A DNA stretch of 51,952 nt. Origin: a virus. The notes beneath the pieces were generated by a model. The model searched no databases. It saw only the letters and a list, made by a program, of their open reading frames with translations, and had not been told where the DNA came from. The translations under genes and the position numbers were made by a program. The stretch lies in IMG/VR virus record IMGVR_UViG_3300026116_000049, positions 1-51,952 of that record. The stretch is one strand, 5' to 3'. The number at the start of each line of letters is the position of its first letter. The first letter of the stretch is position 1. Shown piece by piece: positions 1 through 51,952 of the stretch.

Positions 1-3000
1 AGAGTTTACAGTAGATGTGAAAACACCACCAGGACCTGGTATAAATAATCCTCCTTTCAAAGTGGCATTGCCAAGCACCGTAATATCACTGTTAAAGGTA
101 TTACTATTTGTCCATGTATTAGCAGTTCCGAGAATGTTATTAGGTGTTGCCCAATTACCTGCCCCTGTTGTATTAGTCGCCGTCCACACTTGTCCGACTA
201 CAGATGTAGTATTTAGAATAGGGGTATTTATTTGCGGAGAAGTAAGTGTTTTATTTGTGAAGGTTTGCGTTCCACCAATATTAGCCAAGTCTTGGTTGCT
301 TGTCCCATCGTAGTAACGCAAAACAGTGGCTGACGGCCTCCAAAAATCGCCACTTACAGGAGTAGTCGGGGCTGTGCCTACAGGAATATTAAATGTAGAA
401 GCAGCACCGGTAGAAGCCTTCATGCCTAAGAATGATGATGTGCTATTACCTCCTATGCCGACATACCCTAAACCATTGATTGTTAAAGCTTGCGCCGTTA
501 TTTGTGTCCCAGATGGGTTATATACTTGTAGAGCCCAAAAATCTGAAGATGCAGTAGTGCTCTTAGTATGTGACCATTGATAGGCATATCCTGTATTATC
601 ATCAATTGCGCCTGTAGATACGTTTCTGTTTATTGAAAAGTTACCATTATTTCCGAAATGAAGTTTCTCGGTACTGGCTCCTATTGCTAATCCTTCATTT
701 AGATTAATCGTAAACTTTCCAGTACTCGTAACCGCTGCGGATTGTGAAGTAGTTACAACATTACCAAGTGTAATTGTACTTTTGCTTAAATTACCAAAAC
801 CATCTATACCAGGTAAAAAGTCACTTGTCGCATAAGACGGATATAAAAAAGTACCTGTTTTAGCTGTACCAGTGTTATTGATAGTATATATACCAGTTGC
901 ACCTCCTTGAGTATAAACATTGCCTGCGATATTATAGCCGCCTCCCGTATTTCCACTTGATGAGGAATTGTTAAAGAACACATTACTATTCGTGGTTGCG
1001 TTTACGAATATGCCTAATTTAGCACCATTGGCAACATTGACATTATTAAATGTTGTGCGCCTATATGATCCTGAATTTTGAACGAAATATAAGGCTGTAT
1101 CCCCAGTTGATCTAATCTGAATATTGTTAAAATCCCCGAATGCGAAAGATGGATCAAGATATATTCCACGGTAAGCCATGGCATTAATTCTTCCATCGCT
1201 GATATTTGCTCCATCAACAACAGCATTTGTTTTAATTCCGTATTTAAGTGAATCAAGTTGAAAGCCTATTACCTGTGGGAACTCTAATGATTTTCCATTT
1301 TCTGAAATTAAATAAATACCGATACCGTTACTATTTTTAATATTGCGAGCGTGGAAATTTTGAACAATAGTTCCCCAACCATAAGCATAATCGTTTGATT
1401 TTAAAGTTAACGCAGCTGTACTATGCCCATAACCAGATACTCCTATACTACGCCCTCCAATAGCTTTATAAACGCTTCCATAAGCACCGTAATATGTGAC
1501 AACGTTTATATCTACCGGATCGTAAACATTCTCTTTTAAGTTGGCATGAACTGCGCTTGTACTGTCCCTGCACAAGTTAGATACATTCTCATCAACAATA
1601 CCAATCAACTGCGGATAGTTTGTTTGGAGTTGGTGCATTCCATCCTGTGATGGATAACCTCCTGATACTTTGAATCGGGCTGCAAAGAATGTAGCATCAG
1701 TAGCTACACCTCCGTTATAGGCATCTGTCCATGCTTTCCCCACATCAACTCCAAGATTATGACGTTGAATGTTATTATAGCATGTATCAAGGAATCGCCC
1801 TTGCCAAATGGTGCCCCCAACCAACTTGGTAGGCGTTGTTATAAATGCCCCTATACTTTGGGAATAGAATTTCATTTTAGCATCTGTAACTGGCATACCA
1901 GAACCGAAAAAATGAACATTAGGACGATGCAATACAGGAGTAACAAACGTACCTGCACTATAATTTACTTTAAATAGAATGGTTGTATCTGTTGCAAATG
2001 CCTCGGCTGCAGCGTAATTCCTGAAAGGCTTATCTTGCCTTCCAATAACTCCAGTTGCATCATTGCCTGTATTTGAGATCCACGCTTCATATTTACGGGT
2101 GGTGGTATCTGCTTTCGAGTTAAAAGTCCCAGATTGTGATGCGCCTGCACTATCAACTGCAAACTTAACAGCCCCCCAATTAGGCAACCAATCATCATGT
2201 AATTTCCCGTTAGTGCTATAATCTTCCCAATATCTTAACCCAGTATTATTAATCCTATCCAACACCAACATCCTTGTGCTGTCCAATAATATCATTGAAG
2301 GCGCATTAGATGGTTCTGTTACATATTCCAATACAGCCTGATCCTTACTTAAATAAACACCCCCGTAATGTCCGGTATCAGCGCCAGATGTATTGCCATT
2401 GGCCAATGAGATATAATTATTATCAATCACCAATTCAGATTTATGGCTTGGATTGCTTACTACCAAAGGCGTTCCTTCATCCGTAATTGTTTGAGGCCCA
2501 GTAAGTGCATTCCCCCTGATTAAATTAGCCTTACCAGAATTTACACTATCTAAATATGACCTATCAACTAAAGCATATGGATGTGTTGATATACCTGCAT
2601 GATAATTACCGTCATTCTCAATACCAGTACCATTCAACCCGTCAACTACATGGATGCCATCAGTATTCATATTAATCTTTACACTATTAGCATCATCCTC
2701 TCGCTGAGCGAACATAGTTACAGCAAATGGTGCAGTAACCACTCCGTAAGACTTCCTATTAACGCCTGTTAATTGATTTATGTAGTTAAGTGATCCAGAC
2801 CCTCCTTGTACGCCAATAAAGCTTAAACTACCACTCCCTGGTGTACCATTGTAAATGTTAAAATCGAATGTACCTCCTATAGTGGTAGTTTTGGTCAAAG
2901 TGCCACCTAACTGTATGTCATTTCCGGTTTTTGTTAATCCATTGGATGCAGTCGTTCCACCGCCTATAGCTGAGTTAATCATTCGTAATACCTGAATACT

Positions 3001-3189
3001 ATCTGTTGGTTGCCACCACAAATAAGTGCTACCATTCCACACAAAGTGCCTTTTTGACGATGGTTCCCAATAAAACGTGTTTGTATTAAGTTGCACAGGG
3101 GACACTGGTGTTGGGGTAGCAGGAACAGTTTGTGAAAAAACCCTGCTAAAAAGCAATAAGGCAATGATTATAAATAATGTCTTCTTCAT
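1..3189 (-). CDS. Tail fibre/tailspike-like protein with signal peptide, C-terminus cut by window edge
   Basis: The frame opens with ATG at 3189 and stays open to base 1 (1,063 codons), so the gene is partial. Residues 1-19 look like a Sec signal peptide: KK, a hydrophobic run (LFIIIALLLF), then FSQ, a common cleavage context in Bacteroidota. Around residues 365-380 a segment reading SNTGNDATG followed by KPFRNYAAAEAFA resembles the entry of right-handed beta-helix (pectate-lyase-like) proteins. What follows is rich in N, G, T and short beta-like repeats. The visible end (around WTNSNTF, GLFIPGPGG) resembles the repeat region of fibres before a C-terminal chaperone or receptor-binding domain. 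It probably binds or degrades a surface glycan. A signal peptide is odd for a virion protein. Position at the end of the tail module supports the call; the exact fold is inferred. Confidence 0.75.
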   Translation of the reverse strand, partial: MKKTLFIIIALLLFSRVFSQTVPATPTPVSPVQLNTNTFYWEPSSKRHFVWNGSTYLWWQPTDSIQVLRMINSAIGGGTTASNGLTKTGNDIQLGGTLTKTTTIGGTFDFNIYNGTPGSGSLSFIGVQGGSGSLNYINQLTGVNRKSYGVVTAPFAVTMFAQREDDANSVKINMNTDGIHVVDGLNGTGIENDGNYHAGISTHPYALVDRSYLDSVNSGKANLIRGNALTGPQTITDEGTPLVVSNPSHKSELVIDNNYISLANGNTSGADTGHYGGVYLSKDQAVLEYVTEPSNAPSMILLDSTRMLVLDRINNTGLRYWEDYSTNGKLHDDWLPNWGAVKFAVDSAGASQSGTFNSKADTTTRKYEAWISNTGNDATGVIGRQDKPFRNYAAAEAFATDTTILFKVNYSAGTFVTPVLHRPNVHFFGSGMPVTDAKMKFYSQSIGAFITTPTKLVGGTIWQGRFLDTCYNNIQRHNLGVDVGKAWTDAYNGGVATDATFFAARFKVSGGYPSQDGMHQLQTNYPQLIGIVDENVSNLCRDSTSAVHANLKENVYDPVDINVVTYYGAYGSVYKAIGGRSIGVSGYGHSTAALTLKSNDYAYGWGTIVQNFHARNIKNSNGIGIYLISENGKSLEFPQVIGFQLDSLKYGIKTNAVVDGANISDGRINAMAYRGIYLDPSFAFGDFNNIQIRSTGDTALYFVQNSGSYRRTTFNNVNVANGAKLGIFVNATTNSNVFFNNSSSSGNTGGGYNIAGNVYTQGGATGIYTINNTGTAKTGTFLYPSYATSDFLPGIDGFGNLSKSTITLGNVVTTSQSAAVTSTGKFTINLNEGLAIGASTEKLHFGNNGNFSINRNVSTGAIDDNTGYAYQWSHTKSTTASSDFWALQVYNPSGTQITAQALTINGLGYVGIGGNSTSSFLGMKASTGAASTFNIPVGTAPTTPVSGDFWRPSATVLRYYDGTSNQDLANIGGTQTFTNKTLTSPQINTPILNTTSVVGQVWTATNTTGAGNWATPNNILGTANTWTNSNTFNSDITVLGNATLKGGLFIPGPGGVFTSTVNS

Positions 3190-3198
3190 GTGTTAAAA

Positions 3199-4470
3199 TT
3201 AAGGTGTTTCACCAACTATTACATCATAAGTCGCATCTGGTGTGATGTAACCAAATGTTGATTCTGTTTTATTTCGCCAATAGAATCTTAACCCAAGATC
3301 AGTGTACATATTTTTATCCGCTACCAATTCATAACCGCTGGCTCCAAATAAATATTCTTGTCCTGTTCTTAGATCATAAACAATGTTGTTTGATCCGCTA
3401 AATGAAATGTTGGAATAGTAAGCATTGTCTTGACTTTGCGCTGTATAACCATAAGGACATTTACCCTTGAATTTATAAAGTACCGTATCACTATTTAAAT
3501 TGACAGTCAATGGAAAGGCCAAGCTTCCTTTTCCTCCCGGCGCGTCTGAATATTGAGATCTATTTATAAGTATAGTATCACCCTGTCTTTCTATTTTAAC
3601 ATCAAGACTTTGATTCGCCCAACTGGCCGTTGTATTATACAATCCCGGCGACAAAGACCCATTGGCTATTATTTTTTGAGTTAACTTCCGATAGTCATAA
3701 ACCACAAAATAAGAAAGTGTAGTAGTTTCTCTATTGATGTATAATGCCAATGAGTGCTGATTAGGAATGAATTGATTGGTGGTATTTATTGGCCATGAAA
3801 AATCACCTGGATTTAATCCATAGGCATTATTCCTTACTAAAGTAGTCGTGTCTTCGTAAAATGCAATTACAATACCTATTCTGTCATTATCAGAAGTAGT
3901 TGTAGCACCAATGGTAGCAGAGTGAATATAGTGGTCAAACTTATCAGGGCTTATAAAGCCAATTGCCGAGCCTGAATTAAATGTTGACTTAACCCTGTTG
4001 GCAACTGTGTCATAAGCCCATGAATTAGTTTGCAGCGGCTGCCCCGGTATAGTATCGTTTTGTGTTTGTCCCTGTGGGTCTGTTTGGCTACCTCCATGGC
4101 TGAACCGCTTGAAGCTATTAAATATCTGTAACTGTGTAGCACTTCCTGCAGCAAATGCCCTTGCTTTTTGTGCATCAGTATAAATAAACTGCCCATATAC
4201 TAATGGTTCTACTGGTGTATATATTTGGCTGTTGTTTACACTTACTGAAAGGATTTGCCCCCTCAACCCAACAGGTAACCTATTTAAAGCAATACTATCT
4301 ATTTGTCCCTTTGTATACCAATAAACATAGCCTTTAGATCCTAAATTGTTTCTAAAGAAATATCCGGTTGAAGTAGTTGAACGCTGTGTTGCTGTTGTGC
4401 CAAGATTATCCCATTGCGCGCTTACTTTTAATGAAGCGAACAACAATATAAGTAAACATAACTTTCTCAT
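3199..4470 (-). CDS. Tail-associated protein with signal peptide, possible lectin-like fold
   Basis: 423 residues. The N-terminus (MRKLCLLILLFASLKVSAQ) is a clear Sec-type signal peptide with an SAQ cleavage context. The mature N-terminal 150 residues are rich in T, S, Q and N. The segment around residues 185-350 has alternating beta-like strands (RIGIVIAFYED, LALYINRE, YFVVYDYRK, LDVKIERQGD) that resemble concanavalin-A-like jelly rolls, which is an inference. No catalytic motif was recognised. It lies 9 bp upstream, in transcription order, of the signal-peptide fibre gene and overlaps the gene before it by 4 bp, so it is part of the tail operon. It could be a fibre, a baseplate lectin or an exported accessory protein. 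Confidence 0.6.
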   Translation of the reverse strand: MRKLCLLILLFASLKVSAQWDNLGTTATQRSTTSTGYFFRNNLGSKGYVYWYTKGQIDSIALNRLPVGLRGQILSVSVNNSQIYTPVEPLVYGQFIYTDAQKARAFAAGSATQLQIFNSFKRFSHGGSQTDPQGQTQNDTIPGQPLQTNSWAYDTVANRVKSTFNSGSAIGFISPDKFDHYIHSATIGATTTSDNDRIGIVIAFYEDTTTLVRNNAYGLNPGDFSWPINTTNQFIPNQHSLALYINRETTTLSYFVVYDYRKLTQKIIANGSLSPGLYNTTASWANQSLDVKIERQGDTILINRSQYSDAPGGKGSLAFPLTVNLNSDTVLYKFKGKCPYGYTAQSQDNAYYSNISFSGSNNIVYDLRTGQEYLFGASGYELVADKNMYTDLGLRFYWRNKTESTFGYITPDATYDVIVGETP

Positions 4471-5315
4471 ATTACTGAAATGATGATTGTTTGTGTGTCA
4501 TTATTGGCAAATCCCCAAAGGCGCGGTGGTACAAAATTCTTATCATACTGCATTGCTTGCCCAACACCGTTTATTGTGACGTATACGGGATTTTTATTTG
4601 TAGGCAGAGTTAATGGCAGATACCAGTTTGGTTCGTCTACTGTGCCTCCATTTACAAGGCTGGCTTGAGTGAACGTCAACGTTATTGTGCTTCCTGAGCC
4701 ACTACTACCAGATTGAACAGGGGCAGCACCCGATATTTGAACATAGCCCGTAGTTGTCACACCCGAAATAGGAGGTAAGTCCCAAAGAATACTTACAATG
4801 TCAGTGCTCGCATCGCCGGGGGTATTGTATGTGATTTGTGGCGGTGTTTGTTCGTCTCCTATAAACGTCCCTTGATTGTCATATAGCCCCAAAGTCGGAT
4901 TATTACCGTAGAGTGGATAGTATTGGTTGTGGTAATCAGTTAATTCAACAGCAGGGCTTATTTCGGTTGATGTGAATGGTATTTTGCCTTGATTATAACC
5001 AATCACCACTGGCACATTGACTGAAATTATCTGTCCTATAGGCTGAGCATTCGGATCAAGGCTTGCTCCATCAATAAATGCCATCCCTAATTGTCCACCA
5101 AGCTTGTTATATATGTTGATGGTGGTAGTGGAGTAGTAGTCTGCTTTGCCATACTGATTAGATAATCCTTCTACCAGTTCTGATATATAAACGCTCTTAT
5201 CCCAATAATTATAAAAGTTACCTACTGCCTCCTGTGCAACAAATGCCTTAGCCAAAGATGCCTGAAACAATTGACTTCTTAATATACGGTTGGTTATTTG
5301 TTGTGGAGTTGGCAT
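4467..5315 (-). CDS. Putative tail structural protein
   Basis: 282 residues, unrecognised. The first 70 residues look helical (ITNRILRSQLFQASLAKAF). The rest is beta-rich with G, S, T and P and a Ser/Gly linker near residues 200-210 (SGSSGSGST), after which a strand-rich C-terminal domain begins (ITLTFTQASLV). This helical anchor plus beta-domain arrangement fits a small tail adaptor or fibre-attachment protein. Start and stop overlap both neighbours (ATGA with the downstream gene, one base with the upstream gene), so it is translated within the tail operon. Assignment is by context. Confidence 0.6.
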   Translation of the reverse strand: MPTPQQITNRILRSQLFQASLAKAFVAQEAVGNFYNYWDKSVYISELVEGLSNQYGKADYYSTTTINIYNKLGGQLGMAFIDGASLDPNAQPIGQIISVNVPVVIGYNQGKIPFTSTEISPAVELTDYHNQYYPLYGNNPTLGLYDNQGTFIGDEQTPPQITYNTPGDASTDIVSILWDLPPISGVTTTGYVQISGAAPVQSGSSGSGSTITLTFTQASLVNGGTVDEPNWYLPLTLPTNKNPVYVTINGVGQAMQYDKNFVPPRLWGFANNDTQTIIISVI

Positions 5316-5761
5316 TAGTATGTAGGATTTAATACGTAATAATCAGCAGCATTTAGCATCAGCTGTGAGTTCTGTGAGTCCCCTACTGCATAATAGGTCG
5401 TAGCAGCATTTATAGCCTCTCTGGCCTTAACTAATGAAGAACAGGTAGTACCAATACACCCACATGGAAGATTGCTCACAGAGGCTAAAACGGCCTGTGC
5501 ATTCTTGTAAAACTGCGTTGATATGTAGTTGGTAGTAATGATGTCTGCCCCAGTATTTACATTCAATACAAACGACAAATACACATCAGCGGTAATGCCA
5601 TAAGTAGTGGACAGATTTGTTCCCATGTCTATGGTAGTCAACAATGTTCCATTACTATCATATATAGACAATGAAGCCGTGGTCACTGTAAGTGTAGTGC
5701 TGTAGGTATAGGTTAACGTTAACCCATCTGAACTTTGAGATATGGATGCTGTAGTTGCCAT
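5315..5761 (-). CDS. Small tail-module protein, beta-sandwich-like
   Basis: 148 residues, unrecognised. The N-terminal 80 residues are strand-rich (LTLTYTYSTTLTVTTASLSIYD) and end in a Cys cluster (CGCIGTTCSS, near residues 100-109) followed by a helical tail (KAREAINAATTYY). It overlaps the next tail gene by one base. The length and operon position suggest a tail or fibre adaptor. The four-Cys cluster might bind a metal or form a disulfide; that is speculative. Confidence 0.55.
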   Translation of the reverse strand: MATTASISQSSDGLTLTYTYSTTLTVTTASLSIYDSNGTLLTTIDMGTNLSTTYGITADVYLSFVLNVNTGADIITTNYISTQFYKNAQAVLASVSNLPCGCIGTTCSSLVKAREAINAATTYYAVGDSQNSQLMLNAADYYVLNPTY

Positions 5762-5763
5762 TT

Positions 5764-6096
5764 TTATACTTTGGAAGCAGAATACTGGTTAACTAAATAA
5801 GATGCCTGTTGCGGATTCACGTTGATATACACCAATAACGTATCGGTTTGCAATGTTCCCGCTGGCAGATTAGTGAATGTCCATATATAAGTTGGGATAC
5901 CTGCCGACTTGGATGATGTAAAGGTGGTGGTAGCACTCAGTCCAAAAGTGGTAGATTGAGTGGTGTCTTCCACCCTTACAATATCTGTTAACCCTAAATC
6001 AAAAGCATTGTTGCCTGATATGGTGAGTGTACCAACACCTGCAGCTATAGCCCATGTATAGCTGAGTATATTTTGTTTACCTATTACCGCAGTCAT
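5764..6096 (-). CDS. Small tail-module protein, first gene of the distal tail operon
   Basis: 110 residues, all beta-like strands (SYTWAIAAGVGTLTISGNN, TIYIWTF-like stretches), no Cys and no motif I can name. It starts 18 bases downstream of a TATCTTTG promoter element and is followed 2 bp later by the next tail gene, so it likely opens the operon of tail and fibre genes that runs to base 1. It resembles an immunoglobulin-like or fibre-head domain; function unknown. Confidence 0.55.
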   Translation of the reverse strand: MTAVIGKQNILSYTWAIAAGVGTLTISGNNAFDLGLTDIVRVEDTTQSTTFGLSATTTFTSSKSAGIPTYIWTFTNLPAGTLQTDTLLVYINVNPQQASYLVNQYSASKV

Positions 6097-6113
6097 ATTG
6101 ATTTCTTTTGAAA

Positions 6114-6121
6114 CAAAGATA
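6114..6121 (-). promoter_or_regulatory. Promoter -7 element TATCTTTG before the distal tail operon
   Basis: On the minus strand the sequence reads TATCTTTG, matching the Bacteroidota -7 consensus TAnnTTTG, in the 52-bp gap between the 1,635-residue virion protein and the 110-residue tail gene. No good -33 TTG is seen at the usual spacing, so strength is uncertain. The transcript leader would be about 12-15 nt. Confidence 0.5.
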
Positions 6122-6148
6122 ACCCAATAGGTAAAGTTATTTTATTAC

Positions 6149-9100
6149 TTATTTCTTCTTAGCGTTCGGATCATAGCTGCTGGTTCCAATACCGAACTGT
6201 GATGGTAAAAATGCCTTTAAGCTTCCTGTAATCCCACCGATCTTATAAGCATCATAAACGTCTGAGAGAGGAAGTGGCACAAACTCCTGTGGTACATTCG
6301 GCCAAAAGTGATATGGTTGACCTACTACGTCCTTACCTTCCATTAAGTTAGTGGCTGAGCCAACTACAGGAGAAAACTTACCTCGGATAAATCGTGCTGC
6401 CTCTGTCAACCTTGTTGGACTACCATATTTCTTACTGCCCAATGTTATCATTCCCTTGTCATTGGCGGGCTTCTTTTTACCAGTAATCTGTTGGGCTAAG
6501 AAACGAATATATTGGGGTAGTCCACCTAAAATATCGTAATAGGTTGTGCCATGTTCCTGCTTATCCTGTATCTTCAAAAAGTTAGAACTACGTGGATCAG
6601 TCTGTATTTTTAATCCTGCCAACGCTGCTAACGAAATGATAGTAGCACCTGCTGCCAATGTTGCTCCTATATCCTTCGCTGCAAGAATCTTTGCCTCTTT
6701 AGGTAGTCTTGGGTCAGCCCACAAATAAAGTGTCTGTATACGTGCTGCCATGAAGCGTGGAGAGAACAAAGCGCTACTCAATAACTTAGGTTGCTTACCA
6801 CCTAAGAACTCAGGTATATCGCCACGTCCTGTTAGTACGTTAACCACTTTAGCAAGCGCCTTAAACTGTTCTGGGTTGTTTTCAAATGTATATCCCTTAC
6901 GTATCAGGTTCTGTGCTTCTCTGGTAAATACACCTGCACGTAACACATTTAAATATCCAGTATAAGCCCTTTCAGATGCTGCAATCAATTTCCCTATGCC
7001 TGGTATCTTATCAGCCAGATTTGACGTAAATTCTTCTTCTCTTGCTAATAACTTGGGGTCACTTTTGTCAGACAGATACAAATCACTTTTTTGCATCAGT
7101 TCATAAACAGGATGATGTTTAAGGTCAGCTATCCAGTTCTTGTATTTTTCTTCTGATACTGTCTGCCTGAACATTTCCTTGAAAGCCGTCAATGCTTCTT
7201 TGGGGTGTCCTGCTGTAGCAAACAACCCTTGGCGTAATACTGCTGAAAAGTCTAATGAAGCCTTTAGTGCCCTCGGCAAGGAAGCAATGTTTAACAGGTT
7301 GTCTTTTGCCTTTTCTATTTTAGAACGGTTAGCCAACTCATCCTTTGCCAACTGTAATTGATATTCCTGTTTTAGCCTGTCAGCCTTACGCCTTAAATCT
7401 AACAACTCCTGATCGGGCACGACCTTACTTTCAGGTTTTGAAAAGTCTCCTTCAGCAATACGGCGCTCTAATTCCTTAATTCGGTTTTGAGTGGCTGTTT
7501 TTGATTGTTGTAAACTGGTTTCGTCTTTAGTCAGTTCCTTTAATCTTGCCCTTAAGGATTTGACATTGTTACTTGCTTTTGATTCTGCTTTAGTGCCTTT
7601 TGCTTTTTTAAGACCACTTTCAGCATCTTCAATCTGTCCAATTAACTTCGCTTGCATTTTCAAGTCAAGTATCTTATCAGACAGTTCTTTTTTTGTTGGT
7701 GTGCGTTCACTATAGTTACCTGCAATCATATCGGTGACATCTCTATCACTTAAATCATGCAAGTCAAGTTCTTCTTTTACTCTTGCAACAACATCTTTGA
7801 TTTCGGTTACTCCCTCCAATGCTAGATTGCGTACCATTTTAGCTACATATGGGGCTGCTGCTTGCAAGAACTCGTATGTGGCCTTACCTACACTGTTCAA
7901 AGCGCCAGACTGTCTCATAGCCTTTAATTTGGCGCTGAACTCTTCGGCAATCCTTTTCCTGTCTTCTGCCAGTGCTTCTTTGGTTACAGCTTTCCTTGCT
8001 ATCCTTGCCTCGCCCTCTTGTATGCGTTTTATAGCCTTTTCTGCTTTGATGCGTGCGTTCTCCCCCTCTAACTTAGAAACTCGCTCCTGAAGCTTCTTAT
8101 TGGCTTCCTCGATCTCATTAAAACGTTTGGTTACTTCCGACAACTGCTCTGATGATAATTTCTCACCACCCAATGCAGCACGTTTGTTTTTTATCATCTG
8201 ACCTAATGAAAAGTCATTTTTAACATTAAATCTACGTGCTCCAAAACCTCTGGCCTGTGCAGTACCTGCTTTTACATCTGCATTTAAAGCATCTTGATAA
8301 TCCTTCGAGGCTTGATCGTATTCAGCACTTAAATCATCAAACTCGCGCTTACTCATGGTAGCGCCATCGGTTTCTAAACGCTTTGTTAAATTATTATAAT
8401 TGTTTTCGACTGTGGCTGTATGCTTGGCTAAAATAGCACCTTCTGTATCTGAAGGTATATACTTTTCTTCTAAAATCTTCCGAACGAGTTCATGACTGTC
8501 ATAACCAGACTTCAACTCTTTTTCAGCCTCGGCATCAACAACCTCTTTAGTTCGCTTTTTGCCAACATGGTCATCCAATTCAATTCCTGCTTTTTCTGCC
8601 TTAGCCTTGATGTTTTCGTTCTTAATAGCTTCAGCTATTTTAGGTTTAGGTGATGACTTTGTTTTTTCAACTACAGGTTCTTCATTGGCTTGCCCAACGT
8701 TAGCCTCACTATTTGCTGTGCTATTCTCCTGCGCAACTGTGGCACTTTCTTGTTGCGGATTAGTTGGTAACTCAGGGTTCGCAGTTTCAGTTGTTTGTTC
8801 ATTTACTTTTTGGTTTTGTTCGATAGGGTTTCCTGTGCTTTCATTTGTGCTACTAACAGCCTGTTCCGCAGGTTGAGTTTGTTGTTCTGCTTGGGCTGCT
8901 TGTCCGGTTGGTTCTTCTCCATGATATTTTTGTTTATGGTTTTCTAATAGTGTGATGTCCTCTCCCAATTGCTCCTGCATGGCATCAATCTGCTCTGTGG
9001 TCAACATACGGGTATCAGATTGCTTCATAGCTGTTAACTGTTTATACTTGTTATACAGCCAGTCAGAGGCTTCCTGAACAGCTACAGGATCTGTAGGTAA

Positions 9101-11056
9101 ATCATTATCCACCCTGTCAAACGTTCTTACAACACTTTCGGGCAAATCTTCCAATGGGTCTACCTGTTTGTCAGGGAATTTTTCCTGGAATGCCTTTATC
9201 TTGGCATCTGTTTCATCGTTCTGTGCCTTGCGCTGTTCATCTGTGATTGGTTCTGTTACTACCGGCGATTCTTGCTGATTAGATGGCGCTTGTTCTATGC
9301 TATTTTCAGCATGTGATGTACGTTCTAAATTTTCCAGTTCATATCTACTTTGTGGTATTTCTTCTTTTTTACCGCCAACGGTTTTAAAAAACAATCCCTC
9401 TTCATCACCTGTTCCTTTGGAATAAGTTGTTTTCTTACCAGTGGCTATATCTTTTAACTTATCGTTAGCCTGGTCAATCTTATCTATCAAAAATTTCTCA
9501 CCTTCTGATGGTATCTCATTAACCGATTCATCCATCTGCGAACGCTGTTTCTGAACATCGGCCAATTGCTGTTTAAGTTCATCCCTGCCATTAACCAAAT
9601 CAACAGCATCACCCACTTTCTTTTGTGGAATACCTCTTGGTAGTTTACGGGCTATATCAGCGATTTTATCTATGTGCTGGATAGTTGCATCCACTTCATC
9701 CCTATTCCATTGCTGTGAGGGCTCCTGTGCGTTATTATGGTCAACTAAATCTTGTTTTACTTTTGCCACGTTGGCTTCTGATGGGTCTGCCATCAAACTT
9801 TCAACCACACTGTTCTTATATGATGAGTATGGAGTTAACTTGGTTAGGTTTCTTACCTCACCTGCTGCGCCAAACAAAGGTGCTGTTTTAGTCGCTATGT
9901 CAGATATCTGCTGTGCCAAATCACCTGCATTTTCATTGAATACTGGTGTATCTGTTGTAGCATCTACGCCTTTTTTTAGTAAGAAGTTACTTGTGGCTAA
10001 TGCTGATAAATCTAACGCTGCCTTTGATGTGCCCTGTAAGGCATTAACACCTGTTTTAGCTACTTTATCAGCCCATTCAGTTGCTCCTTTCTGTAACAGG
10101 TTGTTAAACGCCTCGCCTGTCAATTCTTTTCCCGAAGCTTCCTTTATAGCGTTGGCGCTGATTGATGCTGTTATATCACCTCTAAGACCCGCTGGCAGCT
10201 TATTAAATACACTGTTACCCAAGTCGTGCATCAGAAACTTGTTTACTATTCCTGTACCACCTATAAATGCTTCTTTTACCAGTGGATTAATATCAACACC
10301 ACTTTCTCTTTGTGCCTTTTCTAACTGCTCCTGTGCCTGTCCAGCACCTTGTAAAAATAAGGTAGCCCCACCTGTGGGCGCAGAAGCGGCAGCTGCTGGT
10401 GCAAACTCTGCCAGCCCACCAAGATTAGATGTTATCTTGTTTTCATCATAACGATTAATGTCGTTGTTGGTTAGCCCATAGTTGGTGTTCTTGTCTGATT
10501 TATCAAAAGCCACTCCTGCCATGATTTCATTGGCATTTCTAAGCCCTGCATTAGGTTCAAGATACCCTGCATAGTGTGCGGCACCTTTAGCCACCTGTAA
10601 CGCTCCTTTAGTAGCTTTTGACCCTAAATATGCCACAGCACCCAAAGTCTTTCCTACAGGTGTTTGCATGAAATTATAATGATCCTGTTCTTCCTTACTC
10701 ACCTCTCTTAGGTTGTCAGGTTCACGAGTGGTTGCTATATTAATGGCGTTATCCAATTCCTTAGCATTTTCAGGTTTCAGATAGGACTTTATTTGTGTTA
10801 ACCTATTAGATAGCTCCTGTTTTTGATGATTAACCTGTTGTTGTCCCTGTTGCTGGATTTGTTGGCGTAAATTAGGATCGGTAACAGGGCTATAAGTTTG
10901 TTGTGGCGTGGTATGTATGTTCCTTATATCTGTATAAGTAGGCTGTGCCTTTGGAAGTGGCTTTACTTCGTATTGTGACCAGTCACTATTGCCTGATGTT
11001 GTAGTGGGCTTTACTTGATATTTAGCAAATGGATCTTCCTCTGTAATTTCTGCCAT
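6149..11056 (-). CDS. Large internal virion/polyvalent-type protein (1,635 aa), probably ejected with DNA
   Basis: The largest gene here. The N-terminus has two related short motifs (DPFAKYQVKP and DWSQYEVKP), then a Q-rich helical part. Residues about 160-420 are Ala/Gly-rich and partly hydrophobic. Long charged coiled coils follow (about 450-560 and 850-1230, with a Gln/Glu/Asn-rich linker at about 740-830). From about residue 1260 the sequence (LPRALKASLDFSAVLRQGL, VNVLTGRGDIPEF, LFSPRFMAARIQTLYLW, YYDILGGLPQYIRF) has the look of the conserved C-terminal domain of phage large polyvalent proteins (LPD38-like; recalled, not searched), with a membrane-like segment near 1465-1482. No protease, helicase or methylase motif was seen. 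Size and position among virion genes suggest an ejection protein comparable to T7 gp16, which is inference. Confidence 0.65.
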   Translation of the reverse strand: MAEITEEDPFAKYQVKPTTTSGNSDWSQYEVKPLPKAQPTYTDIRNIHTTPQQTYSPVTDPNLRQQIQQQGQQQVNHQKQELSNRLTQIKSYLKPENAKELDNAINIATTREPDNLREVSKEEQDHYNFMQTPVGKTLGAVAYLGSKATKGALQVAKGAAHYAGYLEPNAGLRNANEIMAGVAFDKSDKNTNYGLTNNDINRYDENKITSNLGGLAEFAPAAAASAPTGGATLFLQGAGQAQEQLEKAQRESGVDINPLVKEAFIGGTGIVNKFLMHDLGNSVFNKLPAGLRGDITASISANAIKEASGKELTGEAFNNLLQKGATEWADKVAKTGVNALQGTSKAALDLSALATSNFLLKKGVDATTDTPVFNENAGDLAQQISDIATKTAPLFGAAGEVRNLTKLTPYSSYKNSVVESLMADPSEANVAKVKQDLVDHNNAQEPSQQWNRDEVDATIQHIDKIADIARKLPRGIPQKKVGDAVDLVNGRDELKQQLADVQKQRSQMDESVNEIPSEGEKFLIDKIDQANDKLKDIATGKKTTYSKGTGDEEGLFFKTVGGKKEEIPQSRYELENLERTSHAENSIEQAPSNQQESPVVTEPITDEQRKAQNDETDAKIKAFQEKFPDKQVDPLEDLPESVVRTFDRVDNDLPTDPVAVQEASDWLYNKYKQLTAMKQSDTRMLTTEQIDAMQEQLGEDITLLENHKQKYHGEEPTGQAAQAEQQTQPAEQAVSSTNESTGNPIEQNQKVNEQTTETANPELPTNPQQESATVAQENSTANSEANVGQANEEPVVEKTKSSPKPKIAEAIKNENIKAKAEKAGIELDDHVGKKRTKEVVDAEAEKELKSGYDSHELVRKILEEKYIPSDTEGAILAKHTATVENNYNNLTKRLETDGATMSKREFDDLSAEYDQASKDYQDALNADVKAGTAQARGFGARRFNVKNDFSLGQMIKNKRAALGGEKLSSEQLSEVTKRFNEIEEANKKLQERVSKLEGENARIKAEKAIKRIQEGEARIARKAVTKEALAEDRKRIAEEFSAKLKAMRQSGALNSVGKATYEFLQAAAPYVAKMVRNLALEGVTEIKDVVARVKEELDLHDLSDRDVTDMIAGNYSERTPTKKELSDKILDLKMQAKLIGQIEDAESGLKKAKGTKAESKASNNVKSLRARLKELTKDETSLQQSKTATQNRIKELERRIAEGDFSKPESKVVPDQELLDLRRKADRLKQEYQLQLAKDELANRSKIEKAKDNLLNIASLPRALKASLDFSAVLRQGLFATAGHPKEALTAFKEMFRQTVSEEKYKNWIADLKHHPVYELMQKSDLYLSDKSDPKLLAREEEFTSNLADKIPGIGKLIAASERAYTGYLNVLRAGVFTREAQNLIRKGYTFENNPEQFKALAKVVNVLTGRGDIPEFLGGKQPKLLSSALFSPRFMAARIQTLYLWADPRLPKEAKILAAKDIGATLAAGATIISLAALAGLKIQTDPRSSNFLKIQDKQEHGTTYYDILGGLPQYIRFLAQQITGKKKPANDKGMITLGSKKYGSPTRLTEAARFIRGKFSPVVGSATNLMEGKDVVGQPYHFWPNVPQEFVPLPLSDVYDAYKIGGITGSLKAFLPSQFGIGTSSYDPNAKKK

Positions 11057-11074
11057 GTCTTAAAATGTTTAATT

Positions 11075-11082
11075 CAAAGATA
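11075..11082 (-). promoter_or_regulatory. Promoter -7 element TATCTTTG before the 1,635-aa virion gene
   Basis: Minus-strand TATCTTTG ends 18 bp before the ATG at 11056, inside the 33-bp gap after the GNAT gene. It fits TAnnTTTG; no TTG is found 19-21 nt upstream. It may let the large virion gene be expressed separately from the GNAT gene. Confidence 0.5.
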
Positions 11083-11089
11083 GGTCTTA

Positions 11090-11413
11090 TTAAGTGAGTT
11101 TATAGGTCATCAAGTAATGTGGATGTTCGCCTTGACTTAAATAAGAAATAAAAAATCCACATTTCCTATACAGCGCTATGGCATTTGGATTATAAATAGA
11201 TACGTAAAGTGATACGGATTCATAATTTATGAATGTATCAGTAATATAATTTACCAACAACTTACCATATCCTTTACGCCTATATCGTTTTTTTATTTTG
11301 ACAAGTGAAACATACAGACAGGGCTTATCTTCATAATCAAGACGAGCATGACCTACATGGAAGCCATCGACAATTATGTAAATAGTATCGAGATATCTTT
11401 TAAATACTGTCAT
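11090..11413 (-). CDS. GNAT-family N-acetyltransferase-like protein
   Basis: 107 residues from ATG at 11413. A longer frame from 11446 exists but would start inside a terminator hairpin, so I prefer the downstream start. Acetyl-CoA-binding motif A is visible as RRKGYGK at residues 45-51 (pattern RxxGxG), after a strand LYVSLVKI, and the family's later motif as NPNAIALYRKCGF (residues 75-87). It is short for a GNAT (usually about 150), lacking most of the N-terminal strands. It might acetylate a small molecule, a host protein or a virion component. It sits between a terminator and the promoter of the next gene, with no promoter of its own seen, so expression may depend on read-through. Confidence 0.7.
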   Translation of the reverse strand: MTVFKRYLDTIYIIVDGFHVGHARLDYEDKPCLYVSLVKIKKRYRRKGYGKLLVNYITDTFINYESVSLYVSIYNPNAIALYRKCGFFISYLSQGEHPHYLMTYKLT

Positions 11414-11417
11414 AACT

Positions 11418-11456
11418 AAAAAAAGCCGCCATGCTTGGGAATACATGAACGGCTTT
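11418..11456 (-). terminator. Rho-independent terminator
   Basis: Minus strand: AAAGCCG, 21-nt loop, CGGCTTT, followed by a run of seven T (A-run at 11418-11424). It ends transcription of the gene at 11481-12254. Its T-tract nearly touches the GNAT start codon at 11413. Confidence 0.75.
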
Positions 11457-11480
11457 CACCCTTATTTAATTTGAAAATGT

Positions 11481-12254
11481 TTACAGTTTATTTAATTCAT
11501 CTATGGTTAATGATGCAAATGGTTTGATTAGGGGTTGTTTTTCTTTGCCATCAACCCGGTCAATTACCCTATGCCAATATTCGGCCCCTTGTTTTGATTC
11601 AAATATATTAAATGCTTTTTGGAATGCTTCAGCAATGCTTTGTACTTTCATATCAAGCCTCACCTTTGGCGTGTTTTCAAATGCATTGATTCGTTCCCCT
11701 TGTTCAAGGGTCATTTCAAAGTAATCGCGTATAGTTTCCATGGGAATAACTGGTTTTGGCTGCGTATCCCGGCGTGTTTCAATGGGAGTGTTTACCGGAT
11801 CACCATTGTATGGCTGATCCCAAACCCAATCGAAAAACTCTTTTATCTTTAAGTACTTATCGTAATCAAAAGGTACCGGGCCATGAGCGCCCGGACCCGA
11901 AGGTCTCTTTTCAAATTCAATGCAATCGCAAAGGTTTTCATACGATATCAGGCGATCAAATATAGCATGCTTGAAAGCATGAAACATTTGCCCTTCCTCA
12001 ATAGCTGAAATAGTGGTAATAACTACTTTAGATTCCCCATCAGCGGGATACTGAAAACGACTATCAACTCTGAATAGTTGGTTTGGGTACTGCATACATG
12101 GTGTATGCAATAAAGATGATATTAGTTCATCTTTTACATCTTCGAAATCATAGCCAGGAATAGGATTACTTAAATAAACTGGTTGGACAATTTTAATTAC
12201 TGGTACGCCGTGTACTCCACGACTTGATGTCGCAATCTTTAATGTAGATTCCAT
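11481..12254 (-). CDS. Unknown protein in its own transcription unit (moron-like)
   Basis: 257 residues, unrecognised. It is acidic and mixed alpha/beta. Features: a GARP-like loop (RPSGPGAHGPVPFDY, about residues 116-130), a tryptophan-rich helix (KEFFDWVWDQPY) and a C-terminal helical part (MKVQSIAEAFQKAFNIFE). There is no signal peptide or membrane segment. It differs from its neighbours in having its own promoter element (12298-12305) and a strong terminator right after its stop, and by eye it is more GC-rich than adjacent genes. An isolated unit inside the virion cluster is typical of a moron acquired by transfer, so its product need not be a virion protein. Confidence 0.6.
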   Translation of the reverse strand: MESTLKIATSSRGVHGVPVIKIVQPVYLSNPIPGYDFEDVKDELISSLLHTPCMQYPNQLFRVDSRFQYPADGESKVVITTISAIEEGQMFHAFKHAIFDRLISYENLCDCIEFEKRPSGPGAHGPVPFDYDKYLKIKEFFDWVWDQPYNGDPVNTPIETRRDTQPKPVIPMETIRDYFEMTLEQGERINAFENTPKVRLDMKVQSIAEAFQKAFNIFESKQGAEYWHRVIDRVDGKEKQPLIKPFASLTIDELNKL

Positions 12255-12270
12255 AATATTTGTTTTTAGT

Positions 12271-12305
12271 CACCTCCGACATTGGTAAGTGCTTAAACAA
12301 ATGTA
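12271..12305 (-). promoter_or_regulatory. Promoter TACATTTG and SD-like GGAGGTGA leader
   Basis: Minus strand TACATTTG (12298-12305) fits TAnnTTTG. The leader then contains GTCGGAGGTG (12271-12280), a strong Shine-Dalgarno-like sequence but about 16 nt from the ATG at 12254, farther than is usual. Such SD sequences are rare in this window. No TTG -33 element was found; the upstream region is a T/A-rich run. Confidence 0.5.
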
Positions 12306-12328
12306 GATAAATAATTTAAAATTAAAAT

Positions 12329-13426
12329 TTATTTTTTCAGTTTAGGAACTTTGCTATCTGGAATGTAATCATTGGTTTTCGGATCAAAGTAAAATCTGTC
12401 ATAAACCTTAAAAGGAGTTCCAGCCTTATGCATTAATGAAGCTTGGATATATGCTCTACCAGAGCTGCTGCCATCGCCTTGCAAAAGACCATTTTTAAGA
12501 GCATAGTCTTTAGGTGCAAAATCCCAAGCATCTGATATAGAAATATATGGTAATTTCCTTTCCTTGTCGTAAGCAATGTTTAATTTATGGCCATTTAAAT
12601 TTGTTCCCAAAAACAAACTAATTGGACTATCATTCCCCTCTTGGCTATATATAGGTTTTTTCATATAATCCAGTGACTTAGGATCAATACCATTAAAAGC
12701 ACCACTCATCTCTTTAATATAATTAACCCAGTCAGATAAATTCTTTTTTCCAGACTTTTCAAAATTCCCTTTTATACTAACCGATGGTAAAAACTTTAAA
12801 TAATCAGAAGTCGGGGCATAGTTTGATTTTGGTAAACTTATCTTGCCAAAATATTGATCTAAAAGATTAACGTGGTTTTTTGCATCATTTGTAAGGTCCT
12901 GTCCTTTATAATCTTTAATCCCATCTTCATAGGTTGTGTCTAAGCCTTTCCTGTAGTAAGGGTCTTTATACTTTACAATCATGCTTTTAACTTGTTTCCC
13001 ATTATTAATATCATCAAGTTGCTTTTTATCTAAAGTCTCAAACCCACTTGACTTTCTGGCAATATCATAAGCTTTATTCTTGATTATATTGCCAACAACA
13101 GGAGTATTTATTAACCACTGATTTCGATAAAGAAAATCAGTCATAGCATCGCCACTTGTTATGTTTTTTCTTACAGGAGGATTATAATAAGCGTCTTTTT
13201 CTTGCGCGTCTTGATTAATAGATTTGGCTTGTTTTGATCTGTTTATTTCTTGTGGAGTGTTGTTTTTTGGAACAACTGGATTTACAACTATTGTGTTATC
13301 TTGCACTGTTGGGGTAGATATCCTTTTACCTCCAAACTTTTTAAACACATCATCGCCCGGATCTTCGGCTGCTGGCGTTGGGCTACTTAACAAAGATCCT
13401 CCAAAGTTTTCAAATATGCTATTCAT
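12329..13426 (-). CDS. Putative virion-associated protein
   Basis: 365 residues, unrecognised. The N-terminus (SIFENFGG, DDVFKKFGGKRI) repeats an F-x-x-F-G-G motif, a possible docking or processing signal. A long polar, N/K/Q-rich linker runs to about residue 90. The rest is mixed alpha/beta with many Tyr and Lys. It is 5 bp downstream of the next virion gene in transcription order, so it is co-expressed with the internal virion proteins. Role inferred from position only. Confidence 0.5.
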   Translation of the reverse strand: MNSIFENFGGSLLSSPTPAAEDPGDDVFKKFGGKRISTPTVQDNTIVVNPVVPKNNTPQEINRSKQAKSINQDAQEKDAYYNPPVRKNITSGDAMTDFLYRNQWLINTPVVGNIIKNKAYDIARKSSGFETLDKKQLDDINNGKQVKSMIVKYKDPYYRKGLDTTYEDGIKDYKGQDLTNDAKNHVNLLDQYFGKISLPKSNYAPTSDYLKFLPSVSIKGNFEKSGKKNLSDWVNYIKEMSGAFNGIDPKSLDYMKKPIYSQEGNDSPISLFLGTNLNGHKLNIAYDKERKLPYISISDAWDFAPKDYALKNGLLQGDGSSSGRAYIQASLMHKAGTPFKVYDRFYFDPKTNDYIPDSKVPKLKK

Positions 13427-13431
13427 ATTAT

Positions 13432-15093
13432 CTATTGCCTTATTGCATTGGGATGCTCTTTAAGAAATTCTTTAACTCTATTAAGGGGTATAGTTCCTAC
13501 ATGACCATTTACACTAAAAGTTATCCCTTCATCAGATACCTTGTGTTCAGCATGAGGATAAGCTTTTAAAAAGTCTTTTACCTTATCTGATGGTATGTTA
13601 TATTGCTTACCATCTACATTGTAAAGGATTGTTTTTTGTTGTTGAGGTTGGATTGCTACCTGTTTATTAGTTGCTGTTGGAATAATCCCCTTACCGCCTT
13701 TACCTCCTTGTATTTTGTTTAATTCGCCTAAAGATATGTTTTGGTCTTTTGCCATCTGTGATACCTGTCCGAAATAACCATTAGGGTCATTAGGATCTAA
13801 AGTATACGTTTGTTCGGGCTTCTTAACCGATATTTCAGGTTTTAACTGTTTAGCCCTTTCACTTTGTTCAAATGGTATTTTCTTGGCACCTATTCCTAAA
13901 AATCCACCCTTGGTTTCAGGGTCTTGTTCATATTCAGCACGTAATTTCTTATTATCATTAACAGCCTTTTTATCTGTCACTACCTGTGCAGGGAACCTAA
14001 ATATATGGTTTCCCGTGTTGGGGTCTATAGCCACTACAGGAGCATTCCCTTTACCATACTGTGATTTAGGTGCTAAGTTAACCAAATGCTTCATAGCGTC
14101 TGTATTGCCCTGTATCATACCCCTATCACCATTTGGACTGCCCCCTACCAATATCTGTGCAGGCGTGTACTGTGATGTTGATTGACCAGGCAATGGATGG
14201 GCTATATCATAGTTCCTCATGGCAATGTGATTTGCCAGTGTCATGTTTGGTGGTTGGTCTTGCTTTTCCTGTGGTGCTTTATATTCTGCAATCGGCCCTT
14301 GGTTTTTAATCAATGCTCCTATAGCTGCTGCCTTTTGCTGTTGTGGCGTTAGATTTGGGTCGTTATATATCTCAGGGTGAATGTCCATCAACATTTTCTT
14401 AAACTCCCTGTCAGCCTCATACATCTGACCATATTTGTCTGCTTGGGCTTCCGGACTAACCGCACGACTATTGTTGATGAACGTGGCATTTCTGTTACCA
14501 ACCTTTGTGTTTTGTAGTACTGGTGTACCCCATTTTGCTTGGTCTAACAATAGTTTATTGGCCTTGTCTATTCTATCCAGCACTTTAGAGTGGTCTACCT
14601 GTTGTTCGTAGGTATTAAAGTCCTTTACGTAGTTAGGGTCATCGTGAGAAAGGTTTCTATTTGCCAGATACTTATTTACAACATCTGGGGTGTATCTATC
14701 CCTTATTGTCGGGTTTAAAAGCATTTGACCAAAGGCATCTTCATTTTTAGCTGCTTGTTTTGCACTCGATACAAATGATTGTAGTCCAAGATAAGCTTGG
14801 TCAGCCTTTGATTTTAGTAATGACTTTTGATATGGGTTCTTTTCATTCTGTGCCTGAATGGATAGATTGCGCCAATCGTTGACACCATTGAAGTATTTTT
14901 GACGTTCAGCATCATTCCTTAAACCCTCTGGCCTTAGCTGTGCCTGCTGATCTGTAAGTTGTTTTATTTCCTGTTGGCGCTGCTGTTGCTTACGAGCTAA
15001 TAACTGCTGAAAAGCATTATCAATACCCGATGTGTCGAATACCTGTGCCTCGCCACGATTTATTCCGTAAAGTGCCGAATTGTTGGTAGCCAT
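13432..15093 (-). CDS. Putative internal virion protein (553 aa, Gln-rich, coiled coil)
   Basis: Unrecognised family. Residues 25-60 form a strongly charged, Q-rich coiled coil (LLARKQQQRQQEIKQLTDQQ), and helices continue to about residue 250. The C-terminal quarter is K/Q/N-rich and contains two related segments (YNIPSDKVKDFLKAYPHAE and GTIPLNRVKEFLKEHPNAI), a short tandem repeat of about 25 residues. Together with its neighbours (small Ala/Gly-rich protein upstream, large polyvalent protein downstream) it looks like part of an ejected internal core. It overlaps the upstream gene by one base. Confidence 0.55.
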   Translation of the reverse strand: MATNNSALYGINRGEAQVFDTSGIDNAFQQLLARKQQQRQQEIKQLTDQQAQLRPEGLRNDAERQKYFNGVNDWRNLSIQAQNEKNPYQKSLLKSKADQAYLGLQSFVSSAKQAAKNEDAFGQMLLNPTIRDRYTPDVVNKYLANRNLSHDDPNYVKDFNTYEQQVDHSKVLDRIDKANKLLLDQAKWGTPVLQNTKVGNRNATFINNSRAVSPEAQADKYGQMYEADREFKKMLMDIHPEIYNDPNLTPQQQKAAAIGALIKNQGPIAEYKAPQEKQDQPPNMTLANHIAMRNYDIAHPLPGQSTSQYTPAQILVGGSPNGDRGMIQGNTDAMKHLVNLAPKSQYGKGNAPVVAIDPNTGNHIFRFPAQVVTDKKAVNDNKKLRAEYEQDPETKGGFLGIGAKKIPFEQSERAKQLKPEISVKKPEQTYTLDPNDPNGYFGQVSQMAKDQNISLGELNKIQGGKGGKGIIPTATNKQVAIQPQQQKTILYNVDGKQYNIPSDKVKDFLKAYPHAEHKVSDEGITFSVNGHVGTIPLNRVKEFLKEHPNAIRQ

Positions 15094-15755
15094 TAGCTCA
15101 TGTTATTATACATCCCTGTTGGATTGATATCACCTATATATCCTGCTCCGATTGGAGCACCTGCGCCTGCGCCATTCACGTTTGATGCCGCACCTAATCC
15201 ACTTCCTAACCCTGCTGTCATATATCCTATACCAGCTTGTCCTATGCTGTTTATAGCACCACCTATGTTCTGTGCTGCCGCCCCACGCAACGCCTGTGAT
15301 TTGGCTAAGTTCTCAGAGTATTTATCAGCATAGTTGTAGTTCCATGCATTTTGTTTGGCATTAGCCAATATCCCTCTTTGTTGTAAGAGTGCCAATGTAT
15401 TCCTGTTACGGGCAATAGCATCCTGCGCATTGAGATTATTGTTAGCATCGTTACTTGCCCTTACAATTGAAGCAATGCTTGCATTTGGATTTTGACTTGC
15501 ACCTAATGCCTGAATACCTGCTGCCTGATTACGGTTGATGGAGTTTAGTTGATTGTTATACTGTGTCTGTGGTAGACCCGTTTGAGCCATTTGATTAGCA
15601 GTGGCAACATTTTGTAACAATTCAGGCTGTACATATTGTGTGGGCCTGATGTTTTGTTTTTCTATTTGAGATGCCTTATGGTTCTGGACTGCTCCCATCA
15701 CTCCTTTACCCAATGCTGCTGCACCTACTGCTATGCCACCAATTAATGCACTCAT
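15093..15755 (-). CDS. Putative DNA-ejection/internal virion protein, Ala/Gly-rich
   Basis: 220 residues. Hydrophobic Gly/Ala-rich N-terminus (ALIGGIAVGAAALGKGVMGA), central helices rich in N, Q and A, and a Gly/Ala-rich C-terminus (IGGAINSIGQAGIGYMTAG, GLGSGLGAA). This composition and size resemble small podoviral injection proteins that partition into membranes (P22 gp7 or T7 gp14 type). That is a comparison of character, not of sequence. It overlaps both neighbours (1 bp and ATGA), so it is translationally coupled. Confidence 0.55.
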   Translation of the reverse strand: MSALIGGIAVGAAALGKGVMGAVQNHKASQIEKQNIRPTQYVQPELLQNVATANQMAQTGLPQTQYNNQLNSINRNQAAGIQALGASQNPNASIASIVRASNDANNNLNAQDAIARNRNTLALLQQRGILANAKQNAWNYNYADKYSENLAKSQALRGAAAQNIGGAINSIGQAGIGYMTAGLGSGLGAASNVNGAGAGAPIGAGYIGDINPTGMYNNMS

Positions 15756-16234
15756 TTCTGTATCGCTTTTAGTTCTGGTAAAGATAGGTATGGATTGTCG
15801 TATTTTTCAAGTAAATAACCTTCTAACTCTTCAATGTCCTGTATGTTATGCTTGTTCACATGGCATGTTGTCCATACAATGTCTGTAAGGGCGTATACAA
15901 TGCGTTTTGTTCCTGCTTGGGTTATACCATGGCTTGGTGCTATATGATGCCTCCACGAGGCTGATTTAACGTCATATATCAATAGTTCCCCCATGCTGTG
16001 GAAGAAAGGATGCTCATGAATCCATGTGTAGGTAGTGAACAATGTGCCAGCAGGAACAAATCTTTCCCTCATGTACATGCCATCAACAAACTGATGCTCC
16101 AATGGGCAATCAATCTGTTCACCCCTGATGAGTATGGCATCTAACCGGTTAAGTTTATCAGCAACCTCTTCTGATGGAGTTAATCCATCAATTAACTCTG
16201 CAAGTTCTATTTTAGTGGCTATTGCTTCCATCAT
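15752..16234 (-). CDS. Cupin-like conserved phage protein
   Basis: 160 residues. The centre reads VPAGTLFTTYTWIHEHPFF, GELLIYD, then AGTKRIVYALTDIVWTTCH, a strand pattern with His and Glu residues spaced as in a small beta-barrel (cupin) metal site: HEH near 73-75, GEL near 82-84 and a late CH. I recall similar small proteins in the structural clusters of other podoviruses; their role is unsettled. It overlaps the neighbours at both ends by 4 bp. The metal site and enzymatic activity are inferred. Confidence 0.55.
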   Translation of the reverse strand: MMEAIATKIELAELIDGLTPSEEVADKLNRLDAILIRGEQIDCPLEHQFVDGMYMRERFVPAGTLFTTYTWIHEHPFFHSMGELLIYDVKSASWRHHIAPSHGITQAGTKRIVYALTDIVWTTCHVNKHNIQDIEELEGYLLEKYDNPYLSLPELKAIQK

Positions 16235-16716
16235 TTAGTTTTGCCATGTTCTTTGTTGTACTTATCCATGTCAGTGCCGTAGTTGGTAGTGGTCACTTTC
16301 CCTTTGTTATTAATTGTTGCCATAGCTACCGGGAACTTATGTGAACTTGTTTTGCTTCCTAACCACCCATCGACTGCACTTAAATTAGGCATAATTTCGC
16401 TTTCGTCATTAACATCAAATTGTGCTTTCCCTGTTTTGTACAGGTTCACAGCTTCTTTTCTATTGTCTATCATAGCCTGCTGAATGCGCGGCACGTCTTG
16501 GTAAGTAATAGTTACTCCCGGTGTTTCGTGCCGGTATTTATCAAACAGAAACTGCCCTAAGTTTTTATCTCTGTCATCAAGCATTGTGTTACCTTTATAG
16601 CCAGTCTTGTCAAGATAATCAATGAACTGGTTCCATTGTTGCTTCTGTACTGGTGTAAGCTGTGGTGGTACTTGTGTTTGAACAGTTGCCCCTTTTGGTG
16701 ATAATCCTCCCTCCAT
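16231..16716 (-). CDS. Hypothetical virion-module protein
   Basis: 161 residues from ATG at 16716; an in-frame TTG at 16737 lies within the promoter element, so the ATG is preferred. The N-terminus is Q/P-rich (QTQVPPQLTPVQKQQW). It is followed by a helical region (FIDYLDKTGYKGN) and a segment VDGWLGSKTSSHKFPVA that faintly recalls the G-x-x-G-x-x-T motif of peptidoglycan-binding modules, but the match is weak. It could be a small cell-wall-related virion protein or a structural protein. It overlaps the next gene by ATGA. Confidence 0.45.
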   Translation of the reverse strand: MEGGLSPKGATVQTQVPPQLTPVQKQQWNQFIDYLDKTGYKGNTMLDDRDKNLGQFLFDKYRHETPGVTITYQDVPRIQQAMIDNRKEAVNLYKTGKAQFDVNDESEIMPNLSAVDGWLGSKTSSHKFPVAMATINNKGKVTTTNYGTDMDKYNKEHGKTK

Positions 16717-16734
16717 TTTATCTTGTGTTTTTAA

Positions 16735-16742
16735 CAAAGATA
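16735..16742 (-). promoter_or_regulatory. Promoter -7 element TATCTTTG
   Basis: Minus-strand TATCTTTG, 18 bp upstream of the ATG at 16716 and just after the stop of the 311-residue tail gene. It fits TAnnTTTG without a clear -33 TTG. It would drive the internal-virion gene group. Confidence 0.45.
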
Positions 16743-16748
16743 GATATT

Positions 16749-17684
16749 CTATCTAACGCCTATTTTAGAAAGTGAGGTATTTACGCCAATACTAAACAAT
16801 TGAAGTACTGCTGATCCTGTTTGTGTAACCAACTCCACAGTTAAGTAATTCCCTCGCAGATTATCGCCATTAATCAATCCTCCCGGCGAATTAATATCTT
16901 TCCAAAAGTTAGCACTAAATATACCTTCCACGGAACTCACATTGACTGTAGTCACTCCATCATTCAACACATCTTTGATAAAGTCCAAATCTGACAGCTC
17001 CGATATCTGACCTAATGAACTTGTTATGCCATTGTCTGTAGTAACCATGAGTTCATTAGACTGCAATGCAATAGAGTTGTACGCTTTTATACTTTGTGGT
17101 TGCTTGTTGTCAACAAACTTGAATATCGTGTCATACTGCACACCGTAGAAGTTATTACGGCTATCGCTGTTATTGGCATGTTCATATAAGTCTCCTTGAT
17201 ATAAGGTATACGTATGAACAAACAAACTGAAACCAAAGTCAGGGATAAACGTTCTGAAGTCACTCCACTTTTTAGTCAGGGCTGAATAGCAGATAGTGTT
17301 CTGTGCCTTTTGGTTATCAATGGTAATTATTTCCTGAATGTTAAACTGTTCTATCGATGCTGTACCGTTACCTAAAAACTTTATTTGTGGATTAGTACCA
17401 GATGCTACAATAGTTTCTACGTAGAACCCAGGAACAGTTCTTGCCATGCCGACCGTATTTCCTGCATACAAGAATATGAATGGCGATGTACCACTTAATG
17501 TAATAACCCTAAAGCTTACATTATAAGTGTGACCAGCAACAACCGGAAAACTAATTAATGTGACGAATCCCTGATTACACGCTTCGTGATAAGCGATGGC
17601 ACCATCACCTGACCATCCGGTAGTTTTGCCATATTCCAATAGATTAACCTGTATTGGCGTGTCTTGTACTGCTGTGAAACTCAT
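16749..17684 (-). CDS. Tail protein with carbohydrate-binding-like N-terminal domain
   Basis: 311 residues. The first 120 residues form a strand-rich jelly-roll-like module (VNLLEYGKTTGWSGDGAI, FPVVAGHTYNVSFRVITLSG, NPQIKFLGNGTASIEQFNI), a pattern common in carbohydrate-binding modules of phage tails. The rest (NTICYSALTKKWSDFRTFIP, then beta-strands) resembles the C-terminal part of nozzle or stabilisation proteins. It sits 7 bp downstream of the 1,311-residue nozzle-like gene, so it probably assembles onto or extends the tail tip. Confidence 0.55.
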   Translation of the reverse strand: MSFTAVQDTPIQVNLLEYGKTTGWSGDGAIAYHEACNQGFVTLISFPVVAGHTYNVSFRVITLSGTSPFIFLYAGNTVGMARTVPGFYVETIVASGTNPQIKFLGNGTASIEQFNIQEIITIDNQKAQNTICYSALTKKWSDFRTFIPDFGFSLFVHTYTLYQGDLYEHANNSDSRNNFYGVQYDTIFKFVDNKQPQSIKAYNSIALQSNELMVTTDNGITSSLGQISELSDLDFIKDVLNDGVTTVNVSSVEGIFSANFWKDINSPGGLINGDNLRGNYLTVELVTQTGSAVLQLFSIGVNTSLSKIGVR

Positions 17685-17691
17685 GTTGTTC

Positions 17692-20600
17692 TTATGATTG
17701 TGCTATGCCTATTAATATTGGTGTTGGCGATGTTGCTGCCGGGAATGTCAATGTATAAGTGCCCGCTGTTGGAATTGATACCCTTTGTACATTCACCCCA
17801 TTCACATATAAATCTAATTTCTGATTAGGAAATACTGCCGTTCCTGCAATAGTCACATCTACTGTTCCTGCTGTTATTGAAGTATAAGCTACTGATATGC
17901 TTCCATTAGGAGGTAAACTCAATGGGTTCAACGCTGCTGGTGTTCCTGTAGCTGTGCCATCGACTATGCTTGTTATGGTATAACCATATGCTGTATTAAC
18001 CCTGTACGCATCTCCTGATATCGTTGTTACATCAAAATTAGCTGATTTTGTTGATATGGTTAGTGTTGCTGTAGTCGTTGTGCTATTGCTTGCAGAACTT
18101 GTTTGTCTTACCTGTATACTATCACCGTTGACAACAGTTCCTGCTGATGATGTATAAGCGCCTCCATTCTTTGAATATTCTCCACCAGTGATGCTTATTG
18201 GAACAGCCACTGTAATACCGATAACAGAAATAGCATTACTCACTTCTACTGTAGATACAGGCACATCAAACAATGGAGCAAAACTAAAATCATTAGGAAT
18301 GCTATCTCCTGCTGTCCAGTTTAAACAAACTTTTTTTGTGGTCTGCCCAGTTGGTGTTTGTATAGTAAAGTTGGCAGTATCACTCCCTACATATCCAGAA
18401 GTTGGCGTATATGTAACCATTCCGGTTGCATGATTCCAAGAAGCAACACAATGAGCACCATTTTGAACAATTAATATATTAGATGGTGTAAGTGTATATC
18501 CATCATCAAACCTCCAGTTACTTTCACTAAATGGGAAATAGGTAACAATTGCACCTTCTGTTTGAATACAAAGCATTACCTCATCATAAAACATGTTGTA
18601 ATACATCACCAGCTTTTTGCCTTGACCATATGCCGCCTGTAGCGTTGCCTTGAAGTACTTAGTCATTTTACGTGAGATAGATTCTATCCCATCTAACCCA
18701 TACCTAAATGGTTCACTTCTGTTCGGATCAACAAAGTAAGCATTGTTGTCTTTATAACAAAAAGATTCTTTAGATAGTCCTATACCAACACTTGCTGTTT
18801 GGCTATACCGTATGTTATTTAATAACTTTTCACTGATAGCCACTTGCTGTTGTTGCGCCTGATCTTCTATGATTGACCTGTTCACAGGTATAGAACCAAT
18901 TCTCCTTTCCTGAAACACTTCCAACAAATCCCCTCTTTGCCACAACACTTGTATAGCACCATAGCTTGAACTGGTTTGTCCATCACTTTCACCATATAGA
19001 TTTTCAGGATAAAATCTGTTTAGTCCGTTTTTTCTGCTCCCTAACACATAGTTTTGACTGTAAATTATACTGGCTTTTTGTTCTGTCTTTTCCAGTATAT
19101 CGTAGTAACTCCTTGGTCTGCCATAGGACGTAAAATTAGACACGTAGAAGTCACTAAAATTAAAGTCAGTGGCAAGTATGTCATAATTAACGTTCGGGTC
19201 TACAGCGCCACTATATGACCTTGTTTTGAAGTATACGTCTCCATCTGTGATCCTTCCTTGTAAAGTGTCGTGGTTGCCATCAGTTATGGTAAAACGTTCT
19301 CCTATTTCATACCATACTGTAGTATTATCACTTGTGGCTGTAGAGGTTGATTGCTGTGTGTTTGGGCTATATAATCTTAAAAAGATATTCTTTCCACTTA
19401 AGGTGGCAGGATCAATTGCTGATGCTTTTTGAATCTTCAACAGGAAAGAAGTAGGGTCATATCCAAACACATCAACATCTATACACGGGTTGTTAAGATA
19501 GTTTTCAGCAGTTGGTGTTACCGGATCAACATAATAGTGGAATGTGCACCTGTCACCTGGAACAAAGTCATAAGTTAATACAGTATCAACACCATTATTA
19601 GAATATCTATCATTAAATAGTGACAATGGGTTTATCTTCACTGCCAGCACATTACTCGATGCTAAGTCAGCAAATGTCTTTGGCACTATATCCCACGATT
19701 TCCCATTGTATACCACATAGTCTCCTGTATTAAAAGATAGTGTGCCGTTACCTAAGTTAACCTGTGGCGTATCTGAAGGTGAATTTGGTGCTGTTATTTG
19801 ATAGGCATCTCCAACAGTTCCTGTGTTGGCTGCTAAAAATGGAGTATTTGTGTGGGCATTCCAACCACCTTTATAATCAATCAGATTGCCAAACACATCA
19901 AGTAAATTGGTAACCGTACTGTTTTTAGTCATGAGCCATTGATAATCTACCGCACCCACTGGGGCTACAGGATCAGTTATAGTCCATGAGATACCAACTG
20001 CCTGTCCAAATAACTGAGCAAATGATGGGGTATTTACAATAAACTGGTTGTTTGTTTCTAATGGGAATGGTCTGCCGTATTTATCCCTATACTCTAATGC
20101 CAGTTGATAACTCGAATTGTCAAGTACAGCATGTATCGATTTAGATACTGATGCCCCCGCGTTATATAGAGTTATTGTTGCACTTTGTAATTGAAAGTAA
20201 GGTGGGCCATTAATGCCCAATACTACCTGTGGGCTTGTTGTATCTTGTCTATATGATGAATCAGGAATGGTGGCTGACAAATGCCCTATGGTATCCAATA
20301 AATGATCTTCATCGGCTGCTGGAACTACGTATGTATAGGTTAATGTGCTTCCTGCATTGCGAATATCATACATGGTAATGGTGATAATGTCGTTTTCTTT
20401 GGGCAATCCCAAAAAGTTAACTTGGATATATCGCCTATGGTTACCTAATCCACTACCCACAGCACCAGGAAAAGTATAACTTACTCTTAGCGGATCAGGA
20501 TTGGAATCATCAGGCACTGTCAAGTTAGGATCATACCCTACCGCAGCAATGGTCACAGGCGTTGTAGGGCGGTCATAGCCCACCTTTAAATCGCCAATGG

Positions 20601-21621
20601 CTACTATGTTGCCGTTGATCTTTTCAATGGCTGTAGCAGGCCATAAATAGTCTGCAAATAAGTCTGTTTCTGTTGGTACTACCGGTATGGTTAAACTTTC
20701 GTTATAAAAGCAGAATGAATATAGGTTGGTAGTTGGGTCATACGCCTCATATATCTCCATTGAAATATCGACTGCAGTATTGGGCAATGCCACGATATAA
20801 GACCTGTCAACCGTTTTTATGATGTTGAAGTCGAATAGTCCATACCGGCAAGCAATGTTTAGCTGTGTGGCTCGTATAGAGCCTATATTGACTGATACAA
20901 CAATACAATTGTTCTGCGATACATCTGTCCCTACAGCAGGTGTACTTTCCTGTGGTGGAATGATTCGCTTACTCCATGTTCCCCATGTGCTGTAGTTAAA
21001 GTCATCATTGATGTACTGTGAGGTGAACTGGAATAACTTACCTTTAACAAAGTTTGATGCTTTGCCGGTATCATCGATATAACTTGCGGTTATGGGGATT
21101 AAGTTTTGAGGCTTTATCAACGACAGATCTTCTGCCAATACTGTACCATAATCTCCATTTGCAAGTTTCGTTAGGTTGGTATAACCTATCTCATTTTTGC
21201 CATCTGCCCATATTGGATAGTTACTGTTGATAAGAATACACTGCACATAGTATTGTGGGTCTAAATTGAGTAACTGTATGCCACCACTGTCTGTTTTGTC
21301 AGTGTAGATGATTTGCTGTGTTTTGGTATCAGCATTATATACTGCTATCTGATGAAACCCTGCTGAGTTATATATGAACATGAGGATTTGGCGAATATCT
21401 TCAAATGCTCTGCCTCCTATGCCTTTATTGATACCTGTTGCACGTTCACCTGCTATTAAGGAATTGCTTTCAGGATTGGTTACATAGCCAAATTCAGAGC
21501 CTGTAGTTCCGATTACCCTCCCGTTAAATGCAGTTACCCAGTCTTCCTTGCTTATGAATTCAGGAGCCGAATCGGTGTCCATACCTCCGGCATAGAAATA
21601 CTTTAAATCATCTATGTGCAT
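17692..21621 (-). CDS. Nozzle/tail-hub-like protein (tail tube B / P22 gp10 type)
   Basis: 1,309 residues from ATG at 21621 (a TTG at 21627 would overlap the promoter). The N-terminus (YFYAGGMDTDSAPEFI, AFNGRVIGTTGSEFGYVTN) is typical of podoviral stabilisation or nozzle proteins, which begin with a GG-MD-D-x-x-P pattern and a beta-propeller. The middle is strand-rich, with conserved FYPENLYGESDGQTSSSYG and a later VGIGLSKESFCYKDNNAYF. The C-terminal 300 residues are Ig/cadherin-like repeats (MVTYTPTSGYVGSDTANFTI; SVAYTSITAGTVDVTIAGT) that may contact the host surface. It is the key tail gene, placed between the tRNA cluster and the virion-core genes. Confidence 0.75.
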   Translation of the reverse strand: MHIDDLKYFYAGGMDTDSAPEFISKEDWVTAFNGRVIGTTGSEFGYVTNPESNSLIAGERATGINKGIGGRAFEDIRQILMFIYNSAGFHQIAVYNADTKTQQIIYTDKTDSGGIQLLNLDPQYYVQCILINSNYPIWADGKNEIGYTNLTKLANGDYGTVLAEDLSLIKPQNLIPITASYIDDTGKASNFVKGKLFQFTSQYINDDFNYSTWGTWSKRIIPPQESTPAVGTDVSQNNCIVVSVNIGSIRATQLNIACRYGLFDFNIIKTVDRSYIVALPNTAVDISMEIYEAYDPTTNLYSFCFYNESLTIPVVPTETDLFADYLWPATAIEKINGNIVAIGDLKVGYDRPTTPVTIAAVGYDPNLTVPDDSNPDPLRVSYTFPGAVGSGLGNHRRYIQVNFLGLPKENDIITITMYDIRNAGSTLTYTYVVPAADEDHLLDTIGHLSATIPDSSYRQDTTSPQVVLGINGPPYFQLQSATITLYNAGASVSKSIHAVLDNSSYQLALEYRDKYGRPFPLETNNQFIVNTPSFAQLFGQAVGISWTITDPVAPVGAVDYQWLMTKNSTVTNLLDVFGNLIDYKGGWNAHTNTPFLAANTGTVGDAYQITAPNSPSDTPQVNLGNGTLSFNTGDYVVYNGKSWDIVPKTFADLASSNVLAVKINPLSLFNDRYSNNGVDTVLTYDFVPGDRCTFHYYVDPVTPTAENYLNNPCIDVDVFGYDPTSFLLKIQKASAIDPATLSGKNIFLRLYSPNTQQSTSTATSDNTTVWYEIGERFTITDGNHDTLQGRITDGDVYFKTRSYSGAVDPNVNYDILATDFNFSDFYVSNFTSYGRPRSYYDILEKTEQKASIIYSQNYVLGSRKNGLNRFYPENLYGESDGQTSSSYGAIQVLWQRGDLLEVFQERRIGSIPVNRSIIEDQAQQQQVAISEKLLNNIRYSQTASVGIGLSKESFCYKDNNAYFVDPNRSEPFRYGLDGIESISRKMTKYFKATLQAAYGQGKKLVMYYNMFYDEVMLCIQTEGAIVTYFPFSESNWRFDDGYTLTPSNILIVQNGAHCVASWNHATGMVTYTPTSGYVGSDTANFTIQTPTGQTTKKVCLNWTAGDSIPNDFSFAPLFDVPVSTVEVSNAISVIGITVAVPISITGGEYSKNGGAYTSSAGTVVNGDSIQVRQTSSASNSTTTTATLTISTKSANFDVTTISGDAYRVNTAYGYTITSIVDGTATGTPAALNPLSLPPNGSISVAYTSITAGTVDVTIAGTAVFPNQKLDLYVNGVNVQRVSIPTAGTYTLTFPAATSPTPILIGIAQS

Positions 21622-21624
21622 GAA

Positions 21625-21632
21625 CAAAGATA
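21625..21632 (-). promoter_or_regulatory. Promoter TATCTTTG abutting the nozzle start codon
   Basis: Minus-strand TATCTTTG is followed by TTC and then ATG (21621). A transcript starting 4-7 nt after the -7 element would begin at or next to the start codon, so the mRNA is likely leaderless. No TTG lies at the ideal -33 spacing. Confidence 0.55.
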
Positions 21633-21662
21633 ATTTATTTACAAAGGTGGTTTAAAATAAAG

Positions 21663-21735
21663 TAAGGCGAACGGGATTCGAACCCGCGATGACCACATTG
21701 AAAGTGTGATGGCTTAACCGCTTGCCAACCGCCTC
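21663..21735 (-). tRNA. tRNA-Glu (TTC)
   Basis: Cloverleaf on the minus strand. Acceptor GAGGCGG/TCGCCTT (two G-U pairs), D-arm with GGCAAGCGGTTAAGCC, anticodon stem TCACA/TGTGG with loop CTTTCAA (anticodon TTC, reads GAA), T-arm GCGGG-TTCGAAT-CCCGT. No CCA is encoded. It is the last gene of the tRNA row before the nozzle promoter. Confidence 0.85.
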
Positions 21736-21736
21736 G

Positions 21737-21808
21737 TTTTGCCGAAAGGAATCGAACCTATATCAACTGATCCAAATTCAGTTATGTTAGCCTTTACACC
21801 ACGGCAAA
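21737..21808 (-). tRNA. tRNA-Gln (TTG)
   Basis: Cloverleaf on the minus strand. Acceptor TTTGCCG/CGGCAAA (perfect), anticodon stem ACTGA/TCAGT with loop ATTTGGA (anticodon TTG, reads CAA), T-loop TTCGATT with one weak pair in the T-stem. Only a couple of bases separate it from the Glu tRNA, so both come from one precursor. Confidence 0.85.
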
Positions 21809-21820
21809 ATATAAATGGTC

Positions 21821-21891
21821 TTGTTGACAGGATTTGAACCTGCGATAACCCTCATTCCAAGTGAGGTAACCACACCAACGGATCGCAACAA
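21821..21891 (-). tRNA. tRNA-Pro (TGG)
   Basis: Cloverleaf on the minus strand. Acceptor TTGTTGC/TCAACAA (one mismatch at the base), anticodon stem CCTCA/TGAGG with loop CTTGGAA (anticodon TGG, reads CCA), T-arm with GGTTCAAATCC. It is first of the row Pro-Gln-Glu. Confidence 0.82.
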
Positions 21892-21896
21892 GAAAT

Positions 21897-21929
21897 AAAA
21901 AAAGCCCCTTGATTATTAGTCAAGAGGCT
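21897..21929 (-). terminator. Rho-independent terminator upstream of the tRNA row
   Basis: Minus strand: AGCCTCTTGA, short loop, TCAAGGGGCT (one mismatch), followed by seven T. It lies directly before the Pro tRNA in transcription order and so separates the connector gene transcript from the tRNA row. Confidence 0.7.
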
Positions 21930-22022
21930 CAATGTTTTTGGCAATGCAAACCTACCCGACTATAATGTCGATTGGTTGCGGTTGCTCTATGTTTAATATT
22001 CTTTTCATTTTCGTTTAATAAT

Positions 22023-22045
22023 GCCCGGGCAATTTACACCCGGGC
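22023..22045. other. Perfect GC-rich hairpin GCCCGGG/CCCGGGC
   Basis: GCCCGGG, 9-nt loop, CCCGGGC, between the Trp tRNA-like gene and the terminator at 21897-21929. No T-tract follows on either strand, so it may be a pause or processing site, or the folding core of an unidentified RNA. The rest of 21930-22110 holds no ORF or tRNA that I can support. Confidence 0.5.
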
Positions 22046-22113
22046 TAATGTTTGTTTGATACCGATCCCGTACCTGGCGCTAATCATCAGTTTGATTGTC
22101 TATATATGATGTT

Positions 22114-22185
22114 GCACACCTCAGGGATTCGAACCCATAACTTCGGTTTTGGAGACCGCTGTTTTACCGTTAAACTATCAGTGCG
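22114..22185 (-). tRNA. tRNA-Trp-like gene (CCA), weak acceptor and T-stem
   Basis: The D-arm and anticodon arm match tRNA-Trp closely (ATAGTTTAACGGTAAAACA, loop CTCCAAA with anticodon CCA) and the T-loop is TTCGAAT. The acceptor stem, however, pairs at only about four to six positions depending on register, the first anticodon-stem pair is mismatched, and the T-stem has about three good pairs. It could be a decaying or unusual phage tRNA. It is separated from the other three tRNAs by about 220 bp. Confidence 0.6.
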
Positions 22186-22309
22186 TTTAATCAATGGTAA
22201 CAAGCGACTAAGTGTGTAATTTTCACCAAACGAAGTAACACTTTTATCTACGACACATTGATTGGTACAATTATAGAAAATGTTTTTGATATTTCGGTAT
22301 TCTTTTTTG

Positions 22310-23092
22310 TTATGACTTAGCCACGAGCTTAGTACCACGTCTGATTATGTCATTCATTTCAGCAAGATTAAAGTTATTGATCCTCATTTTTGATTTACGT
22401 TTCTCATTATAGAAACTTCTCTCATATTTAGTAACCCAACTTATGCTAAACTTCTTTGGCTGATCAATGGCATTTTGCCATCTTATCCAAGCAAGCATTG
22501 CTTCTGCTGCCCTTGAATCAATGTAGTAATCATCCTCGTTTTCATCATACCCATCTGTGAGGTATTCTAAGAGGATTTGAGGGTATTTAAATTCTGGATT
22601 AAGTATGATAAGGTTTTCACCCAATTCTATTTTATACGTACCAACAGTGGCTGTACCGCTGTCTAAACCATATAGATTGAAGCTTGTACCTAAGTTCCAA
22701 AAGTTAAAATAGTAAAGGTTGTTATATGACTGGTTGTTTAGTCCGAATGGTGTGCCGAATGAATTGATAGTTGGTACACCTGCGTTACGTTCTACATTGT
22801 TGTAGTAAGCAGCGTGATAGCCGCTCAACTGGTCATTCCTTTTAAGCGTTACAAACTCTCCTGCGCCATTAACTATGCCTATTTTGGAGTAGTTCAGATA
22901 CCCACATGGGAGTGGCACTGTTTTGTTGGGCATTACATCCAGTAGTTCGGTCTTCAGATAACCGCAGATATCTAAATTAAATTCGTTCTCATATCCCCTC
23001 ACGGCAAGATTGTATACTCGGCGGTACTGATGAGATGAAGTATCACTACTATCCAAAAATTGTGCGCATATCTTTCTTAAACTCGTTTGCAT
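22310..23092 (-). CDS. Head-tail connector/adaptor protein
   Basis: 260 residues. Helical N-terminus (SLRKICAQFLDSSDTSSHQY), a beta-rich middle with many N/Y (SYNNLYYFNFWNLGTSFNLY), and a helical C-terminus (DSRAAEAMLAWIRWQN; EMNDIIRRGTK). This layout and its place as the last of three genes after the capsid resemble the ring or adaptor proteins of crAss-like phages. The region downstream holds only tRNA genes. No enzymatic motif is seen. Confidence 0.6.
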   Translation of the reverse strand: MQTSLRKICAQFLDSSDTSSHQYRRVYNLAVRGYENEFNLDICGYLKTELLDVMPNKTVPLPCGYLNYSKIGIVNGAGEFVTLKRNDQLSGYHAAYYNNVERNAGVPTINSFGTPFGLNNQSYNNLYYFNFWNLGTSFNLYGLDSGTATVGTYKIELGENLIILNPEFKYPQILLEYLTDGYDENEDDYYIDSRAAEAMLAWIRWQNAIDQPKKFSISWVTKYERSFYNEKRKSKMRINNFNLAEMNDIIRRGTKLVAKS

Positions 23093-23094
23093 AA

Positions 23095-23745
23095 TTAAGA
23101 GGGTATTGATTGTGAATCATTCAAAACATCTTTTGGCCTGTTGGCTGTCTGCAATAACCTTGCTATTACTTTTTGTGATAGTACCCCTTCATAGTTCTTA
23201 GGCAATGTCAATGGTGCATCTAACAACTCTCCATCAGGCATAGCACCAACCATATTTACATTTACTGCCCCAAACCTAACCCTGTCAGGATCGTAAAAGT
23301 ACAGGTTGACGCCCTCAACATAATACAACAAAAAGCCTCTCATTGCTGGTAACAATCCCTGTGCAAAGGTGCTACGGCTATTCATGGGTACTATCTCAAC
23401 CTTAGTTGGCTTGGTGAATGTATTACCCACTACAGGCCACACCTTTTCTATTTCCTGGTTATTGGGTAGTGCTGTTGGCAATGATGGTAATGGTATGTAT
23501 TTCCTATGGTCACTATCAGTTAATATTGTAATATTTTTGAATGTAGTTATGAAAGTGTCATTCGTATATGTCGTTTCTCCCCAGTTGCTGTTCTCTATGG
23601 CGTTTTGGTGTGCCATAGCAGCCATTTCCTCGCTCACAAGTTGGGCTACATGCCGTAAGGAGAAATCTTCATCGTCGCTCCTAATCCCACGTGCATATGT
23701 GGTTAGTATCTTCTCCGCAATATTTCGATAACTTGTGATTGGCAT
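23095..23745 (-). CDS. Head-tail connector/ring protein
   Basis: 216 residues, mixed alpha/beta. Helical N-terminus (ITSYRNIAEKILTTYARGI, HVAQLVSEEMAAMAHQNA), central strands (YIPLPSLPTALPNN, RGFLLYYVEGVNLYFYDPD) and a helical end. The strand YYVEGVNLYFYDP recalls connector proteins of Bacteroidota podoviruses. It lies 2-3 bp from both neighbours, between the two other putative adaptors, so the three are probably co-translated and stacked under the portal. Confidence 0.55.
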   Translation of the reverse strand: MPITSYRNIAEKILTTYARGIRSDDEDFSLRHVAQLVSEEMAAMAHQNAIENSNWGETTYTNDTFITTFKNITILTDSDHRKYIPLPSLPTALPNNQEIEKVWPVVGNTFTKPTKVEIVPMNSRSTFAQGLLPAMRGFLLYYVEGVNLYFYDPDRVRFGAVNVNMVGAMPDGELLDAPLTLPKNYEGVLSQKVIARLLQTANRPKDVLNDSQSIPS

Positions 23746-23747
23746 CT

Positions 23748-24389
23748 TTATACGTTTAATTTAGATTGAGTAATGGCAAATGCTTCCAATTCCTGATCGC
23801 GAATATTAATTCCTATATCCGACAAGACCATGAATATGATGTTGTCGATATCTATATCATTCCATTCTGGATCAACAGATGTTGCTGGATTATATACCGG
23901 CCTACCCGACACTAATGTATAGCCCCATACAGCCTTTACAGGACGTTTTAAATAGATTAGGTTAGCTGTACCAAGGTTGGTTGGATAAAACTGTAGAGCA
24001 GCCTCATATTGGGTGTAAATAGGAAACTCTTCGTTAGGAGCATCATAGTCGCTTGACAGGTTATTTGCCAACCTATCTCCATAGACTTCTGTTATCTCAA
24101 CCTGAGCGCCATTGTAATTGTGTGTTAACGCTACAACATGGAACATATCTGCCGGGAATGTGTACTGTCCATTACTGTCAATTGTAATAGCAGTAGGCAA
24201 TGAAATGAATCTTGATAAGGAATCCCCTACGATTTTTGTAGAGGCATAACGTGCATATTCCTTATTGTAATACCGAATAGATGCCCTTGGGAACAATAAA
24301 TTAAAGTCATTTGGCGAAATAGTGCCACTATACCCGCTTTTGTTAGCCCTGTACTTGGTTAAAGAATATACATCATCTATCGTAGCCAT
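23748..24389 (-). CDS. Head-tail adaptor protein (gp4/gp6-like)
   Basis: 213 residues from ATG at 24389 (MATIDDVYSLTKYRANKSG). A longer in-frame start at 24458 would read through a terminator and a promoter and is rejected. Pattern: helical N-terminus, a beta hairpin region (FPADMFHVVALTHNYNGAQ, VEITEVYGDRLANNL), then YTQYEAALQFYPTNLGTANLIYLKRP and an acidic helical C-terminus (DNIIFMVLSDIGINIRDQE). The P-x-D-x-x-x-V and later L-Y-P/Y-L-K-R-P features are typical of adaptors that bind the portal clip. It opens the connector operon. Confidence 0.65.
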   Translation of the reverse strand: MATIDDVYSLTKYRANKSGYSGTISPNDFNLLFPRASIRYYNKEYARYASTKIVGDSLSRFISLPTAITIDSNGQYTFPADMFHVVALTHNYNGAQVEITEVYGDRLANNLSSDYDAPNEEFPIYTQYEAALQFYPTNLGTANLIYLKRPVKAVWGYTLVSGRPVYNPATSVDPEWNDIDIDNIIFMVLSDIGINIRDQELEAFAITQSKLNV

Positions 24390-24392
24390 ATT

Positions 24393-24400
24393 CAAAGATA
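24393..24400 (-). promoter_or_regulatory. Promoter TATCTTTG abutting the adaptor start codon
   Basis: Minus-strand TATCTTTG is followed by AAT and then ATG (24389), so a leaderless transcript is likely. A TTG lies 17 nt upstream, inside the preceding terminator, slightly short of the 19-21 optimum. Confidence 0.55.
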
Positions 24401-24403
24401 AAT

Positions 24404-24434
24404 AAAAAACCGCACACCAATTAAGATGTACGGT
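24404..24434 (-). terminator. Rho-independent terminator
   Basis: Minus strand: ACCGTACA, 10-nt loop, TGTGCGGT (8 pairs, one G-U), then six T. It ends the capsid-side transcript after the 318-residue gene and is followed within 4 bp by the promoter of the adaptor operon. Confidence 0.75.
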
Positions 24435-24465
24435 CAACACTAAACATGGATAAAACACAAATCAA

Positions 24466-25422
24466 TTAATCCCCTTGTGCAATATTCTCCAATGCGCTGT
24501 ATAAGCTTATCACCTCACTGTTGCGCAATATTAGCATCTGTGCCAGTTGCTCGGCCACATCCCCTTCTTTAATTTCGCAATATACCTTCCCTGTGCCCAC
24601 CAAAACGACTTTGCCTGGTATCATGTCAGAAGATATAATACCCTCTCTCAAAGCCTGTGTGAAGTTGTACACGTACTTGTTCTTAGGGTTGACAAACTGC
24701 TTACTGAACTGCTCTGGCATTGTCTTAGCCTTAAAGATGAACTCTGTCCTGATCCTGTCCTCGTTTTCCTCCGGATCATCCACATCAATACCGAACGCTG
24801 ATGCAATAGGTATCATTTCAGCCAGTGTTGCCTCACGAGCCGCTTTCTCTGCAAGGTATGCCATATCAGCATTCTCCCTGATAACCCTGCGCTGGTCATC
24901 CTCGTTAATCAAGGTATAAACCTTTTTCTTTTCCTCCAACGGACTTTCACATTTATCATAGATTTCCTGAATCATCAAGGCATCTAACAATGCTGAATTT
25001 ACACCGCTAACAAACAACGAACCATTCCTGAACTCAATGAAGTTTTTAGGGTTTTCCAGTTGTGCTTTTGATGGCTCAGGTTTTGTCTGATCAGATACCC
25101 AAATAGAATTGAACCCAAATATGTACCGCCAGTTCTCAACTTCACCCGTTTTAGGGTTTCTACCTACGCCATTGTTGGTAATCATGTAGATTGGTGGGTA
25201 AGGGTTATCCAATATCTCATTGGTGTCTTTATCCCTTGGTTTAGCCTTTTCGTGTGTTTCTACCAGTTTAAATTGATAGCGTTTCTTGGGATCGTACTTG
25301 CCTGTGTAGTTTTTAGGCTTGTTGACTGGTTTTGGTTGAAACGCCTGCTCCAATGCTTGTGAGTTTGTTTCTGCCTTTTTTTGGCCGAAGTTAGGGTTGC
25401 CCCTGCGTGTTTGTTGTTCCAT
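24466..25422 (-). CDS. Capsid-adjacent structural/assembly protein
   Basis: 318 residues, charged. The N-terminal 45 residues are polar and basic (RRGNPNFGQKKAETNSQAL). Next come a strand-rich part (KRYQFKLVETHEKAKPRD, WRYIFGFNSIWVSD, FIEFRNGSLFVSGVN) and a long helical half (DDQRRVIRENADMAYLAEKA). A similar gene follows the capsid gene in other Bacteroidota podoviruses, as I recall, but its role is unknown; a head-completion or auxiliary protein is plausible. It is flanked by terminators on both sides, so it forms its own unit or relies on read-through from the capsid gene. Confidence 0.5.
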   Translation of the reverse strand: MEQQTRRGNPNFGQKKAETNSQALEQAFQPKPVNKPKNYTGKYDPKKRYQFKLVETHEKAKPRDKDTNEILDNPYPPIYMITNNGVGRNPKTGEVENWRYIFGFNSIWVSDQTKPEPSKAQLENPKNFIEFRNGSLFVSGVNSALLDALMIQEIYDKCESPLEEKKKVYTLINEDDQRRVIRENADMAYLAEKAAREATLAEMIPIASAFGIDVDDPEENEDRIRTEFIFKAKTMPEQFSKQFVNPKNKYVYNFTQALREGIISSDMIPGKVVLVGTGKVYCEIKEGDVAEQLAQMLILRNSEVISLYSALENIAQGD

Positions 25423-25467
25423 TATTGTTTATTGATTTTGTAGAATTAATCAACTTGATTAAGAAAT

Positions 25468-25499
25468 AAGCCCGTAACTGAATTGCTACGGGCTTTTAT
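25468..25499 (-). terminator. Strong hairpin terminator after the capsid gene
   Basis: AAGCCCGTA, 10-nt loop, TACGGGCTT: nine perfect pairs. T-rich sequence follows on the plus strand and a weaker T-rich run on the minus strand. It lies 20 bp past the capsid stop and probably limits the abundant capsid transcript. Confidence 0.75.
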
Positions 25500-25519
25500 T
25501 GTTTGCCTTAAGCTATTGC

Positions 25520-26875
25520 TTACTGGCCTTGCATTATGAAGTACTGTTGAGCACCTGCCAACCTGCTACCCCAATAGCCTATGGTAGTCATTACCTTTTC
25601 AGCTTTGGTTGAGGTTGGAGTGTCAGCGAATAAGCCGGTATCAGCCATGTGCCATTTGTTGCCACCGAATGGTGTTTGGTACATGATAGTCAAACGTGGC
25701 ACAGTTACAGTAGTTCCACGCTCAGTAGTACCTGATGTATTACCTACAGGAATACCTAACATAAAACGGTAACGCTGACCTAAGCCACTTGAACTGTACA
25801 TTGCCTGCTCATCGAACAACTGGTAGTTGGTGAAGTTGTATTTGCGTTTGTAGATTTTCAATGAATCGAAGTCCCTTGAAATATCCATACCTCCACGTTT
25901 GCCGGCGTTATCAGCATAAACAATAGCACCGTTGTTGATTTCGGTGAAGATTGAGTTTTGCATTTCAATGTAAGATTGGTTATCGGCCAAAATATCGTAT
26001 TCTTTTGGCGCACCAATTGATGACAAAGCACGTTCCAACTGAGCGAATGTTGTTGTTACACCCCATGTGTTGTACGTACCATTAATACCGTTGGCCTGAA
26101 CCTGTTTGATAACACCATTAGAACCTTCTTCGGTGTATGGCAGGTTGCTTGTTTGTGTTCCTTCCATGATTAGGTACTCACGCTCTAACAACAGCGCCAA
26201 GTCATCATCCTGTTTCTGTTTATAGGTGAATGAATACTGACCATTGATTTGGAAATCGACCTTTTCAGCAGCAGCCAAATCACCGATAGTGGTGTCCTTA
26301 CGGATCTCGGTGCAATAGTTGCTGTATTTGTCAATGTTCCTGATGATAGTGGCTGTTTTATCCGACTGCTCACCAAGATAAACGAACCCACGACCTAACA
26401 ATTCATCCCCTGCCAATGTAGAGGCATTCTGGCCTGTTACAACCGGGGTAATTGAAAAGGTGTGTGCGTTAGGGGTTGAGGTATTTGTCGCTGTTACACG
26501 GCTGTTAACGCCTGTACGGGAGTTATAAAAGATCATACCTACAGCAGGTAATGATTTGGTGCCTGACTGGGTATAACCTCCTGAACCCACAGTAATGGTT
26601 GCTGATGCAGAGTTTGCTACGGTTACTGCTGCTGCAGATGTAACAAAGCCCATGAATGCACCCCTGTTCTGATACCATAAGAACTGTTTGTGGTCAGTTT
26701 TCTCAATGTTACCGGCCAATTCATTCACCAATACATAAGGCACAAAGTTCCTTGTTTCAATGAATTTGTTGTAAGGTGCTACTGTTACAATGTTAAGTCC
26801 GCTAATCAGACCAAATCTGGTGATACTTGGGTCGGAGTAATTAGCTGGTGTTGCTAATGGTGTAGTTATTGCCAT
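25520..26875 (-). CDS. Major capsid protein (HK97-fold type)
   Basis: 451 residues, the usual length for this class. It is rich in T, G, S, N and A. An N-terminal arm (LATPANYSDPSITRFGLIS) is followed by strand-rich inserts (AAAVTVANSASATITVGSGG), the E-loop/P-domain-like region with a long helix (KVDFQINGQYSFTYKQKQDDDLALLLEREYLIMEG), and a C-terminal beta domain (PRLTIMYQTPFGGNKWHMAD). It sits between the scaffold-like and connector genes, the normal place for a capsid gene. No protease gene is seen. The Bacteroidota phage capsid assignment is from position and composition. Confidence 0.75.
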   Translation of the reverse strand: MAITTPLATPANYSDPSITRFGLISGLNIVTVAPYNKFIETRNFVPYVLVNELAGNIEKTDHKQFLWYQNRGAFMGFVTSAAAVTVANSASATITVGSGGYTQSGTKSLPAVGMIFYNSRTGVNSRVTATNTSTPNAHTFSITPVVTGQNASTLAGDELLGRGFVYLGEQSDKTATIIRNIDKYSNYCTEIRKDTTIGDLAAAEKVDFQINGQYSFTYKQKQDDDLALLLEREYLIMEGTQTSNLPYTEEGSNGVIKQVQANGINGTYNTWGVTTTFAQLERALSSIGAPKEYDILADNQSYIEMQNSIFTEINNGAIVYADNAGKRGGMDISRDFDSLKIYKRKYNFTNYQLFDEQAMYSSSGLGQRYRFMLGIPVGNTSGTTERGTTVTVPRLTIMYQTPFGGNKWHMADTGLFADTPTSTKAEKVMTTIGYWGSRLAGAQQYFIMQGQ

Positions 26876-26907
26876 TTCTTTAGTTTTTTAAAGTCGTTAA
26901 TGTTTGG

Positions 26908-27978
26908 TTATGACCAAATCAAATCACCCACATCTTGCTTAGATGACGTATCTACCGTCTCTGCCCTGTTGTTTGACAGGTCGATGTTTTTAATGTCTGA
27001 AGCAATGACCTCTTTGATAGTGGCGTTTTTACTACGGGTACTTACCGATTTTACAATCTTATTCAAGTTCCTTAAAGCATACACATCCTCGGCAATCTTT
27101 AAGTGATTGAATGTACCATCTTCGTTAGTCCAGCCACGCTCTTTCATGAAGTCTGCACCGTTCCACTTTTTCATACTTTCCACCAATTCAGCTTTATCTT
27201 CGGGGGTAACTGTGAAAACCGCTTCCTCGGGTTTTTTGTCGTCACCAATTTGGAATTTAAAGTCTGTGATGTTTGGTACGCTTGTTTCTGCATCTTCTGC
27301 CCATTTACGGTTAGATTCGTCAATCTCTTCCTGGGTTCTTCCTGCAGTCTGTGCAACCGGTTCTTCTTTTGTTATTTTGGGTAATTCTATGGTTTTTTGC
27401 TGTTCTTTGAGTTTAACCCTGCTGTCCCTTGCACCTCTCTGTAACCTTAATAGGTTCTCTTCTGCACGTTCATTGTGGGCTAATGCTTCTTTGTAACCCT
27501 CCGGGTCAAGGTCTTTGTCAATACTGTCAAGGTCATATACCTCTAACTGTTTGCCGTATGCTGTTCTGATTTCAAGTTCAATGTCTTTATCAGTCCATGT
27601 TGGGTTGTCTTTCTTTAGTGACATCCTTACCACATCAAGGTCGCTCATGGTGTCATAGTTACGCTTGATTTCTGATAGGTAGTCATGAATGCTATCAATG
27701 TCGCCATTTACATAGCGTTCGTAAAGGTCTTTAGCCCGTTCATCCTTGAACTCAGGATATTTTTCTACAATCTTCTCAACTACTTTCTCAATAACCCTTG
27801 GCTCTGGTTCGGTTACTACGATCTTTTCAGGCTCTGTAGTAGCCGCTGGTTCAGTAGTTGTAGTGGTTGTTACTGGTTCGTTTTGGGCAGTTGCTTCTGC
27901 CTGTGGAGTAGTTTCGGTTTGAGTGGTATCATGCTCAACTACCGGGGTTTCATCCATACCCATGTATCCTGTACCCAT
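26908..27978 (-). CDS. Putative scaffolding protein
   Basis: 356 residues, strongly acidic, almost entirely helical. The N-terminus is a T/E/P-rich disordered stretch (TTTTTTEPAATTEPEKIVVT), then charged coiled coil (RVIEKVVEKIVEKYPEFKD), helices, and a basic C-terminal segment (KIVKSVSTRSKNATIKEV) typical of scaffold-coat contacts. It lies directly between portal and capsid genes, as is normal for a scaffold. Confidence 0.7.
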   Translation of the reverse strand: MGTGYMGMDETPVVEHDTTQTETTPQAEATAQNEPVTTTTTTEPAATTEPEKIVVTEPEPRVIEKVVEKIVEKYPEFKDERAKDLYERYVNGDIDSIHDYLSEIKRNYDTMSDLDVVRMSLKKDNPTWTDKDIELEIRTAYGKQLEVYDLDSIDKDLDPEGYKEALAHNERAEENLLRLQRGARDSRVKLKEQQKTIELPKITKEEPVAQTAGRTQEEIDESNRKWAEDAETSVPNITDFKFQIGDDKKPEEAVFTVTPEDKAELVESMKKWNGADFMKERGWTNEDGTFNHLKIAEDVYALRNLNKIVKSVSTRSKNATIKEVIASDIKNIDLSNNRAETVDTSSKQDVGDLIWS

Positions 27979-28035
27979 ATTAATTTTTTGTTTGTTTAAT
28001 GTTGGTATAAAAGTAAAACTTCCTTTTTAACTTTT

Positions 28036-30501
28036 TTATGCTGCTTGCTGTTCTTGCGGCTGCATTTGTTGCATAGCTTGTTGTTGGGCTGCTGCCTCTT
28101 GTTGCTGTTGTGCTATCTGCTCTGCTTGTTGCTGTGCAGCCATTTCTTCTTGCTTTTGATGAATGGAGTTAACCATAATTTGTTTTTCACTCTGGTCAAC
28201 TATGCCCATACCATCAAGAATAGGCGCTGGTAATTGCTGCCATGATGCTCCTGGCTGTGCCAACATTGACTTAGCTATCTCAGCTTTAATCAGGTTCACA
28301 GACTTCAATATCTCTTTCTCCTTGTCTTTTTCTGATTGAAGTTCTATTTCTTTTAGCTTGTTATTGGCTTTCAGATTTTCCAAATCAATATCGCCCTGCG
28401 ACTTGGCTTTTGCTGCAGCAATGGCTGCTTGAGTGTTGTCCTGTGAGTTCTGTGCCGCCATCTGCTGCGCTTCTCTTTGACGTTTAGCTATCCGTGATGC
28501 CAACATGTAGGAGGCATAGTCTACATCTATTGTAGCCAGTTTCCTTACATCTATTGCATCTGCCAATGTAATCTCTTTCTGACCCAATGCCTGACCTATA
28601 TTTGCTTCTAAGAATTGCTGTGCCTGATCGTCAATTATTGTTTTGATCTGTACATCAAAGTTCGTACGTTCAAAGTCATCTGTTGCCTCAACCTTGATAT
28701 ATTCAATCTTTTCAGCACCCAACGCTTTCCTATACCCATCATAAAATGTCTTCCCGAATTTCTTACCAAACACCAATATATCCCATCCTCTTAATTGTGC
28801 CAACTTAGCACTTCTTTGCATAATGTTCAGGAATGAGTTGTATAGGTAGTTAGATGAGCTTTCGCCAGTTTGTTTAGCTTGTTTAACCACCTGTTGACTA
28901 ACGGCCTGATTGGTTATCTCGCCTGATTCAAGGTTGTTAGAGCCAGTTATACGCATCAATGTATCAAACTCCGCATTCCATTCATTACGCAATTGTTCAA
29001 GCTTTCCTGAGAATGGAACGTTGTTAGCCGTTATTGGCTCTCTCCTTTGGTCTAAGCCTCCATCATCAATACGTTTGTAGAACCCAATACCCGTTTGCTT
29101 TTTGATTTTGTACAGTTCAAAAGGGCTTAAAGCACCCTCCCCTAAACCAATGTCCACATCACTCATGGTTGATATATCCACATCGTAACCATCGGGCATA
29201 GCTGCAGCAATGATGTTTTGTTGTTTAAGGTCTATCAACTGCATTTTCTTGATAGATGGAATCATGGTTTCAATCATTGGCTTATTCACCATTTGATTGT
29301 TGTTATACATATATATGGCGTAAGAACTGATTATTTCTTGTAAATTGTCTTTAGGCTTAACCATGTTCTTTGATAGACCCCACTCCAACACATATTCTGT
29401 ATCGGCTATCATTACACCGGTATATGAAACGTAATACGGGTTGCTTTCTATGCTGTTTTTAGGGTCAGTAATGGTTTTTACCTTATCCAATGTTTCCTTG
29501 CCAAATCTATCTGTACCTGTCTTATATTTAAGGCTGTAGAGCGTTTTTAATTCCAATTCGATAACTTCTACCCTGAAACTGTCATAAGGTCTTGCAAGGG
29601 CTGTATAGTACAAACTATTCCATCCGTAATTGAAGTCATTAGGATTTCCGTATTTGCCGGTAAATGTCTGTGCCAGTTCCCATAGCCTTTGCTCATCAAT
29701 CTTATTGGGGTACTTTAGTCTTATCTCAGCAATACTCATGTAATACACTTCGCCTATGTATTGCCAATCTCTAAAGTCATTCCATTCTGTAAAGCTTGTT
29801 ATTAAGTTCTCAGGGCGTATAGGACGTATTTTAATCCTTCCTGTGGCATCGATGTACACCTTAGTGCCTGCATATCCACAGTTAATCAAATCATCCATCA
29901 GGCGGTCTTTAATCACGCCTGTGAAGTCATTATCATAGAACACTATGTTAATCAACTCCTGCATGATGATTTCTTCAGGAATACGGTACTTGTAGCCGAA
30001 CATGATTTCAATCTCTGATTCGCTTTGTGGGTCATCATCAGAATATTGTTCTATTTCTGCTCCTGATTCCTGTTGAAGCGCCTGGATTTTATCTTTTTCG
30101 TTGAGTTTGAATAGGGCGTTATCTTTGGCATTTTTCTTCTTTTCAGCACTGAATGGATCAATTGAGGTACAACTAATTTTTTCTTCCCGCTGATTGTAAC
30201 GGTCTTTTAGCCTGTTTAAGAAAGGAATTGCTATTGGTAGTGGTTCATAGATAAGCTGAATAACGCTATTCTCGCCGTCTAAATCAAGGATATCTTTATA
30301 TTCTTGCATTGGCTGTCTGCCCATAGCAAATGCCCTGTTGTAGTCAAATCGGGTCTTACGGCCATATCTTGTTTCGCCGTTGTATCCGGTATTCCAATTA
30401 TCAAAAGCCCCCTGCATAAGCTTTAATCCAAAGCTTTCTTTGTCTTTGTCTGTATCAGTGCTTAAAATATTGGGGAGATTGGTAATACCGTTCAGAGCCA
30501 T
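28036..30501 (-). CDS. Portal protein
   Basis: 821 residues, close to crAss-like portals. Visible features: an N-terminal region LFKLNEKDKIQALQQESGA with a long charged helix, a core with YAGTKVYIDATGRIKIRPIR and PENLITSFTEWNDFRD (the P-x-N-x-I-T-S region seen in this portal group), YYMSIAEIRLKYPNKID, the clip and stem region (NNLESGEITNQAVSQQVVKQ), and a Q/A-rich C-terminal barrel-like tail (QQAEQIAQQQQEAAAQQQA). Preceded by terminase and followed by scaffold and capsid. It would form the dodecameric DNA channel. Confidence 0.8.
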   Translation of the reverse strand: MALNGITNLPNILSTDTDKDKESFGLKLMQGAFDNWNTGYNGETRYGRKTRFDYNRAFAMGRQPMQEYKDILDLDGENSVIQLIYEPLPIAIPFLNRLKDRYNQREEKISCTSIDPFSAEKKKNAKDNALFKLNEKDKIQALQQESGAEIEQYSDDDPQSESEIEIMFGYKYRIPEEIIMQELINIVFYDNDFTGVIKDRLMDDLINCGYAGTKVYIDATGRIKIRPIRPENLITSFTEWNDFRDWQYIGEVYYMSIAEIRLKYPNKIDEQRLWELAQTFTGKYGNPNDFNYGWNSLYYTALARPYDSFRVEVIELELKTLYSLKYKTGTDRFGKETLDKVKTITDPKNSIESNPYYVSYTGVMIADTEYVLEWGLSKNMVKPKDNLQEIISSYAIYMYNNNQMVNKPMIETMIPSIKKMQLIDLKQQNIIAAAMPDGYDVDISTMSDVDIGLGEGALSPFELYKIKKQTGIGFYKRIDDGGLDQRREPITANNVPFSGKLEQLRNEWNAEFDTLMRITGSNNLESGEITNQAVSQQVVKQAKQTGESSSNYLYNSFLNIMQRSAKLAQLRGWDILVFGKKFGKTFYDGYRKALGAEKIEYIKVEATDDFERTNFDVQIKTIIDDQAQQFLEANIGQALGQKEITLADAIDVRKLATIDVDYASYMLASRIAKRQREAQQMAAQNSQDNTQAAIAAAKAKSQGDIDLENLKANNKLKEIELQSEKDKEKEILKSVNLIKAEIAKSMLAQPGASWQQLPAPILDGMGIVDQSEKQIMVNSIHQKQEEMAAQQQAEQIAQQQQEAAAQQQAMQQMQPQEQQAA

Positions 30502-30518
30502 AGCATTTTATTTAATCA

Positions 30519-30526
30519 CAAAGTTA
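30519..30526 (-). promoter_or_regulatory. Promoter -7 element TAACTTTG before the portal
   Basis: Minus-strand TAACTTTG fits TAnnTTTG, in the 44-bp gap between terminase and portal genes, about 18 bp from the ATG at 30501. No TTG at the -33 position. Confidence 0.4.
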
Positions 30527-30545
30527 ATTTAAGTTTGATATTCTT

Positions 30546-32642
30546 TTAATGATATTGCTTACTTCGCTTGATCTTCATGAATTGCCTAACTTTAGGTTCT
30601 ACTTTGGCTATTGGTTGATAGCCCTTCAATCCCATCAATGAATAGCCCCATGCCATACAAGCATCATAATCAGTCCTTTCATCAATATCGAACTTAACCA
30701 TTTCCTTCAGCAACCTCAAGAACTTAATTTTGTGCATGTTATTGTAGGCATATTCCTTCATTTCTGTCAAATGCTGCTCTCTTGCCTCTTTATCCTGTGG
30801 TGCTATGCCATATACCTCTGAACCATTGGCTCTTTTGGTGGTGATTAAATACCCATGCTTCTTTTCCTGTTCAATGTCAGATGCCAGCATTCTTTTAGTG
30901 GCATAGTCTTCCCAGTCTGTAGGTGAACGTTCGGCCAGTAACTTAACCCCAAAGTATTCTAACCCCCAAAATATTTGATCGTGGAACTCTTCTTTTTTAG
31001 GTGGCCTGCCAATGAACATGGCAATAGGCATATTGGAATTGTCAGGGTTTAGCGCATCATATCTCTTATGGATGATACAGCAAGCATCTGAACCTGGGTC
31101 AACAGTGGCCTTAGCGTTGGCGTATGTATCTAAGCCCGCAGCGCCATAAATAGCGTTATTGGGGCATTTAATGCTTCCTTGGTATGTTGACCTGTTGTTC
31201 TCATCAATGAACTCCATAATATACCACATCCCCTCTTTGTGGTCTTCAAAGTATTTTTCACCGCTATCATGTTTTTTAAATACCCCTCGGCGACCCATTT
31301 CTTTCAAGCCCATAGCCCTTAGTTCTTCTTCAACTTTTGCTATTTGGTTGTTTAAGTCGTCAAGTCTGAAATTGCAGCGGTTATTAGCACCTTTGAATAC
31401 CTCTTTCCATGTGAATGGATTTTTAAGTATTTCCTCCAATAGCATTTCCGGGTCATCCTCCAACATCTTTCTGTTCTCTTCCAGATATTGTTTAGCGCCG
31501 ATGTATGGATCAGGACACCCTAATCCTGTAGCAGGGTCTACAAACTTCTTTAAGAACTCTGTCTGCTCTTTTGTTGGGTTTTCGACTATAGATTCGCCAT
31601 ACTTACCTACATAGCCTAAAAAGCCTCTATAGGCTGGTATAAAGAACCGTTTGAGTTTGGTTTGTGTCCGACCGAATTTGTCTTTCTTGCCATTAATATG
31701 ATCAGAACCATCCCAAATGTTCTTAAAGTTATCGCCACCTTCTTCACCTTTATTTACAGTAGTAAACACAGATACGTGTCCACCTATTACAGCACCTACT
31801 ACAAGTGTATCACTGATACGGGTTAAACACTTCTGTACATTATATTTCTTCCACTTTCCAGCCTCGTCAATGGTAACATGCCTTACCCTACGACCATCAT
31901 AAGCATTCTCTGACGTATCAAGCCAGTTAATACGGTTGTTCTTGCCCTTATCTCCGCTGGCCTTGGTGTTGTTTGTGCTGATTTTTTTGGATGGCTTGGC
32001 GATGTGTATTTCGCCCTCCGTAACCTTGTTCAGGTCTGGCATCAAGAACGGTGGTAGCTTTTCAAGAGCGTTCTTAATAAAGAAGTACATTTCCTGAGCA
32101 TCTGTACCCGTCTTTGATACTATACCCTGAATGGTATTGCTTTCGAGAATAGCAATCAACAGCTTAATAGAAGCAGACATTGATGATAAGCCCAAACGTC
32201 TACCCTTAATACCAATGTCACCTAAACAGAATGGATCTTGTTCGCACAGTTCAAAGAACCTGAAGTATTCTAATGATGTTTCCTTAAATATCGGGTAAAT
32301 ACCAATGTCAAGACAGAACCATTGGTGAAAGAAGTGAGCATATTTATTGAAGTATGTCGGCACACCTCTTATCATGTGCCATGCTCCTACGTGTAGTCGC
32401 TCTATTTCAGCATCAAACCAGTCAAGTTGTTCCTGACTGGCTACATTAAACCATAGTGGCCCTTTTTTAGGATCATCATTCCAATCCCACTTTTCATATG
32501 TTAAATCCCTGAACCATACTTGGTCTTTAACAGGTAACTCATAGCCTCTTATTTCTTCAAGAGGTGGGCATATTCCAGTTTTGTAAAGTAGCCCCTGTAC
32601 TTCTATCTCAAAACTTCTCTGTCTACTTATGGGTGGTGCCAT
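30546..32642 (-). CDS. terL: Terminase large subunit
   Basis: 698 residues. ATPase domain: a phosphate-binding segment GDIGIKGRRLGLSSMSA (about residues 141-157) of the deviant type seen in crAss-like terminases, and Walker B RHVTIDEAGKW (about 254-264). Nuclease domain: begins near IYGAAGLDTYA with the first Asp and ends with DERTDYDACMAWG carrying the late Asp. The DNA-packaging motor of the phage. It overlaps the upstream small gene by 20 bp and is followed by the portal. The best-supported call in the window for phage identity. Confidence 0.85.
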   Translation of the reverse strand: MAPPISRQRSFEIEVQGLLYKTGICPPLEEIRGYELPVKDQVWFRDLTYEKWDWNDDPKKGPLWFNVASQEQLDWFDAEIERLHVGAWHMIRGVPTYFNKYAHFFHQWFCLDIGIYPIFKETSLEYFRFFELCEQDPFCLGDIGIKGRRLGLSSMSASIKLLIAILESNTIQGIVSKTGTDAQEMYFFIKNALEKLPPFLMPDLNKVTEGEIHIAKPSKKISTNNTKASGDKGKNNRINWLDTSENAYDGRRVRHVTIDEAGKWKKYNVQKCLTRISDTLVVGAVIGGHVSVFTTVNKGEEGGDNFKNIWDGSDHINGKKDKFGRTQTKLKRFFIPAYRGFLGYVGKYGESIVENPTKEQTEFLKKFVDPATGLGCPDPYIGAKQYLEENRKMLEDDPEMLLEEILKNPFTWKEVFKGANNRCNFRLDDLNNQIAKVEEELRAMGLKEMGRRGVFKKHDSGEKYFEDHKEGMWYIMEFIDENNRSTYQGSIKCPNNAIYGAAGLDTYANAKATVDPGSDACCIIHKRYDALNPDNSNMPIAMFIGRPPKKEEFHDQIFWGLEYFGVKLLAERSPTDWEDYATKRMLASDIEQEKKHGYLITTKRANGSEVYGIAPQDKEAREQHLTEMKEYAYNNMHKIKFLRLLKEMVKFDIDERTDYDACMAWGYSLMGLKGYQPIAKVEPKVRQFMKIKRSKQYH

Positions 32643-32961
32643 TCAGCTTTTCTTTTATTGCTGCACTTCTTGATTCAAATGGATTAGCATCAGAAATAGG
32701 TTTTACTATTGCCTCTGTTGGTGCCTGTTCTTCTTCCTTTGGCTCAGGCAAAATAATCTCACCATTCAGAACCTTATCCAGCATCTGCAAGTTAGGTAAG
32801 TCTTTGGCTATTTTTAATGTTATTTCCCATGCTTTTGGATCAACCTGCACTTCAGGTACTTTTCCCTCAGCATAGTCCAGTAGGTTTTTCGTCTGCAATT
32901 CTATTACGCCTTCTACTGACTTTAAGAGTTTTTGTATCGCTGTTTTTGTTTCGCTTTGCAT
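32623..32961 (-). CDS. Small protein before the terminase, possible small-subunit role
   Basis: 112 residues. Helical N-terminal half (TAIQKLLKSVEGVIELQTKN, AWEITLKIAKDLPNLQM) and an acidic, disordered C-terminal half (PEPKEEEQAPTEAIV). It overlaps the terminase by 20 bp and the upstream basic gene by 95 bp. Position and size fit a terminase small subunit or cofactor, but no DNA-binding motif is evident, so the function is open. Confidence 0.5.
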   Translation of the reverse strand: MQSETKTAIQKLLKSVEGVIELQTKNLLDYAEGKVPEVQVDPKAWEITLKIAKDLPNLQMLDKVLNGEIILPEPKEEEQAPTEAIVKPISDANPFESRSAAIKEKLNGTTHK

Positions 32962-33700
32962 TCTTTACTATATCTGATTGTTTCTTTGCTTCCTGGTCGT
33001 AGAAATCATCAAACTCCTGTATAAAGTTCAATGCTTTTAGTGTTAAAACAAATTTACCTCTTTTACCTGATAACCTTTGAAGCCATCCTTTATTACATAA
33101 ATATTTGGTTCGCACCTTTGATGTGTCCTCGCTCCCAACCACTGACCACATGTAGTAAATATGTGGTTCAACTATCTTTTGATAGGTGGAAACCATGAGC
33201 AAATTGAAAAACTCTTTTTTAATGTTTTTCTGTTCTAAGAATCTATCAACTATAATCATGTAAAAGTGCCCATAGTACTTTACCCTGTTGTTTAAGGCAT
33301 ACTTTGATACCTTACCACGCTCCATAGCAGAAGCACATCTAATAGCCTTTTTCCTTACTGTACGTTCTTTTCTGGCAAAAACTACTCGCCTATGAGCCCT
33401 TTCCCTCCGTTTTACTTCTTTTACCTGCTCATTGGCTTTTGCTTCCACCGTCAACACATGTTTCTTCCAAAGGTGCAGGTATACCCATAGGTTTCTGATT
33501 TTCTTGTTTAGGGTAGGAATATGGACTTCACGTAAGAACTTTTGACCCTTGCCACGGATACTATAGGTTTGCCTGGTTTTTGGTGTAGCCATGGCATTGA
33601 ACTTAAGTCTTTCTTCCTTTTCCTTAAGCTTTTTGTCCATACTTGTGTCGACAGCAATCTTACCGTCTTTCTTGATCCAGAATCCAGCTTTCCTTGGCAT
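32867..33700 (-). CDS. Basic, winged-helix-like protein; candidate small terminase or DNA-binding protein
   Basis: 277 residues, very basic. Residues 85-125 are a dense Lys/Arg helix (KEVKRRERAHRRVVFARKER). A C-terminal third reads SEDTSKVRTKYLCNKGWLQR, LSGKRGKFVLTLKALNFIQE, which resembles a winged-helix hairpin (GKFVLT) after helices. It also ends with a Lys/Arg tail. Positive charge and placement just before the terminase suggest DNA recognition for packaging. It overlaps the following gene by 95 bp, an unusually long overlap. Confidence 0.5.
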   Translation of the reverse strand: MPRKAGFWIKKDGKIAVDTSMDKKLKEKEERLKFNAMATPKTRQTYSIRGKGQKFLREVHIPTLNKKIRNLWVYLHLWKKHVLTVEAKANEQVKEVKRRERAHRRVVFARKERTVRKKAIRCASAMERGKVSKYALNNRVKYYGHFYMIIVDRFLEQKNIKKEFFNLLMVSTYQKIVEPHIYYMWSVVGSEDTSKVRTKYLCNKGWLQRLSGKRGKFVLTLKALNFIQEFDDFYDQEAKKQSDIVKNAKRNKNSDTKTLKVSRRRNRIADEKPTGLC

Positions 33701-34287
33701 TATATTAACACTCCTACAATTTCGTTTTCAACCAGTTTAATGTATTTCTTACCCCAATAGTTAAGTTCGTACTGTTTGTCGTCAACTGTAACAACTGTCT
33801 CGCCGATACTAATTAAGTTATTATCTGGCACATGGGTTATTTTCACTTTAAGACCCTCTTTCTTTCCTCCGCTTAAATAAATGCCGGTTTCAGTGATTAC
33901 CTCGTCTGTTAGCAATTGTTCTCCTAAATAAGCGCCATCAACCATTTTGAATGTATTATCAGGCATTATTTGAAATAAAATAAAGTCTGTGTCTACAATC
34001 CACCCATATTCTGTCAATTCTGCTGTCTCATAGGCCATGTAATGAAGAAATATCTTGTCTCCAACCTTATAGTCACACGATGCAGATGTAATCGTTACAG
34101 AGGCTATTTGGGGCTTTGTTTCAAGGTAATTAAGGTTCTCATTATATTTTGAGCTTTGTTCACCGTCATCTTCCCGGTTTATCCACAGATCAGCCCTTAC
34201 TATATCAAGGTCATTTAGTCCTTTGGTTAGTGTCTTATTATGACTTTCATCAAACTTAACGCCTATTTTGCCATTCAATAACTTCAT
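33700..34287 (-). CDS. Tandem GroES-like co-chaperonin-fold protein
   Basis: 195 residues that read as two GroES-like halves. Domain 1 (about 5-107): KIGVKFD, then YKVGDKIFLHYMAYETAE and VDTDFILFQI, matching the GroES pattern G-D-x-V-x-F ... Y ... D-I-x-A-x. Domain 2 (about 113-195): EVITETGIYLSGG resembles the mobile loop with its I-V-L-like tripeptide (here I-Y-L, 136-138), followed by LISIGETVVTVDD, KQYELNYWGKKYIKLVENEI and VGVLI, the usual C-terminal end of GroES. Known phage co-chaperonins (T4 Gp31, RB49 CocO) replace GroES during capsid folding; two domains in one chain recalls plant Cpn20. Pattern-based, no search done. Confidence 0.55.
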   Translation of the reverse strand: MKLLNGKIGVKFDESHNKTLTKGLNDLDIVRADLWINREDDGEQSSKYNENLNYLETKPQIASVTITSASCDYKVGDKIFLHYMAYETAELTEYGWIVDTDFILFQIMPDNTFKMVDGAYLGEQLLTDEVITETGIYLSGGKKEGLKVKITHVPDNNLISIGETVVTVDDKQYELNYWGKKYIKLVENEIVGVLI

Positions 34288-35255
34288 GATAGTATCCTTT
34301 CTTTTCTTAGTTCGTTAATTCTTGATAGCAATAAATTATCATGAATATTTGCCCATGATATTTCATTTGCATTTTTCATTATATCCAATCTTCCCTCTTT
34401 AGATGGATATTCTGATAATAGAGATAATGGCAATGTCCCCTCTTGATTAAACTCATTCAATTCACAGTTCCCGAAAAAAGCAGAACCTGCATATGTGGCC
34501 TCAATCCATGATATGTTGCTTTTGCTTTGGTTGAACTTCGTGTTGCTGAGTGGCGCAAACATCACATTTGGATTTTGTGAGTATAGGTATTTGAAATACT
34601 GCATCAATGACATTTGTGATACTGGTTGATAGTTAGCGCCACATCTTTGCTCCAAATACACAAACCTTTCGCCAATGAACTGGAATTCCCAATCTTGATT
34701 ATCATTGATTGTTTTTACCAAATAGTCCGCAACCTCGTACACATCTGCCTGATGGCTTCCACCGCCTCTCCAAAATGCTTTTTTAGTATTAGCATTGAAC
34801 GGCTTTTTGTATTTTGCTTTGAATAGGTAGTCATTATGAGCATTCGGTATTACATGTATGTTTTGATTGTACATGCCAAATGATTTCTTAAGTCCTGCAG
34901 TTGTTACCCATATCTCATCACTAAATAACAAGCAGTCCAAAATAAGCCCCTTGGCGCTCTCGTAAATGTGAAATGTAGGATTATACTGGTCAACGTGCAA
35001 AACGTCGTCGTCGTAGTCTGAAATGACCTTTAAACCGCAATCTTTTGCCAACCTTATCATGGCTAAATCATTGTGACTTGATGGGCGTGTTAATAACAGG
35101 TGAGTATAGCCAACAAACGTGTTCCATGCTATCTGCCCCATCAATGGTTGGAATGTTACTGATATGTCTTTACCATCAATGTACTTCAATGGTGTACTCC
35201 TGTAAAATGCAGTCCCATCATCAGGATATTGTGTTATGTGTAATACTTTCTTCAT
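34284..35255 (-). CDS. Glycosyltransferase, GT-B/GT4-like
   Basis: 323 residues. N-terminal half of Rossmann character (MKKVLHITQYPDDGTAFYRS, LKVISDYDDDVLHVDQYNP, SDEIWVTTAGLKKSFGMYN). The linker contains IHVIPNAHND, and a C-terminal half has KKAFWRGGGSHQADVYEVAD, a donor-binding style FIGERFVYLEQR, and NQSKSNISWIEATYAGSAFF, the usual GT4 Glu-rich acceptor region. It probably transfers a sugar to an unknown acceptor. It overlaps both neighbours by ATGA, in an operon with two more glycosyltransferase-like genes and a methyltransferase. Confidence 0.75.
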   Translation of the reverse strand: MKKVLHITQYPDDGTAFYRSTPLKYIDGKDISVTFQPLMGQIAWNTFVGYTHLLLTRPSSHNDLAMIRLAKDCGLKVISDYDDDVLHVDQYNPTFHIYESAKGLILDCLLFSDEIWVTTAGLKKSFGMYNQNIHVIPNAHNDYLFKAKYKKPFNANTKKAFWRGGGSHQADVYEVADYLVKTINDNQDWEFQFIGERFVYLEQRCGANYQPVSQMSLMQYFKYLYSQNPNVMFAPLSNTKFNQSKSNISWIEATYAGSAFFGNCELNEFNQEGTLPLSLLSEYPSKEGRLDIMKNANEISWANIHDNLLLSRINELRKERILS

Positions 35256-35956
35256 GCTACTCTTTTGTATACTCTTAAATGAACAACGTTAAATTGAAAC
35301 TCGAAATTTGGATTCTCCCATTCTTTCACTGCTTGGGTTACAGCATCTATTCCTTGGAAGAAGCCCCAAGGCATGTGTAGATCGTTGCAGGCATCATCCA
35401 CAACAAGATAGCCACCAACATTAACCATATTAGGATAGTGTCTTAAATCGCTTGTAATAACCTCATAGGTATGCCCTCCGTCAATGTAAACTATGTCGTA
35501 TGGTGACCCATCATAAGCACATCTCATAAATCTATTATCTGTGCTCAATCCTTTAAAAATGCAATAACATTGATTAATGTTAAACCTTGAATGAATGGTT
35601 CGTATATCCTTTTCGTAATCTGATTCCCAATGACCATCTGTACTATCTAAAGGGCTTACACCGCTTCTTGAGCATGTTTTATTTTGTTCGTTCGATATCA
35701 ATTCGATTAATGACAACGAAGCACCACGAAAAATTCCTATTTCTAAAAATGTAAAGTATTCAGGCATTTCCTTAATCAATTCGTGCCAAAACCAATGAAA
35801 AGAACGTTCACCAAACCCAAAAGCATTTTGCTCAACAAAATCTCTGTGTTCTTTCAAATACTGACAAGAGTTTACACGTTCAATCAACTCGTTGTTAACC
35901 TTTTCATGCCATTCAGGAGTATCAACCCATCCCTCTGTAAGTTCTTTTAATGTCAT
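35252..35956 (-). CDS. Class I SAM-dependent methyltransferase-like protein
   Basis: 234 residues. Motif I is visible as FTFLEIGIFRGASLSLIEL (about residues 67-85), motif II-like YDIVYIDGGHTYEVITSDL, and NVGGYLVVDDACND for the next strand. This set resembles the Methyltransf_24 group found beside glycosyltransferases in glycan clusters, often methylating sugars. No obvious DNA-methylase catalytic motif (no DPPY or PC) is seen. It overlaps its neighbours by 4 bp. Confidence 0.7.
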   Translation of the reverse strand: MTLKELTEGWVDTPEWHEKVNNELIERVNSCQYLKEHRDFVEQNAFGFGERSFHWFWHELIKEMPEYFTFLEIGIFRGASLSLIELISNEQNKTCSRSGVSPLDSTDGHWESDYEKDIRTIHSRFNINQCYCIFKGLSTDNRFMRCAYDGSPYDIVYIDGGHTYEVITSDLRHYPNMVNVGGYLVVDDACNDLHMPWGFFQGIDAVTQAVKEWENPNFEFQFNVVHLRVYKRVA

Positions 35957-36588
35957 AGTAGTTCCTCCAATTTAGGGTCTTGAGTGCGACCATTTAAATG
36001 CAACAGTACAGGCTGCTCACCATTTATCTGTACTCTTCCATTCTCATATCCATATTCACCTTCTGCGATAAAGCTATGGCTATTAAATACGCTTTGTTTA
36101 GTATCCAGTACAATGTTGCTTTTTTCGTTGAATAAGTACATATGGGTCGCCCAAAGTTGGTCATCTGAGCTATACATTGGAGCATCAATGTAAAACAGAT
36201 TCATGAACAGTTCCTTTGGTGCAAAGTATAATCCGCTGTTCAAATAGTTAAAACCACCTTGGGTAATTGGTTCGTAGTACTTTTCAAGGTTACTATCCGG
36301 CCAGCAGTTCTTCTCTGAGCTGAATGTGATTTTATTTATGTCCAGCTTTGACAATGCTTCACCCATTGAACCCAATGCTACCACATCATAAGCATCAGCA
36401 AAGAAAAAAGCATCTATATCAGATGTTTGCAGGTAATCATATACTGATATTAGTTTGGTGCCAAACCCTTTCCATTGGGGTGCCTGGATAAAGTCATAGT
36501 ACCAACCAAACTTGTCCAATGACTTTTTAAGTTGATGCAACCCATATACGTTAGGGTCGGTGAATACTGTGAGTAGTTTTACTTTCAT
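35953..36588 (-). CDS. PLOD-type glycosyltransferase-like protein
   Basis: 211 residues. Characteristic stretches: FFFADAYDVVALGS (Asp-x-Asp type metal site in this family), FSSEKNCWPDSNLEKYYEP, NYLNSGLYFAP, SSDDQLWATHMY and VLLHLNG. Together these match the galactosyl/glucosyl-transferase part of procollagen lysyl hydroxylase-like (PLOD) proteins and their phage and giant-virus homologues, which modify glycans or collagen-like proteins. The substrate here is unknown; the G-rich tail proteins or the host surface are candidates. It is third in the glycan operon. Confidence 0.7.
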   Translation of the reverse strand: MKVKLLTVFTDPNVYGLHQLKKSLDKFGWYYDFIQAPQWKGFGTKLISVYDYLQTSDIDAFFFADAYDVVALGSMGEALSKLDINKITFSSEKNCWPDSNLEKYYEPITQGGFNYLNSGLYFAPKELFMNLFYIDAPMYSSDDQLWATHMYLFNEKSNIVLDTKQSVFNSHSFIAEGEYGYENGRVQINGEQPVLLHLNGRTQDPKLEELL

Positions 36589-37319
36589 TTGCCAAATCCT
36601 CCATCATAATAGATTGGTGCTTTTCCCTGCCTATAAGCGTCACACAACAATCCAACTTCCTGTAAGTACTGCTGTGCTTCCTGTTTCTTCCATTCTGTGT
36701 ACTCTGTGCCACCTTCATCTAAATGAGTTATTTTGATGTGTGGCAAGAAGCAGTTTTTAAAGCCCGCAGCAAGCGATCTTGCAGAGAATATGACATCGTC
36801 ATACCCATACACCGAAAATTGATTGTAGTATCCTATAGCGTCTAATAAGCGTGGGTTTAAGGCCGTACAGGTTCCCATTACATCATCAGACATTAGCAAT
36901 TTGCCATTTTTAGTAAAGTCGCCATATACATCATCACGTTTAAGTCCACATATTCCTATTTCAGGATTATCAATGAACACCTGTTCCAATTCCTCAACCC
37001 ATCCTGATTGATGTACAACTATATCATTATCACACTTGGTGCAAACTTCATTATATAATCGTGTCCTTAACCCTAAATTAACAGCCTTGGCAGTTCCTAA
37101 ATTATCAATATTAAAGTTAAACTTGATGTTTTCATTATAATTTGACCTTGATAAAAAACCACGATAAATCTCATGAGTTTCTTGGCATGACCCATTGTCT
37201 GAAATTATAATTCTATGTTTCCCAAAATCAACTGTATCCAATAGTGAGCCAAGGCACTCTTTGGTGTATTTTGACCTACTATTTTCTTCCGTATCATGAA
37301 CTGCCATTACTATCAGCAT
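36585..37319 (-). CDS. GT2-family glycosyltransferase
   Basis: 244 residues from ATG at 37319 (MLIVMAVHD). An upstream in-frame start at 37379 lies within the leader hairpin and is rejected. GT-A features: HRIIISDNGSCQETHEIY (nucleotide-binding strand and loop), NIDNLGTAKAVNLGLRTRL, EVCTKCDNDIVVHQSGWVE (the D-x-D metal motif region), then GICGLKRDDVYGDF and YGYDDVIFSARSLAAG (E/D-D acceptor motif). It opens the glycan operon immediately after the attenuator-like leader. Confidence 0.75.
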   Translation of the reverse strand: MLIVMAVHDTEENSRSKYTKECLGSLLDTVDFGKHRIIISDNGSCQETHEIYRGFLSRSNYNENIKFNFNIDNLGTAKAVNLGLRTRLYNEVCTKCDNDIVVHQSGWVEELEQVFIDNPEIGICGLKRDDVYGDFTKNGKLLMSDDVMGTCTALNPRLLDAIGYYNQFSVYGYDDVIFSARSLAAGFKNCFLPHIKITHLDEGGTEYTEWKKQEAQQYLQEVGLLCDAYRQGKAPIYYDGGFGK

Positions 37320-37322
37320 AGT

Positions 37323-37397
37323 AAAAAAAGACCCACAACCACAAGATGAGAAATTAATCTGCGAAACGAACTTCAACAATCGGAAAGTGGCTGTGGG
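37323..37397 (-). terminator. Attenuator-like terminator in the glycan-operon leader
   Basis: Minus strand: CCCACAGCCAC ... GTGGTTGTGGG (11 pairs, one G-U) with a 44-nt loop, then seven T, ending 4 bp before the ATG at 37319. It lies between the promoter at 37442 and the first gene, so it can abort transcription before the operon. The 5' arm overlaps a short leader ORF. Confidence 0.65.
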
Positions 37398-37431
37398 AAT
37401 ATTTTGTGTTTAGTGTCCTATTGTTGTTCAT
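37354..37431 (-). CDS. Possible 25-residue leader peptide of the glycan operon
   Basis: ATG at 37431, TAA at 37354, 11 nt after the -7 element. It begins MNNNRTLNTKY and ends PIVEVRFAD. Codons 12-15 (SHSH) are encoded within the 5' arm of the terminator stem (37387-37397), the layout of translation-coupled attenuation: a ribosome on this ORF would prevent stem formation. Whether it is translated cannot be seen from sequence. Confidence 0.4.
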   Translation of the reverse strand: MNNNRTLNTKYSHSHFPIVEVRFAD

Positions 37432-37441
37432 TTCGCTGATT

Positions 37442-37449
37442 CAAAGATA
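37442..37449 (-). promoter_or_regulatory. Promoter TATCTTTG for the glycan operon
   Basis: Minus-strand TATCTTTG; the predicted transcript begins near 37436 and contains the leader ORF and terminator before the first gene. No exact TTG -33. It is back-to-back with a plus-strand promoter at 37474-37481. Confidence 0.55.
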
Positions 37450-37473
37450 AGAGATTAGTTTATGTTTTTCGCC

Positions 37474-37481
37474 TACCTTTG
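37474..37481 (+). promoter_or_regulatory. Promoter TACCTTTG for the isolated plus-strand gene
   Basis: TACCTTTG on the plus strand, about 41 bp before the ATG at 37523. The leader is A/T-rich with AAAATTAAAGCAAA before the start, a typical Bacteroidota translation-initiation context. -33 element weak (TTAG about 18-21 nt upstream). Confidence 0.55.
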
Positions 37482-37522
37482 GTTCAATTAACAAAATGTT
37501 TAATAAGCAAAATTAAAGCAAA

Positions 37523-37795
37523 ATGGCACAACAAAGCATTCTTTTAACCCAAGTAGGTAGCGATGCTGCTACTCCTGTTCAGTACACGGCACAATCACCT
37601 TCATTAGCCCGTTACCGCATGTGTTCAACTATTGTTGACTATGGTGACTACGCCGGTACTGCTACTCAAAACCCTGCGGGCATTATCGCCAATGGATTTG
37701 TGTATGTTCAGTTTCACAGCAACAACCAATGGGTATCACGTACCTTGTACGTTACACAAACTGGTGCGCAAATCAAAACATTAATTGAAGCGTAA
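37523..37795 (+). CDS. Small protein in an isolated plus-strand unit, possible abundant virion protein
   Basis: 90 residues, unrecognised. It is rich in A, T, Q, Y and V, with no membrane segment, and has strand-like parts (SILLTQVG, GFVYVQFHSNNQWVSRTLYV). It is the only plus-strand gene in a 46-kb run of minus-strand genes, with its own promoter and a strong terminator at 37820-37846. The coding sequence is regular, without rare-looking codons. A strongly expressed small virion (for example decoration) protein or a regulator are both plausible. Function unknown. Confidence 0.55.
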   Translation: MAQQSILLTQVGSDAATPVQYTAQSPSLARYRMCSTIVDYGDYAGTATQNPAGIIANGFVYVQFHSNNQWVSRTLYVTQTGAQIKTLIEA

Positions 37796-37811
37796 GTAAA
37801 TCGTACTTGTT

Positions 37812-38204
37812 TTAAACAGCCGCCTTGGAAACTTGGCGGTTTTTTTGTGGGAATGCCAATTCTAACTGGTTTTTTATCGCATGTACCAATGGTTTAACTT
37901 TCGGTTTTGTTACCTTCATTGGAACTACAATACATATTGGCTTTGGTGGTGGGATGGGTAGCCTTGTGTTTAATCTCTCAGGTGGTTCTACCTCCCTTAT
38001 AGCTTCTTCTATCAGTGGATAGTTTTGGCTCTTGTTGCGTTTAAAGGCTTTAGCGCAATCTTTGGCTGTTTCCTGGTATATATCCATCTGTAACAGGTCA
38101 AACAGGAACTTAAGGTCTTTATTGTTGCCTTGGAGGTAACTTTGTACTGCCTGTTTGGTAAACGGGTGACTTAATACGTAATCAGAGGTCTGTGTGATGG
38201 TCAT
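37812..38204 (-). CDS. Hypothetical protein converging on the plus-strand gene
   Basis: 130 residues. Helical N-terminal half (FTKQAVQSYLQGNNKDLKFL, IYQETAKDCAKAFKRNK), then a Pro-rich stretch (RLPIPPPKPICIVVPMKV) and a basic tail. No known domain was recognised. Its last codons lie within the terminator at 37820-37846 of the convergent plus-strand gene. It overlaps the upstream 56-residue gene by ATGA. Confidence 0.5.
   Translation of the reverse strand: MTITQTSDYVLSHPFTKQAVQSYLQGNNKDLKFLFDLLQMDIYQETAKDCAKAFKRNKSQNYPLIEEAIREVEPPERLNTRLPIPPPKPICIVVPMKVTKPKVKPLVHAIKNQLELAFPQKNRQVSKAAV
37820..37846 (+). terminator. Terminator of the plus-strand gene
   Basis: CCGCC, short loop, GGCGG, then seven T on the plus strand, 25 bp past the stop at 37795. 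It overlaps the 3' end of the convergent minus-strand gene. Confidence 0.75.
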
Positions 38205-38371
38205 TTTTTAGGCATTTTAACATTCTTTAATGACGGATTTTTTGCTTTTGCCGCTGGTGAAGCCTTTCTTGAAGCTGAAGCCAATATTTTGTCAGCCGAT
38301 GCTTTTGATACTCCTTCTTTCTTTGAAATCTTAGCTGCTACAGCTTTGAAACCGGGATGTGATTTTGCCAT
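38201..38371 (-). CDS. Small basic Lys/Ala-rich protein (56 aa)
   Basis: ATG at 38371, TGA at 38201-38203, ATGA overlap with the next gene. Composition K, A, S: MAKSHPGFKAVAAKISKKEG, then ASADKILASASRKASPAAK, ending KNVKMPKK. I recall similar small proteins with a GFKAV-x-x-x-I-x-x-K-E-G pattern beside structural genes in many phages; role unknown, perhaps nucleic-acid binding or capsid filling. It precedes the 130-residue gene and follows a hairpin. Confidence 0.6.
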   Translation of the reverse strand: MAKSHPGFKAVAAKISKKEGVSKASADKILASASRKASPAAKAKNPSLKNVKMPKK

Positions 38372-38386
38372 TGTCTTTAATTGTTA

Positions 38387-38414
38387 AAGCCCGTTACAGT
38401 TAAGCAACGGGCTT
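38387..38414 (-). terminator. Hairpin AAGCCCGTT/AACGGGCTT between small genes
   Basis: Nine perfect pairs with a 10-nt loop; nearly the same stem as the terminator after the capsid gene (AAGCCCGTA). The minus-strand T-tract is weak. It separates the 137-residue and 56-residue genes. Confidence 0.6.
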
Positions 38415-38424
38415 GTGAATATTT

Positions 38425-38838
38425 TTACAACTTTCCTCCTGTTACATCACGAGGCCATTCTACCTCTACAATAGAACTTCTGTCTGCTGTAGGATATTTC
38501 CAAACTTTCTGTGAACCGAATGGTATTTGGTCTCCATCTTTCAATCCTTTGTCCTTTAACTCGGGATGTTGTTCTAAATCTGATTTACTTACAGTATGCA
38601 AATCAGGACGGTTTTCTTTTCCGCTTACTGGTTCACCGGCTTGTGGTACATTCAGTGCCTCTGCTACATCACTTGCTGATGGTGGCTCAGGCTGTACAGG
38701 ATCAATCTTTGCTTCTGGTGCTACTTGTGCCTGAACAGTCGGAACATTCTGAATGTCCGATACACCTTTGTTGACTTCCGGTTTGTCGTTTACTTCTGTT
38801 ACCGGAACTTCTTTGGTTGTTGTTTCTTTGGTTGCCAT
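38425..38838 (-). CDS. Hypothetical protein with disordered N-terminus
   Basis: 137 residues. The first 85 are low-complexity and acidic (KETTTKEVPVTEVNDKPEV, QVAPEAKIDPVQPEPPS). The C-terminus is a small folded-looking part (GDQIPFGSQKVWKYPTADRS, SIVEVEWP). No motif identified. It starts after a 61-bp AT-rich gap and is followed by a terminator-like hairpin. Confidence 0.5.
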   Translation of the reverse strand: MATKETTTKEVPVTEVNDKPEVNKGVSDIQNVPTVQAQVAPEAKIDPVQPEPPSASDVAEALNVPQAGEPVSGKENRPDLHTVSKSDLEQHPELKDKGLKDGDQIPFGSQKVWKYPTADRSSIVEVEWPRDVTGGKL

Positions 38839-38899
38839 TTTGTCTTTGATTTTATAAAATTGAGAACTTTATTTTATATATCAAAATTTACACCAAAAA

Positions 38900-39100
38900 T
38901 TATTTGGCTTTCCATTTGGGTTCAAGTGCTTTAGCCCTCTTTTCTGCTTTCTCATTTTTCTCGGTCATGAGCCAATTGTAGATTTTATCTGCTGCTTGAA
39001 GGAGTTCCTGAATAGACTGATTAGGTAATTTTCCGGCCTCAGTTATTGCAGTGTGGCGATAGTCTGGTTCTTGTATTATAATCCGTTCTTCTGTTTCCAT
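38900..39100 (-). CDS. Small hypothetical protein
   Basis: 66 residues, helical, charged (LPNQSIQELLQAADKIYNWL, EKNEKAEKRAKALE). It sits 3 bp after the conserved 117-residue gene. No function can be assigned. Confidence 0.5.
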   Translation of the reverse strand: METEERIIIQEPDYRHTAITEAGKLPNQSIQELLQAADKIYNWLMTEKNEKAEKRAKALEPKWKAK

Positions 39101-39103
39101 GGG

Positions 39104-39457
39104 TTAAAATTTAATTTCAATTTCTTTGCCAGTAAAAGCATAAAAAGCATTTTGTAGTTGATGAACATATTTCATTTCTGGCAAAACCTCTGTCATATAA
39201 AAACCATTACCCTGTGAAATAAACTGACCCAGTTCATCATGTTCTAATTTGTTCGATTTTATATAAGTAAAACCACTTTTTATTAAAATTTCTTGTGTTA
39301 TTTCAATTGGTGATATATCTTCATAATCAGACACGTTTAATAAATTTCCTCTGAAAGAAGTAACTACTCTTTCTCTAAATATTTCCGCAATTTGTTCATG
39401 CCTATCACTACCCCCCCATACATAGTTTCCAATCCTTAGTTCTGTTGCTTTTACCAT
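39104..39457 (-). CDS. Conserved Bacteroidota-phage hypothetical protein
   Basis: 117 residues with the pattern ELRIGNYVWGG at the start, ISPIEITQEILIKSGF in the middle and VHQLQNAFYAFTGKEIEIKF at the end. This arrangement is common in phages and prophages of Bacteroidota, as I recall; function unknown. It overlaps the upstream small gene by 7 bp. Confidence 0.65.
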   Translation of the reverse strand: MVKATELRIGNYVWGGSDRHEQIAEIFRERVVTSFRGNLLNVSDYEDISPIEITQEILIKSGFTYIKSNKLEHDELGQFISQGNGFYMTEVLPEMKYVHQLQNAFYAFTGKEIEIKF

Positions 39458-39627
39458 AATGTTAATTGTTGTTTAGTGTTATTTACCTGTTGTTGTTTCT
39501 TATCGTAGGCTATTACCTGAGCCAAACTGTTTCTTAATGCCTTTTCAGCAAATGGTTTGTTGTTATCTACTGCCCACTGTATCTCTTTTTTCTTTCTATC
39601 TATAAAAGATTTTGTTGATGAGATCAT
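39451..39627 (-). CDS. Small hypothetical protein (58 aa)
   Basis: ATG at 39627, TAA at 39451, overlapping its upstream neighbour by ATGA and the downstream gene's start by 7 bp, which supports it being translated. Begins MISSTKSFIDRKKKEIQWAV and is helical and basic, with a Q-rich end. No function is evident. Confidence 0.5.
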   Translation of the reverse strand: MISSTKSFIDRKKKEIQWAVDNNKPFAEKALRNSLAQVIAYDKKQQQVNNTKQQLTLW

Positions 39628-39833
39628 ATAGAAACTGTTATTGAGTTAATTTTTAATGGACAAGTATCAAAGCATTTATATTTTGAATCAGATTTATATT
39701 GTGTAGCCATTTCTTGTAGATTACAACTATGTTGAATCCGACGCCTACCAGTCCAAATTAGATTTGAATGTCCCCCAGCCAAACTAAATGTCGAAAATGG
39801 GCAATTGCTACAGTTTTTAACCTTTAAATCCAT
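39624..39833 (-). CDS. Small Cys-rich (zinc-binding-like) protein
   Basis: 69 residues. Cys at 8 and 11 (CSNC), 37, 54 and 58 (CFDTC) with a His at 22 and 35, fitting a small metal-binding fold. Similar Cys-rich small proteins are frequent in Bacteroidota phages. It overlaps the next gene by ATGA. Preceded by an AT-rich gap of 85 bp that carries no evident gene. Confidence 0.55.
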   Translation of the reverse strand: MDLKVKNCSNCPFSTFSLAGGHSNLIWTGRRRIQHSCNLQEMATQYKSDSKYKCFDTCPLKINSITVSI

Positions 39834-39918
39834 GTTTTTAAGTCTTTAAATCAATTGTTCTATTTAAGTTGATACATATATCCATTTTATTCTAAAGTTG
39901 CCTTATACGCGCTAAAAT

Positions 39919-40119
39919 CTATGTATAATCGAACGGTAGCCACCTGAATGAACTGTAGTCTGGCGAGAACTCATATTCATGCCCACTATCTATCGCCCAT
40001 TTGATTACCCGTATCAAGGCTTCCCTGTCTTTCCTGTCCTTGTCAATAGTGTACCATACCCTTGGTTTTACTTTAGTGGTTAGGTTCTTCATTGTTGTTG
40101 ATACGTAGTCAAGGGTCAT
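39919..40119 (-). CDS. Small hypothetical protein
   Basis: 66 residues, mixed charge, with aromatic-rich ends (VWYTIDKDRKDREALIRVIK, SPDYSSFRWLPFDYT). It lies 2 bp after the 97-residue gene in the operon. Function unknown. Confidence 0.5.
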   Translation of the reverse strand: MTLDYVSTTMKNLTTKVKPRVWYTIDKDRKDREALIRVIKWAIDSGHEYEFSPDYSSFRWLPFDYT

Positions 40120-40121
40120 GG

Positions 40122-40415
40122 TTAAATCTTAATTAATCCGGCTCCCTTGTAAAAAACATCTTCATAAAAATCAATACCATCATTTATGTTAATTGATTTT
40201 TTGATTTCATAAAACCCAATTCGATCCATATAGCTGTTATCTGAATTTGAATTGATTTGATCAATATCTGACTGGGTATATCCTGTTGGATATTCTATAG
40301 TCATTAAGTCAAACTCTTGCGCCTGTATTCTGGCTGCTAAGTTGCTATCAATTTCCAAAACGAAACTAAAAGATTCTCCTTCCCACTCGTTGTGGTCTGT
40401 TACTGTTACTTGCAT
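40122..40415 (-). CDS. Hypothetical protein
   Basis: 97 residues, acidic, with a strand-rich start (MQVTVTDHNEWEGESFSFVL) and Asp/Asn-rich middle. No motif recognised. It lies within a tightly spaced operon just after a coiled-coil gene. Confidence 0.5.
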   Translation of the reverse strand: MQVTVTDHNEWEGESFSFVLEIDSNLAARIQAQEFDLMTIEYPTGYTQSDIDQINSNSDNSYMDRIGFYEIKKSININDGIDFYEDVFYKGAGLIKI

Positions 40416-40420
40416 AATTT

Positions 40421-40813
40421 CTAAAAGTTTAGTGATTCTTCGTGTTTTTTAAGCTCTGCCTTTAGTGCGATAATCATATCCATCAGTTTAGCATTTTGTA
40501 GCGCCAGTTTCTTGTTTGATAATCTCAGCATCCTGTTTTCTGATGGTATATATCCAATTTCTGTGTTTAACACAAGTAAATTCGTCAAACGTTGCCTACT
40601 GGCCTTATTTTTTTCAGTTGGTGTCCTGTTTTTAAAATACTCATCGTACTCATCAATCATTTCCAAAAAGTAAGTAGCCTGTCTGTTCAACAACTCAAAT
40701 GGTTTAAACCCATCATCAATCATTGTTTGCAACAAAGCTATCTTAGCTTCTTTAAACTCCTGCTGCTGGTTAAAGCCCTTTATCTGCTGTTCAAGTTCTT
40801 TGTAGGTAGGCAT
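40421..40813 (-). CDS. Hypothetical coiled-coil protein
   Basis: 130 residues, helical throughout (YKELEQQIKGFNQQQEFKEA, KLALQNAKLMDMIIALKAEL), likely forming a coiled coil. It is 3 bp downstream of the replicative ATPase, so it may act with replication proteins, but nothing in the sequence shows this directly. Confidence 0.5.
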   Translation of the reverse strand: MPTYKELEQQIKGFNQQQEFKEAKIALLQTMIDDGFKPFELLNRQATYFLEMIDEYDEYFKNRTPTEKNKASRQRLTNLLVLNTEIGYIPSENRMLRLSNKKLALQNAKLMDMIIALKAELKKHEESLNF

Positions 40814-40816
40814 AGG

Positions 40817-41827
40817 CTAAAATGGTAATTCTTCAATTTCTGGCTTTTTGTTTATACTTTCTATTGACTTGTCGCCTAAAACCTTAAACACCTTTTTATG
40901 ATCCCAAGCATAACAATCAACTCCTTCAAATTTTTCAAAGTACCTATTCTTCTGCCAATCAAAATAAAGCTTACAAATCCCTTTTGTAGCCACGCCTTTA
41001 GGTTTTGCCTTATCAATGCAGATATGAACTTCATTTTCAAATACTGGATCAGGATTTTTATCATCATTTTTATATCCTTTAGGAGGCCTCCAAAGAGTTA
41101 TCCAAGTCATAGCCTTGCGATATAAAGCCTGACCCCCTGCTGCTTGCCTTGGCAGTGGTTTGGGATAATAAGCAAATCCATGTTTATCAGTAATTGGTAC
41201 AGATGATCCGCTTGGGTGAATTGTAAGGATAAAATGTCTATTGTGTTTACGGCAAAGCCTCCTGAAAACTGAAACTAAATCTTCAATGTATAAATCCTGC
41301 CTTGCACCAAACTTTGACATTTCAGAGTGATCAAGTTCATTGTAAGGCTCACCAACGATTATATCAATCTTTTGTCCTGGGTTTGCTTTTTCCCATTCAT
41401 TAGCTAACTCAAATAGTTTTGGTATAGAATAAGTTTGTTCATCAGTATCTGCAATTACAAAATGGTGATTAAGCCATTCCATAGCCGTATGAAATTGTTT
41501 ATCAGTAAGAGTTGTAAACTCATTTTTTTGGATTTTACTCCCAGTGTACTTGTGAATAAGCTCAGCAATTATTTCATCTACAGTTCCTGTTTCTGGGGAG
41601 CATATGAGTGAACGTTTTCCATGTTCCTCTGCTTGGTTCAAACATATTTCAAACATCAGTTCAGATTTACCATGGGTAGGTTCAGAATAAATGAAAGTAT
41701 ATGTTCCTTGTTTTACTGAATATAAATCGCTAAAACACTTAAAACCGACAGATTCACCTCTAATTATTCCACTTGTCCTCATTCTTTCCATTTGAGGAAG
41801 CATTTCGCTTACAGATTTTAATCCCAT
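40817..41827 (-). CDS. DnaB/RecA-like replicative helicase ATPase
   Basis: 336 residues, one RecA-like domain. Walker A is SEPTHGKS (48-55, ending GKS), the Walker B strand is KIDIIVGEPYN (153-163), where the usual Asp is replaced by Gly-Glu, and the later motif RHFILTIHPSG (197-207) is where DnaB has its Q/H motif. RKAMTWITLWRPP recalls motif H4-like strands. It lacks the DnaB N-terminal primase-binding domain, so it resembles the short helicases of Bacteroidota phages or a RecA-like loader. It overlaps the upstream winged-helix gene by one base. Confidence 0.65.
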   Translation of the reverse strand: MGLKSVSEMLPQMERMRTSGIIRGESVGFKCFSDLYSVKQGTYTFIYSEPTHGKSELMFEICLNQAEEHGKRSLICSPETGTVDEIIAELIHKYTGSKIQKNEFTTLTDKQFHTAMEWLNHHFVIADTDEQTYSIPKLFELANEWEKANPGQKIDIIVGEPYNELDHSEMSKFGARQDLYIEDLVSVFRRLCRKHNRHFILTIHPSGSSVPITDKHGFAYYPKPLPRQAAGGQALYRKAMTWITLWRPPKGYKNDDKNPDPVFENEVHICIDKAKPKGVATKGICKLYFDWQKNRYFEKFEGVDCYAWDHKKVFKVLGDKSIESINKKPEIEELPF

Positions 41828-42501
41828 TAGTTGCCTACCTCCTGACCTTGATAAGAATTATATGATTTTTGTTGTTGTTTAGGTTGTGTTTCTATATCAG
41901 AAGCATTTAAATAAAGTTCTATCTTTTCCTCACGAAGAATAAATTCCGGTGTCAAATATTTAAAATTGTTGTTTATGTGATACTCTGTTTTCATTGCATT
42001 TTTCAATGCGGTAAAAATTTGAGATGATTTATATTTTTTTATTCTGCTGTTTAGTGATGAACAAAGTTTTTCATTGGGTTGGTACTTTGAATTCCTTATT
42101 TTATTGAATGTGTCTATAAATAAACTGCACTTGTCTTTTGGAGACAACTCGACATTAGTACCTTTAGGTACTATATCACTAATGGTATTACTATGTTTGT
42201 CATTTTCGCAAACCCCCTTGTCATTTTCGCAAGGGGTAATAATTATCTTTCTACCAGTAAATGTTACATAATTATCATAGGTTATTTTTATTAATCCTTT
42301 TGTTTCAAGAACTTTTAAAGCCCGACTAACACTTGTCGGTATCAACTGAATAACTTCTCCTAATTTCTTATTTGATGCTATACAGCCAAAATCATTATCC
42401 AAACTCTCTATTTCTATATACAACATCTTTTCTCCTACTGTCAAATCTTTTCTCAGCCATAAATCAGCTGGTATCCAAACCCCTTTAAATGCCCTACTCA
42501 T
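41827..42501 (-). CDS. Winged-helix replication initiation/helicase-loading-like protein
   Basis: 224 residues. The N-terminal 80 residues read as a winged helix: KLGEVIQLIPTSVSRALKVL followed by ETKGLIKITYDNYVTFTGRK, the wing of DnaD/RepA-type N-terminal domains. The C-terminus has KYLTPEFILREEKIELYLN, as in many phage replication organiser proteins just before the helicase gene, and a Q-rich tail. Context with the adjacent ATPase supports a replication role. Confidence 0.65.
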   Translation of the reverse strand: MSRAFKGVWIPADLWLRKDLTVGEKMLYIEIESLDNDFGCIASNKKLGEVIQLIPTSVSRALKVLETKGLIKITYDNYVTFTGRKIIITPCENDKGVCENDKHSNTISDIVPKGTNVELSPKDKCSLFIDTFNKIRNSKYQPNEKLCSSLNSRIKKYKSSQIFTALKNAMKTEYHINNNFKYLTPEFILREEKIELYLNASDIETQPKQQQKSYNSYQGQEVGN

Positions 42502-43259
42502 ATTCCGTACGTTCTATTGTTATATGTAAATTGAATTTCTAAGACCAAAATTGATTTGTTTATTCCTCGATAAAGATCATCAATGCACTCAAGTCTATTA
42601 AATTTTGATTTATTATAAAAGCTTCGATATTCACCCTCGGTCATATTTTCCAAATCATCCATCTTCTTCAAGACATTTACTACCGATAAAGGGAAAAAAA
42701 CATTTTGATAATAAACAAGACTTTTTGACCCAAATAATCCGTAATCTGTTTTTAACAGTATATTATGCCTTACACAGTCTCTTTGTAGGTGATCATGACA
42801 TAATTTAATATATTCTTTAAGAGTAAAGTTTGCATTTTTGAATTGGGAATTAAATTTTTCAACTGATGTGTTTTTATATGTAGCATAGTGATTATAAGAA
42901 TATTGAACATACGCCCAAATAGCATGTGGATTATCCAAAGTTTTAACACCTAAATCTTCATGAGGTATATTTATTAACTCATCACCAGTAATTTCTATAG
43001 CATCTTTACATAATTGAAACTCATTGTATTTTGATTTTTTCTTATTATCATCATGTTCATTTTCGTGGCAATCACAACAAAGAGTTTTTAATTTTACATC
43101 TTCAATTTCCCATGGATCACCCTTGTATTGAGTGTGGTGAACATGAAGAGTTTTATCCGTTGCTCCACATTCTCTGCACTTCCAGTTATCTCTTTCAAGA
43201 ATTTTTAAACGTTTTTTTTGCCACCTCGGGTCTTTTAATTTTTCTGCGTACGTACTCAT
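42498..43259 (-). CDS. HNH endonuclease
   Basis: 253 residues. The N-terminal 70 residues carry the HNH module: CREC (28, 31), HVHHTQYKG (HH at 41-42), then TLCCDCHENEH with Cys at 61, 62 and 64 and His at 65 and 69. The rest is a helical extension (KFNSQFKNANFTLKEYIKL) of unknown role. It could be a free homing-type nuclease or act in replication. It is in-frame with the operon, overlapping the winged-helix gene by ATGA. Confidence 0.7.
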   Translation of the reverse strand: MSTYAEKLKDPRWQKKRLKILERDNWKCRECGATDKTLHVHHTQYKGDPWEIEDVKLKTLCCDCHENEHDDNKKKSKYNEFQLCKDAIEITGDELINIPHEDLGVKTLDNPHAIWAYVQYSYNHYATYKNTSVEKFNSQFKNANFTLKEYIKLCHDHLQRDCVRHNILLKTDYGLFGSKSLVYYQNVFFPLSVVNVLKKMDDLENMTEGEYRSFYNKSKFNRLECIDDLYRGINKSILVLEIQFTYNNRTYGI

Positions 43260-43298
43260 TTACTTTACTTTTTTTAAAATTTTGGAGACGGGTTTACC

Positions 43299-43472
43299 TT
43301 AGTTATTTCTATTAAGTAAACTTTTTAATTCTATTTTTTGATTTTCTGCAATGGGTGTGGTATTCTTGACCCATTGGTTAACGAGAGCCTTAGATACTCC
43401 CAATTTCTTTGCAATCCAAGTCTGCTTTATGCCACGACTTTCGATGATTTCTTTTAGTTCTTTTGATTCCAT
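43299..43472 (-). CDS. Small HTH (Cro/CI-like) protein, leaderless
   Basis: 57 residues. Begins MESKELKEIIESRGIKQTWI, then AKKLGVSKALVNQWVKNTTP, which is a classic Xre-type helix-turn-helix with the turn at GVSK, and ends KSLLNRNN. It is small enough to be a Cro-like dimeric repressor. The promoter TTG-N19-TATCTTTG ends 4 bp before its ATG, so the mRNA is probably leaderless. Target sites may be the repeats in 46589-47641 or its own promoter; this is not shown. Confidence 0.7.
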   Translation of the reverse strand: MESKELKEIIESRGIKQTWIAKKLGVSKALVNQWVKNTTPIAENQKIELKSLLNRNN

Positions 43473-43476
43473 AGGT

Positions 43477-43506
43477 CAAAGATAGCTTTACTTTTGTTAA
43501 TGTCAA
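43477..43506 (-). promoter_or_regulatory. Consensus promoter TTG-N19-TATCTTTG of the HTH gene
   Basis: On the minus strand TTG (43504-43506), 19 nt, TATCTTTG (43477-43484), then ACCT and ATG (43472). It is one of three sites with full consensus spacing, the strongest evidence here for Bacteroidota-type transcription. Confidence 0.7.
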
Positions 43507-43535
43507 TAGGTTTGATGAAATATATTTATAAAAAT

Positions 43536-43566
43536 AAAAATCCCCCAATCAAAGTTGACAGGGGGA
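43536..43566 (-). terminator. Terminator TCCCCC/GGGGGA
   Basis: Minus strand: TCCCCC, 14-nt loop, GGGGGA, then ATTTTTATTTTT. It ends a transcript coming from the 43697 gene or from the promoter-like site at 43674-43681, just before the HTH gene's promoter. Confidence 0.7.
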
Positions 43567-43668
43567 AATCTTTTATACCGGAGCCTACCATCACGAAAGC
43601 TTTAATCCGGTTGTTGTTCCGTTAGCAACACAATCGTTTAGTCAGGAGACAAAGAGAAATGGTTGGAA
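43541..43668 (-). ncRNA. Candidate structured small RNA (about 125 nt)
   Basis: On the minus strand the stretch is bounded by TACCTTTG (43674-43681) and the terminator at 43536-43566, and contains no ORF. The RNA would contain ACCGGA/TCCGGT (pairing around a 23-nt loop), GTTCC/GGAAC, and the terminator hairpin. This looks like a stand-alone small RNA rather than a leader, since transcription would end before the HTH gene. Its targets are unknown; the -33 element is weak. Confidence 0.4.
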
Positions 43669-43673
43669 CAGAA

Positions 43674-43681
43674 CAAAGGTA
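43674..43681 (-). promoter_or_regulatory. Promoter-like TACCTTTG of the candidate small RNA
   Basis: Minus-strand TACCTTTG matches TAnnTTTG, immediately after the stop of the 196-residue gene at 43697. Upstream -33 has TTAG rather than TTG. It would start an RNA near 43668. Confidence 0.4.
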
Positions 43682-43696
43682 AATAGTTTTTATGAT

Positions 43697-44287
43697 TTAA
43701 CTAACTTTTTTTAACTGTCCTCCCTGAGCTGTTGCATCTTCCCAAAGTTTCCCTTGTGGGTCAGGAGCAAACTTTAATTCATTGTGATATTCCAATGCCT
43801 CTGAAATTAAAGTTTCAATCTGGGCATCTATAATCAATTGTAGCGGGTAGTTCTCAGATTCTACCTCTTTAACCAAGCTGATTAGAGGCGTTTTAAGCTT
43901 ACTTATACCACCCAACGATGTTTCTTTCGTCCCAAGTAAATAAATGCCGTCAACAGCCTCTTTTCCCACTACAAGGATACCTGTAACCGTTAGGCCTTCA
44001 AACCTTGGATCTTCTTTCCATTCCCAACTGTCAAAATACTTCTTATCCATTGGATAATCTTTGTCGATAAGTGTGTAAGTTGGGTCTGCCAGTTCCATTG
44101 CTATCAGTAAATGTGGGGTTAGCTTTTCTAAAGCCCTTAACAAATCGCCATGAGGCATTAGGTCAGAGGTTTCTTTGGAGTTTTTGTTTACTACACCAGT
44201 TGCGTTTTTACTCGAATTGCTTTTGTTTAGTTCAATGAATACCTTTCCTGAAGGTTTTAATTCTAATCTCTTGATTTTTTGTGCCAT
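43697..44287 (-). CDS. Hypothetical phage protein
   Basis: 196 residues, helical and charged. A K/N/S-rich N-terminus (KPSGKVFIELNKSNSSKN), a middle part with DLLRALEKLTPHLLIAMELA and strands (EGLTVTGILVVGKE, GIYLLGTKE), and a C-terminal helical end. It lies beside the NinB-like gene in the recombination/metabolism operon. I recall a similar protein in other Bacteroidota phages without function. Confidence 0.5.
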   Translation of the reverse strand: MAQKIKRLELKPSGKVFIELNKSNSSKNATGVVNKNSKETSDLMPHGDLLRALEKLTPHLLIAMELADPTYTLIDKDYPMDKKYFDSWEWKEDPRFEGLTVTGILVVGKEAVDGIYLLGTKETSLGGISKLKTPLISLVKEVESENYPLQLIIDAQIETLISEALEYHNELKFAPDPQGKLWEDATAQGGQLKKVS

Positions 44288-44307
44288 TGTTGTGTTGTTT
44301 ATGATTT

Positions 44308-44751
44308 TTAATAATTAATTTGTGATTGTTCGCCTGGATTTGGAATTACAATATTAAGAAATTCGTTTGCCCATCTTTGTATTTCATCAATATAATTCAT
44401 GAAATCTGTTGTCGAAAGTTCAGTTGTTGATTTTGTGATACTGATATAAACTCCATCTTCATTTGCCATATCTTCCTGTAGAAACTTTTGCTTAAGCATT
44501 TCGTGAACAGTTTCAAGGCTTAATGAATGTTTGGCGAAACCTAAATCTATCAAACCGTCCCTTACACTTGGCACTACTACGGCGTGGTAATAAGAGTTTT
44601 GAGCCGTTGTGCGGGACTTTTGATACTTTTTGAGGGTAAGTATCCATTTACCATTTTGAATGTCTTGTACGTCCTTGTCGAAGCCATTACGGTTAATTAT
44701 CCTGCCAACTCCATTCTCTATTTGGAATATGTAACGTAATTCCTGTGCCAT
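44308..44751 (-). CDS. NinB-like recombination protein
   Basis: 147 residues. The signature RTTAQNSYYHAVVVPSVRDG (47-66), a later VHEMLKQKFL, then KSTTELSTTDFMNYIDEIQR and NIVIPNP match the NinB group (lambda Orf), which helps recombination by modulating SSB/RecA. It sits between hypothetical genes in the minus-strand early operon. The assignment is from motif pattern only. Confidence 0.6.
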   Translation of the reverse strand: MAQELRYIFQIENGVGRIINRNGFDKDVQDIQNGKWILTLKKYQKSRTTAQNSYYHAVVVPSVRDGLIDLGFAKHSLSLETVHEMLKQKFLQEDMANEDGVYISITKSTTELSTTDFMNYIDEIQRWANEFLNIVIPNPGEQSQINY

Positions 44752-44755
44752 CGTT

Positions 44756-45079
44756 TTACTTTTCTACTTGCCTAAATTCAAATCTTGCCAGATGTTTTAC
44801 TTGTTCGTACTCATCATCTGATAAATCTGTCCAGTCTGTATTTTCGTTTTTCTTTGAAATGAACTGCCAAATTAACTTTGGTTGGTGTGGTGGTTCATTG
44901 TTAAATTCTTTCCAGTGGGTTACCTCCGGTATATGTAAAGTTGAACCTCTATACTCATACCATCGGCTTCCACTATAACAGCAGGGTATAACACTTGGTT
45001 GATTATTTAAACATACTCTAACCCAGTTCTCATTATCAGGCAATTTATCTTTTATGTTTATCCATTCCATATTGTTCAA
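44756..45079 (-). CDS. DUF551-like protein
   Basis: 107 residues. The start MEWINIKDKLPDNENWVRVC and the later EVTHWKEFNNEPPHQPKLIW match the DUF551 pattern (W-I-x-I ... L-P, V-T-H-W). The family is common in phages; its function is not established. A 4-bp overlap joins it to the upstream zinc-finger gene. Confidence 0.65.
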   Translation of the reverse strand: MNNMEWINIKDKLPDNENWVRVCLNNQPSVIPCCYSGSRWYEYRGSTLHIPEVTHWKEFNNEPPHQPKLIWQFISKKNENTDWTDLSDDEYEQVKHLARFEFRQVEK

Positions 45080-45258
45080 TAATTATGTGGTGCGTTAGGT
45101 ATTTCTTCAGGTTCGTGCAGGATACTGCATTGAGGGCAACAGGGACGATTTGTTTCCTCGTTCCAGTAACAGGTCTGATTTCCGCAAAATATACAGCATT
45201 CGGCCTCATATCCTGTTATACTGAGTGCCAGTGCATCGGGGTATATTTGGATGCTCAT
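45076..45258 (-). CDS. Small zinc-ribbon-like protein
   Basis: 60 residues. Two CxxC pairs, CIFC (22, 25) and CPQC (41, 44), with further Cys at 21, 30 and 40, typical of a treble-clef or zinc ribbon. Overlaps both neighbours by 4 bp. Role unknown. Confidence 0.55.
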   Translation of the reverse strand: MSIQIYPDALALSITGYEAECCIFCGNQTCYWNEETNRPCCPQCSILHEPEEIPNAPHNY

Positions 45259-45530
45259 GGTTTATTGATTAGTGATTCCAGTTTACTTAACTTGTGTTTC
45301 TTATATTCATCAAGCAGATATTGCCACCGTAAAACAGATTTTATTTGTGCCAACACTATTTCAACATCAGCTATCTCTTCATAAATATTTTGTTCTTTAG
45401 CTTCATTTAACGGATCACGGCGATTCTTTAATAACGCTTGAGTAAGTTCAGCCATTTCCTCAATCAGCATATCTGTTTGCTTCTCAACGCCAAACATTTC
45501 AATTGCTTGCTCGTAAATTGTTTTTTCCAT
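45255..45530 (-). CDS. MazG-like NTP pyrophosphohydrolase
   Basis: 91 residues, all-alpha. The metal-binding motifs are TDMLIEEMAELTQALLKNRR (EExxE: 24, 25, 28) and IYEEIADVEIVLAQIK (E51/E52 and D55), as in the MazG/RS21-C6 group. Phages use such enzymes to alter host nucleotide pools or (p)ppGpp-related signalling. It overlaps the zinc-ribbon gene by 4 bp. Confidence 0.7.
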   Translation of the reverse strand: MEKTIYEQAIEMFGVEKQTDMLIEEMAELTQALLKNRRDPLNEAKEQNIYEEIADVEIVLAQIKSVLRWQYLLDEYKKHKLSKLESLINKP

Positions 45531-45553
45531 GTTGTGTTTATTTTGTGTTTTAG

Positions 45554-45781
45554 TTATTTATTTTCCATATCACATTCATACCATTGGTCGGCTTGCTCTT
45601 CCTTTTCCCACCAGTACATAGGCTCAAAGTCTAACTGTTTCTCAATCTTACGCCATATACGCTCCATTTGTTCCTGTTTACGTATCCTACGGTTCATTAC
45701 CGGGATTAACGCTATAGCCACCAGTGCAGCACCATCCATCACTGCGCCAAATGTTACCTGTATTGTTTCTATTGTTGTCAT
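45554..45781 (-). CDS. Small single-pass membrane protein
   Basis: 75 residues. A hydrophobic segment (VTFGAVMDGAALVAIALIPV, about residues 9-28) followed by a basic and acidic cytosolic-type tail (RRIRKQEQMERIWRKIEKQ). Could be an inhibitor or a spanin/holin-related protein, but nothing specific supports either. Confidence 0.45.
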   Translation of the reverse strand: MTTIETIQVTFGAVMDGAALVAIALIPVMNRRIRKQEQMERIWRKIEKQLDFEPMYWWEKEEQADQWYECDMENK

Positions 45782-45785
45782 GGTT

Positions 45786-46037
45786 TTAATTAAGTGAATA
45801 AGTAATCATTTTTCTAAACTCAATAAACGCTGCATAGTCTGTAAACTCAGCTCTTTGCCTCATTGACAAATCCTCGTTTTTAGGCTTTACATAACAACTA
45901 ACAGTAACGCCACTATCATAATCTTTTTTGCAAGCAACATTATGGCGTACATAAACATCCATTCTGTAACCCTTCATTTCATACATAGCCCATGCACTCC
46001 TGCCGTGGCAACTACGAACCAGTTTAACTATCGTCAT
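45786..46037 (-). CDS. Hypothetical protein
   Basis: 83 residues with a beta-rich look (MTIVKLVRSCHGRSAWAMYE, GYRMDVYVRHNVACKKDYDS) and four Cys in total. It overlaps the RepL-like gene by 4 bp. Function not recognised. Confidence 0.5.
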   Translation of the reverse strand: MTIVKLVRSCHGRSAWAMYEMKGYRMDVYVRHNVACKKDYDSGVTVSCYVKPKNEDLSMRQRAEFTDYAAFIEFRKMITYSLN

Positions 46038-46531
46038 ACGTTTACCTTTTTTAGTTTCTTTATTTCAAACTCTTTTCTATACTCATCGTATTTAGCAATA
46101 AAGTCACCACGTTTCCCTAAATCCCCTTTGTAATACACACTCGGGTTAAGCATGTATTCAGCACCCCTTACATGGCACAATAGACCACTCTCAGAGAACT
46201 CTTTTACGCTTGACCTTACTGTGCCTATACTCAAACCCAATCGTTCAACCATGCGCTCCTTATTGCTTGTACTGAAATAGAACATATTGTCTTTATCATT
46301 ATACTCTTTCAGTATAAATGCCAATACCTTTCCCGAACTACCAAGCCCGGAAAGAACCTCTGTAATATTTACCTCGTCTAAAAACATCATTATGTAGTTT
46401 ATTTTTTTTGCTGTTGCTTTATATATCCCCTCACTTTTTGTGAGTTCGCCAGTATCCATGTCAACATATTCACGGGTACCTATAAACTGCTTTCGCTGTG
46501 CCGGTCTTTTTAATCCTTTAACATTACCCAC
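46034..46531 (-). CDS. RepL-like replication initiator
   Basis: 165 residues if GTG at 46531 is used; TTG at 46561 would overlap the promoter. The pattern KQFIGTREYVDMDTGELTKS, then IMMFLDEVNITEVLSGLGSS, KVLAFILKEYNDKDNMFYFS, and a winged-helix-like SIGTVRSSVKEFSESGLLCH with AEYMLNPSVYYKG matches RepL, the plasmid rolling-circle-type replication protein. In this location, at the edge of a repeat-rich non-coding region, it likely binds the origin. It opens the minus-strand early operon. Confidence 0.65.
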   Translation of the reverse strand: MGNVKGLKRPAQRKQFIGTREYVDMDTGELTKSEGIYKATAKKINYIMMFLDEVNITEVLSGLGSSGKVLAFILKEYNDKDNMFYFSTSNKERMVERLGLSIGTVRSSVKEFSESGLLCHVRGAEYMLNPSVYYKGDLGKRGDFIAKYDEYRKEFEIKKLKKVNV

Positions 46532-46558
46532 ATTAATACTGTATAAATAATTATACAA

Positions 46559-46588
46559 CAAATATACAGTTTATTATATACAAAACAA
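46559..46588 (-). promoter_or_regulatory. Consensus promoter TTG-N19-TATATTTG of the RepL operon
   Basis: On the minus strand: TTG (46586-46588), 19 nt, TATATTTG (46559-46566). It predicts a start near 46553 and a leader of about 20 nt to GTG at 46531. Confidence 0.7.
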
Positions 46589-46596
46589 GTAATTGT

Positions 46597-46657
46597 GCTG
46601 ATATGATAACATTAATTGCTAACATATCAGCATTTTTCACAGTATACCAGCATTTTT
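46597..46657. repeat. Operator-like repeats upstream of the RepL promoter
   Basis: A perfect inverted repeat GCTGATATG (46597-46605) and CATATCAGC (46623-46631), followed by a near-direct copy: ATATCAGCATTTTT (46624-46637) and ATACCAGCATTTTT (46644-46657), 20 bp apart. The 20-bp phase and closeness to the promoter fit repressor or initiator binding; the bound protein is unknown. Confidence 0.6.
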
Positions 46658-47543
46658 ATTTACTTAATTACCTGTAAATCAATCAATAATAAAACATTTC
46701 TCTTATAGTATTCTAAGTAGTATTTATTTAACCATTTAATCCTGGCCAATAAGTTTAACACACCCATCCTCCCCAAAATAATTTTTTATTTTTTTTCACA
46801 CACTCTGATATGTGGGATTATCCCCCCATGAACCATTACCCACATGACCAAAAGAGAACGGAAACCCAGAACCGGGGTACCCATGTAAACACTTTTAGCA
46901 ATAGGCAACATGATCTAAGGGAGATAAACTGTATCAATGGCGATAAACCTTTTGACCATGTTACCATGTTATAACCTGTTTAAGGCGTGTTAACTGTGTT
47001 AAGGGTGTTTACCATTGGTAAAAGTGAAACGTTATTTACAGGCTTTAAAATGATACCTGTCATTACAATGGTTTAACCTTGATTCCAGTTGCTACAAGTC
47101 ATTACCAAAAACCCCATTTAAACATACGTGAATACACTTTATCCACCGGTGAAACACTTTTGTTTTTACAATGGGAACAAAGGTAAAATTGAGGGATAAT
47201 AACCCCATATAAACAAGTTAAAACTGATAAAATTAGTTTGATTTGTTAAAAAGCACATCAATGAATATGTTTAAATACCTGATATACTGTATTAAGGGGT
47301 GTTAGGAGGGATATAGGGGGCTATAAAAGGTTATTGGTGTTTAGGATGTTATAAATGTAATGTTTGTTTATATGGCAGGCAATGGCGTTATATATGGGTA
47401 TAAAATAGATAATGGGATATGTGGGTTATGGGTGTTACTGGTTATGTAATGATATAATGATGTTTGGTTATAACTGTACGTTATGTTGAAGTGTTTAAAT
47501 GTGGTGTTTAAAGGGTGCGATATTCTATTTAGTTATAACGGTG
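46658..47543. other. Gene-free AT-rich region, probable origin/early control region
   Basis: No ORF longer than about 60 codons in either strand. Elements seen: T/A-runs near 46785-46800, an IR ATGTGGG/CCCACAT near 46810-46850, a palindrome TTTACC-ATT-GGTAAA near 47027-47041, GGGTACCC near 46877-46884, and four GGTTAT copies at 47329, 47424, 47440 and 47466. The left part of the plus strand is A/C-rich and the right part (about 47281-47520) is G/T-rich, a strand asymmetry often found at origins. The divergent transcription on its two sides supports the same reading. Confidence 0.55.
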
Positions 47544-47593
47544 TAAATAATGATGCCGATATTTGTGTAATTAAATAATGATGCCGATATTTG
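47544..47593 (+). repeat. Direct repeat before the plus-strand early genes
   Basis: The 22-bp sequence TAAATAATGATGCCGATATT + TG is present twice (47544-47565 and 47572-47593), 28 bp apart, without mismatch. Both end in GATATTTG, one base off the TAnnTTTG -7 consensus, and the second has TTG 20 nt before it, so the pair could be a promoter duplication or an operator for the rightward early genes. The first gene starts 48 bp later. Confidence 0.65.
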
Positions 47594-47641
47594 AATCATG
47601 GTTAGCAATTAAGCTTATCACAACATTAAAACTTAGCAGTT

Positions 47642-48034
47642 ATGAAAACCAACAATCAATTAGTTAATTCAGGTCATTTATTTTTAGCTATGCACGATGA
47701 GGTGCAAGAAATAAAAAGCGATCTTCAAGTAAAAGAAAAGATCTTATACGAAAGAATGTATAGGGCATTTTTAGAAGTTGTAAGTATTCAAATAAGAGTA
47801 GACAGCACTGTTACTTACGACAATACTGGGTTAGAATATAAAATAGTCGAGGTTGATTTAATGCCACAAACAAACCCTGAAACAAAAGAGGTAACTCTTT
47901 GCCCTTATGTATATTTGGTAAGGGTTAAAAAAGGCACAAAAGAATTGCTAAAAGCATATAACAACGGTGTTAATCCTAAAGTTTATGCCAAACGTGTTCA
48001 GGCGCAAATGATCAGAAAAATCATAATACATTAA
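47642..48034 (+). CDS. First gene of the plus-strand early region, unknown
   Basis: 130 residues. Helical N-terminus (HDEVQEIKSDLQVKEKILYE), a strand-rich middle (VEVDLMPQTNPETKEVTLCP) and a basic C-terminus (VYAKRVQAQMIRKIIIH). No domain recognised. As the first rightward gene, right after the direct repeats, it may be a host-takeover factor or regulator. Confidence 0.55.
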   Translation: MKTNNQLVNSGHLFLAMHDEVQEIKSDLQVKEKILYERMYRAFLEVVSIQIRVDSTVTYDNTGLEYKIVEVDLMPQTNPETKEVTLCPYVYLVRVKKGTKELLKAYNNGVNPKVYAKRVQAQMIRKIIIH

Positions 48035-48161
48035 GACCTGTTTTACCTGCTAAGTTTTGCAGCGCACCCCGTACCCTGATCAGGTTGGGGATTTGGCGGT
48101 ACAGGGCGTTACCATCACAACGATGCTTTGTAATAAATTAGCAACACAACATTAACAAATT
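48035..48161 (+). other. Intergenic structured stretch
   Basis: Contains the self-complementary CCTGATCAGG near 48079-48088 and GTACC/GGTAC, which together can fold into a hairpin with an internal loop between 48068 and 48106. No ORF. The fold lies upstream of the first AAAACCTCTCAA leader and might be a leader structure of the 74-residue gene. Confidence 0.35.
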
Positions 48162-48173
48162 AAAACCTCTCAA
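48162..48173 (+). promoter_or_regulatory. Leader motif AAAACCTCTCAA, copy 1
   Basis: Twelve bases, followed by TC and ATG (48176). The same motif precedes the genes at 48426 and 49355. All three coding sequences also start ATGAC. Confidence 0.65.
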
Positions 48174-48175
48174 TC

Positions 48176-48400
48176 ATGACAAGTAAATTTTTATACACCA
48201 ATACAAATTCAGCAATTAATTTGCCTGATAATACTATCCTTTTAGAGATTGAGGCCGATATTCTGGATGAGGGTATGTATTATGTCTTAACCGCAACGAA
48301 CGGTGAGGAAGTGTGCCGCTCACAACACTCATTTATGCCGGGGACTATTAAAAATACATTTGGACTAACTACTGAACAATTTTTATCATATATCAATTAA
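48176..48400 (+). CDS. Small early protein
   Basis: 74 residues, acidic (INLPDNTILLEIEADILDEG), with two strands and a helical end. No domain identified. Its start codon follows the shared 12-base leader, so it may be regulated with the two other genes that have it. Confidence 0.55.
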   Translation: MTSKFLYTNTNSAINLPDNTILLEIEADILDEGMYYVLTATNGEEVCRSQHSFMPGTIKNTFGLTTEQFLSYIN

Positions 48401-48412
48401 ATCACTTTCTTT

Positions 48413-48424
48413 AAAACCTCTCAA
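48413..48424 (+). promoter_or_regulatory. Leader motif AAAACCTCTCAA, copy 2
   Basis: Identical to copy 1; one base separates it from ATG (48426). It lies 12 bp after the stop of the 74-residue gene. Confidence 0.65.
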
Positions 48425-48425
48425 C

Positions 48426-49241
48426 ATGACAACTACAGTAAACTACTACAAATTCGACATTTCAAATGAGGCTGAATTTATCGCCTATGACAAGTTAAAA
48501 ACCTCTTTAAAATCCCAAGGTTTAACTTTATTTGATAACATTAGTTCAGGCAATAGCAACTATTATAACAACCTTATATCGCCATTAAATGGCCTCTCTA
48601 TTGAACTGGAAACAAAATATTTGTTTAACAATCAGTGGAATACCGCCCCAACTATCACAAGTGATAACGGGTTAAGGGTTTTTGATTGGGAAGAAGCTAT
48701 TTATCCAAATAATAAGATAAAACAGGGCATGTGGTTAACACAAACGCCTGAAATGATAGCAATACGTCAAAATACATGTGCTTGCGGTTATTGCGGGGCT
48801 CAATATCTAAATACAGATTTGAAATATTGTACCAAATGTTTGGGTAGTGAATACCTAAAATTAGACGACTTAAGATTGTTACAATTGCGCCCGATCAGTG
48901 TTAATGATCACACATTTAAAGCCTCTAAGAGCGTCCCTGATTATTTGGTTAATGATTACAATACAGCACAACAAATATCGCGCTTAGAGCGCCTTAAAAA
49001 GGCTCAAAACAGCAAATTGAAAGATATTAAGAATAAAATAGAATCTGCACAAATTGAGTATGATGCTTACAGCCTGTTAATAGATAATGATATAGATTTT
49101 AATAATGTAATTTATTACACACATACTAAAAAGTTTTGCTTTGGATGGAGGGAGCCAATTACTAAGCCCGAACAAACAAAACTAAATGTTAAACTTACTG
49201 AAATAGGCTTTACAGCTAAATACGATATAGAATTTAAATAA
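48426..49241 (+). CDS. Early zinc-ribbon and coiled-coil protein, unknown
   Basis: 271 residues. Zinc ribbon at residues 118-138: CACGYC (118, 120, 123) and CTKC (135, 138). The C-terminal half has a helical charged segment (SRLERLKKAQNSKLKDIKNK) then a compact strand-rich end (TKLNVKLTEIGFTAKYDIEF). Unrecognised. Its neighbours and the shared leader suggest an early regulator or host-interacting protein; no nuclease or helicase motif is seen. Confidence 0.55.
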   Translation: MTTTVNYYKFDISNEAEFIAYDKLKTSLKSQGLTLFDNISSGNSNYYNNLISPLNGLSIELETKYLFNNQWNTAPTITSDNGLRVFDWEEAIYPNNKIKQGMWLTQTPEMIAIRQNTCACGYCGAQYLNTDLKYCTKCLGSEYLKLDDLRLLQLRPISVNDHTFKASKSVPDYLVNDYNTAQQISRLERLKKAQNSKLKDIKNKIESAQIEYDAYSLLIDNDIDFNNVIYYTHTKKFCFGWREPITKPEQTKLNVKLTEIGFTAKYDIEFK

Positions 49242-49257
49242 GATCCTTTGAGTTTCG

Positions 49258-49354
49258 TTGAGAGGTTTCTCAATGGCCGTTCGCCTCCCTGCCTTAATTG
49301 GTTGTGGAGGCTGAACTGGTAGGAAATGTTTCCTATTTAAAAACCTCTCAAAAA
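49258..49354 (+). ncRNA. Structured leader/riboregulator candidate with sequestered start
   Basis: TTGAGAGGTTT (49258-49268) is the exact complement of AAACCTCTCAA (49341-49351) next to the ATG at 49355, giving an 11-bp outer stem. Between them are GCCTCC/GGAGGC and AGGAAA/TTTCCT hairpins. The left arm can also fold on itself: TTGAGA-GGTT-TCTCAA (49258-49273). These are two mutually exclusive folds, one hiding the start region and one not, as in a switch. Coding potential in this stretch is poor (a longer in-frame start at 49298 would be inside it). Confidence 0.5.
49340..49351 (+). promoter_or_regulatory. Leader motif AAAACCTCTCAA, copy 3
   Basis: Twelve bases, followed by AAA and ATG (49355). 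Its complement is at 49258-49268. It supports ATG at 49355 as the start of the 145-residue gene. Confidence 0.65.
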
Positions 49355-49792
49355 ATGACTACAGAATTATTTAACCGTATTCAATCTGTTATAGATGGAT
49401 TATTGGCAACAAATCAAAAACTAACCGTAAATAAGGTCATTACAGCCTCTTTATTTAGCGCTGGTGGTACATTAGCCGGATTTGATAAAGAAGTCGCTAC
49501 GGTGGTTAAAATGTACACTAAGGGCGAATATGAATTTGAACATACTTACAGCCACACTGGAAAAGTAGATACATTTACGCTGCACTTAAACAAACACGGC
49601 GTTATGTGTTTAGGCTATAAATTAAACGGTAAAAAATATTGGCAGTGTGCAATGGAACGCCATTTAGATGAGCAATCCAGGCTATTAAATATCCTACAAA
49701 AGACGGCCAAAGATGAATTAATGGCAAAAACTTTTATCCATAACAATTTACAATATGTTTCAAAGGCTTATACTAAATTAAAAACAGCATGA
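49355..49792 (+). CDS. Early protein, unknown
   Basis: 145 residues from ATG at 49355 (an in-frame GTG at 49298 lies within the structured leader and is not used). Helical first part (LFNRIQSVIDGLLATNQKLT), central strands (FEHTYSHTGKVDTFTLHLNK) and a helical end. No domain recognised. Expression may be controlled by the RNA fold before it. It overlaps the next gene by ATGA. Confidence 0.6.
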   Translation: MTTELFNRIQSVIDGLLATNQKLTVNKVITASLFSAGGTLAGFDKEVATVVKMYTKGEYEFEHTYSHTGKVDTFTLHLNKHGVMCLGYKLNGKKYWQCAMERHLDEQSRLLNILQKTAKDELMAKTFIHNNLQYVSKAYTKLKTA

Positions 49793-49941
49793 GCGCACAG
49801 GAACAAAGCGATTACCCAGTATTAGCTTACCACTATAATGTAGCTTTAGCAACAGGATTAACAAAAGAGCGTGCTAAAATTTACGCTCAGTCACAAATCA
49901 GTCAACCAACTTGTATTAACCATTTAAGAGTAATAAAATGA
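49789..49941 (+). CDS. Small early protein (50 aa)
   Basis: ATG at 49789 within the previous stop, TGA at 49939 overlapping the next ATG: a tight translational chain. Begins MSAQEQSDYPVLAYHYNVAL, then KERAKIYAQ and CINHLRVIK. Helical and small, perhaps an inhibitor; unassigned. Confidence 0.5.
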   Translation: MSAQEQSDYPVLAYHYNVALATGLTKERAKIYAQSQISQPTCINHLRVIK

Positions 49942-50153
49942 AAAGATATAGCAAATCGGATCAAATTAAAGATTTGATAATAGCCCTGAACGAACAAAGG
50001 GCAAAAGCAGGGAAAGTTTTAGTTAGCCGTCAATGGACTGGATTAGGACATTGGCTAAAAACAGAGGAAAAAGAATATAAATGTATTGGTAGTATTATAA
50101 CCAATGATAGTGAGTTTATAGGTTTCTTAAAGGGCATGTTAATAACTCAATAA
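49938..50153 (+). CDS. Small early protein (71 aa)
   Basis: Basic N-terminus (MKRYSKSDQIKDLIIALNEQ) with a central TGLGHWLKTEEKEYKC and a hydrophobic end. No known domain. Translationally coupled to the gene before. Confidence 0.5.
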   Translation: MKRYSKSDQIKDLIIALNEQRAKAGKVLVSRQWTGLGHWLKTEEKEYKCIGSIITNDSEFIGFLKGMLITQ

Positions 50154-50177
50154 TCACAATTTTAAAATCATCACACA

Positions 50178-50372
50178 ATGTCAACAACAAACTTCTTCAA
50201 CGGCCAGCCTGTACGGGTTATAGCTGACCACAACCAATTTCAGGCCTCGGCCGGGATAACTTATCATGTTGGTTCAATTAATCGCGTATCGGGGCTTATT
50301 TCGGTTCAATTGCTGCACAATGGCCGAAGTGTAGGCGCAATAGATGAACGTAAATTAACACCTGCTAAATAA
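50178..50372 (+). CDS. Small early protein (64 aa), SH3-like
   Basis: FFNGQPVRVIADHNQFQASA, then ITYHVGSINRVSGLISVQLL and DERKL: a strand-turn-strand pattern with G/V/I spacing of KOW or SH3-like small barrels. Such proteins bind nucleic acid or peptides; not tested. A-rich leader. Confidence 0.5.
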   Translation: MSTTNFFNGQPVRVIADHNQFQASAGITYHVGSINRVSGLISVQLLHNGRSVGAIDERKLTPAK

Positions 50373-50380
50373 TTAGAGTT

Positions 50381-50563
50381 ATGTCACAATACAAATTAGA
50401 TGAAGACAATTTAAAACTGGCGTTAAAAAGACGCTTTTTAAGAGGTATATTATTTAGTAAGGACAATAAACAAACGCCAATTGAATTAATCAATAAAGAG
50501 GCTGAAATCGTAATCGAAGGTTTATTAAATGACCTTTCGCCACTAAAAGAAGTCAAACCATAG
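50381..50563 (+). CDS. Small early protein (60 aa)
   Basis: Helical and charged (DEDNLKLALKRRFLRGILFS, ELINKEAEIVIEGLLNDL). No motif. It lies 8 bp after the previous gene. Its GC and codon use look like the neighbours. Confidence 0.5.
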   Translation: MSQYKLDEDNLKLALKRRFLRGILFSKDNKQTPIELINKEAEIVIEGLLNDLSPLKEVKP

Positions 50564-50631
50564 GGCTAAGCAACTTTCACCAAAACACATTCTGCCCTAA
50601 ACGGAGGCTTAAAAACAATTTCCCTAAACCA

Positions 50632-50877
50632 ATGACCATCGCCACCAGTAAAATAAAAACCATTGGGTTTGCCCTGAATGAGGTTAAGCCAAAATCTATT
50701 GTGGAGGCAATTAAACTCATTCAGGAGTATGATATCCCGGCACACTGGGTAATAAATCCGGTTTACGATGGTCATAACCCTATGTTAATCCGGGGATTTA
50801 GAATTAAGGATTGCAGGGGTAAATTACATGGTATTACATTAACAAATTTTATTAACGTTAAATTTTATGGAAAATGA
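50632..50877 (+). CDS. Small early protein (81 aa)
   Basis: Helical N-terminus (IVEAIKLIQEYDIPAHWVIN) and a strand-rich end (PMLIRGFRIKDCRGKLHGIT). No domain seen. The 68-bp gap before it holds no other feature that I can support. It overlaps the next gene by ATGA. Confidence 0.5.
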   Translation: MTIATSKIKTIGFALNEVKPKSIVEAIKLIQEYDIPAHWVINPVYDGHNPMLIRGFRIKDCRGKLHGITLTNFINVKFYGK

Positions 50878-51263
50878 AAACAGCATATTACAAATCACTA
50901 TTGGGTAAACAATGGCAAGTTACATTTGATGACTTGCAAGTCCAAGAAGTTGATAGAATAGAGCACACTGTTTTTTATACCTGCACAGGGTATGATGAAT
51001 TAGGTAGAATATACACTGGTGTTTCAGAATTTACCTGTGATGAATTTGAGGGGATTATGGATATCGAGATGGTTAGCCACATGCACCACAATAGAAAGCC
51101 ATATCAAGCCCGTGTGCTGCTTAAATCCATTAGTCACTGGCAATCTGTTGTCAATGGTGAGGTTGAGCCTAAGCGCCCAATAGCGTATTACAAAAATAAA
51201 CTAAGCTATTACCATCCTCACGATATTGAGTATTTACAAAAAACCGCAAACAACAAATCATGA
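50874..51263 (+). CDS. Early protein (129 aa), unknown
   Basis: Mixed alpha/beta. Segments LLGKQWQVTFDDLQVQEVDR, VSEFTCDEFEGIMDIEMVSH and KSISHWQSVVNGEVEPKRPI. Several His and Cys but no pattern that I recognise. Overlaps both neighbours by 4 bp. Confidence 0.5.
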   Translation: MKTAYYKSLLGKQWQVTFDDLQVQEVDRIEHTVFYTCTGYDELGRIYTGVSEFTCDEFEGIMDIEMVSHMHHNRKPYQARVLLKSISHWQSVVNGEVEPKRPIAYYKNKLSYYHPHDIEYLQKTANNKS

Positions 51264-51421
51264 AAAAACTACTTTACATTCCATCACTCTTTAGAAGGGT
51301 GGTAGATAACACAGCAACAGAACATGAACTCATTATTGCTTTTCTTATTCTGTTTGTGCCATTTGTTACCTTTTGCCTGGTTTTTGGGCATCCTTATCAG
51401 GCTTATTACTATTCTAAATAA
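51260..51421 (+). CDS. Small membrane protein (53 aa)
   Basis: ATG at 51260 overlaps the previous stop (ATGA), TAA at 51419-51421. One hydrophobic segment (IIAFLILFVPFVTFCLVFG) with a short tail (HPYQAYYYSK). It could be a toxin, holin-like or inhibitor protein. A competing frame at 51324-51548 overlaps it and the DUF6948-like gene and is judged a shadow. Confidence 0.5.
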   Translation: MKKLLYIPSLFRRVVDNTATEHELIIAFLILFVPFVTFCLVFGHPYQAYYYSK

Positions 51422-51450
51422 ATCCATCACACATTTAAAACAACAAAATC

Positions 51451-51750
51451 ATGTACAAAAACAAAACAGTAATCGTAAGAACTCATTCAGCAGGCGTTTG
51501 GATGGGAAATGTAAAAAGTTTAGAGAAAGATGTTGCTATCATCACTAACGCCCGTAGATTGTGGTATTGGTCGGGTGCAGCTTCATTAAGCCAATTGGCG
51601 GTTGAAGGAACAAAGCGACCTTCAGATTGTAAATTCACAGTAACCATCACCGATGAAGATGGGGTATACCTACCTCAGGTAATTGAGGTATTGCCATGCA
51701 CAAAAGAAGCAGTTGAAAACATTAACGCCGTGAAAGTATGGAAGATTTAA
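51451..51750 (+). CDS. DUF6948-like protein
   Basis: 99 residues: VIVRTHSAGVWMGNVKSLE, TNARRLWYWSGAASLSQLAV and a late IEVLPCTKEAVENINAVKVW, a pattern I recall for DUF6948, a small family found in phages. Function not established. It overlaps the following repeat gene by 13 bp, a typical pairing for these genes as I recall. Confidence 0.65.
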   Translation: MYKNKTVIVRTHSAGVWMGNVKSLEKDVAIITNARRLWYWSGAASLSQLAVEGTKRPSDCKFTVTITDEDGVYLPQVIEVLPCTKEAVENINAVKVWKI

Positions 51751-51952
51751 TCAAAGCATTCATGAGTATTGAGCCAGTAACTAATGGCGATGGCTCTGGC
51801 TATGGCTATGGCTATGGCGATGGCGATGGCGATGGCTCTGGCTCTGGCTATGGCGATGGCTCTGGCTCTGGCTATGGCTATGGCTATGGCGATGGCGATG
51901 GCGATGGCTCTGGCTCTGGCTCTGGCGATGGCTCTGGCTCTGGCTCTGGCTC
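51738..51952 (+). CDS. Gly-rich (Gly-Asp/Ser/Tyr) repeat protein, cut by window edge
   Basis: ATG at 51738. Residues 1-16 read MEDLIKAFMSIEPVTN, then Gly alternates with Asp, Ser or Tyr for at least 55 residues up to the edge, all coded by GGC GAT, GGC TCT or GGC TAT. The 6-base unit gives long near-identical stretches that can slip. Similar proteins in other phages, as I recall, end with a small conserved domain after the repeat; the end is not in this window. It may be a linker, tail-like or surface-mimic protein. Confidence 0.65.
   Translation, partial: MEDLIKAFMSIEPVTNGDGSGYGYGYGDGDGDGSGSGYGDGSGSGYGYGYGDGDGDGSGSGSGDGSGSGSG

Follow-up and report, generated by a model that had tools for sequence, protein, structure and literature searches.

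Predicted Sec signal peptides on two adjacent tail-adhesin genes of a Bacteroidota phage, a rare but recurrent trait that may point to virion assembly in two compartments

Two adjacent tail genes of the IMG/VR virus record IMGVR_UViG_3300026116_000049, P1 and P2, encode a fibre- or spike-like protein and a protein with a tail-fibre domain, and both proteins start with a predicted Sec signal peptide (Table 1; the window is the whole stretch of DNA analysed, 51,952 nucleotides). Virion proteins of tailed phages are taken to be signal-free and cytosolic, a rule that signalled tail adhesins break. Export and cleavage of both proteins are, judged from sequence, very probable, and the export that the original prediction had put forward remains the best reading, since the signals appear genuine and are kept in a divergent virus. 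Sec export removes P1 and P2 from the cytoplasm; if they are part of the virion, assembly would thus have to be completed either in the periplasm or once the cell has lysed. We propose that P1 and P2 are Sec-exported tail adhesins, which form a periplasmic pool and dock at lysis, a reading to which we give a little less than an even chance.

Signals were identified using a purpose-written heuristic Sec/SPI caller, other than SignalP, whose criteria are a positive n-region, a nine-residue hydrophobic core and the -3/-1 rule. The N-terminus of P1 reads MKKTLFIIIALLLFSRVFS/QTVPAT and that of P2 MRKLCLLILLFASLKVSA/QWDNLG (predicted cut at the slash). With scores of 7.1 and 7.6, respectively, P1 and P2 carry the only strong Sec/SPI signals that this caller finds among the window genes, the next-best call on a coding gene being 5.4 (gene 36585-37379, with a poor site). 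Both proteins have Gln at position +1, as expected from the Bacteroidetes Q-rule, and the clear signal peptides that had been noticed on both genes are thereby confirmed. Gln is found at +1 in about 71% of Bacteroidetes SPI substrates and is then cyclised to pyroglutamate (PMC5837995, PMC10653852). The two sites remain the top sites without the Gln bonus; of 11,378 positions inside the proteins of this phage, none was called with Gln at +1, and shuffling of the first 60 residues produced such a call in about 0.8-0.9%. A wrongly annotated N-terminus is unlikely for P2, since its start overlaps the stop codon of the upstream gene P3 in an ATGA, an arrangement that is found again in the divergent contig G003. 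P1 had been described as a fibre-like gene at 1-3189; its signalled start stands, but the gene is incomplete there and runs off the window.

Table 1. Features of the P3-P2-P1 cassette in the window (slash, predicted cleavage site)
Feature	Position	Strand	Remarks
P1, fibre/spike-like protein with Sec signal peptide	1..3189	minus	1063 aa in window, continues off left edge
P1 signal peptide, aa 1-19	3133..3189	minus	predicted cut VFS/QTV
P1 mature N-terminal domain, aa 20-66	2992..3132	minus	conserved in G003; candidate attachment end
P1 middle region, aa 355-790	820..2127	minus	GDSL-esterase-like domain in its place in G003
P2, tail-fibre-domain protein with Sec signal peptide	3199..4470	minus	423 aa, complete
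P2 signal peptide, aa 1-18	4417..4470	minus	predicted cut VSA/QWD
P2 phage tail-fibre domain, aa 61/62-409	3244..4287	minus	homologous to AR9 g012, PhiPA3 gp235 and the Leeuwenhoekiella Arctus_1 fibre
P3, unsignalled, translationally coupled to P2	4467..5315	minus	ATGA overlap 4467-4470; G003 homologue in same place

The genes P3, P2 and P1 are collinear in the window and in G003 (98 kb, locus L001), the one contig with a P1 relative that was found in IMG/VR. The proteins share 40%, 52% and 42% identity, respectively (for P1 over 129 residues only), whereas the terminases of the two viruses are 21% identical. In G003, P3 is unsignalled and the signals of P2 and P1 are intact. Two small membrane proteins follow P1 in G003 and also in G001, a second contig of the window virus. 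Four more small Q-rule signalled proteins of 88 to 143 aa are encoded elsewhere on G003 (964-1230, 3103-3507, 22700-23131 and 27896-28189; L016, L017).

The mature N-terminus of P1 follows a pattern common to the window and G003, PVSP..L.T..F..EPS....F.WNG.TY.WWQP, which suggests that this part of the protein has a binding partner. P1 contains the repeat motif NGLTKxxNDIQLGGT, and its body differs between the two viruses. The middle region in the window looks spike-like or beta-helical by eye; Pfam, PHROG and PDB searches gave no match, AlphaFold reached a pLDDT of 32, and no relative of the region was found in IMG/VR. In G003, P1 appears to carry a GDSL-esterase-like domain at this position, as indicated by a Pfam match slightly below the cut-off (PF13472, 1.1e-6, 29.7 bits; cut-off 32.9 bits) and by the presence of the GDSL/SGNH blocks GDS590, SSND649 and DGTH720. 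Receptor-binding spikes usually combine a constant N-terminus with exchanged bodies, and P1, in which signal and mature N-terminus are kept while the body is swapped, matches this plan.

The body of P2 belongs to a phage tail-fibre family. Its domain matches phrog_36886, phrog_33406 (tail fiber protein) and phrog_21285 (virion structural protein), with E-values of 1e-30 and 2e-25 for the tail fibre family phrog_33406/phrog_36886, and the protein matches 43 phage records. Most of these are jumbo phages that infect Pseudomonas, Erwinia or Bacillus, and the Leeuwenhoekiella phage Arctus_1 is also among them. P2 is homologous to these fibres over aa 62-409; however, none of the seven homologues that were read from their start codons has a signal peptide, and P2 differs from them in being a short, signalled protein that stands alone. 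The signal therefore seems to be particular to P2's version of the domain. AlphaFold of P2 (two sequences) reached a pLDDT of 28, and an eight-row alignment of the domain was nowhere sufficiently conserved to support a scan of contigs.

It had also been considered that the genes were borrowed from the host, and for P2 this is not borne out. A profile search of 495 Bacteroidota genomes (395 + 100) returned a single weak match to the P2 domain; this host protein is signalled but seems to be unrelated, and the match was judged to be due to chance. A pattern scan of genome contigs together with five Bacteroidota genomes added no host homologue. A host origin of P2 was rejected because its domain is of the phage tail-fibre type and was not found in about 500 Bacteroidota genomes, an empty result that at this depth falls short of proof. 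Two Bacteroidota genome contigs (L042, L045) encode fibre-repeat proteins that themselves have Q-rule signals. Such proteins are a possible source of the phage signal peptides, so that P1, or the signal peptide itself, could have host ancestry.

A survey with DNA motifs derived from the fibre repeat retrieved further IMG/VR contigs, of which four (G004, G005, L062 and L078) have Q-rule signals on fibre or adhesin cassettes; with G003, this makes five viral contigs besides the window virus. In G005 (73 kb), whose terminase, portal and tail genes are related to those of the window virus, four adjacent genes encoding 363, 1392, 409 and 147 aa have Q-rule signals; behind them lie genes for small membrane proteins and one that resembles a lipoprotein gene. 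G004 (52 kb), which is unrelated to the window virus in the terminase search, encodes a signalled 950-aa fibre and a 165-aa protein at one end and signalled proteins of 216 and 488 aa at the other; the latter is an S8 subtilase with Gln at +1 (L046, 3039-4505; Pfam 6e-41). In L062, a Q-rule signalled gene pair, one gene of 250 aa and a second of about 220 aa by eye, lies directly before a Pfam Phage_holin_4_1 gene. The 1,101-aa fibre of L078 has a signal that reads LAA/QPT and was missed by the heuristic caller due to its charge rule. Since the survey neighbours were pre-filtered for Gln at +1, their Gln count cannot serve as independent evidence. When scored with no Gln bonus, the Q site ranks first in 9 of the 15 signalled proteins and second in the other 6.

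Signalled tail adhesins are thus recurrent in these sequences, yet rare. Among loci with a complete fibre N-terminus, the motif survey gave 41 without and one (G004) with an automatic call, and about 3 of 44 fibres that share the repeat motif are signalled when G004, G005 and L078 are counted. The signals are kept in G003 and are absent from the seven P2 homologues and the cultured relatives examined. No large signalled tail or fibre gene was found in phi38:1, Panino and Bacteroides phage B40-8 (whole genomes) or in the parts covered of elemo, crAss001 and phi14:2. The closest short-tailed Bacteroidota phages are Cellulophaga phi38:1 (Pervagoviridae), Flavobacterium elemo, Maribacter Panino and the crassviruses. 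Terminase relatives of the window virus are found among phages of Flavobacterium, Cellulophaga, Tenacibaculum and Maribacter, and a muzzle-type domain just under the cut-off is of the crassvirus kind; in the stretches examined, these phages differ from the window virus in having no signalled large tail genes. Small Q-rule genes outside the tail genes are present in the cultured Cellulophaga phages phi38:1 (31090-31383, 97 aa; L021) and phi14:2 (9-266, 85 aa; L033).

Neither P2 nor the complete P1 of G003 has a Pfam or NCBIfam match to a T9SS CTD sorting domain (the C-terminus of the window P1 is missing), and both P1 and P2 lack a lipobox, the +1 residue being Gln and not Cys. A periplasmic pool is therefore likelier than surface display, and the periplasm is the likely end point of both proteins until lysis. 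The O-glycosylation sequon of Bacteroidales is D(S/T)(A/I/L/V/M/T) (PMC4030854). Compared with shuffles and with independence assumed, 65 sequons were observed against 38 expected in 15 signalled proteins. The 44 unsignalled fibres contain 143, with 135 expected; counts of the reversed motif are 40 and 108, respectively. Without the four proteins that had suggested the test, 40 sequons remain against 25.9 expected (Poisson p 0.006, independence assumed). The enrichment is uneven, the P1 of G003 and L078 being without any enrichment; overall, the counts are suggestive of a modest sequon enrichment in the signalled versions only.

In the proposed mechanism, P1 and P2 would be exported by the host Sec machinery late in infection and cleaved by signal peptidase I before Gln, which is then probably cyclised to pyroglutamate. 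Without a recognised outer-membrane secretion signal, they would accumulate in the periplasm in a stable, possibly O-glycosylated form. Lysis would then bring these adhesins together with the heads and tail barrels that leave the cytoplasm, and they would dock via their newly exposed mature N-termini. This reading is based on strong signals that are confined to P1 and P2 and both obey the Q-rule (PMC5837995), on the P3-P2-P1 cassette with both signals kept in G003 despite the low terminase identity, and on the Q-rule signals that recur on fibre or adhesin genes of G004, G005, L062 and L078; it is weakened by the rarity of the trait and its absence from the cultured relatives. Whether P1 and P2 join the virion at lysis is about evenly balanced. 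The case for it lies mainly in the P2 family being tail fibres and in the window genes tested, among which neither another receptor-binding candidate nor a further recognisable fibre gene turned up; the many unannotated phage genes could, however, include one that escaped notice. More tentatively still, several Bacteroidota phage lineages may build their virions in two compartments, with cytoplasmic heads and tail barrels and periplasmic, Sec-exported and host-processed adhesins that are joined at lysis.

The same export evidence would also fit proteins that never join particles. P1 and P2 could leave the infected cell by secretion or through lysis and act, unattached, as adhesins or as enzymes on glycans, which clear capsule or matrix, mask receptors or act on periplasmic polysaccharide; we consider this possible, but rather doubtful. 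A parallel is WceF of Pantoea stewartii, a tailspike-fold glycan hydrolase with an export signal; however, WceF is bacterial, has a Tat signal and is a solved beta-helix trimer, whereas P1 and P2 are phage genes with Sec-type signals and without an established fold (PMC7949094). The esterase-like domain in the P1 of G003 and the signalled subtilase of G004 imply that signalled genes need not all be structural. A free role is harder to reconcile with the annotation of the P2 family as tail fibre or virion structural protein, with the lack of a recognised substitute fibre among the window genes tested, and with the conserved mature N-terminus of P1.

Display on the surface of infected or lysogenic cells, where the proteins would act in superinfection exclusion or as a decoy, had been suggested as well and is unlikely. 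It would be consistent with signal peptides on adhesin-like bodies, and Q-rule genes of P. gingivalis phages were suggested to modify the outer membrane (PMC10367356). However, neither a T9SS CTD in the Pfam and NCBIfam searches nor a Cys at +1 for lipidation was found, and P1 and P2 end the structural module and are followed by small membrane proteins, which is the position expected of late genes. Even less likely are hydrophobic N-termini that are incidental, or that serve as uncleaved membrane-binding ends of fibres assembled in the cytosol. Most fibres of related phages are unsignalled, and cytosolic assembly is thus the norm, but in P1 and P2 a positive n-region, a hydrophobic core, small residues at -3/-1 and Gln at +1 co-occur, a combination that persists at 52% identity and reappears in tail cassettes that are unrelated.

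A search limited to the open-access literature found no description of Bacteroidota phages whose tail fibres or spikes carry signal peptides. P. gingivalis phages likewise encode SPI signals with Gln at +1; their five Q-rule genes are of unknown function, whereas those of the window virus lie on tail-fibre-type proteins (PMC10367356). The docking of exported adhesins would give a candidate role for Q-rule genes of Bacteroidota phages. A missing signal peptide has been used to support the phage origin of adhesin-type DGR target proteins (PMC6199706). If P1 and P2 reach the virion, receptor-binding proteins would be processed by the signal peptidase of the host, and perhaps also by its glycosylation system, and receptor-binding tests should use the processed forms.

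The window virus is probably a short-tailed phage of Bacteroidota, the host being indicated indirectly by its terminase relatives. Contig G001 is identical to the window over 11895-51951 (100%, about 40 kb), therefore represents the same virus and extends 21.7 kb beyond the right end of the window. Its first open frame (NLPDASGTVALTSDL...) resembles a fibre C-terminus and is the probable C-terminus of P1. A search for a contig that spans the end of P1 found none; the genome is probably about 74 kb in size and closes at the P1/G001 joint, which itself is unseen. A 311-aa gene at 16749-17684 matches the C-terminal domain of the crassvirus muzzle slightly under the cut-off (PF25729, E 2.8e-5), which ties the tail of the window virus to crassvirus-type short tails. 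Four tRNA genes (Glu, Gln, Pro, Trp) are clustered at 21662-22185 within the structural module. Between the terminase and the early region, 33700-37379 contains genes that by eye are glycosyltransferase-like and one that is methyltransferase-like; this run is conserved in G002 at 47-65% and has a possible role in the modification of virion, DNA or host-surface glycan. Just beyond the right end of the window, G001 encodes a protein of 263 aa that contains a long low-complexity repeat, GDGSGYGYG (21160-21951; L010-L011).
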